Shown: in pieces, positions 1 to 39,206 of the stretch
Numbering within the stretch: position 1 is the stretch's first letter
Layout of the letters: each line of letters begins with the position of its first letter
Source of the DNA: Maribacter sp.
GTDB taxonomy: Bacteria; Bacteroidota; Bacteroidia; Flavobacteriales; Flavobacteriaceae
NCBI GenBank assembly: GCA_022865355.1
Contig: JALHST010000237.1
Location: forward strand, 1 to 39,206
DNA length: 39,206 nt
Reading direction: 5' to 3'
Notes under the pieces: generated by a model
What the model saw: the letters and a program-made list of their open reading frames with translations, nothing else
The model's database searches: none
Told to the model about the DNA's origin: nothing
Translations under genes and position numbers: made by a program

Positions 1-449
1 CCTCCTGCTATTTTCATTTTATCTAATAAGTTCATCACAAGCGTTTCTTCTTCCACTTGCTCTTTTACAAACCATTGCATAAAATTCCAGGTTGCCCAGT
101 CTTCTTCTTCATGGCTCATCTTTACCAGTTTATAAACGGTTTTTGTATTATCCACTTCGTGCTCGAATATTTTTTCAAAACAGTTGTTTATACTTACCGG
201 ATTCTCTGGTGGAGCGGGAACAATTGTCACTTCTACTTCAGCGCCTCTTTTTAAAATGAATTCCAATATTTTCATCATGTGGTTCCGCTCTTCCTGTGCA
301 TGCCTGAAAAGAAAATTGGCTATCCCACTGAATCCTTGCCTTCTAGCCCATGCTGCATAAGACAAATATATTTGCGAAGCATGTGCTTCCTTAGTCATTT
401 GTGTATTCAATGCTGTTGCAATAGTTTGTGAAAGTCTGTTTGTGTTCAT
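1..449 (-). CDS. ftnA: Ferritin (3' end cut by window edge)
   Basis: Not a complete open frame here: it starts at ATG 449 and runs off the left edge, giving about 149 residues of a family that is usually 165-175 aa long. The product stores iron by oxidising Fe(II) at a di-iron centre inside a 24-subunit cytoplasmic shell. The four-helix ferritin pattern is clear: E21 and Y28 in the first helix, the HAQEERNHM block with E54 and H57 in the second, and a late FMQWFVKEQVEEE stretch matching the last conserved helices of bacterial FtnA. It is the last visible gene of a minus-strand cluster, 25 nt after the broken reductase at 475-1162 and behind an HPF-like protein, which fits a stress or stationary-phase role. 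The family call is secure; ftnA is the closest known symbol. Confidence 0.93.
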   Translation of the reverse strand, partial: MNTNRLSQTIATALNTQMTKEAHASQIYLSYAAWARRQGFSGIANFLFRHAQEERNHMMKILEFILKRGAEVEVTIVPAPPENPVSINNCFEKIFEHEVDNTKTVYKLVKMSHEEEDWATWNFMQWFVKEQVEEETLVMNLLDKMKIAG

Positions 450-474
450 TTGACCTTTTAATTAATATGTTAAT

Positions 475-1162
475 TTAAAATGCTTCTTTGATAATTGATT
501 TTTTAGCCACATGTAAATTGGCTAATTGCTTTTCGATTGCTTCGATCATTGGCGGAGGTCCGCAGAGATAAAACAGCTTATTTATTCCGCCACTGTTTGC
601 TTGAATGAAATCTTTGGTTATATGTCCATTTGGATATCCTTCCACTTTTTCATCCGATAAAATATTGATGAAATTATTGTCTAATAATTTTTTAAATTCA
701 TCTTCGAGAATGATATCATTCTCTGTTTTGTTAGCAAAAATGAGCGTGTTATTCCCTATTTCTTCTTTCGACTCAAGATTCCTGAAAATGGAAATAAACG
801 GAGTAACTCCCGCAACTCCGGCTATAAATACACCTTAGCCTTTGTAGCTGATCGCCCCAAACACCTCATGTAAAATTAACTCATCATTTATTTTTAGATA
901 GAGTAATTCGTTTGTCACACCTTTGTGCGATGGATATGTTTTTATAGTAAACTCAAGATAGTCGTCCTCAGGCAGACAAGTGAAAGTGAAAGGCTTTTTT
1001 TTATCCTTCCAACCATTTTTATTTATGGTAATTTCTGTAGCTTGACCCGGGGTGAAGGCGAACTTTTTAGTTTTTTCAGTAACAATTTTCAATACATCAT
1101 GAGTAATCTTGTCTCATGAGCGATCTTGTCTATTGATTCTATTTTTATAATATGTGTTTCAT
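475..1162 (-). pseudogene. Broken ferredoxin/flavodoxin-NADP reductase-like gene
   Basis: Conceptual translation gives an FNR-type flavoprotein: an FAD-binding half with a KPFTFTCLPEDDYLEFTIK block, then an NAD(P)-binding half with GVFIAGVAGVTPFISIFRNL and a C-terminal LFYLCGPPPMIEAIEKQL. The frame is broken in more than one place. Codon 86 counted from a TTG at 1092 is TAA (835-837), inside the conserved junction ISYKG-stop-GVFIAG, where relatives commonly have Lys (one base from TAA). Upstream, a 17-bp tandem duplication (1097-1113 and 1114-1130) shifts the frame, and ATG 1162 meets a stop after five codons. The C-terminal half stays open down to TAA 475-477. Its place between the HPF-like gene (13 nt upstream) and ferritin (25 nt downstream) suggests it once belonged to that operon. 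A short N-terminal peptide from 1092 is possible but would lack the nucleotide-binding half. Confidence 0.85.
1097..1130. repeat. 17-bp tandem duplication in the reductase 5' end
   Basis: On the minus strand the unit GACAAGATCGCTCATGA (1114-1130) is followed directly by GACAAGATTACTCATGA (1097-1113), with two mismatches. Because 17 is not a multiple of three, one copy encodes the expected IDKI-x-H stretch out of frame with the downstream D-V-L-K-I-V. This explains why no long frame starts at a normal position. Confidence 0.9.
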
Positions 1163-1174
1163 CTAATTTTTATT

Positions 1175-1489
1175 TTAATGATTTTGTATACGCCCTAATA
1201 TGGTTTCTAAAGAAGCTTTTAGCTTATCAATTGATCCTGATACGGCTAGTTCAACAGTATCTGCCTGATTTGAAACAGCGATTGGTTGCCTGCCTTCTAT
1301 TCGGGCTTCAAGTAAACATCGTATATCTTTTAATCCTTCTTTTGTGCCATTTTCATCAGAGAGATGAACTTCTATTCTTGTAATATGAGATTCGTATCTA
1401 TTTAGTTCCTCAGCTATTTGAGAAGAAAAAAAATCCTGATGACTTTCACCCCCATTAATTGTTTTGTCGGTATTATATTGAATTTTCAT
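1175..1489 (-). CDS. HPF/RaiA-like ribosome-associated protein
   Basis: A 104-aa protein of the sigma-54-modulation/S30EA (HPF/RaiA) fold, which binds the 30S decoding region and promotes ribosome hibernation under stress. Visible hallmarks are an N-terminal beta strand, a long helix ending in a strand with ITRIEVHLSDENG, the RCLLEARIEGRQPIAV strand pair, and a C-terminal helix (SIDKLKASLETILGRI). The length matches short HPF-type members and there is no C-terminal dimerisation domain. ATG 1489 is the only good start. It lies 33 nt after the acidic protein gene and 12 nt before the broken reductase, so co-transcription is likely. The family call is firm; whether it dimerises ribosomes or acts as a stress translation inhibitor cannot be told from sequence. 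Confidence 0.85.
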   Translation of the reverse strand: MKIQYNTDKTINGGESHQDFFSSQIAEELNRYESHITRIEVHLSDENGTKEGLKDIRCLLEARIEGRQPIAVSNQADTVELAVSGSIDKLKASLETILGRIQNH

Positions 1490-1522
1490 GTCTTAGGTTT
1501 TTTTACCTGTTACATATTTCTT

Positions 1523-2047
1523 TTAACCCTTATCTTCATCCAGATCGTTATGGTTATCTCCTCCCAAACTGTAATAGTTATTTTCTTCATCCTCACTACC
1601 AACGCTTTCTTGTTGATCGTCTAATTCTGACCCTGGCACATCTAAATCATCACCAGACATATCATCCTCAAAATCTTTTTCATTCAGAGTGCTGGGCTTA
1701 GCATTTGGCGTTTTCAGCTTGGTAATATCCTCCGGGTTTAGCTCCATTTCTTTCTTTCCTCTGTTATAGATATCCTCTGAAGGTGAATAGGGTGGATATC
1801 CTGGAAAATTTAACACACCAGTGCCATTTTTTACTTCCATGGCAACATGTGTTTTCGCGTATTCTACTAATATCTCTTCCAAGGATTTGTAGTATTGCTT
1901 CAAGTTTTTACTATAGATTTCAGGAGTATCAATTCCTGAAATATTTATGGGCATCTCTGCAATGTATTTCGATATTTCGGGATATTCCATGTGTATTTTC
2001 ATGGTGATATTTATGATATTTTGTTCCAATTCGGCTTTTGTTTTCAT
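1523..2047 (-). CDS. Conserved acidic protein with DLDVPGSELDD tail
   Basis: A 174-aa protein of unknown function. I place the start at ATG 2047 (MKTKAELEQNII) instead of the longer frame from 2080, because the helical N-terminus typical of this type begins there. The first 75 residues look helical. A middle segment with FPGYPPYSPSEDIYNRGKKE is proline-rich. The C-terminal third is strongly acidic, containing DLDVPGSELDDQQ followed by GSEDEENNYYSLGGDNH. I recognise that acidic tail as recurring at the C-termini of several otherwise different Bacteroidota proteins, which suggests a docking or sorting tag, but I know of no function. No signal peptide or membrane segment is seen. It heads the minus-strand cluster that continues into the HPF-like gene. 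Confidence 0.75.
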   Translation of the reverse strand: MKTKAELEQNIINITMKIHMEYPEISKYIAEMPINISGIDTPEIYSKNLKQYYKSLEEILVEYAKTHVAMEVKNGTGVLNFPGYPPYSPSEDIYNRGKKEMELNPEDITKLKTPNAKPSTLNEKDFEDDMSGDDLDVPGSELDDQQESVGSEDEENNYYSLGGDNHNDLDEDKG

Positions 2048-2214
2048 GCTTTGATTGTTTTTGGATATTGAACCTCGCACCTTGAAATTTGCTTGTTGAT
2101 AATGCCAATTAAAACAGCGCTAGCCCTTTGATTCTTTCTTTTTAAGGCCCCTCAACAAGCCGTTTTATCTTTAATGGTTATGTTATTATGGGTATTTTAG
2201 AGATTTGGTTATTA

Positions 2215-2421
2215 TTAAATTTCCAATAACACCAGCTTTTTTGTCTCCTGCATTTGTGCTTGAAATATACTTTCTCTATAAATTTTAAGTTTTTTATCAA
2301 ATACAATTAACCTGACTAAGGTCAATCTGGCTATTAAGTAACTTAATGTTGATTTTTCGCCGTGATCGAGGTTGACATTAAGCTCCTCCAAACCCTCGTA
2401 ACAGCCTCCTCTGCATAGGTT
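2215..2421 (-). pseudogene. Possible gene remnant (68-codon open stretch without start)
   Basis: On the minus strand a frame stays open for 68 codons, from just after a TAA at 2422-2424 to a TAA at 2215-2217. It reads as a plausible helical protein tail (STLSYLIARLTLVRLIVFDK and IFQAQMQETKKLVLLEI). The same frame also reads sensibly upstream of the stop (KAAFNRFLDDNHLYQIV), which suggests one longer ancestral gene interrupted by a nonsense change. No good start codon is present and I do not recognise the family. Confidence 0.35.
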
Positions 2422-2699
2422 TTAAACAATTTGATACAAATGATTGTCGTCCAAAAACCGGTTAAATGCAGCCTTTACTTTTTGCTTTGAAATTTTATTT
2501 TTTCTAAATTGATTGATTTTTATTACCTCATAATTTAGTTCTGGTAATTTCAACTCCTAGAGGATATTGTAGGTCTCCTTGATTTTCACCGGTGATAAAT
2601 ATTTCATCAAAATCAAATGGTGTTACCGTTCTAAAAGAATTTTTTTTGCATTTATAAAATTAAGTTGTCCTACGTTTTTTAATCCATATTCTTTGGTTA

Positions 2700-2792
2700 C
2701 AATCCATATGGGGCGACAACGTCCTCGAATGTTTCCTTGCCTTCTTGGTCATCATCAGCAAGCACAATTAAAAAATCCTTGTTCTCATCCAT
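2700..2792 (-). pseudogene. Response-regulator receiver domain remnant
   Basis: ATG 2792 opens a 31-codon frame beginning MDENKDFLIVLADDDQEG, then KETFEDVV. This matches the first strand and acidic triad (LADDD) of a CheY-like receiver domain, the phosphoacceptor module of two-component systems. A TAA follows and the sequence beyond it does not continue the receiver fold, so the phosphorylatable Asp and switch residues are missing. I read it as a truncated relic; a real 31-aa peptide is less likely. Confidence 0.5.
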
Positions 2793-3315
2793 TAACAAGA
2801 TTTCCCATCTTTTGAAGGTAAGAATTTTATATGGTCTTTCAGAAGATTTACTCAAACTTCTCAAATCCAATGGAAAACAAAAGTATGGTCCGACGTTCTG
2901 AGATGACCCTTAGAACTAGTTTATCCCGTTCGTATCGGTTTTTCAAAATGGACAATTTCCTGGGTTATTAACAGTTCCATAAATCGGTCGTTTTACAAAA
3001 CAATTTTTCAATAGCGCTAAACTTTTGGTAAGGTATTCATATTGTGCTCCTATATAATAGTTTTGTTAATTGGCCTTTTATGGCACTCATAAATTACATT
3101 TAAACGATAGTTTATGAAGTGGTATCATAAATTGTGACACCTTCGACCTATAAACAAGAAAATAACAAGTGTCGGGTAAAACGATACTGTGGCCTTATCT
3201 TACTTTATGGAAGATCATAAGAGTATTTACAAAAGTCAATTATGTTGTACCTAAGTTATACCTCAAAACAAAAAGCCCCTTGAATTCAATGAAATCAAGA
3301 GGTTTCCAATTTGGC

Positions 3316-3365
3316 CTACTAGTACTCGAACCAATGACCCTCAGATACAAGTGAGTCTATATGAA
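3316..3365 (-). other. tRNA-like remnant
   Basis: On the minus strand this stretch has a T-loop-like GGTTCGAGTA and an anticodon-arm-like CTTGTAT, preceded on the plus strand by a hairpin-like sequence at 3275-3300 (CCTTGA pairing with TCAAG), the usual terminator position for tRNAs in this group. The T stem and acceptor stem do not pair, so it is not a working tRNA. It may be a degenerate attachment site or an old tRNA copy. Confidence 0.35.
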
Positions 3366-3593
3366 TTTGCTTTAAATCTCGGTCTCTTCTTTGACTATAG
3401 ATATATAGATTACAATTACTAATTTACCTAGGCGGCCATACCAGGTTTAAAATCTTCAATTTTCAGAAAGATAACCTCAGGAAACGTTAAAGCCTGTGAG
3501 CAATAGAGATAAATAATATTGAGGTTTTAGAAAATATTTACAGAAATAAAAAGGCGAGAATTGCGTGCAATCTACGTGCAAATAGAAAAATAA

Positions 3594-3621
3594 AAAGGTC
3601 TTCGATTTCTCGAAGGCCTTT
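3594..3621. terminator. Hairpin terminator-like element
   Basis: AAAGGTCTTCG (3594-3604) pairs with CGAAGGCCTTT (3611-3621) around a six-base loop, with an A/T-rich flank. It sits immediately beside the repeated tRNA-Asp 3' fragment, just as the hairpin at 3778-3810 sits beside the real tRNA-Asp. Confidence 0.55.
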
Positions 3622-3626
3622 GTTTG

Positions 3627-3644
3627 TCTGCGGTCCGGACGGGA
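3627..3644. repeat. Second copy of the tRNA-Asp 3' end (candidate att site)
   Basis: The 18 bases TCTGCGGTCCGGACGGGA occur here and again at 3813-3830, where they form the 3' acceptor and part of the T stem of the intact tRNA-Asp. The sequences diverge immediately after the repeat. Repetition of a tRNA 3' end a short distance downstream is the usual footprint of tyrosine-recombinase integration. No integrase gene is present between the copies, so only a relic is claimed. Confidence 0.55.
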
Positions 3645-3700
3645 TTGCTTTCTCGTCTGCAACTCGAAAGCGGCCCAAGGGGGTGTCCCTACAGGTCGCG

Positions 3701-3734
3701 AGCCCTTTGCCAACTTTGTTGGCCCGGGCTTTTA
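3701..3734 (+). terminator. Stem-loop followed by T run
   Basis: AGCCC pairs with GGGCT and, inside it, GCCAAC (3709-3714) pairs with GTTGGC (3718-3723) around TTT. A short T run (TTTTAT) follows on the plus strand. It looks like an intrinsic terminator, although no plus-strand gene is recognised upstream. Confidence 0.45.
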
Positions 3735-3740
3735 TAGTCT

Positions 3741-3772
3741 TTTGGACATTAAAGCAAGCTTTAATGTCCAAA
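3741..3772. repeat. Perfect 15-bp inverted repeat with 2-base centre
   Basis: TTTGGACATTAAAGC (3741-3755) is followed, after AA, by its exact reverse complement (3758-3772). A perfect 15-bp arm is far beyond chance in this context. There is no strong T run, so recombinase or regulator binding, or a structured RNA, is as likely as termination. Confidence 0.75.
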
Positions 3773-3777
3773 CCTAA

Positions 3778-3810
3778 AAAAGCCCTTCACATTTTCTGTG
3801 AAGGGCTTTT
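3778..3810 (-). terminator. Intrinsic terminator of tRNA-Asp
   Basis: AAAAGCCCTTCACA pairs with TGTGAAGGGCTTTT as a long perfect stem around TTTTC. On the minus strand it lies a few bases after the tRNA 3' end and ends in a T run, as expected for the tRNA-Asp transcript. Confidence 0.8.
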
Positions 3811-3816
3811 ACTCTG

Positions 3817-3890
3817 CGGTCCGGACGGGACTCGAACCCGCGACCCCCTGCGTGACAGGCAGGTATTCTAACCAACTGAACTACCGAACC
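3817..3890 (-). tRNA. tRNA-Asp (GTC anticodon)
   Basis: Folded by eye on the minus strand: acceptor stem GGTTCGG with CCGGACC, D stem GTTC with GAAT, anticodon stem CCTGC with GCAGG presenting a CTGTCAC loop, and a T arm with stem GCGGG/CCCGT and loop TTCGAGT. The anticodon GTC and discriminator G73 identify tRNA-Asp. CCA is not fully encoded. The 74-nt gene is preceded by a good promoter and followed by an intrinsic terminator, so it appears functional. Its 3' end is duplicated at 3627-3644. Confidence 0.96.
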
Positions 3891-3974
3891 AATTTACCGC
3901 TCCTTTGTAAAATTTTACCAAATCAAACGAAGGACTTGTTTGCCATCGCACTACTTTGAATGTTACGGCGGGTG

Positions 3975-4005
3975 CAAATATACATCCCTAATTCTATTGC
4001 ACAAA
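3975..4005 (-). promoter_or_regulatory. Bacteroidota-type promoter for tRNA-Asp
   Basis: On the minus strand TTTG (4005-4002) is separated by 19 bases from TATATTTG (3982-3975), matching the primary sigma factor consensus -33 TTTG and -7 TAnnTTTG. Transcription would start about 75-80 bases before the mature tRNA-Asp. Confidence 0.75.
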
Positions 4006-4030
4006 CAATTTCCCTTAAAATGTGGCGCCC

Positions 4031-4960
4031 TTACAGAAAATTTTGACGTTCCACCAAATAGGTGTTGAGCACCCTTGAAAAATCGGCTTTGACATCGACC
4101 TCGACATATTTTATCTTGTATTGGGCACACTTCATTTTTAAAGCAGCGAAGTACTGGCCAACACTTTTTTCATAGGCTTCCTTGATTGTATCGGGATACA
4201 GGTCGATGTGCTGTCCCGTTTCAACATCCAGAAACCGTTTTGGGCCGTTTTCAAAATCGAAATGGTATTCGGTCGCCTTGTCCATCAAGTGGAACAATAC
4301 CACTTCGTGTTTGTTGTATTTTAAATGCCTCAGAGCCTCGAACAATTGCTCCTGATCGGTCGTCGTTTGAAACATGTCTGTAAAGAGGAAAACCAGGCTG
4401 CGACGCTTTATTTTTTCGGCAATGAGATGTAGATGAAGGTAGGTTTCGGTCTGGGTGGCGGGTTTCGAATCCATACTGATTTCGCCTAACTTTGCCAGCA
4501 ACATTTGGTAATGCCTTTCACTCCCCTTTTCAGGGAAATAAAGATTATAGCGGTCCGAATATACGCTCAATCCGACCGCATCCCGCTGCCTTTTCAAAAT
4601 GTTCATCAAGGCCGCGATCGACAATATCCCAAAGCCGATCTTGTTCAAGTTATCGAGCGAAAGTTTCGCTATCCCGGGATAGAACATCGATGCCGAATTG
4701 TCCAAGATCATATGGCACCTCAAATTCGTTTCCTCCTCGTACCGCTTCGTGTACAGTTTATCGGTTCTCGCAAATAGTTTCCAGTCTATATGTTTGGTAC
4801 TTTCCCCAGTGTTGTAAATCTTATGTTCTGCGAACTCCGCCGAAAAACCGTGAAACGGACTTTTGTGGATACCGCTGATAAAACCTTCGACCACCTGACT
4901 GGCCAAAAGATCTAGATTTTGAAAAAGAGGGGCTTTATGCAGCTCGGATTGTAACTCCAT
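4031..4960 (-). CDS. DUF58 domain protein (von Willebrand A-like)
   Basis: A 309-aa cytoplasmic protein of the DUF58 family. Residues 57-77 hold the family signature (HIDWKLFARTDKLYTKRYEEE) and 87-92 (DNSASM) is a MIDAS-like metal site of the vWA fold. These proteins usually work with a MoxR-type AAA ATPase, and often BatA/BatB proteins, in envelope stress or protein maturation systems. Here no moxR or bat gene lies next to it: trxA is upstream and tRNA-Asp downstream, so it appears orphaned. No signal peptide or membrane segment is visible. ATG 4960 gives the expected N-terminus. TATCTTTG ends a few bases before this ATG on the minus strand, so a leaderless or very short-leader transcript is possible, but no -33 element is clear. 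The precise role is unknown. Confidence 0.88.
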   Translation of the reverse strand: MELQSELHKAPLFQNLDLLASQVVEGFISGIHKSPFHGFSAEFAEHKIYNTGESTKHIDWKLFARTDKLYTKRYEEETNLRCHMILDNSASMFYPGIAKLSLDNLNKIGFGILSIAALMNILKRQRDAVGLSVYSDRYNLYFPEKGSERHYQMLLAKLGEISMDSKPATQTETYLHLHLIAEKIKRRSLVFLFTDMFQTTTDQEQLFEALRHLKYNKHEVVLFHLMDKATEYHFDFENGPKRFLDVETGQHIDLYPDTIKEAYEKSVGQYFAALKMKCAQYKIKYVEVDVKADFSRVLNTYLVERQNFL

Positions 4961-5053
4961 ATTACAAAGATACGGAAGAAATTGCGGTGACGATTTTCAC
5001 AGTAGCAAGCATATTTATTGAACTTTTCATCAGTTGCGTACGGCTCGAATAAA

Positions 5054-5078
5054 AAGACCCCGGAGATTCCGAGGCCTT
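5054..5078 (-). terminator. Intrinsic terminator after trxA
   Basis: On the minus strand AAGGCCTCGGA and TCCGGGGTCTT form a GC-rich stem (with wobble pairs) followed by TTTTTATT, about 35 bases beyond the trxA stop. Confidence 0.75.
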
Positions 5079-5112
5079 GATTTATTTTTTATTTTTCGCG
5101 GCGCTATGTTAT

Positions 5113-5430
5113 TTATAGTGCGGCATCAATAGCATCGGTATAGACTTTCTTGGGAGAAACGCCTACCTGTCTTGTAACTATTTCACCATTTTTGAACACC
5201 AATACGGTTGGAATGTTTCGAACGCCGTACTTCGCGGCAAATTCCTGGTTGGCATCAACATCAACTTTTCCAACGATGGCCTTGCCTTCATATTCCTTGC
5301 TTACTTCATCAATGATGGGGCCCACCATTCTGCATGGTCCGCACCAAGCGGCCCAAAAATCTACTACTACAGGTATATCACTTTTTAAGACTACCTTGTC
5401 AAAAGTAGCGTCTGTTATTTCTAATGCCAT
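5113..5430 (-). CDS. trxA: Thioredoxin
   Basis: A 105-aa classical thioredoxin that reduces disulfides in cytoplasmic proteins such as ribonucleotide reductase and is recycled by thioredoxin reductase. The redox motif WCGPC is at 29-33, the preceding DFWAAW is intact, and the cis-Pro loop NIPT (P74) is present. Length and motif order match E. coli TrxA, with no signal peptide, so it is cytoplasmic and not a thioredoxin-like lipoprotein. It is flanked by intergenic gaps on both sides and has its own terminator, so it looks monocistronic. A TAAATTTG element lies about 25 bases upstream of the start. Confidence 0.96.
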   Translation of the reverse strand: MALEITDATFDKVVLKSDIPVVVDFWAAWCGPCRMVGPIIDEVSKEYEGKAIVGKVDVDANQEFAAKYGVRNIPTVLVFKNGEIVTRQVGVSPKKVYTDAIDAAL

Positions 5431-5453
5431 ATCTATTGCTTTTAATGATTATG

Positions 5454-5461
5454 CAAATTTA
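5454..5461 (-). promoter_or_regulatory. Putative trxA -7 element
   Basis: TAAATTTG on the minus strand fits the TAnnTTTG consensus about 25 bases before the trxA ATG. Candidate TTTG -33 elements exist, but at non-ideal spacing (15 or 24 bases), so this is tentative. Confidence 0.35.
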
Positions 5462-5540
5462 GTCAAATATTCCGCTCAAACATTACAAACCTTACATTCA
5501 AAATGCCTATCGTGGCATAGGTTTATTCAATTGTAGTATG

Positions 5541-5567
5541 AAAAAAAGCCACTCAAAGTAGAGTGGC
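5541..5567 (-). terminator. Intrinsic terminator after the 5605-6465 lipoprotein gene
   Basis: On the minus strand GCCACTC (5567-5561) and GAGTGGC (5554-5548) form a perfect 7-bp stem around TACTTT, followed by seven T residues. It lies 37 bases past the stop codon. Confidence 0.85.
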
Positions 5568-5604
5568 TATTGCTTTTATGGAGCTTTATTTTTCAAGATC
5601 CATA

Positions 5605-6465
5605 TCAATGGCCTCGTCCATGTCTCCCTCTATGCAAGGTAATTTCGGTTAGCGTACCATCTGGTTCAGTAAGCGTCGCCTGATCATCACAGGTGCCATC
5701 ACCGTAATCCAAGGTTGATGTTTCGCCTGCATTCGTATATTCTTTTATACCCGAAGCGATATACCTACATTCAGCTGGTCTGACCAATGGCGTGATTATG
5801 GTCATCGACATGACGGTACCATCGGCGGCCGTATAGGTTGAAGATCCCGTAGTAGTAATCTCGTCATCCAAGCAGATGTCGGTATCCGAACCGGCAGTAA
5901 CTTCTACCAATTTCGTTCCTACCTTTGAAATCGTCCCCGAATCGGTTACAATGGTAATATCAACATTACTTGACATTTCACGATTTCCATTGTCATTTGA
6001 ATTTGTATAGCTAAATGACTTGGTACCATTGACCACATAACCATTTACCGTAAAATCGGCAAAGGTAACGGATCGCTCTCTGCTGGTATCGGTCCTGGTC
6101 CAGGACAAGGTTGCTGTTCCTGATAAGGTATTGCCATTTCTGTCGGTGCAATCTGGCTCAAAACCTATGGTAACGGTCGTAGTATTATCAACGGTTTCCA
6201 TTACGAATGTGGTACAACTTGAGAAAAAACCGGAACGATCATGATGATCTCCCTTACCAACGGTTCCATTAAAATCAATAAAATTACTGGCATAAAAAAT
6301 AGTCTCATCCAAATAACCATCTACGTCATCGATCGAGGCCGCCAAATCAACAGATTCGGCCGTGCTCATAGTACCTAAAGAAGAATCATTGGCGTCATTT
6401 TTTTGGCAAGACCACACAGACAGTGCGGTGGCGACCAATGCTGCTAGAACTTTGTTTGTTTTCAT
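5605..6465 (-). CDS. Hypothetical lipoprotein
   Basis: A 286-aa lipoprotein of unknown function. Residues 1-20 form a type II signal peptide with lipobox VWSC (C20). The mature part is rich in Thr, Ser and Asp with many alternating beta-strand-like segments, suggesting an outer-membrane-anchored beta-sandwich. Cysteines at several mature positions (SSCTTF, EPDCTD, DICLDD, PAECRY, GTCDDQ) suggest disulfides in the periplasm. It ends in a His/Arg/Gly-rich tail (HRGRHGRGH), and another histidine cluster (GDHHDRS) lies near the start of the mature part, which could bind metal. It is monocistronic, between trxA and dnaE with its own terminator. I do not recognise a named family; similar proteins are annotated hypothetical in flavobacteria. 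Confidence 0.8.
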   Translation of the reverse strand: MKTNKVLAALVATALSVWSCQKNDANDSSLGTMSTAESVDLAASIDDVDGYLDETIFYASNFIDFNGTVGKGDHHDRSGFFSSCTTFVMETVDNTTTVTIGFEPDCTDRNGNTLSGTATLSWTRTDTSRERSVTFADFTVNGYVVNGTKSFSYTNSNDNGNREMSSNVDITIVTDSGTISKVGTKLVEVTAGSDTDICLDDEITTTGSSTYTAADGTVMSMTIITPLVRPAECRYIASGIKEYTNAGETSTLDYGDGTCDDQATLTEPDGTLTEITLHRGRHGRGH

Positions 6466-6624
6466 ATCTTTCGGAGTTTTTTTCTTTTAACTAAAAATTA
6501 GATCTATCGGTATAACAACCATAATTGCCGATACCCTACCCTAAAAATGTTAAAAGATCATAAATTCGATGAACTATATGAAATATTAAAAAAGAGGACC
6601 CTTGATTACCAAAAGTATCCCTTA

Positions 6625-9600
6625 TTAGTTTAATTTATAGTGTACTTCCTTTTCTTCCAAGGTATTCAACAACTCGCTGGAAATCTGTACTTTTTGTTTT
6701 CTACTCGACAAATTCACCTTGATCTCATCTTCCATTTCATAGATTACAAAATTCAACGGGTGCTCCCCTTTGTGTGCGACCAATGTCTCCTTCAGATTAA
6801 GTATGTTTTCCTTTTTGAGTTCATCGATATTTAATTTTATGGTCAGTTTCTTTGCGTAGGCCTCCATTACTTCCTGAAGCATCATAAAACTATTGAACTG
6901 TAGTCGGGGTTCCCCTTTTTTACCGGTTTCCCGATCTATCCACCCTTCGCGTACAAAGACTTTAATATATACAAACGAATTGATCATTAGAAAATGCCGG
7001 TATTTCAAATACTCCTCACCGAAAATTCTGAATTCAAAGCTATCGGTATAATCCTCAATTGAAAATAGGGCCCATCCCTTCCCATTTTTCGAGACCCTGT
7101 GGTGTACATCGGTAATAACCCCCGCAAATGAAAGCTCCTTGTTCAGGTAGTCTTCCAAACTAGTGGCGCAGGAGACGCTGGCATTGCAAAATGCATTGAT
7201 CTCAGCTTTAAAATCATCTAATGGATGGCCCGAAATATAAATTCCGACTACTTCCTTCTCCCGACGCAACTTTTCCATGGTGCCCCATTCTTCGCTGGGT
7301 GGAACGGTTGGCTCGGGTATCTGCACTTCGCTTGCTTCCCCAAAAAGACTTACTTGTGACGAATTTTCACTTTCCTGAAACTTTGCACCATATTTAATGA
7401 CTTTTTCCAAAAAGGTAATGCCATCCCCATCATCATGATAATATTGCGCCCTATGGGTAGTGCCAAATGAATCGAAACCCCCTGAAACCGAGAGATTCTC
7501 GAATGCTTTTTTGTTCGCCGCCCTTAAATCGATACGTTTGGCCATATCAAAAACCGACTTGAAGGGACCGTCTTTTTTTCGATGCTCCACAATGGTTTCT
7601 ACGGCAGATCGCCCAACCCCTTTGATGGCCCCCATTCCAAATCGTATGGCTCCTGCTCTGTTGACGGCAAATTTATAATAGGATTCGTTGACATCGGGCC
7701 CAAGTACTTCCAAGCCCATGCGTTTGCATTCTTCCATAAAGAAAGTGACCTGCTTGATGTCGTTCATATTATTGCTCAAAACCGCCGCCATATATTCCGC
7801 CGGGTAATGCGCCTTTAGATAGGCGGTTTGATAGGCGATATAAGCATAGCAGGTCGAATGGCTTTTATTAAAGGCGTACGAAGCAAAGGCTTCCCAATCT
7901 TTCCAGATTTTTTCCAACTTTTCACGCGGATGGCCATTCTTTTCGCCTCCGTCCAAAAATTGCGGCTTTAGTTTTTGCAGCAGGGAGAAAATCTTTTTAC
8001 CCATGGCCTTTCGCAAGACATCGGCCTCACCCTTGCTGAATCCGGCCAATTTTTGCGATAGGAGCATCACTTGTTCCTGATATACGGTGATACCATAGGT
8101 GCCTTTTAGGTATTCTTCCATTTCCGGAAGATCGTAGGTAATATCGGCCATTCCGTTCTTTCTGGTAATGAAGTCGGGGATATACTCCATAGGACCCGGG
8201 CGGTAGAGGGCGTTCATGGCAATAAGATCATCAAATACCGTCGGTTTTAAGTCTTTGAGATGTTTCTGCATCCCGGGGGATTCATATTGGAAAATACCGA
8301 CCGTATCCCCTCTTTGAAAAAGTTTGTAAGTTTCCTCGTCATCTAACGGAAAATCATCGGGCACCAATTCGATGCCATGTTTTGCCTTCACTATTTTTAC
8401 AGTGTCCTTGATAAGTGTCAAGGTTTTCAATCCCAGGAAATCCATCTTCAAAAGGCCGGCACTTTCGACCACAGAGTTGTCAAATTGGGTAACATACAAG
8501 CTCGAATCCTTGGCGGTTGCGACGGGGACAAAATCGGTAATATCACTGGGCGTAATGATGACCCCGCAAGCATGAATGCCCGTATTTCGCAATGATCCTT
8601 CCAGGACACGGGCCATTTTAAGGGTCTGGGCCTCCAAGTCATCGCCTTCCGAAATGTTCAACAACTGATTCACTTTTTCCAATTCCTCGCTGCGGAACCG
8701 CTTTTTCAATTCCGCCTCTTCTATCCCGAAAATCCGACCTAATTTGGCCATGGTCGGAATCAGCTTGGCTATACGATCGGCATCGCCCAAGGGCAGATCC
8801 AATACCCTTGCGGTGTCCCGAATAGATGATTTGGCGGCCATCGTACCGTAGGTGATTATCTGAGCAACTTGGTTTGACCCATACTTGTTAATAACATAAT
8901 CCATTACCTTGCTCCTACCCTCATCATCAAAATCGATATCAATATCGGGCATGGATACGCGATCCGGATTCAAGAACCGTTCGAAAAGTAGATCGTACTT
9001 CAATGGGTCGATATTGGTAATCTTAAGACAATAGGCCACCACAGATCCAGCGGCCGAACCACGACCCGGCCCAACCGAAACCCCCATATTCCTCGCTTCG
9101 CGAATAAAATCCTCAACAATTAAAAAATAGCCGGGATAACCCGAATTTTCAATGGTTTTCAATTCAAAGTCTATTCGCTCGCTTATTTCTGGCGTGATGA
9201 CCTCATAGCGTTTTTTAGCCCCTTCGTAGGTAAGATGTCGTAAATAAGCATTCTCCCCCTGCTGATTTTTATCCAGAGCGTCATTCGCAAGCTTAAATTT
9301 TGAAGGAATATCAAATTTGGGCAATAGAACATCCCTTGCCAGATCAAAAGACTCTATTTTGTCAAGGATTTCCTGTACGTTTAATATGGCTTCCGGAATA
9401 TCCTTGAAAATCTCTTTCATCTCATCCGAAGACTTGAAATAATATTCTTGATTAGGCATTCCGTAACGATATCCTCTTCCCCTACCTATTGGGGTGGCCT
9501 GTTTTTCTCCATCCTTGACACACAATAAAATATCGTGGGCATCGGCATCTTCCTTGACACAATAATAGGTATTGTTGGTGGCAACCAACGGTACCTGATG

Positions 9601-11010
9601 TTTTTTCGCGAGCACCAACAAAACCTGATTTACCCGATCTTCATCTTCCTGTCCGTGGCGCATGATTTCAATGTATAAATCCTCGCCAAATTGCGATTTC
9701 CACCATAATAAGGCTTCCTCGGCCTGGTTTTCACCAACGTTTAGGATTTTGCCCGGCACCTCTCCGTTTAGATTGCCCGTTAATACAATGATGTCTTCCT
9801 TATACCGCTCGATTACCTTTCTATCGATTCTTGGCACATAATAAAAACCTTCGGTATAGGCAAGGGACGACATTTTGCAAAGATTGTGATAGCCTCTTTT
9901 GTTCTTGGCCAATAGGACGATTTGATATCCATAATCTTTTACGTTTTTATTGGTATGGTCCTCACAGACAAAAAACTCACAGCCAATAATCGGCTTAATG
10001 AATTCGGCATTTTCCACTTCTCCATGCCTTTTTGCTAATTCCTTTTTTTCCTTGACCGTTTGGTTATAGGCTTTGACCTCCTTTACAAAATGGAAGGCGC
10101 CCATCATATTGGCATGATCCGTAAGGGCCACCGCCGGCATCTGATATTTGGCAGCCGACTGCACGAGGTCCTTAATATCTATGGTCGATTGTAAGACCGA
10201 AAATTGCGAATGGTTGTGCAAATGAACAAATTGGGCGTCTTCAAGTGACTTTATGTTCTCCCGGATTTCCTCATGGGAAATACTGTCGGTGTCTTTCTCC
10301 CAAAGTGCATCCGCTATTTTTTTGGAAGCCTTTTTGAGATTGAGATGTTTGAGGCCTACCAACTGGATTTCCTGAGGATTTGCCTCCGAAAAATTTATGA
10401 AATAGTCGGGTTGAACATCTAATTGTTCCTGGGTGAAGTGTTCACGGCGTACCAATTCAAAAAAGCAGCGGGTGGTTGCTTCCACGTCGGCCGTGGCATT
10501 ATGTGCTTCGCTGAAGGGTTCCTTGAACAAATATTCATGAAGCTCTGTCAAGGTGGGAAGTTTAAACTTGCCGCCACGACCCCCTGGGATTTGGCAGAGC
10601 AATGCGGTCTCCTCGGTACAAGTGTCTAAAATAGGTAGCGTTTGCAAGGGATTTTCAATTCCTAGGCGATGAAACTCAGCGCCCATAATATTGATATCAA
10701 ACCCAACGTTTTGCCCTACTACAAATTTGCTTTTCGCCATCGCGGCATTGAATTTCTCCAGTACCTCGGCTAAAGAAATTCCTTCTTTTTGGGCCAATTC
10801 GGTAGAAATACCATGAATTTTTTCGGCGTCATAGGGTATGTTGAAACCATCGGGGCGCACCAAATAATCCTGTTGATCGAACAGGTTTCCCATACTATCG
10901 TGCAACTGCCAGGCGATTTGAACACATCTGGGCCAGTTGTCAGTTTCGGTAAAAGGGGCATCCCAACGTTTGGGAAGTCCGGTGGTTTCAGTGTCGAAGA
11001 TTAAATACAT
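6625..11010 (-). CDS. dnaE: DNA polymerase III alpha subunit with fused proofreading exonuclease
   Basis: The replicative C-family polymerase, 1461 aa from ATG 11010; an in-frame TTG at 11022 adds four residues and is less likely. Residues 1-190 are a DnaQ-type DEDDh 3'-5' exonuclease: D6 and E8 (DTE), D105 (GFDIN), H170 and D175. A PHP domain follows from about 261, with HLHNHS and TDHANM intact. The palm has PGRGSAAGS near 648 and the catalytic pair D689/D691 in PDIDIDFDDEGR, with the third Asp in LKMDFLGLKTL. Helix-hairpin-helix segments and a C-terminal OB-fold (LSFAGVITDVHHRVSKNGKG) complete it. The fused exonuclease would supply editing in cis instead of a separate epsilon subunit; this arrangement is usual in Bacteroidota. 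It stands apart from the error-prone homologue at 35744-38788. Confidence 0.96.
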   Translation of the reverse strand: MYLIFDTETTGLPKRWDAPFTETDNWPRCVQIAWQLHDSMGNLFDQQDYLVRPDGFNIPYDAEKIHGISTELAQKEGISLAEVLEKFNAAMAKSKFVVGQNVGFDINIMGAEFHRLGIENPLQTLPILDTCTEETALLCQIPGGRGGKFKLPTLTELHEYLFKEPFSEAHNATADVEATTRCFFELVRREHFTQEQLDVQPDYFINFSEANPQEIQLVGLKHLNLKKASKKIADALWEKDTDSISHEEIRENIKSLEDAQFVHLHNHSQFSVLQSTIDIKDLVQSAAKYQMPAVALTDHANMMGAFHFVKEVKAYNQTVKEKKELAKRHGEVENAEFIKPIIGCEFFVCEDHTNKNVKDYGYQIVLLAKNKRGYHNLCKMSSLAYTEGFYYVPRIDRKVIERYKEDIIVLTGNLNGEVPGKILNVGENQAEEALLWWKSQFGEDLYIEIMRHGQEDEDRVNQVLLVLAKKHQVPLVATNNTYYCVKEDADAHDILLCVKDGEKQATPIGRGRGYRYGMPNQEYYFKSSDEMKEIFKDIPEAILNVQEILDKIESFDLARDVLLPKFDIPSKFKLANDALDKNQQGENAYLRHLTYEGAKKRYEVITPEISERIDFELKTIENSGYPGYFLIVEDFIREARNMGVSVGPGRGSAAGSVVAYCLKITNIDPLKYDLLFERFLNPDRVSMPDIDIDFDDEGRSKVMDYVINKYGSNQVAQIITYGTMAAKSSIRDTARVLDLPLGDADRIAKLIPTMAKLGRIFGIEEAELKKRFRSEELEKVNQLLNISEGDDLEAQTLKMARVLEGSLRNTGIHACGVIITPSDITDFVPVATAKDSSLYVTQFDNSVVESAGLLKMDFLGLKTLTLIKDTVKIVKAKHGIELVPDDFPLDDEETYKLFQRGDTVGIFQYESPGMQKHLKDLKPTVFDDLIAMNALYRPGPMEYIPDFITRKNGMADITYDLPEMEEYLKGTYGITVYQEQVMLLSQKLAGFSKGEADVLRKAMGKKIFSLLQKLKPQFLDGGEKNGHPREKLEKIWKDWEAFASYAFNKSHSTCYAYIAYQTAYLKAHYPAEYMAAVLSNNMNDIKQVTFFMEECKRMGLEVLGPDVNESYYKFAVNRAGAIRFGMGAIKGVGRSAVETIVEHRKKDGPFKSVFDMAKRIDLRAANKKAFENLSVSGGFDSFGTTHRAQYYHDDGDGITFLEKVIKYGAKFQESENSSQVSLFGEASEVQIPEPTVPPSEEWGTMEKLRREKEVVGIYISGHPLDDFKAEINAFCNASVSCATSLEDYLNKELSFAGVITDVHHRVSKNGKGWALFSIEDYTDSFEFRIFGEEYLKYRHFLMINSFVYIKVFVREGWIDRETGKKGEPRLQFNSFMMLQEVMEAYAKKLTIKLNIDELKKENILNLKETLVAHKGEHPLNFVIYEMEDEIKVNLSSRKQKVQISSELLNTLEEKEVHYKLN

Positions 11011-11016
11011 TCCGGG

Positions 11017-11037
11017 TTTCAAGGTTCAAGGTTCAAA
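11017..11037. repeat. Short tandem heptamer before dnaE
   Basis: The unit TTCAAGG is repeated in TTCAAGGTTCAAGGTTCAAAA, immediately upstream of the dnaE ATG on the minus strand. The in-frame TTG start candidate (11022) falls inside it, which is one reason to prefer ATG 11010. Confidence 0.6.
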
Positions 11038-11182
11038 ATGATAAATATATTTGAGCTAACACAGGCCGTAGTTATTGAACCCTACTGCTGCCAAGGTATA
11101 TCTTTTTTCAGCCTATAAAATTACAGAAAATGAAAGTCTTTTTCGAGCGAGAGTTTTTAGGAGTTATCAACTATTGCAATAA

Positions 11183-11212
11183 AAAAACCAGCTACAATTG
11201 CAGCTGGTTTTT
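11183..11212 (-). terminator. Intrinsic terminator after the DUF2383 gene
   Basis: AAAAACCAGCT (11183-11193) and AGCTGGTTTTT (11202-11212) form an 11-bp stem around eight bases. On the minus strand the stem is followed by a T run, 22 bases after the stop of the DUF2383 gene; the symmetry could also serve the plus strand. Confidence 0.85.
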
Positions 11213-11234
11213 ACAGGTGTTGGTCACAATCTTA

Positions 11235-11696
11235 TTAGGATACTAATTTTTCATACACTTTCGATGTTTCCAAAGACTCCTTAATGGCATCTCTTTGCTT
11301 GGTTAACAAAGTGCGGGTCGAGGGCGGTAATATCATGTCTGAATCGTTTAAAATATGATTGTACTCTTTTAAACTTGCTTTCTCGCCACGTTCAATTTCC
11401 TCTAAGACTCTTTCAGTTTCATTGCTAGAAATTTTCGCAGTTAAATCCATCCATGTCCTATGCAAATCTCCTTTTAAACTTCCACCTTTTTCTGGCAATT
11501 CGCCATACGCTGTGATTTCCGCTTTCAATTCATGTCCAAAATTGTATCGTTGCTGAATTCTTTCCCCAATAAAATTTCTTACCGAAGTAAACTTCGGGTC
11601 CATTTTATCTTGTGCCATCTTATAGCCTTTTTCGGCATCGTATGTTCTTGTTAATAATTCGTTTAATTTGTTTGAAATTTTTTCTGAATACTTCAT
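11235..11696 (-). CDS. PA2169-family (DUF2383) four-helix-bundle protein
   Basis: A 153-aa, almost fully helical soluble protein matching the DUF2383/PA2169 family, whose fold is a ferritin-like four-helix bundle of unknown function. The family pattern is visible: an N-terminal KLNELLTRTYDAEKGYKMA helix, a middle RIQQRYNFGHELKAEI helix, the GGSLKGDLHRTWMDL turn-helix, and a late EEIERGEKASLKEYNHIL helix. Members are often seen among stress-induced genes. No signal peptide is visible, so it is probably cytoplasmic. The 5' leader carries a 7-bp hairpin (11725-11743) and the gene has its own terminator, so it is likely monocistronic. The start ATG 11696 fits the expected length. Confidence 0.88.
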   Translation of the reverse strand: MKYSEKISNKLNELLTRTYDAEKGYKMAQDKMDPKFTSVRNFIGERIQQRYNFGHELKAEITAYGELPEKGGSLKGDLHRTWMDLTAKISSNETERVLEEIERGEKASLKEYNHILNDSDMILPPSTRTLLTKQRDAIKESLETSKVYEKLVS

Positions 11697-11724
11697 TTGT
11701 CACTTATCATTTAAAATCATAATC

Positions 11725-11743
11725 GTTATTGTCTCTCAATAAC
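11725..11743 (-). promoter_or_regulatory. Hairpin in the leader of the DUF2383 gene
   Basis: GTTATTG (11743-11737 on the minus strand) and CAATAAC (11731-11725) form a perfect 7-bp stem around five bases, about 28 bases upstream of the ATG. It could be an operator for a dimeric regulator or an mRNA leader hairpin; nothing else identifies it. Confidence 0.35.
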
Positions 11744-11873
11744 TACACTATATAAGTTAACAGAATATCACGTAAATGCAAGTATTTACTGCCACTTAAC
11801 CTATATTTAACAAAATTTCCAATACAATGTTAATGCCATTAACATTTAGGGTTCGTGCTATATTTATTTAGAT

Positions 11874-11907
11874 TTTGCACGTAGATACCAAGAAAAACTT
11901 ATATTTG
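11874..11907 (+). promoter_or_regulatory. Putative rpsP-rimM promoter
   Basis: TTTG at 11874-11877 and TATATTTG at 11900-11907 match the Bacteroidota -33 and -7 elements, with a 22-base spacer that is slightly long. The leader to the rpsP ATG would be about 65 bases. Confidence 0.5.
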
Positions 11908-11979
11908 CATCCGCTTAGAGAAAAGCAGCTAAAAAGAATTAATAACCGAGGGTCGGGCACCCTACAAAATTAATGTGAT

Positions 11980-12681
11980 ATGCCAGTAAAAATTAGATTA
12001 CAGAGACACGGTAAAAAAGGAAAACCCTTTTATTGGATCGTTGCCGCCGATAGCCGGGCAAAAAGGGATGGTAAATTTTTAGAGAAATTGGGCATCTACA
12101 ACCCCAACACGAATCCCGCAACCATTGAACTTAATATTGACAATTCGGTAAGCTGGTTGCAAAACGGCGCGCAACCTTCAGATACTGCAAGAGCCATATT
12201 ATCTTATAAAGGCGCCCTCATGAAGCATCATTTATTAGGTGGAGTTCGAAAAGGTGCTTTGACCGAAGAACAGATGGAAGCGAAATTCAATGCTTGGTTG
12301 GAAGAAAAGGAAAAAACAATAGCCTCCAAAGTGGGCGGATTGGACAAAGCGAAAGCCGATGCCAAGAAAAAAGCCCTTGCCGCTGAAAAAGAAGCCAACG
12401 AAAAGCGCGCATTGGCCGCAACTACTGTAGAAGAACCTGCAGAGACAGCAAATGAAACTACCGTTGAAGAGGTTAAGGAAACAGGGGATGCCGGAGCCGA
12501 AACAGTGGAAACTGTAGAAGAAGTAGTGGCAACACCTGCAGCAGTCGTTGAAGAAAAGGTAGCGGCACCAGCAGAAGAAGTGGTTGAAATCGCCGAACCT
12601 GCCAAAGAGGATACAGCGAAAACCGAATCGGTCGAAACGAAAGTAGCATCGAAGGAAGCTGCTTCCGGGGAAGAGGAGTAA
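11980..12681 (+). CDS. rpsP: 30S ribosomal protein S16 with long acidic tail
   Basis: Residues 1 to about 82 are canonical S16 (MPVKIRLQRHGKKGKPFYWIVAADSRAKRDGKFLEKLGIYNPN), an assembly protein of the 30S body that contacts 16S rRNA. The full product is 233 aa, far longer than the 80-90 aa of E. coli S16. Residues from about 95 form a charged helix (EEKEKTIASKVGGLDKAKADAKKKALAAEKEANEK pattern) and then a low-complexity Ala/Glu/Val/Thr tail. Extended S16 proteins are common in Bacteroidota, although this one is at the long end in my judgement. rimM follows 12 nt downstream, the usual rpsP-rimM pairing. The tail probably projects from the ribosome and may vary between strains. Confidence 0.96.
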   Translation: MPVKIRLQRHGKKGKPFYWIVAADSRAKRDGKFLEKLGIYNPNTNPATIELNIDNSVSWLQNGAQPSDTARAILSYKGALMKHHLLGGVRKGALTEEQMEAKFNAWLEEKEKTIASKVGGLDKAKADAKKKALAAEKEANEKRALAATTVEEPAETANETTVEEVKETGDAGAETVETVEEVVATPAAVVEEKVAAPAEEVVEIAEPAKEDTAKTESVETKVASKEAASGEEE

Positions 12682-12693
12682 TATTTCAATACG

Positions 12694-13224
12694 ATGCGCA
12701 AAGAGGAATGTTTCTATCTGGGCAAAATCGTTTCAAAATATAGTTTTAAAGGGGAAATCTTGGTAAAATTAGATACCGACGAACCTGAAATTTATGAAAA
12801 CATGGAATCAGTGTTTGTACGCATGTCGGCAGATACTTTGGTTCCATTTTTTATTCGCCGTTGTCGCTTGCACAAGTCGAATCTTCTTCGCATTGATTTT
12901 GAAGAAGTTACCAATGAAGCCGATGCCGACAGAATTATGGGTTCAGAGCTATATCTGCCCCTAACGTCATTGCCCAAATTGGCGGGTAATAAGTTCTATT
13001 TTCATGAAGTAATAGGCTATACGGTAATAGATAGCGTACACGGAGACATCGGGAGCATAATGAGCATCAACGATACTACTTCCCAAGCGCTCTTCGAGAT
13101 ACAAAAAGGAGAGAAGCAACTTCTAATTCCTATCAACGACGAAATCATTTCCAAAGTTGATCGGGATCACAGGACCATCTATGTAACTTCCCCCGATGGC
13201 CTAGTTGACTTATATTTGGGATAA
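12694..13224 (+). CDS. rimM: Ribosome maturation factor RimM
   Basis: A 176-aa RimM, which binds S19 and assists maturation of the 3' head domain of the 30S subunit. The N-terminal beta-barrel begins CFYLGKIVSKYSFKGEILVKLDTDEPE, and the C-terminal PRC-barrel includes YFHEVIGYTVID and QLLIPINDEIISKVD. Length and domain order match the family. It lies 12 nt after rpsP on the same strand, so the two are almost certainly one transcript. The trmD and rplS genes that complete the classical operon in proteobacteria do not follow here; the next gene encodes an unrelated SET protein. Confidence 0.95.
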   Translation: MRKEECFYLGKIVSKYSFKGEILVKLDTDEPEIYENMESVFVRMSADTLVPFFIRRCRLHKSNLLRIDFEEVTNEADADRIMGSELYLPLTSLPKLAGNKFYFHEVIGYTVIDSVHGDIGSIMSINDTTSQALFEIQKGEKQLLIPINDEIISKVDRDHRTIYVTSPDGLVDLYLG

Positions 13225-13327
13225 AGCTGAACTTAAGGTTAAACGTTGGGGGTACTGTGCCGTCGGTGGCCCGCTTTCACCTCAAAAAAATCTAAATACC
13301 CTATGTGCTACGTATTTAAAAACAATA

Positions 13328-13335
13328 TACATTTG
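13328..13335 (+). promoter_or_regulatory. Putative -7 element for the SET gene
   Basis: TACATTTG fits TAnnTTTG, 24 bases before the SET-domain gene start. No clear TTTG lies at the expected upstream distance, so it is tentative. Confidence 0.35.
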
Positions 13336-13359
13336 AACCGATATAATTGCAACTAATTT

Positions 13360-13953
13360 ATGATACATCCAAATACCGAATTACGATTTATCAACAAGGA
13401 AATAGGGCATGGCGTTGTAGCCACTGAATTGATTCCTGCGGGAACAATTACCTGGGTATTGGATCGCCTTGATCGTGAATTTACCCCTGACCAATTTCAT
13501 GGCATGGAACCCCTTTATAAGAATATCCTTGATATCTATGCCTACAGAAACAACAAAGGAAACTTTATCCTATGCTGGGACAATAGCCGATATATCAATC
13601 ATAGTTTTAATGCAAATTGTCTAACGACTGCCTATGATTTTGAAATAGCCATACGGGATATACAGCCCGGGGAACAATTAACCGATGATTATGGCTACTT
13701 GAACATCCTAGAACCTTTTGAAGCCGTGGATGAAGGCACCGAACGAAAAATAGTCTACCCCGATGATCTTTTAAATTATCATCACGAATGGGATCATAAA
13801 TTATTGCAGGTTTTTGGAAAAATTCCAAAAATGCAACAACCATTGAAACCCTTGATATCCCAAAAGCTATGGGATGAAATTATCGCCATTTCCGACGGAA
13901 AGATGAAGATGGCTTCTATTCTGAAAAACCATTATCAAAACGGTAGCCTCTAA
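13360..13953 (+). CDS. Stand-alone SET-domain protein
   Basis: A 197-aa protein built around a SET domain, the lysine methyltransferase fold that uses S-adenosylmethionine. Key motifs are present: an N-terminal GHGVVATELIPAGT (residues 16-29), the pseudoknot motif YINHSFNANC (78-87) and GEQLTDDYGYL (104-114). The post-SET cysteine cluster is absent and a helical extension of about 75 residues follows. There is no signal peptide. Bacterial SET proteins are found sporadically and are often thought to derive from eukaryotes or to modify a few bacterial proteins; its target here is unknown. Neighbouring genes for ribosome assembly (rpsP, rimM) make a translation-related substrate conceivable, but this is only positional inference. 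Confidence 0.85.
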   Translation: MIHPNTELRFINKEIGHGVVATELIPAGTITWVLDRLDREFTPDQFHGMEPLYKNILDIYAYRNNKGNFILCWDNSRYINHSFNANCLTTAYDFEIAIRDIQPGEQLTDDYGYLNILEPFEAVDEGTERKIVYPDDLLNYHHEWDHKLLQVFGKIPKMQQPLKPLISQKLWDEIIAISDGKMKMASILKNHYQNGSL

Positions 13954-13990
13954 ATACCGTCAGCCCATTGATCTCTAGGGAATTTTGATA

Positions 13991-15031
13991 TTATGACAAG
14001 GAGGTCCTGCAGAATTCTAAACATCGCTTGACCTCGTCAATGGCATTTGAACCTTCCGGTATATCATATTCTAATTCGATCGTTGCGGGAAATTTATAAT
14101 TATTATCCCGCATATCCTTCAGCGCCTGGGCTATCGGAGTATCAGCGGTGCCCCACATGACATTTCCCTTACCATGTTCCGGATTTTGACGATCCTTGAT
14201 ATGCATACTTAAAATACGATCATGCTTATTTTTAATAAATTCAAGAGGGGCGGTATTGCCTGCGGCCACAAAGTGTCCAAGGTCAAGATTGATTCCATTA
14301 AATTTTGATTGTTCCAAGGCTACATCCCAAAAAGTGGGGGTCTGTTGTTCGTGGCCGTGATAGCCCACATAAATACCATGTTTTTCGCCCAAGTCACCCA
14401 ATTTCTGGGTCCAGGCATCATCACTGGGGTTTTCCAAGGTTACATGACTTGCCCCCAATGCTTTTGCGGCTCGCATGCCCCATTCAATTTCGGCATCCGT
14501 GTTATCTTGGCCGAAGGCATCGGGTTTGAACGCATAGATGGTCACGCCGGCATCATTGTACATTTTTCGTAAGGCTTCGAACTTATCCATAGGCACGGCT
14601 GCTCGCCAAGCGGCCACTACTTTTTTATAGGCGTCCATCTTTGCCTGCATATCAACCATTTCCTTTTCCTGTACCTTGCTTAAAGTGCCTTCCCTTTTTG
14701 CGCGCATCAGACCATAAAATGCTCTTCTATCAATCGGATTTTCTGGTTTCCCGGCAAAAGATTCTGCGGGATCACCCATTAACTCCACTGCATTGACACC
14801 ACTGTCCAAAATATATTGTAAGGTAGCCTCGGCACTTTGATCGGGCATGCCGCGAAACGAATAGGTGATGAGGCCAATCTGTACGCCATTGATTATCGAA
14901 TTGGGCCTTTTAAAGGAGCTATGTCGTGTCACACCAAAAAGTGAAGGACCGATAAGGGCGGTTCCAGCTGCTAATGCTGCCGTGTTTTCGAGAAATCTTC
15001 TTCTGCCGAGTACTTTGTTCTTAGTTTTCAT
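13991..15031 (-). CDS. Tat-exported sugar phosphate isomerase/epimerase-like TIM barrel
   Basis: A 346-aa protein of the xylose-isomerase-like TIM barrel superfamily (sugar phosphate isomerase/epimerase). The N-terminus has a twin-arginine signal (GRRRFLENTAALAAGTALIG), so it is predicted to be exported folded to the periplasm. Metal-binding barrel positions are suggested by VTLENPSDD, VGYHGHEQQTPTF, NLDLGHFVAAG and SMHIKDRQNP near the C-terminal half, ending in TIELEYDIPEG. It lies 35 nt after the heme protein gene on the same strand, so the two probably form one operon. Periplasmic members often accompany Gfo/Idh oxidoreductases and DUF1080 proteins in sugar-modifying clusters, and both occur elsewhere in this window. 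Its substrate is unknown; isomerase, epimerase and keto-sugar hydratase or lyase activities are all known in this fold. Confidence 0.88.
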   Translation of the reverse strand: MKTKNKVLGRRRFLENTAALAAGTALIGPSLFGVTRHSSFKRPNSIINGVQIGLITYSFRGMPDQSAEATLQYILDSGVNAVELMGDPAESFAGKPENPIDRRAFYGLMRAKREGTLSKVQEKEMVDMQAKMDAYKKVVAAWRAAVPMDKFEALRKMYNDAGVTIYAFKPDAFGQDNTDAEIEWGMRAAKALGASHVTLENPSDDAWTQKLGDLGEKHGIYVGYHGHEQQTPTFWDVALEQSKFNGINLDLGHFVAAGNTAPLEFIKNKHDRILSMHIKDRQNPEHGKGNVMWGTADTPIAQALKDMRDNNYKFPATIELEYDIPEGSNAIDEVKRCLEFCRTSLS

Positions 15032-15066
15032 CCTGATATTTTTTTCTATGGGTTACTATCGTTATT

Positions 15067-17859
15067 TTAGTTTATTGATTTTCCTGTTTCTTGTACTGCG
15101 AAAAGTTTCATTTGCCGAATCGACCAGGGTGTCATATCCTCGCTATCGACACTTTCCAGAAGGCTTATCCGAATATACTTTACTAGCATGGGCTCAAACG
15201 AAATTGCGATATCCTCTTGCACTCCTTTGGCTTGTTCAATCGGTTTAAAATTTGAACCATCGTTTGAAACTTCAATTTTATAGGCCCGTGGATACGTTTC
15301 TATGGGTGGTGGCGAATCAGGGCGCCATCCGCGACGAATAGGCGGGGCATTAAATTGAATTTCACTGATATAAGTGGGCTTTGGCAATGCTATCTGAAAC
15401 CACATACCTTTCTTTTGGGTTTCCCCTGTGGTCCATCCTTCAAAATTAAAGGCACTCAGCGGCGATGCCGTACCCCCAATACGCGTTGGAGCCGAGTGAC
15501 TGGCTGTAACTTTCCAGTTGGTATTAGGAATCAGGGATTGTGGAATTGAATTTACCAATTCCTGATATTGGTAGGGCCCTTTTTGCTCGGCCGTCCTTTT
15601 TCGAATACTGGCCACATCATCGGTCGTAACCATACTGGCTTCATTGGTTAGATTCATTCGTATATAAGAGGCCACATCGGCAATCCATTCGTCCGATTGA
15701 TCCTGCATACCCACCATAATGGCCCCTGGATACGTTATCCCATCTATGGGACCTTCCAAGCCATGCAAAAGCGTTCGTACAACGTATTCCGGATGAGACT
15801 GTACCCGAGGCGATCCCGTCAAAGGGGGTGCCATTATCATTCCCTTGCCCAGGGGCGTTCCAGTACCGTCGATTCCATGGCACTGTACACATAATTCGTT
15901 GAATATCACCGAACCCCGTTCAAGGACTTCTTGCTGCGATACCGATAACTCAGGCCCCCTACTAATTCCAAAACCTCTTATTTCGGCGGGATGTATGATC
16001 TGATCCCCAACCAACTGTATCCCTTTGTCGGTACGGGTCTTCATTAGGGTTTGAATATGCTCTTTCAAATTTGGTAACTCCAGCAACTTGGCCGTAAGCA
16101 TAGCCTGTATCACAACGTCTACATTAGGATCGTCCATCAAGGCGAGATAGTCATCCGCGAAACTTTTATTTCCCGCTTTGAACAAGGTCTCACTTACCCG
16201 TAAGGCTTGTATTCGCATGCGCGGATTGGCATCCTTTACTAGTTCTTTTACCAATTCGGGTTTTAAGGCCCCTAGGCCTTCTAAACTCCAGAGGGCATGA
16301 AAGCGGGCAAAAAGCTTCTTATTCTTACGCACCACTTCTTCTAATTTCGGAACAATATCCTGATCTTTGGACAAAACGATCAATTGTTGCGCCGTATCTC
16401 GCCACCACCCATTGGGGTGGCCCAGATAGGATATCAATTTTTCAGGACTTTCGTCCAACATTTTCGGGGTATTTTTGTCACGTGATTCCGAATCATGCAC
16501 GATACGCCAAATTCGGCCCAAACCCACTACTTTGTCAAGTTGGTATTGCTCGATTTTTGTACGCAGGTAGGTACCCTTCTGTGCCCATTGCCCTTCCTGT
16601 ATGATGCCATGGTACATGTCAACCACATATAGCGTACCATCTGGGGCGGTGGCCATATCCACGGGACGAAAAAGGGGATCCGTAGAACGCAAAAATTCCG
16701 ATTTCTGGTCTTGATAGACATTGTGTAAGGTAGTAAGCCCCTCGGTTACTACCGGGTTTATTTGGCGCACAATGCGGGCCACTGGTTCCCCATAAAAATA
16801 TTGGCCATATAGGTCGTCCGGTAATCGATCCCCACGATAGATGTCATTCCCAGCGGCACCGGTAACCCGGTTCAGCGAACCATCTGGCTGACGTACCTCA
16901 TCCATACCGCCTTGTAGATCGGCAATCTTAATGGGGGCCCCATACGGTATATCAAACCCTTCGGCGAATTGATTTTCCACCGTAAAATTGCCGTAATGTA
17001 TGGGGAATTGAAAATATGACGGCACACCACTAGCACCCCCTTGAAACCAAAGCTTGCCATCGTCATCTTGGGCGACCCCCCACTGCGCCCTGTTAAATCC
17101 CGTTTTTTCGCGGATTACCCCGCCTGGCGTCTCCCGAACCCGAAATGCGTTTACCGTACTGTACAACCAATTATCCATTCCCCAAAACATAAAGGCCTGT
17201 TGGTGTTCCACATTTCCTGAACGACCATACTTGTTGGTAAAAAATTCTTTTTTATCGGCTTTGCCGTCACCATTGGTATCGGTGTATTTATATACATTGT
17301 CCGCGTCGGATTCCATGGTTAATATGCAATCCTTGCCATAAGGCAATACAAACCTTGGAAAAATAAGGCTGTCTACGAATACCGTCCCCGATTCATAGAC
17401 CCCATCATTGTCTTTGTCTTCCCAGCGCGATATCCTGCTCGCCGGATTCAACTCCCCGTCGGAGTCTGCGGTTAACATGTAGGTCCTGAGTTCAAGAACG
17501 AACATACGCCCATTCCCATCAAAAGCGATGGCTCCAGGTTGATCGATCTGCGGCTCGGTAAGGACGGCCTCGATGTGGTACCCGCTCGGCAAAAGAAAAC
17601 GTTTTGCCTCCTCCGCTGGATAAAGCGGTAAAACCGGTTTTTTAGGGGCCAAATCTATCCCTTTCCAATTTTCGTCTTCCGGGTCCGCATCTTCTGGAAG
17701 CAGTATCTTGGGGAGGGTATCCGACATGGAAGCTATGACCTTTTCAACCGGGTCTACGGCTTTTGTTTTAGGTGAACAGGATGCTATAATTAGAATAAGA
17801 AAAATTAGGGACTTATATTTCTCTCGGAATATTCGGTTCGTTATTTGGTAAATGCGCAT
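15067..17859 (-). CDS. PVC-type heme-binding beta-propeller lipoprotein with discoidin domain
   Basis: A large lipoprotein, 930 aa from ATG 17859. I prefer this over the longer frame from 18057 because it begins a clean type II signal peptide (MRIYQITNRIFREKYK, then hydrophobic, lipobox IASC). Domains in order: a six-bladed propeller related to membrane-bound/sorbosone-type dehydrogenases (about 80-450; MFVLELRTYM and FVDSLIFPRF blocks), HEAT-like helices (about 460-640), a cytochrome c domain with CVQCH at 657-661 and a possible Met ligand in GAIMVG, and a C-terminal F5/8-type (discoidin) module. This architecture is called PVC-type heme-binding CxxCH protein. It probably oxidises a sugar or alcohol at the outer membrane and passes electrons to heme c; the true substrate is unknown. 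It is transcribed with the TIM-barrel gene downstream. Confidence 0.88.
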   Translation of the reverse strand: MRIYQITNRIFREKYKSLIFLILIIASCSPKTKAVDPVEKVIASMSDTLPKILLPEDADPEDENWKGIDLAPKKPVLPLYPAEEAKRFLLPSGYHIEAVLTEPQIDQPGAIAFDGNGRMFVLELRTYMLTADSDGELNPASRISRWEDKDNDGVYESGTVFVDSLIFPRFVLPYGKDCILTMESDADNVYKYTDTNGDGKADKKEFFTNKYGRSGNVEHQQAFMFWGMDNWLYSTVNAFRVRETPGGVIREKTGFNRAQWGVAQDDDGKLWFQGGASGVPSYFQFPIHYGNFTVENQFAEGFDIPYGAPIKIADLQGGMDEVRQPDGSLNRVTGAAGNDIYRGDRLPDDLYGQYFYGEPVARIVRQINPVVTEGLTTLHNVYQDQKSEFLRSTDPLFRPVDMATAPDGTLYVVDMYHGIIQEGQWAQKGTYLRTKIEQYQLDKVVGLGRIWRIVHDSESRDKNTPKMLDESPEKLISYLGHPNGWWRDTAQQLIVLSKDQDIVPKLEEVVRKNKKLFARFHALWSLEGLGALKPELVKELVKDANPRMRIQALRVSETLFKAGNKSFADDYLALMDDPNVDVVIQAMLTAKLLELPNLKEHIQTLMKTRTDKGIQLVGDQIIHPAEIRGFGISRGPELSVSQQEVLERGSVIFNELCVQCHGIDGTGTPLGKGMIMAPPLTGSPRVQSHPEYVVRTLLHGLEGPIDGITYPGAIMVGMQDQSDEWIADVASYIRMNLTNEASMVTTDDVASIRKRTAEQKGPYQYQELVNSIPQSLIPNTNWKVTASHSAPTRIGGTASPLSAFNFEGWTTGETQKKGMWFQIALPKPTYISEIQFNAPPIRRGWRPDSPPPIETYPRAYKIEVSNDGSNFKPIEQAKGVQEDIAISFEPMLVKYIRISLLESVDSEDMTPWSIRQMKLFAVQETGKSIN

Positions 17860-17962
17860 ATGAAAGGACATGGGTTGGCGAATTAAACGTCTGAATCTAT
17901 GAAAATTAAGTATATTCATGGCAACAAACAAAGTTTTTAGATCAAAATAGAAAAATGTGAGC

Positions 17963-18259
17963 ATGATCGTACATTCGGTTCTCTTCAAGTTGAAATATGC
18001 CAAAGGCACCAATGATGAAAAGCAATTTTTTCTAGGAGTAGGCAAACTGACACGCATTCCTGGCGTGCAAAACCTACATTGTTACCGTCAAACCAATAAA
18101 AAGAATTCTTTCGACTTCGGCATAACCATGGAATTTGAATCCCCTGTGACCTATGAGGCATATAATACACATACAGACCACTTGGCTTTTATTGAGAATT
18201 TTTGGGTACCCGGAGTAGAAGAATTTCTTGAAATAGATTACGAACCATTCATACCATAA
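17963..18259 (+). CDS. Dabb-family (stress-responsive A/B barrel) protein
   Basis: A 98-aa dimeric alpha/beta-barrel protein of the Dabb family, starting at ATG 17963 (MIVHSVLFKLK); an in-frame GTG at 17957 would add two residues. The opening IVHSVLFKL strand, the central IPGVQNLHCYRQ segment and the C-terminal YNTHTDHLAFIENFWVPGVEEFLEIDYE block are typical. Members are small cytoplasmic proteins with little established enzymology; some act as monooxygenase-like or cyclase domains. It diverges from the heme lipoprotein gene and is followed 56 nt later by a sulfatase, so it may belong to the sulfatase transcript. The confined intergenic space suggests shared regulation of the two divergent units. 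Confidence 0.88.
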   Translation: MIVHSVLFKLKYAKGTNDEKQFFLGVGKLTRIPGVQNLHCYRQTNKKNSFDFGITMEFESPVTYEAYNTHTDHLAFIENFWVPGVEEFLEIDYEPFIP

Positions 18260-18315
18260 GGTTCCAGAAGGGTTTATATTGAATTAAAATATATCATTCG
18301 TTTTAATTGATTGCC

Positions 18316-19758
18316 ATGCTAAAATTGCCGAGAATACTATTTATAGCACATTTTGCCATTTTAATCACAGCCTGCAAAAGTAACTCGGAAAAACCACCCG
18401 AGACCGAACAAAGACCCCCCAATGTGGTATTGATCTTTACCGATGACCAGGGGTATCAAGATGTCGGCGTTTTCGGTTCCCCGAATATTGAAACTCCATA
18501 TTTGGACCAAATGGCCAAAGAAGGCGTGCGGCTTACAAGTTTCTATGCAGCCCAGGCTGTATGTTCGGCTTCACGGGCGGGCATCCTGACCGGTTGCTAT
18601 CCGAATCGCCTCGGCATCCATAATGCCTTGATGCCCCATAGCCCGGTAGGGTTGGATCTTGAAGAGACCACCTTGGCAGAAATGTTGAAACAAAAGGGGT
18701 ACACGACCGCTATCTTCGGAAAATGGCATCTTGGGGACCACCCAAAATTCATGCCCAATAAGCAAGGGTTCGACGAGTTTTTCGGCATCCCCTATTCTAA
18801 CGATATGTGGCCTTTGCATCCACAACAAGGCACGTGGTTCAATTTTGGACCCTTACCGCTATATGAGAATGAGACCGTCATCGATACCCTTACGGATCAA
18901 TCGCAACTCACGACCCAGATAACCGCGCACAGTATTGATTTTATTCGGCGAAACAAGAATGCCCCTTTCTTTCTTTACGTCGCGCATCCACAGCCGCATG
19001 TACCCCTATTCGTATCCGATAAATTCAAGGGCAAATCAAAAAGAGGGCTGTATGGCGATGTCATCATGGAAATCGACTGGTCGGTAGGTCAGATTTTAGA
19101 GGCCCTAGCGAAGTACGGAATCGATGAGAACACGCTGGTTATTTTTACCTCTGATAACGGACCTTGGCTGGCGTATGGCAACCATGCGGGCAGTGCCTTG
19201 CCCTTTCGGGAAGGCAAAGGGACCGCCTGGGAAGGGGGCCACAGGGAACCTTTCATCATTCGGTATCCCAAAATGCTGCCTCCGAATAGAACCATCGACA
19301 TCCCGATCATGGCCATCGATATCTTGCCGACCCTGGCCGAAGTGACGAATGCGTCCCTTCCCCATAGAACCATCGATGGCCAGAGCGTTTGGAAAATTCT
19401 GACCGGCGAAAGTACCGAAAGTCCACAGGAGGCCTATTTCTTTTATTACAAAGTCAACGAACTACAGGGGGTTCGTTACGGAAAATGGAAACTCTATTTC
19501 CCGCATACGTATCGCACAATGCAAGGGCAAGTGCCTGGAAAGGACGGATTGCCGGGGGAATACAAAAATATAACCCTACAAGAAATTGAATTATACGATG
19601 TTTTAAACGACCCAAGTGAAACTAAAAATGTCGCCATTGAATATCCCGAAGTAGTAGATAAAATAAAACTCCTCGCCGATAATATGCGCGCACGATTGGG
19701 GGATTCTTTATTGGATATGCAAGGCTCTGAGACCCGGGAACCAGGAAAGATAGAATGA
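18316..19758 (+). CDS. Lipoprotein sulfatase (arylsulfatase family)
   Basis: A 480-aa S1-type sulfatase, starting at ATG 18316 with a type II signal peptide and lipobox ITAC (C20); TTG 18307 would add three residues. The N-terminal metal site is FTDDQG (D43/D44). The formylglycine motif is CSASR at 83-87, an Ala variant of the usual C-x-P-x-R, followed by GILTG. FGKWHLGD and SDNGPWLAYGNHAG contribute further metal and substrate contacts. The enzyme hydrolyses a sulfate ester, likely on an algal or animal glycan, from the cell surface or periplasm. The Cys must be converted to formylglycine by anSME or FGE, neither of which is seen here. Its stop overlaps the trmN6 start by 4 bases (ATGA), implying translational coupling. 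The substrate cannot be assigned. Confidence 0.93.
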   Translation: MLKLPRILFIAHFAILITACKSNSEKPPETEQRPPNVVLIFTDDQGYQDVGVFGSPNIETPYLDQMAKEGVRLTSFYAAQAVCSASRAGILTGCYPNRLGIHNALMPHSPVGLDLEETTLAEMLKQKGYTTAIFGKWHLGDHPKFMPNKQGFDEFFGIPYSNDMWPLHPQQGTWFNFGPLPLYENETVIDTLTDQSQLTTQITAHSIDFIRRNKNAPFFLYVAHPQPHVPLFVSDKFKGKSKRGLYGDVIMEIDWSVGQILEALAKYGIDENTLVIFTSDNGPWLAYGNHAGSALPFREGKGTAWEGGHREPFIIRYPKMLPPNRTIDIPIMAIDILPTLAEVTNASLPHRTIDGQSVWKILTGESTESPQEAYFFYYKVNELQGVRYGKWKLYFPHTYRTMQGQVPGKDGLPGEYKNITLQEIELYDVLNDPSETKNVAIEYPEVVDKIKLLADNMRARLGDSLLDMQGSETREPGKIE

Positions 19759-20468
19759 ACAAGCCCTTTCATTTCAAACAATTTACCATCAACCAAAACC
19801 GATGTGCCATGAAAGTAGGCACCGATGGGGTGCTTTTAGGTGCTTGGGCATCCCTTGGGAACCGACCCAACCGCATTCTAGACGTCGGAGCGGGTACAGG
19901 ACTTATCGCTTTGATGCTCGCCCAGAGGAGTAGTGCCCATCTTATCGACGCTATAGAAATCGATGAGGCCGCCTATGAACAATGTGTTGAGAATTTTGAA
20001 GCATCCGTGTGGGCGGATCGACTCTTCTGCTATCATGCCGGCTTGGATGAATTCATGGAGGAGATAGACGAAAAATATGATCTAATTATTTCAAATCCAC
20101 CCTTTTATTCGGAGGACGTTTCCAGTGGCAATGCCACTAGGGATAAGGCCCGACAGAGCGAATCGCTTCCCTTCGAGGATCTACTCGTCGGGGTTTCAAA
20201 ATTACTATCCAAAAAGGGAACTTTTTCGACTATCATCCCATATAAGGAAGAAGGCCGATTCATATCGCTCGCATCGAAGGTCGATTTATTCCCACAAAAA
20301 ATAGTGCATGTTAAAGGAAATTCAAATGCTGATATTAAACGAAGTCTGCTAGAGTTCGGTTTTGACAAAAAAACCATAAATAACAGGATGCTGATCATAG
20401 AGATCGAAAGACATCGATACACGCCTGAATATATAGCAATGACCAAGGATTTTTATTTGAAAATGTAA
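19755..20468 (+). CDS. trmN6: tRNA1(Val) adenine-37 N6-methyltransferase
   Basis: A 237-aa class I methyltransferase of the YfiC/TrmN6 family, which methylates N6 of A37 in tRNA1(Val) in E. coli. The SAM loop DVGAGTGL (43-50) and the catalytic NPPF (114-117), typical of N6-adenine amino-methyltransferases, are intact, together with the N-terminal FTINQNRCAMKVGTDGVLLGAW signature. The ATG overlaps the sulfatase stop by 4 nt, so it may be translated by reinitiation, which is an odd partner for a housekeeping tRNA gene. It ends six bases before a convergent gene. The function call is strong at the family level; the exact tRNA target in this phylum is inferred. Confidence 0.92.
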   Translation: MNKPFHFKQFTINQNRCAMKVGTDGVLLGAWASLGNRPNRILDVGAGTGLIALMLAQRSSAHLIDAIEIDEAAYEQCVENFEASVWADRLFCYHAGLDEFMEEIDEKYDLIISNPPFYSEDVSSGNATRDKARQSESLPFEDLLVGVSKLLSKKGTFSTIIPYKEEGRFISLASKVDLFPQKIVHVKGNSNADIKRSLLEFGFDKKTINNRMLIIEIERHRYTPEYIAMTKDFYLKM

Positions 20469-20474
20469 AAACGG

Positions 20475-21353
20475 TCATAGAATACGCCGAATAGGTCGCG
20501 TAAGACAGGTTGGCCCTCCTCCTCCTTTTACGCTTATTTCTTCACCGCGATACGTCAGTACTTCACAACCAAAAGTTTCCAATAGCTTTTTAGTTCTTTG
20601 ATTGCCTTCGACCAGGATACATTTTCGAGGGGCAAGTGCCAAGACATTACAACCCATTGATTCAAATTCGCCGTCGGGTACCTCAACAAGTTCATAACCC
20701 CTTTCGACCAATGTATTCCGAAAACGAATGGGCATTAACGGGGAATACACTGCGGCCAAATCTTTATCGACCGGACTGAAAATCGACATAAGATGAAAGA
20801 CATCGGAAACACCGCGATAGTGCGGCAGATCTACAGTGAGTACCTCGACCCCATGAGGTCTTAACAACTGTTCCAGTTGCCGTATGCCCTCTTGATTTGT
20901 CCGATACGAGTGCCCGACGGCCAACGTATTCCTGTCAAGCCATGCGACGTCACCCCCTTCAAGGGTTCCAGGTGCTTCTATGGTTCCCAATACGGCCATA
21001 TTATGGGCCAAAAATGCCTTCTTTTGTGCTTTGGGTTCCATTTTTCTACGCTCCTTGCCCATATTACAAATAATCATCCCATGGTCGGTCGCAATTGAAG
21101 CATCCCGACAATACAGGGCATCTAATGATAAGGTATCTTCCGGCGGTAACAAGTGGATATTGACCTGAGCCGACTCCACTAGTTGTAGGAATGCATTATA
21201 TTCTAGAATGGCCTTGTTAAAATCAGGTTTATCGGCAAAGTTCAGGGCTTGCCATTCCTGATCAATTTTAGCCGTACTTCGAAAAGCATCTTCGGCAGTT
21301 TTGATGAAGACTTCATATAAAGGAAGGTATTCTGATTGGCAGGTATAGTTCAT
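20475..21353 (-). CDS. Arginine deiminase/DDAH-like guanidino hydrolase
   Basis: A 292-aa member of the guanidino-group modifying superfamily (arginine deiminase, dimethylarginine dimethylaminohydrolase, amidinotransferase), a pentein fold acting through a covalent Cys. The expected residues are present: D84 (YCRDAS), E132 in LEGGDV (EGGD 132-135), H187 (DVFHLMS), and the nucleophile C283 in GGGGPTCLTRP near the C-terminus. Length and motif spacing resemble DDAH more than the roughly 400-aa classical arginine deiminase. The gene lies 8 nt after an AdiC-like permease on the same strand, so transport and hydrolysis of a guanidino compound (arginine, methylarginine or a derivative) is a reasonable inference. 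The exact substrate is open. No signal peptide is visible, so it is cytoplasmic. Confidence 0.88.
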   Translation of the reverse strand: MNYTCQSEYLPLYEVFIKTAEDAFRSTAKIDQEWQALNFADKPDFNKAILEYNAFLQLVESAQVNIHLLPPEDTLSLDALYCRDASIATDHGMIICNMGKERRKMEPKAQKKAFLAHNMAVLGTIEAPGTLEGGDVAWLDRNTLAVGHSYRTNQEGIRQLEQLLRPHGVEVLTVDLPHYRGVSDVFHLMSIFSPVDKDLAAVYSPLMPIRFRNTLVERGYELVEVPDGEFESMGCNVLALAPRKCILVEGNQRTKKLLETFGCEVLTYRGEEISVKGGGGPTCLTRPIRRIL

Positions 21354-21361
21354 TAAAAGAA

Positions 21362-22681
21362 TTACTTAGGCGATGTGTTTTGTTTCCATTTCATCCAAAC
21401 ATAGATGGGCGTCCCCAATAATAAAAGAATAAATCCAAAAAATACCGATTTTTCCCCGGCACCAAAAATAGCCCACAAAGCAAAGGCGAAAGTGAGACCG
21501 CCTAATATAAAAATGCCGGTTCTCGATTTAATGATTTCCTTGCTTTCCAATGAAATGGCTACATAGGCCGCGGCCGAGAAGATGTAAGGGATAAGTACGC
21601 AAAACGTTGCGAGCAAGATAATAAATCGAAATTGTTCTACTAAGCCTTCGGTATAATTCATGAGCATGACCATCGAACTTAAGATACTCCCTATGATAAG
21701 ACCCCAAATAGGGACTCCCTTACGGTTTTCCATTTTAAAAATCCTTGGGAACAGTCGATCAATCGCGGTGGCCCTCGCCACCTGGCTTTGGATGAGTATC
21801 CAGCCATTCAATGCCCCAAAAGCCGCTATGGCCGCACCAGCAGCAATAATTTCCTCTCCGATTTCCCCGCTCATAATACCCATGGCATCGGCGAATGGAG
21901 TGGGTGATGAAGCTAATTGATCCGGTGGGATCATGCCCATGACCACAACGGTACTAAGCACATAGATGAGCGTGGTAACGACCGTGCCCAACATGGTGGC
22001 TCTTGGAATCGTTCTTTCCGGGTCCACCACATTATCGGCCGGGACCGTAGCGCTCTCAAGACCTAAAAAAGCGAAGAGGGTCATGGTACCCGTTGTTGCA
22101 ATGGCGCCAAGGTTAGATGTCCCACTAACATTGAAAGGAATAAAATTATCAGCGTTAAAAAAGAAAAATCCACCTGCGATAATCACTAAAATGGGAACTA
22201 TTTTTAAAAGGGTGGTGACCAATTGCATTTTTCCCGAATTGCGAACTCCTCTTGAATTGACCCAGGTAAGAAACCAAATAGCCCCCAAGCCCAAGAATAC
22301 TGCGACAATCGGATTCTCCTTGAGTATGGGAAAGAAAATGCTCATGGCACTCACAAAAGCGATGGCGATGGCTGCATTGGATATCCAACACGATATCCAA
22401 TAGCCCCAGGCTACTAGGAATCCCACATAATCGCCAAACCCTTTTTTAGCAAAGGCATAAGGCCCCCCATTACTATCTTTTACCATGTTGCTCAGCTTAC
22501 TGAATACCTTGGCCAGCAGCAAAGCCCCCATAGAGGAGAGCAACCATCCCAAAATGCTAATACCACCAAAACTGGCTAAAGCAGCAGGCATGAGAAAGAT
22601 ACCTGCGCCTATCATATTTCCAATGACCAAGGATGTGGTCATCCAAATCCCTAATTTGCTCTTGTTTTCGGTTTGGTTCAT
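21362..22681 (-). CDS. APC-family amino acid permease (AdiC/PotE-like)
   Basis: A 439-aa inner-membrane protein with about 12 membrane helices. The first helix contains the GNMIGAGIFLMPA motif of the APC superfamily, and the sequence resembles the arginine-agmatine antiporter AdiC in several blocks (GGPYAFAKKGFGDYVGF, LFAFLGLESATVPADNVVDPERTIPRAT, IPPDQLASSPTPFADA, AFGALNGWILIQSQVARA). It may exchange or import arginine, agmatine or a related cationic amino acid. The operon mate 8 nt downstream is a guanidino hydrolase, which supports a guanidino substrate. It is divergent from a Rieske oxygenase gene with a 59-nt gap between the starts. Whether it is antiport or proton symport is not determined. 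Confidence 0.9.
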   Translation of the reverse strand: MNQTENKSKLGIWMTTSLVIGNMIGAGIFLMPAALASFGGISILGWLLSSMGALLLAKVFSKLSNMVKDSNGGPYAFAKKGFGDYVGFLVAWGYWISCWISNAAIAIAFVSAMSIFFPILKENPIVAVFLGLGAIWFLTWVNSRGVRNSGKMQLVTTLLKIVPILVIIAGGFFFFNADNFIPFNVSGTSNLGAIATTGTMTLFAFLGLESATVPADNVVDPERTIPRATMLGTVVTTLIYVLSTVVVMGMIPPDQLASSPTPFADAMGIMSGEIGEEIIAAGAAIAAFGALNGWILIQSQVARATAIDRLFPRIFKMENRKGVPIWGLIIGSILSSMVMLMNYTEGLVEQFRFIILLATFCVLIPYIFSAAAYVAISLESKEIIKSRTGIFILGGLTFAFALWAIFGAGEKSVFFGFILLLLGTPIYVWMKWKQNTSPK

Positions 22682-22690
22682 ATAGGAAGG

Positions 22691-22720
22691 TTGTTTATAG
22701 TAAAGAATTACATATTTTTA
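22691..22720 (+). promoter_or_regulatory. Putative promoter for the Rieske-acyl-CoA dehydrogenase unit
   Basis: TTG (22691-22693) and TATTTTTA (22713-22720) are separated by 19 bases, one base away from the -7 consensus TAnnTTTG. It lies 20 bases before the Rieske gene ATG in a short divergent intergenic region. Confidence 0.4.
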
Positions 22721-22740
22721 AATGTACAAATTAAATTCGC

Positions 22741-23829
22741 ATGGGATACAATTTCAAAATAGAAGCAGATATTCGGAAAGCGGAAACCTTACCAGCCACC
22801 TTTTATAGAAATCCTGAGATCTTTGAAGCCCTTAAGCAAAACATTTTCTATAAAACTTGGCAATGGATCGGCGATGAGAGTTTGGTCGCCTCACCACAAC
22901 AGGTCCACCCATTTGTACTGTTGGATAATTTTTTGACCGAACCCATGCTTCTGACAAAGGATGCCAAACAAACGATACATTGTTTGACAAATGTCTGTAC
23001 GCACCGCGGCAATTTAGTGGCCGGGAATTCCGGGAAGTGCAAGAAATTAACCTGCGGGTATCACGGAAGAAGGTTCGCCCTGGACGGCACTTTTGAGTTT
23101 ATGCCCGAATTTAAGGAAACTAGAAATTTTCCAAGGCCCTGCGATAATCTATACCAATTTCCGTTACGCCATTGGGGACCCTTCTTGTTCGCCGGATTAG
23201 AGCCAAAATTCGACTTTCAAGAGGTGATCGATGTCATGGAGCAGCGTATCGGGTTTTTACCACTTCATGAATTCAAGTTTGATGCAAGTCGGGGGAAGGA
23301 CTATTTTGTAAATGCCCATTGGGCATTGTATTGCGACAATTTTCTTGAAGGATTTCACATCCCTTTTGTTCACGACGATCTGAATGCCGTTCTTGATTAT
23401 GGAGCCTACGACATTGAAATTTATCAACATTGCAATCTACAGATCGGATATGCTGAAGGCACCAATGAAGTCTTCGACCTGCCCAAAGGCCATGTCGATC
23501 ATGGCAAAAAAATAGCAGCCTACTATTTTTGGGTATTCCCGAATATGATGTTCAATTTCTATCCTTGGGGATTATCGGTAAACATTGTGCATCCCCTAAA
23601 TGTTGACCGAACCAAGGTTACCTTCAAAAGCTACGTATATGATTCGGCTAAATTGGAGAAAGGTGCCGGTGCCGCGCTCGACAAGGTTGAACTTGAGGAT
23701 GAAGCGGTGGTGGAAGGGGTTCAAAAAGGAGTACGTTCAAAATTTTACCAGGCGGGCCGATTTTCCCCTACCCGCGAAAAAGGCGTCCACCATTTTCATA
23801 GGTTGTTGGCACACTATCTTAACCTCTAA
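22741..23829 (+). CDS. Rieske non-heme iron oxygenase alpha subunit
   Basis: A 362-aa Rieske oxygenase. The [2Fe-2S] ligands are C86, H88, C105 and H108 (NVCTHRG and LTCGYHGR). The mononuclear iron site shows H206 and H211 in the YCDNFLEGFHIPFVH block. The bridging residue in that block is E204, as seen in choline or carnitine monooxygenase-type members, rather than the Asp of most ring-hydroxylating dioxygenases. This suggests an N-demethylase or quaternary-amine oxygenase type, but the substrate is not certain. No dedicated ferredoxin or reductase is encoded nearby, so electrons must come from a shared system. The acyl-CoA dehydrogenase gene starts 65 nt downstream. Confidence 0.9.
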   Translation: MGYNFKIEADIRKAETLPATFYRNPEIFEALKQNIFYKTWQWIGDESLVASPQQVHPFVLLDNFLTEPMLLTKDAKQTIHCLTNVCTHRGNLVAGNSGKCKKLTCGYHGRRFALDGTFEFMPEFKETRNFPRPCDNLYQFPLRHWGPFLFAGLEPKFDFQEVIDVMEQRIGFLPLHEFKFDASRGKDYFVNAHWALYCDNFLEGFHIPFVHDDLNAVLDYGAYDIEIYQHCNLQIGYAEGTNEVFDLPKGHVDHGKKIAAYYFWVFPNMMFNFYPWGLSVNIVHPLNVDRTKVTFKSYVYDSAKLEKGAGAALDKVELEDEAVVEGVQKGVRSKFYQAGRFSPTREKGVHHFHRLLAHYLNL

Positions 23830-23894
23830 AAATATAATTAGAGTACATTGCCCTGTTATATTCCTTTATTTACCTTTGACCAAAATTACCGAAT

Positions 23895-25073
23895 ATGCGA
23901 CCCGATCTATTTGAAGCTCCGGATTATTATAACTTGGACGACCTGCTGTCAGAGGAACATAAATTGGTACGTGATGCCGCCCGTCAATGGGTGAAGCGCG
24001 ACATTTCGCCCATCATTGAGGAGTATGCACAAAAAGCCGAATTTCCAAAACAAATTATTGGCGGCTTGGCCGAAATTGGCGCATTCGGTCCTTATATTCC
24101 CCACGAATATGGCGGTGCTGGATTAGATCAAATCAGTTACGGCCTCATCATGCAAGAGATAGAACGGGGTGATAGCGGTGTACGTTCCACGGCTTCTGTA
24201 CAATCTTCCTTGGTTATGTATCCGATATATACCTACGGAACCGAAGAACAACGCAAAAAATTCCTGCCCAAATTGGCCACCGGGGAATACATGGGTTGTT
24301 TCGGATTGACCGAGCCCAATCATGGTTCAAATCCCGGGGGCATGGAAACAAAATTCAAGGATATGGGCGACCATTATCTTTTGAACGGTGCCAAACTTTG
24401 GATATCAAACTCCCCTTTTGCCGATATTGCCATTGTTTGGGCCAAAAATGAAAAAGGAAGAATTCACGGCCTGATCGTCGAACGGGGTATGCCCGGTTTC
24501 TCCACTCCGGAGACCCATAACAAATGGTCCTTACGGGCATCGGCCACTGGGGAATTGATCTTTGACAATGTAAAAGTGCCCAAAGAAAACCTTTTGCCGA
24601 ATAAAAGTGGCTTGGGTGCGCCCCTTGGCTGTTTGGATTCGGCGCGATACGGCATTGCATGGGGGGCCATCGGAGCTGCCATGGACTGCTATGATACCGC
24701 CTTGCGATATGCCAAGGAAAGAACGCAGTTCGGAAAACCCATTGCTGCTTTCCAACTGCAGCAAAAGAAACTGGCAGAAATGATTACCGAGATTACCAAA
24801 GCGCAATTGTTGGCTTTTCGTCTGGGGCAATTAAAGAATGAAGGAAGGGCTACTACAGCGCAGATTTCGATGGCCAAACGAAATAACGTGGATATGGCCA
24901 TTAAAATAGCCCGCGAAGCGCGTCAAGTTTTGGGGGGAATGGGCATTACAGGCGAATACAGCATCATGCGACATATGATGAACCTTGAAAGCGTGATCAC
25001 CTACGAAGGCACACATGATATCCATTTGTTGATTACCGGAGCCGACATTACCGGAATCCCGGCATTTCAGTAA
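23895..25073 (+). CDS. Acyl-CoA dehydrogenase, glutaryl-CoA-dehydrogenase-like
   Basis: A 392-aa FAD-dependent acyl-CoA dehydrogenase. The resemblance to glutaryl-CoA dehydrogenase (GcdH) is strong throughout: VRSTASVQSSLVMYPIYTYG (R97 near the substrate carboxylate pocket), CFGLTEPNHGSNPGGMET (FAD region), RTQFGKPIAAFQLQQ and the C-terminal YEGTHDIH with catalytic E371. Human GCDH places Glu370 in the same motif. It would oxidise glutaryl-CoA or a close dicarboxylyl-CoA and decarboxylate it to crotonyl-CoA, in lysine/tryptophan degradation. It sits behind a Rieske oxygenase, but no other lysine pathway genes are visible. ATG 23895 gives the normal N-terminus. Confidence 0.92.
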   Translation: MRPDLFEAPDYYNLDDLLSEEHKLVRDAARQWVKRDISPIIEEYAQKAEFPKQIIGGLAEIGAFGPYIPHEYGGAGLDQISYGLIMQEIERGDSGVRSTASVQSSLVMYPIYTYGTEEQRKKFLPKLATGEYMGCFGLTEPNHGSNPGGMETKFKDMGDHYLLNGAKLWISNSPFADIAIVWAKNEKGRIHGLIVERGMPGFSTPETHNKWSLRASATGELIFDNVKVPKENLLPNKSGLGAPLGCLDSARYGIAWGAIGAAMDCYDTALRYAKERTQFGKPIAAFQLQQKKLAEMITEITKAQLLAFRLGQLKNEGRATTAQISMAKRNNVDMAIKIAREARQVLGGMGITGEYSIMRHMMNLESVITYEGTHDIHLLITGADITGIPAFQ

Positions 25074-25115
25074 AATATCGCGTTAAAATAGGCGTGAGCA
25101 GACGTAGCGGTTAGA

Positions 25116-25496
25116 CTAGCTTTTCTCATAAACGAGAAACAATTCGTCATCGGCGATATTCGGATTATCCGCAAAAGTTAATTCCAAGACATCATTTTTT
25201 ACGACATACGTAAATTGGGCGCCATTATGCAGGGTAATCAAGTTGCCATTTACCATATAACTTCCTGAGTCGCCACCCAAAAACTGGGGTTGTCCCGAAT
25301 TCGTTACCGTCAGGATACTTCCATAGAACGTGATTTGATGAACACTAAAATCGGTGCCTGGCTCAAAGCCACAGAAACATGCCGCATCGGTAAGGATCCA
25401 CTTTCCTTCAAGTTCAACATTGATGATATCATCATTATCCTTTGAACATGCGGCCATGAGAAGGGCCAGCAGCAGTATGGTGGTTATTCGTTTCAT
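25116..25496 (-). CDS. Small lipoprotein with lipocalin-like domain
   Basis: A 126-aa lipoprotein with a short type II signal peptide, lipobox MAAC (C17). The mature part has WILTDAAC, then ITFYGSILTVTNSG and a late YVVKNDVLELTF, the strand pattern of lipocalin-like (Lipocalin_4-type) proteins common in flavobacteria. Cysteines in ACFCGFEPG near the start of the barrel could be oxidised in the periplasm. Function is unknown; proteins of this type often have paralogues. It is convergent with the acyl-CoA dehydrogenase gene and stands alone. Confidence 0.72.
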   Translation of the reverse strand: MKRITTILLLALLMAACSKDNDDIINVELEGKWILTDAACFCGFEPGTDFSVHQITFYGSILTVTNSGQPQFLGGDSGSYMVNGNLITLHNGAQFTYVVKNDVLELTFADNPNIADDELFLVYEKS

Positions 25497-25862
25497 TTGA
25501 ATAGTGAATGATAAGGGCTTGCCTATCTTTAATTAGAACGGCGAAATAATGAAAGAAGTATGTTGCTAGCAGAAATTTTGGCTTCCAAAAAACAATTTTC
25601 CTGCTTCTTACAACATAAATCAGGGCATTCACATCATTTTATTGTACTCGTCAATTTCTGTGCCTAAGTTTACCATGTAATTAATCAGAAGTAAATTTTT
25701 TCATTTTCATATAGTGTTCTCGTAAAAGAGTCTTGTCGCAACCGATGGGGCTCTTTTTAGTTTGCATCAACCTCGACCATTCCATTAGCAGCGAAGTCAA
25801 GGATTGCTTAACGCCCCAGCCTGATCAATTTCCAGGGAGATCCAAAACAATCCAAGTTATAA
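25497..25862. other. Intergenic stretch, no gene supported
   Basis: 366 bases between the lipoprotein start and the YdeP-like gene stop. I see no protein with recognisable family features. A minus-strand stretch (roughly 25680-25800) is open and reads SLTSLLMEWSRLMQTKKSP followed by IGCDKTLLREH, but lacks a convincing start and may be chance or a relic. A hairpin at 25724-25757 is listed separately. Confidence 0.5.
25724..25757 (-). terminator. Weak hairpin downstream of the YdeP-like gene
   Basis: AAAAGAG (25724-25730) pairs with CTCTTTT (25751-25757), with an inner TCG/CGA pairing. Short T runs flank it on both strands. It is about 105 bases past the molybdoenzyme stop, so it could terminate that transcript, but the stem is interrupted. 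Confidence 0.35.
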
Positions 25863-28166
25863 TCATAACTTAACTCTTTCTAAAATAACCTTGATCGATT
25901 TACTGATGGGGGTTTTGCTACGATCCGCATAATGGTTATGGGGTACCAAGACATTGGTCTCAGGAAAATAGGCGGCCAAATTTCGTCGAGGGATGGTATA
26001 GGGTACGACCAAAAAGTTATACGCTGTTCGATGAATGCCGTCATACCGGCTGATAATATTAACCACGTCCTTTTTGAGTAAGCCCCTTTCTTCCATATCT
26101 CCCTGGTTCATGAACAAAACCCTGCGTTCATTGTATACCCCTCGGTACCGGTCATCCAACCCGTAAATGGTCGTATTGAATTGATCGTGTGATCGAATGG
26201 TCATCAACATATATTCGTCTTCCTTTAGGTGATGCTCGGGCAGTTTGTTCAAGGTGATTCGGGCCTTTCCATTCGGCAATCCACTAAAATCGAGTGCACG
26301 TACATTGTTGGGCAAATAATATCCGACCCCTTTTGACTGTTCACTGGTCCGCTCAAAACCTTTGGCGATCAAATCGATATATTCGCGAATCAGGCTGTAA
26401 TCAGTCCCCAAGGATTTCCAATCTACCGAGTGTTTGCCCTTAAAATAGGTATCGGCGATTTCGGCAATGAGTTCAGGTTCGCTTTTTAAAGCATCGGAAG
26501 CTGGTTTTAACAGACCTCTCGATTGTCGCACCCTGCCCATGCTGTTTTCGACCGTAAAATAACGCAGTCGACCCTCTCTCATATCTTTTTCCGAACGACC
26601 GAGTGTTGGCAATATCAGCGCCGTTTTTCCGGCGACCAAATGGGTCCGGTTCAACTTGGTGCTGATTTGCACGGTTAAACTGCATCTTTGAAGCGCCTCG
26701 GCCGTATATTCGGTGTCGGATGCCGCCATGAGAAAATTACCTCCCAGGGCCATAAATACTTTTGCCTCTCCTTCATACATCGCCCGCATACAACCCACCG
26801 TATCAACCCCTTCTTCCGTTGGCGGTTTAAAGCCCAGATGTTGTTCTATCCGCTCGTTCATTTCCTGATCCACAAAATGCATGATGCCCACACTGCGATC
26901 CCCTTGTACATTGCTATGGCCCCGAACAGGACAGGTGCCGGCATGCGGCTTCCCCAACGCCCCTTTTAGCAACAAAAGATTTACGTACTCGCGAATATTC
27001 TCTACCCCATTTTTATGTTGCGTCAGTCCCATCGCCCAACAAATTATGATTTTGGATTTGTGTGATAACAAGGCCACCGCCTCTTCGACTTTGTTTGGGT
27101 CGACACCACACAGTCGTAATAATTCTTGATCATCATAGGTTGTAAGATCTTCCAATAGGCCCTTATAGCCCTCGGTATATTTTGAGATGAATTCATGGTC
27201 GAAGACCGAATTATCGAAGGCATCCAAATCGGCCAATTTCTTGATAAGCAATTTGACCAATGCAACATCCTGGTTGATGTTTATCGGCAAATGCAGGTCG
27301 GCCAGACTATCGCCAGACCCTATCCATCCATTGAGTTGCTGGGGATTCTTAAAATTTACAAGCCCTGTTTCCTCCAGCGGATTGATACTAATGATCTTGC
27401 CCCCGTTCTCCTTACATTTCTGCAATGCGGACAGCATACGGGGATGGTTCGTTCCTGGATTTTGTCCTGCGACGATGATTAACTCGGCCCCGTAAAGATC
27501 TTCCAAGGTTACCGAACCTTTCCCAATTCCCAAGGTTTCACTCAAGGCCACTCCACTACTTTCATGACACATATTGGAACAATCGGGCATGTTGTTGGTT
27601 CCAAAGGCACGGGCGAAAATTCCGTATAAAAAGGCGGCTTCGTTGCTAGAACGGCCCGAGGTATAAAAAATGGCCTCGTTGGGAGAAGCTAATTGCCGCA
27701 GTTCGTTCGCAATTAGTTCATAGGCATCCTTCCAAGCAATCGGTTCATAAAATATGCTCCCAGGTCTTAGGACCAAAGGTGCCACCAAACGTCCGAATTT
27801 GTTTAGTTCATAGTCGGTAAGCAAAGAAAGTTCCTCGATCGAATGCTGGCTGAAAAAATCGGCACCAATATGTGAGGTCGTGGCCTCATCGGCCAGGGCC
27901 TTTGCCCCGTTTTCGCAATATTCGGCAATCTTGGATGGTTTTTCGGGATCTGGCCATGCACAACTTGGGCAGTCAAAACCCTCTTGCTGGTTCATCTCAA
28001 GTAAGGCGCGCATAGACCGTACGATCCCCATTTCCTTAAAACTGTGCCGCAGTGCCTCCTTGACCCCTAAAAGTCCGGCCGCCGTGCGCACCGGTTCCTT
28101 AATTTCAAGCCCGGTAAAATCCTGATTTCCGCGGATCGAAACGTTTCTACGAAATTTTTGTTGCAT
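25863..28166 (-). CDS. YdeP/FdhF-family molybdopterin oxidoreductase
   Basis: A 767-residue protein from ATG 28166; the longer frame from 28259 adds 31 residues that do not match the family. It matches the YdeP group of formate-dehydrogenase-like enzymes over its full length: GFDCPSCAWPDP (C66, C69) and C84 in CENGAKA, YTSGRSSNEAAFLY, DCSNMCHESSG with C200 where related enzymes place the Mo-ligating Cys/SeCys, GHNPGTNHPRML-type (here GQNPGTNHPRML), CPVRGHSNVQGDRSVGI, and a C-terminal molybdopterin-dinucleotide domain (TIRSHDQFNTTIYGLDDRYRGV). YdeP is linked to acid resistance in E. coli, but its reaction is unclear. No FdhD or accessory subunit is adjacent. It lacks a Tat signal, so it is probably cytoplasmic. 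Confidence 0.92.
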   Translation of the reverse strand: MQQKFRRNVSIRGNQDFTGLEIKEPVRTAAGLLGVKEALRHSFKEMGIVRSMRALLEMNQQEGFDCPSCAWPDPEKPSKIAEYCENGAKALADEATTSHIGADFFSQHSIEELSLLTDYELNKFGRLVAPLVLRPGSIFYEPIAWKDAYELIANELRQLASPNEAIFYTSGRSSNEAAFLYGIFARAFGTNNMPDCSNMCHESSGVALSETLGIGKGSVTLEDLYGAELIIVAGQNPGTNHPRMLSALQKCKENGGKIISINPLEETGLVNFKNPQQLNGWIGSGDSLADLHLPININQDVALVKLLIKKLADLDAFDNSVFDHEFISKYTEGYKGLLEDLTTYDDQELLRLCGVDPNKVEEAVALLSHKSKIIICWAMGLTQHKNGVENIREYVNLLLLKGALGKPHAGTCPVRGHSNVQGDRSVGIMHFVDQEMNERIEQHLGFKPPTEEGVDTVGCMRAMYEGEAKVFMALGGNFLMAASDTEYTAEALQRCSLTVQISTKLNRTHLVAGKTALILPTLGRSEKDMREGRLRYFTVENSMGRVRQSRGLLKPASDALKSEPELIAEIADTYFKGKHSVDWKSLGTDYSLIREYIDLIAKGFERTSEQSKGVGYYLPNNVRALDFSGLPNGKARITLNKLPEHHLKEDEYMLMTIRSHDQFNTTIYGLDDRYRGVYNERRVLFMNQGDMEERGLLKKDVVNIISRYDGIHRTAYNFLVVPYTIPRRNLAAYFPETNVLVPHNHYADRSKTPISKSIKVILERVKL

Positions 28167-28333
28167 TCCTAAAGATAACTTTATTTGGCAATCGAAGCAA
28201 CAACTGGGCCCAGCCTGTTTTTTAAAACACGCAGCAGAAAACGACCTATTTGCATCCAAAGATGGGTCTATAGTTTACTTTTAAATTAATTTGTTACTTT
28301 TAGTCGTATTCATTCAAAACAAAAACCGTATTC

Positions 28334-29140
28334 ATGTATGCTACCCAGGCAAGTACTAGAGAAATGATTACCAGAATCGTCATGTTCGTGATACTTTTGA
28401 CCAGTATACTATCTTGTCGGGACAACACCCCCAATGCCAATAATTCGGTCGCTGAGCAAGAAGAAGGTTTCGAACCAATCTTCGATGGAAAGACCTTGCT
28501 ACACTGGGAAGGGGACCCTGGCTACTGGCGGGTGGAAAATGGGAATCTGGTCGGTGAAATTACCCCGCACAATCTCTTAAAAACAAACACTTTTGTCATC
28601 TACGCCGGCGAAATACCAAAAGATTTTGAACTAAAAATGGACTTTCGAATTACCGAAGATGGGAACAGCGGTATCAACTATCGCAGCGAGTTACTAGATA
28701 CCATTCCCTTTGCCTTGCGGGGCTATCAAGCCGATATTGATGGAAAAAATAGATATACCGGTCAAAACTACGAAGAGCGGAAACGCACCACCCTAGCATA
28801 TCGGGGTGAAAAGGCCGAGATTTCATCCCAGGTCAATCCGGGCACCCCGGGATCCCTTTTCACCAATATAATGAACAATGCCTGGCAAATTAGAAAGGTT
28901 GTGGACTCACTTGGAAATGCCGATTCCTTACGCGCTAAAATACGTTCCGGGGATTGGAACGAAATACACCTTATTATACGAGGCAATGATCTGCAGCATT
29001 TTATCAACGGCGTTTTGATGAGCGAGGTAATCGACAATGACAGTATCAATAGAAGCTATAACGGGAAGCTGGGAATGCAGGTGCACGTAGGGCCCCCTAT
29101 GAAAGTAGAGTACCGCAATATTAGGCTGAAAAAACTATAA
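28334..29140 (+). CDS. DUF1080 (3-keto-disaccharide hydrolase-like) lipoprotein
   Basis: A 268-aa lipoprotein of the DUF1080 family (Pfam name 3-keto-disaccharide hydrolase), a concanavalin-like jelly roll. A signal peptide ends in lipobox ILSC (C28 from ATG 28334, or C18 if ATG 28364 is used). The family blocks are EPIFDGKTLLHWEG near the mature N-terminus, NSGINYRSEL centrally, and the C-terminal YNGKLGMQVHVGPPMKVEYRNIRLKKL. Members are frequent in Planctomycetes and Bacteroidota and are tied to 3-keto-glycoside processing, although only a few have been tested. It is exported and anchored, in agreement with periplasmic sugar chemistry. It is divergent from the YdeP-like gene and is followed 165 nt later by a PhyH gene. 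Confidence 0.9.
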   Translation: MYATQASTREMITRIVMFVILLTSILSCRDNTPNANNSVAEQEEGFEPIFDGKTLLHWEGDPGYWRVENGNLVGEITPHNLLKTNTFVIYAGEIPKDFELKMDFRITEDGNSGINYRSELLDTIPFALRGYQADIDGKNRYTGQNYEERKRTTLAYRGEKAEISSQVNPGTPGSLFTNIMNNAWQIRKVVDSLGNADSLRAKIRSGDWNEIHLIIRGNDLQHFINGVLMSEVIDNDSINRSYNGKLGMQVHVGPPMKVEYRNIRLKKL

Positions 29141-29305
29141 CCATGAAAGCCTTGGCGGAGATAACCAGAATCACTGGCATTCGCTAAAAAGAAGATTGCA
29201 ATATGCTAGTTGAAATGGTTTTATTTGCTAATTTTAAGTGCTTCCGCGTCATAATCCTAGGAATGCAAACTACTAAATAAACCTACGCACATAACGATTC
29301 CCATC

Positions 29306-30130
29306 ATGTTGACAAAGGCACAACTAAAAACTTACCAAAGCGACGGTTACCTATTGCTAAAGAACTTATTTGACAAAGAAGAAATTGGCCTATTAAAAGA
29401 AGCTGCGATGCACGACCGAGAGTTAGATCGCCGCTCTTACGGTCGGGCCGATGGAGAAGGCGGTACGGTTCGACTATCGATTTGGAACCATCCCGGAAAC
29501 AACATTTATGGTATGTTTGCCAGAAGTGCCCGAATTGTCGAAGCCGCCGAAGATTTGTTGGGCGGCGAAGTGTATCATTACCATTCTAAAATGATCCTGA
29601 AGGATGCCAAGGTCGGCGGCGCTTGGACCTGGCATCAAGATTATGGCTATTGGTATAATTTTGGCTTGTTACAACCTTTACTAACCAGTGTTACCATCGC
29701 GGTAGATAAGGCCACCAAGGAGAATGGCTGCCTACAGGTCTTGAAAGGCTCGCATACCATGGGCCGTGTTGACCATGCATTGAAGGGCGATCAGGCCGGT
29801 GCCGATATGGAACGCGTGAACGAGGCCTTGAAGAAATTTCCACTGGTATATTGTGAAATGGAGCCAGGGGATGCTATGTTCTTTGATTGTAATATTTTGC
29901 ACCGCTCGGATCAAAACCGTTCGGAGAATGCGCGATGGTCTTTGATATGTTGTTATAATGCCGCCAGGAACAACCCATATAAAGAGAGTCAACATGCAAG
30001 TTATACCCCTTTGGTAAAGGTCGGGGATGATGCCATTAAGAGCTCTGCTTTAAAAGGATTTGAAAAAGAATCGCAATCAGATTGGGTATCGCCGGAAAGC
30101 GATAAAACGATTGAAAAACTAAAGTCCTAA
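29306..30130 (+). CDS. PhyH-family 2-oxoglutarate/Fe(II) dioxygenase
   Basis: A 274-aa phytanoyl-CoA dioxygenase-like protein of the double-stranded beta-helix fold. The iron-binding facial triad is H110 and D112 (WTWHQDYGYWYN) with H199 (NILHRSDQN); R210 (ENARWSL) is the likely 2-oxoglutarate anchor. CLQVLKGSHTMGRVDH is typical of the PhyH core. It would hydroxylate a small substrate at the expense of 2-oxoglutarate and oxygen. There is no signal peptide. Its stop codon overlaps that of the convergent Gfo/Idh gene (TAA 30128-30130 versus TAG on the minus strand at 30127-30129). Substrates in this family are very diverse, including ectoine and methylated or fatty acyl compounds, and cannot be assigned here. 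Confidence 0.9.
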   Translation: MLTKAQLKTYQSDGYLLLKNLFDKEEIGLLKEAAMHDRELDRRSYGRADGEGGTVRLSIWNHPGNNIYGMFARSARIVEAAEDLLGGEVYHYHSKMILKDAKVGGAWTWHQDYGYWYNFGLLQPLLTSVTIAVDKATKENGCLQVLKGSHTMGRVDHALKGDQAGADMERVNEALKKFPLVYCEMEPGDAMFFDCNILHRSDQNRSENARWSLICCYNAARNNPYKESQHASYTPLVKVGDDAIKSSALKGFEKESQSDWVSPESDKTIEKLKS

Positions 30131-31317
30131 CGAAATATTCTTTGTGACACTTCACCAGTTAGCTTATTCTTTAAAATAACTTTGGTGTCCCCGTTGGGCA
30201 ATTTCTCCTCTTTTATCAAGTAATGGTCCGCATCATAGGTCGTCAATTCATTTTGTGCCTCTGTAATCTCATCGCCACGCCAATCCTCGAGCAGCACCGG
30301 TTCCCATAATTTGGATTTGGCCGATGCATAAGCGGCGTCCAAAATGGCATTGACCACGTACCCGTCATAAAATGTTTCCTGTGGTTGACGGTTTTCCTCA
30401 ATGGCCGAGAACATATCGGTAAACATATTTGGGTATCCGAGTTCATGGGCTTCATCACCAACAGGAAATAGCCACCCCTTGTTCACCTCTGCTTTTTCGG
30501 CTACATAGCCACTACCCATCCCCGTGGTGAACATTTCAAAACCGGTACGTAGGAAGCTATTGATCCAGATGGTCCCTTCGGTGCCCATAACCTCATCACG
30601 AAGATCCATCCCGCCTCGAAAGGCCCAACTTACTTCGAATTGGCCAATGGCACCATTGGCATACTTCACTAGGCCGATGGCATGATCTTCAGCCTCTATG
30701 GGATGTACCTGGGTATCGGCCCAGCACATGACCTCCAAAGGTCTGATGTTCTTGCCAATAAAATTTCTGCTAATCTCAACGCAATGACATCCGAGATCGA
30801 TCAGGGCACCACCCCCTGATTTTTCCTTGTCCCAAAACCAAGCACTATGGGGTCCGGGATGGGTTTCCCTTGACTTTGCCCAAAGCACCCTGCCGATAGT
30901 GCCTTTGCGAATGCTCTCTACCGATTTCAAAAATTTGGGGGTATAGCATAGATCTTCAAGGTATCCGCCGAATATTCCTGCGGTTTCGACGCTATCGAGC
31001 ATACGTTTGGCCTCTTTGGCATTACGGCCCAAGGGCTTCGTGCAGATAACGTGCTTTTTGGCCAAGGCACATTGCGTAACCGCTAGTTCGTGCAAGTCGT
31101 TGGGCAAGGCGATCAAGACTACTTCTACTTGCGGATGTTCGATGGCCGCCTGCATTGAATCGGTGTGGTGCGCCACCCCATAGTCATCGGCAAGGCGTTT
31201 GGCATTTTTAATGTCACGTGAATAGACCGTTACAAGTTCATCCTTTCTTCTTTGCGCGTGCAACGACTCGGCATAAAAACGGGCAATAAATCCCGAACCT
31301 AACATGGCTATTTTCAT
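30127..31317 (-). CDS. Gfo/Idh/MocA-family oxidoreductase
   Basis: A 396-aa NAD(P)-dependent oxidoreductase. Residues 1-20 show the Rossmann loop (GSGFIARFYAES). K94 and P95 (CTKPLG) form the EKP-like catalytic motif, and D174/H178 in ALIDLGCHCVEI match the catalytic Asp and His of the second domain. No signal peptide is seen, so it is probably cytoplasmic. Such enzymes oxidise inositols, glucose-fructose pairs or the C3 of glycosides. It is the third gene of a minus-strand set with DUF1549/1553 (32799-35633) and DUF1501 (31359-32795), 41 nt after DUF1501, which is unusual company and suggests a sugar-linked role for the whole set. The C-terminal tail (YLIKEEKLPNGDTKVILKNK) is longer than in compact members. 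Confidence 0.9.
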   Translation of the reverse strand: MKIAMLGSGFIARFYAESLHAQRRKDELVTVYSRDIKNAKRLADDYGVAHHTDSMQAAIEHPQVEVVLIALPNDLHELAVTQCALAKKHVICTKPLGRNAKEAKRMLDSVETAGIFGGYLEDLCYTPKFLKSVESIRKGTIGRVLWAKSRETHPGPHSAWFWDKEKSGGGALIDLGCHCVEISRNFIGKNIRPLEVMCWADTQVHPIEAEDHAIGLVKYANGAIGQFEVSWAFRGGMDLRDEVMGTEGTIWINSFLRTGFEMFTTGMGSGYVAEKAEVNKGWLFPVGDEAHELGYPNMFTDMFSAIEENRQPQETFYDGYVVNAILDAAYASAKSKLWEPVLLEDWRGDEITEAQNELTTYDADHYLIKEEKLPNGDTKVILKNKLTGEVSQRIFR

Positions 31318-31358
31318 GTCTCTATTATTTTATTTAGGGAAGGGCCGAAGCCCTTGGT

Positions 31359-32795
31359 TTATCCAAACAAATCCAGCACAGGTTTCCCCATTCCGTCTGG
31401 GGTCGTATAAAAGGGCCTTCCTTCAATGGTATAATGTGTTTCAGGAGGTATGCCCAGGGCATGGTAGATGGTCTGATGCACCTGGTCGATGACCACAGGG
31501 TTTTCAATAGAGGCACAGGGTCTTTCATCGGCCGTTTTGCCATATACCAAACCCTTTTTAATCCCTCCGCCCCACATGAGTATGGAACTTCCATTGGTAA
31601 AATGCCGGTGCATACCATAAAATTTTTCATTCTCTATAATATCAGGCTGATCCACTTGGTCTTGGACCAATTCCCCCGGTCTTCCCTCCATAATGGCATC
31701 ACGACTGAATTCACTGGCCAAGATGATCAATGTTCTATCGAGGTGTCCTGATTTCTCCAAATCAATTATTAATTGGGCGATCGGCCGATCGATCAATTCT
31801 TTCATTTTTACGGTACGGGTGTGACCGTTTTCGTGGGTATCCCATCCCAAAAAGGGCTCATACTCAGTAGAAACACTTATAAACCGAGCGCCATTCATAG
31901 CCAACCGCTTAGCCATCAGACAGCCCAAGCCAAATCTACCCGTGTTATAGGTGTCATATACTTCCTTGGGTTCTTGCGACAAATCGAAAACCTTGGCCTC
32001 TGGAGAGTGCAGTAAACGGTACGATTGCTCCATCGAACGCATCAAAGATTCCCTTTGATAATCGCTTCCCGCTTCCATTATCTTGTTTTGATTGGCCAAT
32101 TCCTTATATAACTTAAATCGGGCCTCAAACCTTTTAAGCGACATTCCCTGAGGCGGCCGAACACTGTCCAGCCCTCCAGAAGGGTCCGGAATGAGGAACG
32201 GGCCGAATTCACTTCCCAAAAAACCGGCCGAATGAAAAGCCTTCAACTCTTCCGCTTCTCCTACGGTAAACCGTTGACCCATGGCAATAAAGGGCGGAAT
32301 GACCGGATTGGCGGGTCCCAGTTCCTTAGCGATCCACGCACCAATGTGCGGTGCTTGTACCGACTGCGGTGGCTCGTAGCAGGTATGCCAGTGGTATTGG
32401 TGCCTCGTGTGTAGGATGTGGCCCAGGTCGGCCGATTTGTAGGAATGTATTATGGCCCCTTTATCCATGACTCCTCCTATAGACGCGAGCCCTTGAGAAA
32501 AATCAAGTCCATCTACAACGGTCGGCACTTTCGGAAAGGTGCTCAGCACCCGCTTGCTCTCGACCCCTTTCTTATAAGGTACATAGGCCTTCGGGTCAAA
32601 AGTTTCGGTATGCGCCATGCCGCCTGCCATCCATAGCAAAATGACCGTATCGGCGGTTGCGGGTATTTTTGGAAACCGAGGGGTACAGGAGCTCAAAAAG
32701 CTGGTCAATGGTATGGTTGTCGCCGAAGCGGCAATACTTGCGGCCGTCATTTTTTTTATAAAATCCCTACGTAGGTTTTGTGTTTCCATGACCAT
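31359..32795 (-). CDS. DUF1501 family protein, Tat-exported
   Basis: A 478-aa protein of DUF1501, an alkaline-phosphatase/sulfatase-superfamily fold abundant in Planctomycetes. The N-terminus has a twin-arginine-like signal (NLRRDFIKKMTAASIAASA) and then a Cys within SFLSSCTPRF that could also act as a lipobox. Early GGMAHTETFDPK and a late GWDTHENG together with RTLIILASEFSRD are the family hallmarks. It carries no sulfatase formylglycine motif, and its chemical function is unknown. It starts 3 nt after the DUF1549/1553 gene stop, the usual paired arrangement, so the two are probably translated together and may act on the same envelope substrate. ATG 32795 was chosen; ATG 32789 is an alternative. 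Confidence 0.92.
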   Translation of the reverse strand: MVMETQNLRRDFIKKMTAASIAASATTIPLTSFLSSCTPRFPKIPATADTVILLWMAGGMAHTETFDPKAYVPYKKGVESKRVLSTFPKVPTVVDGLDFSQGLASIGGVMDKGAIIHSYKSADLGHILHTRHQYHWHTCYEPPQSVQAPHIGAWIAKELGPANPVIPPFIAMGQRFTVGEAEELKAFHSAGFLGSEFGPFLIPDPSGGLDSVRPPQGMSLKRFEARFKLYKELANQNKIMEAGSDYQRESLMRSMEQSYRLLHSPEAKVFDLSQEPKEVYDTYNTGRFGLGCLMAKRLAMNGARFISVSTEYEPFLGWDTHENGHTRTVKMKELIDRPIAQLIIDLEKSGHLDRTLIILASEFSRDAIMEGRPGELVQDQVDQPDIIENEKFYGMHRHFTNGSSILMWGGGIKKGLVYGKTADERPCASIENPVVIDQVHQTIYHALGIPPETHYTIEGRPFYTTPDGMGKPVLDLFG

Positions 32796-32798
32796 TGC

Positions 32799-35633
32799 TC
32801 AATTAATAAATTGAAATTCAGGTAAGTTTAAGGTAGCCCAGAATACATCTTGCAAGGCTTCCCTGTTAGGTTGCCCACCCAAAACCCCTAGCATTATTTC
32901 TCTTTCCGATTTGGTCGGATTCCTTCCCAATGATCTTTGATAGAGTGCCTCTATAATACGTTGGCCGTTGGCGCCATAGTGCACGAGCCATGCATCGGCT
33001 CCTTCGGCCAATACCTGATTGAAAAATGCCCCGTTCGTTAATTCCAGGGCCTGCAATAGCGTAGCCTGATCGTCTCTTGTCGTGGTTACATTCTCGCGAC
33101 TAGGACGTCCTAGGGCCTTCATAAAGGGGTGCTGACTCACAAGACTTGCCCTTGCAAATTTACCCGCTGGTCCATCAAAAGAAAAGTTTACCAAATTACC
33201 CCAATTCGAGGTGCCATAATCACGGACTTTGGCCCAATCGCCGTCATTGAAGCCTATACCGACCCAGCCTTTATGTGGTTCGACGGCCGTACTTTTCCAA
33301 TTTGTATCGGCGTTGATAATGATATCATTTTCATTGTCATACTCAATCTTCATGGCAAACGAAATCCCCGCGGGATTGGCAATGCTTCCCTCATTGAACC
33401 CTTCGATGGCGATACAGTTTTTACCTGCGGAAAGATATTTCGAGACCTCCAATTTATCGACCTTTTTCCAATCAGCGCCCTGTGCTATATTTTTGCCATT
33501 TATGTACAGAATGTATGAATGATCGACAGAAATCAACACCGTCGCACTTTGTATGGGTCTATTCGCAAGGCTGAAAGTTCTGCGGAAATAGCGCTTGCCT
33601 GGTTCGGGCAGCACATCACGTTCAAATTTTAATTCGCGATGCCATATTCTTGATGCGGGAAGCTCCCCTGTTGGACTGTAGGCGACCGCAGCATACATTG
33701 GCGTGATTACCTGACTTACGGCATCTGAAAATTCCTCGGCACTCATACGTCTTAATGTTGGGCCATGAAAAATGAAGTTATTCTTAATTTCTGCCACATC
33801 GTGATAGCTCACGCTAGGCAGTTGGTACCCCTTTGAGGTCATGATCATTTTCAACAGATGTTTTAGGTCATAGCCAGAATCTAAAAAATCTGCTGCCAAC
33901 CAATCGAGCAACACGCCGTCCCATGTGGCATTGTCCATCTCATCCACCGGTTCGACAATACCTCGTCCCATGAGCCGCTGCCAGAAACGATTGGTGATGG
34001 TACGATACAACCTGCCATTCTCAGGTTTAACCATTACCTCAGAAAGATTCGACAACCTTTCTTTTTTGTTTTTGGCCGCTATATTGCCCAACTCAGGATA
34101 CAGAAAATTTACTTCGGCCATTTTTCCCATGGGTTTGTCGCAGCGATTCAGTTCAAGGACCGAGTCGGCAAAAATAGACGCAAAGCCATAGGACTGCTCC
34201 AATGTTAGGTTGCTCACAAAACTATTATGGCAGGAGGCACATTTCACATTGATTCCTAACAAGGATTGCCCAATATTCTGGGCTGCCTGCATTTCGGTCC
34301 GCTGACTTGAATTTACGACGCCCCGCCATTCTATCCCTTTTATAAAACCTTCGGAATCCTCCGTAGGATTGACCAATTCCTTGACCATGAGATTATAGGG
34401 CTTATTCTCCTTTAAGGAGGTGTAGAGCCAATCGGTTATCTGTTTTCTTCCTCCGGTAATAAATCCGGTGCCGGTATAATCATTTCGTAGAAGATCATTC
34501 CAAAAGCTAAGCCAATGCTCCGTATAGTTAGTAGAATCCCCCAATAAGGTGTCGATCAGGTTACTCCTTTTGTCAGGGTCCGGGTCCACTACAAATTGGT
34601 CGATGTCCTTTGGTTCGGGAAGCAGTCCGATGATATCCAAATAAACCCGTCTGATAAATGTTTTATCGTCGACCACTTCGGGCCATTCAATCGCATTCCT
34701 TTCAAAATATGAATTGATCAATCTATCAACAGGATGTTTTTCAGTACTGTTGACCGGTAAATCGGGTTTGGAAAGTGCCAATGGGGCTTCAGGAAATAAT
34801 TTGAGTGTCTGGTCAGACCAATGCGCGCCACTTTCTATCCACAACCGGATCAGCGCAATTTCACTGTTCTTTAATACTTTTCCCTTTTTTGGCATGACGT
34901 CCTCATGATTGGGCGACAGGGCAATTCTTCGATACAACTCACTTTGTGCCGGTTTTCCAAAAACGATTATGGGGCCCCCTTTCCCACCTTTATATACCCC
35001 GGCTTTGTTTTCAAGCACCAATTCGCCCTTTTTCTTGTTCTCGCTATGGCATTGATAGCAATTATGGGCAAAGATTTTCCTTACTTCAAGGTTTAGCTGG
35101 TCTTTGCGCGATGTGGTGAGCGAATCCAATTGGTTTAATTCGGCGAATAGTAGGGCGGCTTTGCCATCGTCGGGTGAATGCGTATTGCCCGGCAGCACGC
35201 TGCTTAGAAAATCTTCACCATGGGTAAGATTCGTACCTAAATGGCCAGCAATAATAAGACAGACCACGGTAAGTGTCAGGCCTATCCTGTACGGGATATA
35301 GCTACTGGCTTTATTTTTCATTTTCCGCATCAAAAGAAATGCTGTAATACCGGCCAGTGCACCGGTGGTAATGCCCATGTTCTGATGAAGATCTACCAGT
35401 TCTCCCAAATAATCATCATTGGTTCGCAGTAGCCAGCCAAAAATGGCCCCGATTACGGCCGAAATGGCTCCAATGTAGACCATCCAATTGATGCCTTGCC
35501 GCAGACCTTGCCGCTTTTGGCCAATGGTGACCAGTTCAAGGATCAACCCTACTACCAGCAGCCCTATCGGAAAATGCACGATCAATGGATGCAATCGCCC
35601 TAAAAATTGGAATATCCATCTAAAATCCTCCAT
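32799..35633 (-). CDS. DUF1549/DUF1553 heme protein with DUF2231 membrane anchor
   Basis: A 944-aa multidomain protein. Residues 14-134 contain four membrane helices of the DUF2231 type (HPLIVHFPIGLLVVGLILE). A Planctomycete cytochrome c domain has CYQCH at 192-196, then DUF1549 (about 300-510; FIRRVYLDIIGLLPEPKDI) with a second CASCH at 465-469, and DUF1553 (about 530-930; YRTITNRFWQRLMGRG early, LYQRSLGRNPT late). Inside DUF1553 a beta jelly-roll-like insert (about 665-815; YILYINGKNIAQGADW) resembles carbohydrate-binding N-domains of rhamnosidases. The large part probably faces the periplasm and carries electrons by two hemes c. Function is unknown in any organism. DUF1501 follows 3 nt downstream. 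The start ATG 35633 gives the membrane region directly. Confidence 0.92.
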   Translation of the reverse strand: MEDFRWIFQFLGRLHPLIVHFPIGLLVVGLILELVTIGQKRQGLRQGINWMVYIGAISAVIGAIFGWLLRTNDDYLGELVDLHQNMGITTGALAGITAFLLMRKMKNKASSYIPYRIGLTLTVVCLIIAGHLGTNLTHGEDFLSSVLPGNTHSPDDGKAALLFAELNQLDSLTTSRKDQLNLEVRKIFAHNCYQCHSENKKKGELVLENKAGVYKGGKGGPIIVFGKPAQSELYRRIALSPNHEDVMPKKGKVLKNSEIALIRLWIESGAHWSDQTLKLFPEAPLALSKPDLPVNSTEKHPVDRLINSYFERNAIEWPEVVDDKTFIRRVYLDIIGLLPEPKDIDQFVVDPDPDKRSNLIDTLLGDSTNYTEHWLSFWNDLLRNDYTGTGFITGGRKQITDWLYTSLKENKPYNLMVKELVNPTEDSEGFIKGIEWRGVVNSSQRTEMQAAQNIGQSLLGINVKCASCHNSFVSNLTLEQSYGFASIFADSVLELNRCDKPMGKMAEVNFLYPELGNIAAKNKKERLSNLSEVMVKPENGRLYRTITNRFWQRLMGRGIVEPVDEMDNATWDGVLLDWLAADFLDSGYDLKHLLKMIMTSKGYQLPSVSYHDVAEIKNNFIFHGPTLRRMSAEEFSDAVSQVITPMYAAVAYSPTGELPASRIWHRELKFERDVLPEPGKRYFRRTFSLANRPIQSATVLISVDHSYILYINGKNIAQGADWKKVDKLEVSKYLSAGKNCIAIEGFNEGSIANPAGISFAMKIEYDNENDIIINADTNWKSTAVEPHKGWVGIGFNDGDWAKVRDYGTSNWGNLVNFSFDGPAGKFARASLVSQHPFMKALGRPSRENVTTTRDDQATLLQALELTNGAFFNQVLAEGADAWLVHYGANGQRIIEALYQRSLGRNPTKSEREIMLGVLGGQPNREALQDVFWATLNLPEFQFIN

Positions 35634-35743
35634 GCTCCTAATTTAAGGATATTTTTATTCAAAAAATGTCCTGTGCGATACTATATGGAATGACAAACTT
35701 TAGGGGTATAAAAGCCTTCCTTATAGCTCCTGGGTATGCCCCT

Positions 35744-38700
35744 TCAATCAACAGCACCTATTTTGCCGCCATCCCGCTGTTTCAAAAGTTTCGTACTGGT
35801 CTTCATATCGGTATATCTGGGATCCTGTACATAGTCCTGTTTTTGCATCTTGATGACCTCGATGCTCAAAAATCCGAATTCGCTGACTACCTTCCCATAA
35901 AAGCGATAAATACCCCGGCCCCTAAAATAATATTGGGCGGCGACCGGCGGAAAGAGCACCGTGTCGAACACCTCGCCATGCTGATCTACCAAGGTGGCAA
36001 AGTGCATCCGTTTCCCATCGTGGGTGCTGGCATTCTTGACCGTGACCAGATAGCCATACAGATCGATATGATGGCTGAGATAGCGTTCCAAATCCTTGCT
36101 GCCATGTCCGTTTTTAGGGGGTTCGGCCAATAGCTCGAACGGACTGCACAGACAGAAGCCCAAAAGTTCCAATTGGGTAAAGGCCGTTTCAAGATCGGTG
36201 GTATGCAATTGTGGGATCTTGAAATCCTGGTGTTTGGGCGGAAATAGTTTTGGGTGGTCGATTTTTACATTTTTATTCAGAAATAGGTGGGCTTTCCATA
36301 GCAATTGATGCTTGTTTACCCCAGTAAACCGAAAGGCATCGATCCGGATCAGGATACTGACTTGCTCTATGGAAATAAAGACCCTGTCAAGAAAATCCTC
36401 CAGGGATGCAAAGCTTCCCTTGAGAAGGCGCTCTTTTAGGATGCGTTCGGCTACCCGGCTTTCCAAATCCCGCAGATACCCAAAGCCCAGGAAAATATCC
36501 TTTCCATAGATAACATTGGCATGGCGACTTTGATTGATGCAAGGAGCGTGTATGCGGGCGCCCAACATACGGGCCTCATGAATATAAAACTCCGCCCTAT
36601 AAAATCCGCCGCCATTATTAAGTACCCCCACCATATACTCCAACGGATAATAGGCCCGCAAAAACAAGGTCTGATAACTTTCCACGGCATAGGAAGCCGA
36701 ATGTCCTTTGGCAAAGGCATAACCGGCAAAACTGGCGATTTGGTCCCAAATCTCGGTAATAAGCTTTTCCTCGTACCCCATTTTTCGGCAATTATCGACA
36801 AACTTCTCCTGTACTTTTTGAAACTCTTCTCGGGAACGGAACTTACCGCTCATGCCCCTTCGGAGCACATCGGCCTCGCCCAAACTGAGGCCGGCGAAAT
36901 GGTGGGCGACTTTGATTACATCTTCCTGGTAGACCATGACCCCGTAAGTATCGGGCATGATGTTCAACATCACAGGGTGTGCCCTTTCCTCTGCCCTCCC
37001 CGGGTTTCGATGGCGAAGGATGTATTCGCGCATCATCCCACTTTTGGCTACTCCGGGGCGTATGATCGAACTCGCCGCGACCAGCCCCAGATAGGTGTCC
37101 ACTTCCAATTTTTTGAGCAGCATCCGCATCGCGGGCGACTCCACATAAAAACAACCCATGCATTGTGCCGTTTTTATAAGATTGTTGATCACGGGATCCT
37201 TTTTGAACTTTAGGATGTCGTGGATATCAAAAGTGTCTGCCCTTTCTGGTTGGTTGTATCCTACAATTTCTATGGCCTCCTTGATTTTTGCCAGACCCCG
37301 TTGCGCCAAAATATCGAATTTATAAAGACCTACATCCTCGGCTATGACCATATCGAACATGGTAGTGGCAAAGCCTTTGGGGGGCAGGTGGGTCGCCGAA
37401 AAATAATGTATGGGCCGCTCACTGATCAAGATCCCTCCCGCGTGAATACTCAGGTAGTTGGGCATGTCCTGGATCAATTGGCCATATTTTAAGACCAAAT
37501 GGGAAACCTCATCAAGTTGCGAAACCTGCCCTTCCTGCAAACGGGATAGGTGCCTTCCTTCGGATAGGGAATCAATTTCGCTTTTGGGGAGTCCGAAGAC
37601 TTTTCCCAATTCACGTACGACCCCTTTTTCCTTGAAAGTAACATAGGTACCCAAAAGGGCCACATTGTGGAACCGGTCAAAAATATATTGGGTCATCTCT
37701 TCCCGGTCCTTCCATGAAAAATCAATATCAAAATCGGGTGGATTGGCCCTATAAAGATTCATAAAACGCTCGAAATAAAGGTCTAGTTCCATGGGATCCA
37801 CATCGGTAATACGCAACAGATAGGCCACAATACTATTGGCCCCGCTACCCCGACCCACATAGAAAAAATTTCGTTTTCGGGCATAGGAAATGACATCCCA
37901 ATTGATCAGAAAATACGAAACGAAACCCATGCTTTTGATGAGTTGCAGTTCTTTCTGCAGGCGTTCGATGACCCCGTCGCCACCCTCGGGATACCGATAG
38001 GGCAAGCCCTCTTGACACAGCCTTTCCAATAGTGCCTCATCTTCTTCCTTGGAGCCTAGATAGGTCTTCAAATTTTGGGGTTGCCGGCCTTCCGAAAAAT
38101 CAAAATGGATACTACACGCGTTCATCAACCGCTCGGTGTTCTCGAGGATAAAACTGTATTCCGAAAAGGCGGCCGCCAAATTTTGTATGGGGAACATCTT
38201 CTCATCCTCGCAGGCTTCCTCGGTCTTCTCCAATTTGCTCAACAAGACATTCTTGGCAATGGCACGCAACAAACGATGGGCATTGAAGTCGCGTTTGTTG
38301 CGAAACGTAACGGGCTGCTGCACGACCAATTTCTCCTTCAATTCCATCAATCTGGAAAAAGGCAACCGCCGTAGATCGGCAATGGAAATGCCAATAAATT
38401 CGTTCCCTGCAAATTTTTTTTGATCGTTCAGCAATACTTTTTCAAAGGGATAAACGATATAGGCATTCTCAAAATTGGGGGCGAGGGCGGGCAGTTGTTT
38501 TTCCTGATGCAGATGGTCTGATAAAAATGCATTTAGTTCCCGATAGCCGGCATTGTTCTTGGCGATGCCCACATAACAGGGATCCACCCCGTTCCTGAAA
38601 TCGATGCCCAAAATAGGCCGAATGCCATATTGTGCCGCTTTCCGGACAAAGTTTAGGCCGGCCGACGTATTGTTGATATCGGTCAATACGAGTTGGGTCA

Positions 38701-38788
38701 CCTGGTTCTCCTGCGCCAATTGCAAAAGTTCGGTTTCGGAAAAGGTACCGTAGCGAAGGCTGTAGTATGTGTGACAGTTTAGGTACAT
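35744..38788 (-). CDS. dnaE2: Error-prone DNA polymerase III alpha (DnaE2/ImuC-like)
   Basis: A 1014-aa C-family polymerase from ATG 38788; a TTG at 38809 would add seven residues. The palm residues are intact: PDFDIDF (D352, D354), D492 in LYKFDILAQRGL, and VGRGSGANSIVAYLLRI before them. There is no fused exonuclease, and the PHP domain looks degenerate: the N-terminal MYLNCHTYYS lacks the usual HxH (first position Asn, NCH) and TDINNT replaces T-D-H. This points to a non-proofreading enzyme for mutagenic translesion synthesis, as in DnaE2/ImuC. It follows a Y-family polymerase gene (38843-39206) separated only by a palindrome, matching the SOS mutagenesis cassettes of Bacteroidota. I use the symbol dnaE2 for the type, not for proven orthology. 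Confidence 0.9.
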   Translation of the reverse strand: MYLNCHTYYSLRYGTFSETELLQLAQENQVTQLVLTDINNTSAGLNFVRKAAQYGIRPILGIDFRNGVDPCYVGIAKNNAGYRELNAFLSDHLHQEKQLPALAPNFENAYIVYPFEKVLLNDQKKFAGNEFIGISIADLRRLPFSRLMELKEKLVVQQPVTFRNKRDFNAHRLLRAIAKNVLLSKLEKTEEACEDEKMFPIQNLAAAFSEYSFILENTERLMNACSIHFDFSEGRQPQNLKTYLGSKEEDEALLERLCQEGLPYRYPEGGDGVIERLQKELQLIKSMGFVSYFLINWDVISYARKRNFFYVGRGSGANSIVAYLLRITDVDPMELDLYFERFMNLYRANPPDFDIDFSWKDREEMTQYIFDRFHNVALLGTYVTFKEKGVVRELGKVFGLPKSEIDSLSEGRHLSRLQEGQVSQLDEVSHLVLKYGQLIQDMPNYLSIHAGGILISERPIHYFSATHLPPKGFATTMFDMVIAEDVGLYKFDILAQRGLAKIKEAIEIVGYNQPERADTFDIHDILKFKKDPVINNLIKTAQCMGCFYVESPAMRMLLKKLEVDTYLGLVAASSIIRPGVAKSGMMREYILRHRNPGRAEERAHPVMLNIMPDTYGVMVYQEDVIKVAHHFAGLSLGEADVLRRGMSGKFRSREEFQKVQEKFVDNCRKMGYEEKLITEIWDQIASFAGYAFAKGHSASYAVESYQTLFLRAYYPLEYMVGVLNNGGGFYRAEFYIHEARMLGARIHAPCINQSRHANVIYGKDIFLGFGYLRDLESRVAERILKERLLKGSFASLEDFLDRVFISIEQVSILIRIDAFRFTGVNKHQLLWKAHLFLNKNVKIDHPKLFPPKHQDFKIPQLHTTDLETAFTQLELLGFCLCSPFELLAEPPKNGHGSKDLERYLSHHIDLYGYLVTVKNASTHDGKRMHFATLVDQHGEVFDTVLFPPVAAQYYFRGRGIYRFYGKVVSEFGFLSIEVIKMQKQDYVQDPRYTDMKTSTKLLKQRDGGKIGAVD

Positions 38789-38812
38789 GGTACAAGTGCC
38801 AAATTCCAAATT

Positions 38813-38836
38813 CCACCCCGATAGCTATCGGGGTGG
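38813..38836. repeat. 24-bp perfect palindrome, possible REP-like element
   Basis: The core CCCCGATAGCTATCGGGG is extended by CCA and TGG to a 24-bp perfect palindrome, and further by a wobble pair and a T/A pair. It lies between the Y-family polymerase stop and the dnaE2 start. GATAGCTATC with C/G arms is, from memory, a frequent palindrome in flavobacterial genomes. Its role may be an mRNA hairpin that adjusts expression of the second gene. Confidence 0.8.
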
Positions 38837-38842
38837 GATTTC

Positions 38843-39206
38843 TCATTGTTTTCGATGCGCCAATACAATGGGTGGTTGCCCATTGAAGGGATTCGCCATC
38901 CTGCCGATCGTCTTTGCCCCCAAACCCGAGGCGCGAAGTACGCTTTTGTCCCCGTATCGTTTTCGAATATGGTCCATGGCATGGTACAGGTTCACTATTT
39001 CTTCGGTATCGTCGAATAGGTTGATCTGGTAATTGCCCGATACCAAGTGACTGAACCGAATACCGATGAGCCTTACCAGCAATCTTCTATTATACAAGGC
39101 CTTGAATAGCTCCAAAATCTTTGGGATCAAAATATGGTCGGCACTGGTATAGGGGATATGCAATTGCTTGGAATAGGTGTTGAAATCGGAATACCGGATC
39201 TTGACC
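38843..39206 (-). CDS. Y-family DNA polymerase (DinB/ImuB-like), C-terminal part
   Basis: Only the last 121 residues are in the window; the gene continues past the right edge. The fragment has the little-finger domain of Y-family polymerases: VKIRYSDFNTYSKQ, then a helix-strand unit with RRLLVRLIGIRFSHL and the end strand NYQINLFDD (a QxxLF-like beta-clamp-binding motif), followed by a helix and a small tail. The catalytic palm lies outside the window and cannot be judged. It lies upstream of dnaE2 in the same direction, 54 nt apart, matching a translesion-synthesis cassette that may be LexA-regulated, although no SOS box can be seen here. Confidence 0.85.
   Translation of the reverse strand, partial: VKIRYSDFNTYSKQLHIPYTSADHILIPKILELFKALYNRRLLVRLIGIRFSHLVSGNYQINLFDDTEEIVNLYHAMDHIRKRYGDKSVLRASGLGAKTIGRMANPFNGQPPIVLAHRKQ

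Follow-up and report, generated by a model that had tools for sequence, protein, structure and literature searches.

Gene layout of the locus

The window, a 39,206-nucleotide stretch of Maribacter sp. DNA (contig JALHST010000237.1), carries on its reverse strand a cytochrome gene followed after 3 nt by a DUF1501 gene. An earlier note had proposed a DUF1549/1553-DUF1501 pair at 31359-35633, and both open reading frames, with their domains, were found there. The features of this region are as follows.

32799..35633 (-): DUF2231-PSCyt1-PSCyt2(DUF1549)-PSD1(DUF1553) protein with an inserted CBM67-like module, 944 aa (Pfam)
35223..35594 (-): DUF2231 helical membrane part, residues 14-137 (Pfam 1.4e-11)
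34884..35060 (-): PSCyt1 haem c domain, residues 192-250, CYQCH at 192-196
34164..34733 (-): PSCyt2/DUF1549, residues 301-490, second haem c motif CASCH at 465-469
33708..34049 (-): PSD1/DUF1553, first part, residues 529-642
33165..33665 (-): CBM67-like jelly-roll insert, residues 657-823
32889..33137 (-): PSD1/DUF1553, second part
31359..32795 (-): DUF1501 protein, 478 aa (Pfam 1.5e-73)
30127..31317 (-): Gfo/Idh/MocA oxidoreductase, 41 nt downstream of DUF1501
28334..29140 (+): DUF1080/3-keto-disaccharide hydrolase-family protein, about 2.2 kb beyond the pair, opposite strand

Profile scores were 50.9 bits for PSCyt1 (PF07635), 150.7 for PSCyt2 (PF07583) and 137.1 for PSD1 (PF07587), with curated cut-offs of 22, 29.8 and 28.5, and 248.7 for DUF1501 (PF07394; cut-off 27). 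The Pfam scan of the two pair proteins revealed no domain for flavin, PQQ or another organic redox cofactor, and a GMC-type flavoprotein domain was found in neither.

The pair was compared with 92 orthologous Bacteroidota loci (80 of the loci are the best 80 among the matches listed), in all of which the cytochrome and DUF1501 genes adjoin. Four loci with a truncated cytochrome gene (L075, L086, L116, L157) were excluded from the 88 full-length copies. The tree contains 95 distinct sequences among 97 rows, L068/L109 and L074/L136 being identical, so that the 92 loci represent 90 distinct ones. As controls, we used 42 paralogous loci (39 hand-picked non-orthologous matches, one or two per genome, plus L076-L078), some of which share a genome with an orthologous locus (G000; genomes of L065-L075). 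Neighbouring families were counted with profiles built from single representatives, which distant members may escape, and the Fisher p values for these counts treat loci as unrelated.

The Gfo/Idh gene lies outside the interval of the pair. The earlier note had assigned it to the same transcription unit and taken it as the best hint of a sugar substrate. It is indeed co-directional and close to DUF1501, but a single transcript was not upheld because the 41-nt gap contains a 6-bp UUCG hairpin. Hairpins of at least 6 bp within 50 nt after DUF1501 occur in 3/92 loci, where shuffled sequences lead one to expect 0.9; the gap stretch folds with unremarkable energy (z -0.56). A pattern scan of positions 30000-36200 gave 11 promoter-like sites versus 10.1 in shuffles and 10 terminator-like sites versus 6.6 (sd 2.4); no terminator-like site fell within the gap. 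As the key hint, Gfo/Idh was ruled out by comparison with the control loci: it lies near 13/92 orthologous and 4/42 control pairs (p 0.58), showing no enrichment, and is absent within four open reading frames of the pair in the window's nearest tree rows (L080-L082, L084, L111).

Conserved residues of the cytochrome, its insert and DUF1501

The two CxxCH motifs (C192, C195, H196 and C465, C468, H469) are kept in 88/88 full-length orthologues, and both also occur in 93/93 aligned proteins. Met247 of PSCyt1 is invariant and, judged by sequence, a candidate axial haem ligand, and the five conserved DUF2231 histidines (15, 20, 83, 131, 138) may be haem b ligands. The membrane electron transfer proposed in the earlier note from DUF2231 and the two CxxCH sites is consistent with these patterns, the DUF2231 histidines, CxxCH motifs and axial-type Met that it needs all being conserved. 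In a paralogous operon of the window's own genome, a separate PSCyt1 protein encoded after the pair corresponds in alignment to residues 7-322 here, a part that is fused in the window protein.

A jelly-roll insert of rhamnosidase N-domain type had been placed at residues 665-815; it is real and a little longer (about 657-823). Structure prediction and comparison with carbohydrate-binding folds, as the earlier note proposed, yielded a jelly roll of carbohydrate-binding type, like that of rhamnosidases. The insert model matches 3w5n (alpha-L-rhamnosidase with L-rhamnose; Z 21.4, 1.8 Å, 154 residues, 28% identity) and 6kc2 (Pleurotus lectin with rhamnose; Z 19.0), the first unrelated row reaching only Z 8.9. 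In a phmmer search with the whole protein, the insert region matched the Pleurotus lectin (1.3e-16, the best PDB sequence match) and an alpha-L-rhamnosidase (2.3e-9), and the insert matched the rhamnosidase module of Streptomyces avermitilis at 8e-11. By sequence and predicted fold, the insert is a CBM67-type jelly roll with predicted sugar binding, CBM67 being the family to which we take the 3w5m/3w5n module to belong. When the model of the whole cytochrome protein was searched, the structure match list was filled by insert matches.

Among the 88 full-length orthologues, the PSD1 loop is 180-192 aa long in 46, which carry the insert, and 17-26 aa long in 42, with one change of state on the tree. 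The 42 copies without the insert have the same core, implying that the insert is dispensable for the core reaction. The Ca/L-rhamnose site of 3w5m presumably consists of D179, N180, W203, N228 and P233. At the D179, W203, N228 and P233 positions, the 46 inserts have Asp (46), Trp (45), Asn (43) and Pro (46), and the window insert reads D, H, W, N, P across all five. The N180 position holds His in 30/46 inserts and Asn or Asp in 13/46; ten of these 13 belong to the full-length insert-bearing proteins of rhamnose loci (those with GH78, GH106 or RhaT near the pair), 12 in number, which have Asn in eight cases, Asp in two and His in two. The His of the window is an unlikely Ca ligand.

The DUF1501 protein has an RR Tat-type motif and a lipobox-like Cys. 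Its predicted structure matches ENPP6 (5egh, 3.8 Å, 260 residues) and PafA at Z 19.6 and sulfatases at about Z 18, with 509/914 chains at Z of at least 5, and hhalign aligned its C-terminal half only with S1 sulfatases (Prob 94, E 1.4e-7). As modelled, DUF1501 has an alkaline-phosphatase-superfamily core fold. H129, D319, H321, E362, R365 and H398 are invariant (D319, H321, E362 and H398 in 74/74). His129 (74/74) stands nine residues before T138, with Pro at +2 in 33/35 paralogues, and probably marks the nucleophile position, based on likeness to the C-x-P-x-R...TG motif rather than on coordinates. The sulfatase maturation motif C-x-P-x-R was found anywhere in DUF1501 in 0/92 orthologues and 1/55 paralogues, and in 26/32 sulfatases neighbouring the pairs.

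Glycan-related genes near the pairs

GH78, GH106 or RhaT genes were found near 15/92 orthologous pairs compared to 1/42 controls. Twelve of these 15 rhamnose loci belong to one Flavobacteriaceae subclade and, because they share it on the tree, count as about one event. Outside this subclade, a rhamnosidase lies less than 0.5 kb from the pair in L080 (188 bp), L132 (433 bp) and L141 (234 bp). Matches were counted across the whole genome for every rhamnose locus but L086, 14 in all. Based on coordinates, the genome's one RhaT above cut-off sits in the pair locus in 6/14 genomes; RhaT lies away from the pair in the genomes of L141 (four matches), L132 (two) and L089 (two), and gave no match in four of the 14. 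Each of these genomes has 2-11 GH106 and 1-11 GH78 matches, so that finding a rhamnosidase beside the pair is less remarkable than it would be in a typical genome. The window contains no GH78, GH106 or RhaT; GH78 and RhaT are absent throughout its genome, whose one GH106 belongs to a rhamnose operon of a different contig. In the six genomes searched, rhamnosidases and BNR_4 proteins occur on common contig stretches. BNR_4 covers ulvan lyases, and ulvan may be the polymer in the Flavobacteriaceae loci; BNR_4 had no match in the window's genome.

SusC/SusD (28/92 versus 2/42 controls) and DUF1080 (18/92 versus 0/42) were more frequent near the orthologous pairs, and insert-free copies also have them (14/42 and 9/42). 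Sulfatases (27/92 versus 7/42, p 0.14) were not significantly enriched; they lie near 22/46 insert-bearing loci. The paralogous controls had no SusD or DUF1080, two SusC, one GH78/GH106/RhaT and seven sulfatases. A sugar substrate for the paired DUF families in general, as the earlier note had it, is not borne out by this scant sugar context, whereas for the present clade it is supported by evidence other than that cited there. One paralogous pair of the window's genome adjoins FGE-type, YceI and ApbE genes, and LamG domains are present in 3/5 paralogous cytochrome proteins scanned.

Four insert-free loci (L127, L150, L153, L154) share a run of PSCyt, DUF1501, haem protein, DUF1080, DUF4432, an unnamed gene, TIM barrel and Gfo/Idh, and in L066 and L095 DUF1080 and then Gfo/Idh directly follow the pair. 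The window's genome has 20 DUF1080 matches. In L141, the pair is followed by a galactonate-transporter-like MFS protein (below cut-off), a UxuA-like dehydratase, an SDR and an RraA-like protein; L132 has a NanA/DapA-type lyase and a transporter similar to that of L141; and in L152 an enolase-superfamily protein precedes the pair (muconate-cycloisomerase models far below cut-off, no rhamnonate dehydratase match). A periplasmic sugar-acid route, attractive in these three loci, was set aside, as the genes are single or few and show no enrichment over controls.

Proposed function and comparison with known systems

We tentatively interpret the pair as a periplasmic, inner-membrane-anchored oxidoreductase module in glycan breakdown, acting in this clade most likely on rhamnose-containing glycans (probability about 0.4). 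The substrate class is moderately supported, and the chemistry is what we infer. The PSCyt2-PSD1/DUF1501 core would draw electrons from a sugar or glycoside and pass them through two haems c and haem b in DUF2231 to the quinone pool, while the CBM67-like module would keep the enzyme close to rhamnosyl groups. The oxidised sugar could go to keto-sugar enzymes, e.g., DUF1080 and Gfo/Idh, where present. This interpretation is favoured by the insert, its conserved site residues and the Asn/Asp pattern in rhamnose loci; by the rhamnose-related, SusC/SusD and DUF1080 genes near the pair relative to controls, RhaT at the pair in six genomes, the close rhamnosidases of L080, L132 and L141 and the window genome's own GH106 in a rhamnose operon; and by haem and His conservation, the PSCyt1 fusion and the four DUF1080-to-Gfo/Idh runs. 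It is weakened by the lack of GH78, GH106 and RhaT in the window, His at the Asn180 position, the concentration of rhamnose loci in one subclade, RhaT elsewhere or absent in some genomes, abundant rhamnosidases, a core kept without the insert, and sugar-acid genes, Gfo/Idh and sulfatases that are not enriched. The absence of organic redox-cofactor domains from the pair and the company of its fold also count against it: to our knowledge, alkaline-phosphatase-fold family members are hydrolases, transferases and mutases, and we know of no redox enzymes among them.

The insert could instead be only lectin-like targeting or structural, with a core unrelated to sugars (e.g., envelope redox or stress) and a hitch-hiking glycan context. 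This is rather unlikely; it fits core conservation in the 42/88 insert-free copies, the sugar-poor paralogous loci with their FGE-type, YceI and ApbE neighbours and LamG domains, and the treatment of an R. baltica PSD1/PSC2 gene under common stress response in the available text of PMC2754498, but SusC/SusD and DUF1080 are enriched in the clade, insert-free copies included. An unlikely proposal is that the pair is a glycoside 3-dehydrogenase replacing LacABC in a 3-keto-sugar pathway, in which DUF1080 would cleave its product and Gfo/Idh would reduce the keto sugar. DUF1080 enrichment and the compact runs in L127, L150, L153, L154, L066 and L095 agree with it, as does the 3-keto-sugar pathway with LacABC and DUF1080 proposed in the accessible part of PMC9007349. 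Against it, DUF1080 lies near only a fifth of pairs and is plentiful in the window's genome, the GMC-type domain is missing from both proteins, and one family member has been characterised as an endo-xanthanase/lichenase (PMC9007349, as excerpted), so that the presence of this family does not establish keto sugars.

Slightly less probable still, DUF1501 would be a metal-dependent hydrolase or lyase that cleaves a glycosidic, sulfate or phosphate bond, and the cytochrome would only tether it or keep its metal in the proper redox state. The ENPP6/PafA- and sulfatase-like fold, the S1 profile match, the four residues invariant in 74/74 and the sulfatases near insert-bearing loci point this way, but C-x-P-x-R is missing, His occupies the probable nucleophile position in 74/74, and sulfatases do not significantly exceed controls. 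That free L-rhamnose is oxidised at C1 in the periplasm, giving rhamnonate that sugar-acid enzymes then process, is very improbable: the genes beside the pair in L141, L132 and L152 suggest it, but no sugar-acid gene is enriched, the L152 protein matches no rhamnonate dehydratase, and RhaT at six pairs points to import of rhamnose itself. An extension of the preferred oxidoreductase reading, which we consider quite doubtful, is that DUF2231-PSCyt-PSD1/DUF1501 forms a novel type of sugar dehydrogenase linked to quinones. In it, the alkaline-phosphatase fold would have turned into a metal redox site or a substrate site that takes over from flavin or PQQ, and one clade would act specifically on rhamnosyl glycans, for instance ulvan.

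For the numerous PSCyt/PSD1 proteins without tested function, the clade offers a concrete candidate substrate, L-rhamnose, for marine Flavobacteriaceae, based on a sugar-specific module type and partial placement beside rhamnosidases and a rhamnose transporter; module presence or absence among otherwise alike orthologues provides a ready natural comparison. The earlier note had described the paired families as without known function, and the literature searched, mostly open-access, reports no experimentally tested function of PSCyt/PSD1 proteins or DUF1501. Two roles had, however, already been suggested: redox activity, in a proposal to which the available text of PMC2754498 refers (there, two of the PSCyt/PSD1 domains are each counted 41 times in R. 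baltica), and a part in carbohydrate metabolism for PSCyt proteins that bear CBMs (PMC5615132, in excerpt).

Compared to the S. avermitilis rhamnosidase module, the insert shares the fold and the Asp, Trp, Asn and Pro of the presumed site; it sits in a cytochrome protein instead of a GH78 enzyme, and Asn180 is replaced by His in the window. The Pleurotus ostreatus lectin (6kc2, 6li7, 6t1d, 6t0q; PDB entries with rhamnose, GalNAc and melibiose) has the same module, as two such stretches in a free-standing fungal lectin, whereas here there is a single insert in PSD1. DUF1501 resembles the alkaline-phosphatase superfamily (ENPP, PafA, S1 sulfatases) in fold and in a conserved Asp/Glu/His set that could bind metal, and differs in lacking C-x-P-x-R, in His at the probable nucleophile position and in its cytochrome partner. 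LacABC-type glycoside 3-dehydrogenases have a GMC flavoprotein subunit, a domain that the two pair proteins lack. The outline of the periplasmic lactose 3-dehydrogenase LacABC with DUF1080 (Price et al. 2022, PMC9007349, available part) is similar, i.e., membrane-bound periplasmic sugar oxidation with a DUF1080 protein after it, and DUF1080 also takes part in xanthan breakdown (PMC5673643, in excerpt). According to the accessible text of He et al. 2017 (PMC5615132), Verrucomicrobia PSCyt-PSD proteins carry CBMs including Bac_rhamnosid_N, with a suggested role in carbohydrate metabolism, and PSCyt2 genes usually adjoin an unknown-gene family, with predicted periplasmic or cytoplasmic location. 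PSCyt and PSD domains and CBMs are common to both; the proteins studied here are from Bacteroidota, and have a DUF2231 fusion and a module inside PSD1 that matches rhamnose-bound structures in three dimensions. As far as that text goes, CBM-bearing PSCyt proteins were already published in 2017, and the window pair is a variation on these.

The pair and its orthologous loci

A model reading the sequence had described a DUF1549/1553-DUF1501 pair followed by a Gfo/Idh gene in the window (genome of 3.97 Mb, contig C184), and this account was borne out by the open reading frames (ORFs) and domains.

Cytochrome-DUF1501 pair and adjoining genes
32799-35633, minus strand: cytochrome gene (ORF, 944 aa) with Pfam domains DUF2231, PSCyt1, PSCyt2 (DUF1549), and PSD1 (DUF1553)
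31359-32795, minus strand: DUF1501 gene (ORF, 478 aa), beginning 3 nt after the cytochrome gene
41 nt downstream of DUF1501, minus strand: Gfo/Idh gene
Past the Gfo/Idh gene, strand opposite to the pair: PhyH and DUF1080 genes

The proposed insert in the cytochrome protein is real and spans residues ~657-823. Among the best 80 of 582 contig-search matches, the named relatives closest to the window belong to the Bacteroidota, Maribacter and Arenibacter among them. These 80 matches, 11 orthologous DUF1501 loci found on searching 296 genomes from the phylum, and the window make up a set of 92 loci. In all 92 sampled loci, a co-directional cytochrome gene precedes DUF1501, at most two ORFs away, with a gap of -43 to 453 nt (median 13.5) in the 88 cases with a full-length cytochrome gene. 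The whole pair is tandemly duplicated in two loci, L085 (7128-15877) and L086. In the window, the DUF1501-Gfo/Idh gap (31318-31358) contains a hairpin that has a 6-bp stem and a UUCG loop.

Elsewhere in the window, we found an FdhF/YdeP-type molybdopterin oxidoreductase (25863-28259, minus strand), relatives of which lie immediately 5' of the cytochrome gene in loci L065, L083, and L102. A second sugar-type cluster (13991-19758) encodes a TIM-barrel isomerase-like protein, a DUF7133/PVC-type haem protein bearing an F5/8 type C domain, and a sulfatase. A 1465-aa DNA polymerase III alpha (6625-11022, minus strand) has an N-terminal exonuclease domain fused before PHP, and the ORF adjoining the pair (35744-38809) reads like a putative second, shorter DNA polymerase III alpha.

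Gene neighbourhood and rhamnose genes

Neighbour families were annotated on representatives, extended to other loci by profile search, and counted over the DNA retrieved around the pair in the orthologous set and in 42 paralogous control loci. With p values that assume independent loci, although the loci are related, the orthologous set was enriched over the controls in GH78, GH106, or RhaT (15/92 vs 1/42, p 0.021), SusC/SusD (28/92 vs 2/42, p 0.0006), and DUF1080 (18/92 vs 0/42, p 0.0008), but not significantly in sulfatase (27/92 vs 7/42, p 0.14) or Gfo/Idh (13/92 vs 4/42, p 0.58). The earlier suggestion that the substrate is a sugar finds support in the orthologous clade; sugar action by the paired DUF families in general is not supported by the paralogous control. 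The sugar link of the orthologous clade, with rhamnose indicated, is supported chiefly by one subclade and three other loci. Twelve of the 15 rhamnose loci (those with GH78, GH106, or RhaT) make up one Flavobacteriaceae subclade, with all of its members in the tree included (SH-aLRT 96); the others are L080 (Maribacter, with the insert) and L132 and L141 (both without). By insert, rhamnose loci account for 12/46 with and 2/42 without, plus L086, in which the cytochrome gene is cut short.

The pair lies 61 to 3971 bp from the nearest GH78, GH106, or RhaT gene in the rhamnose loci. Rhamnosidases are numerous in the genomes counted (14 of the 15 rhamnose-locus genomes); in several Flavobacteriaceae they cluster in one or two contig stretches, and in the six genomes searched for BNR_4, proteins of this family share the rhamnosidase-rich stretches. 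By coordinates, the RhaT at the pair locus is the single RhaT of the genome in 6 of 14 rhamnose-locus genomes searched, matches occur away from the pair in three, only a below-cut-off fragment was found in one, and RhaT was not found in four. Four insert-free loci share a run of genes behind the pair: PVC-type haem protein, DUF1080, DUF4432, one unnamed protein, TIM-barrel protein, and Gfo/Idh (names verified on L127, and for DUF4432 on L153; those in the other loci assigned by profile or phmmer).

GH78 and RhaT were not found in the window's own genome. Its one GH106 gene, on contig C212, lies beside a rhamnulose-phosphate-aldolase/dehydrogenase gene (above cut-off) and L-rhamnose-isomerase-like and FGGY kinase genes (each below its own cut-off), so the organism can probably use rhamnose. 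The pair is located outside this operon. Because the genome has 20 DUF1080 matches, the DUF1080 gene near the pair says little.

The DUF1501 partner and the proposed electron path

The DUF1501 model (74 rows; pLDDT 84.6, pTM 0.85) has a predicted alkaline-phosphatase superfamily fold (Z 19.6 to ENPP6 and PafA), and sequence profiles matched its C-terminal half to S1 sulfatases (Prob 94) and the protein to 6j66 (9.4e-5). Residues H129, D319, H321, E362, R365, and H398 are invariant in the 74 aligned rows, all of which also carry Glu or Asp at position 64. The sulfatase motif is absent from the orthologues (0/92). Since the nine residues from H129 to T138 equal the spacing at the sulfatase Cys, and N-H-x-P...TG recurs in 53/55 paralogues, we infer from sequence that a His may replace the nucleophile. 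A Tat-type motif (87/92) and a lipobox-like Cys (80/92) are common among the orthologues.

Both CxxCH motifs and Met247 are present in all 88 full-length cytochrome orthologues. In DUF2231, His 15, 20, and 83 are conserved in 85/85 rows with a residue at those positions, His 131 in 83/86, and His 138 in 87/88; this domain is inferred to bind haem b and contact quinone. A paralogous operon of the window's own genome (L076; contig C283, 790-8730) encodes, after DUF1501, a separate PSCyt1 protein that is 30% identical to the window protein in an alignment over the latter's residues 7-322. Pfam did not call DUF2231 in this protein, and its relative in L139 has both DUF2231 and PSCyt1. That fused and unfused forms both exist suggests that the DUF2231/PSCyt1 parts and the rest of the cytochrome protein act jointly. 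As a putative mechanism, oxidation of a sugar by the pair in the periplasm, with electrons passed to quinone, would fit the parts best.

The separate PSCyt1 protein downstream in L076 carries LRRs, and FGE-type (SUMF1-like), YceI-like, and ApbE flavin-transferase genes lie upstream; L161 and L162 are partly alike. By phmmer, FGE occurs in 3/42 control loci (L076, L161, L162), ApbE in 2/42 (L076, L161), and neither in orthologous loci (0/92 each), a hint of flavinylation or formylglycine chemistry in the L076-type group. Insert-free cytochrome copies of 932 aa occur in L122, L126, L131, and L132; these may have additional haem domains, because the L122 copy, the only one of the four scanned, has two PSCyt1 stretches ahead of PSCyt2.

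The insert: fold, candidate sugar site, and distribution

In sequence searches, the insert matched a Pleurotus lectin at 1.3e-16 and, at 2.3e-9, an alpha-L-rhamnosidase. In an AlphaFold2 model of the whole cytochrome protein (93 aligned rows, mean pLDDT 86.3), the insert superposes on 3w5n, alpha-L-rhamnosidase with L-rhamnose (Z 21.4, 1.8 A, 154 residues, 28% identity), followed by Pleurotus lectin (Z 18.7-19.2) and GH78 N-terminal parts (Z 17.1-17.9); the first unrelated row is at Z 8.9. The carbohydrate-binding fold suspected earlier is established as well as a predicted structure allows.

Residues D179, N180, W203, N228, and P233 of 3w5m, which we take to be the Ca/rhamnose site, align by sequence with D, H, W, N, and P in the window insert. 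Among the 46 insert-bearing orthologues, D and P are kept in 46/46, W in 45/46, and N at the N228 place in 43/46; conservation at these candidate positions is above average yet not unique, because 28/158 insert positions are kept in at least 43/46. The N180 place is variable (H 30, N 9, D 4, Q 2, E 1); the window has the His form, and in rhamnose loci the 12 insert-bearing members of full length have Asn (8), Asp (2), or His (2).

The loop at the insert site is 180-192 aa in 46/88 full-length orthologues and 17-26 aa in 42/88, and a single gain or loss accounts for the DUF1501 tree (quick method). The module is absent from all cytochrome proteins of the 42 paralogous loci. Outside the cytochrome family, the insert profile best matched the GH78 enzyme that adjoins the L080 pair (1e-11); next came a 1107-aa protein of L199 that carries no annotation (6e-10), followed mostly by further GH78 enzymes. 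In 3/5 paralogous cytochrome proteins scanned, LamG lies between PSCyt2 and PSD1; a 2017 article (PMC5615132) counts LamG among the CBMs of PSCyt proteins and already describes such CBM-bearing proteins, Bac_rhamnosid_N included.
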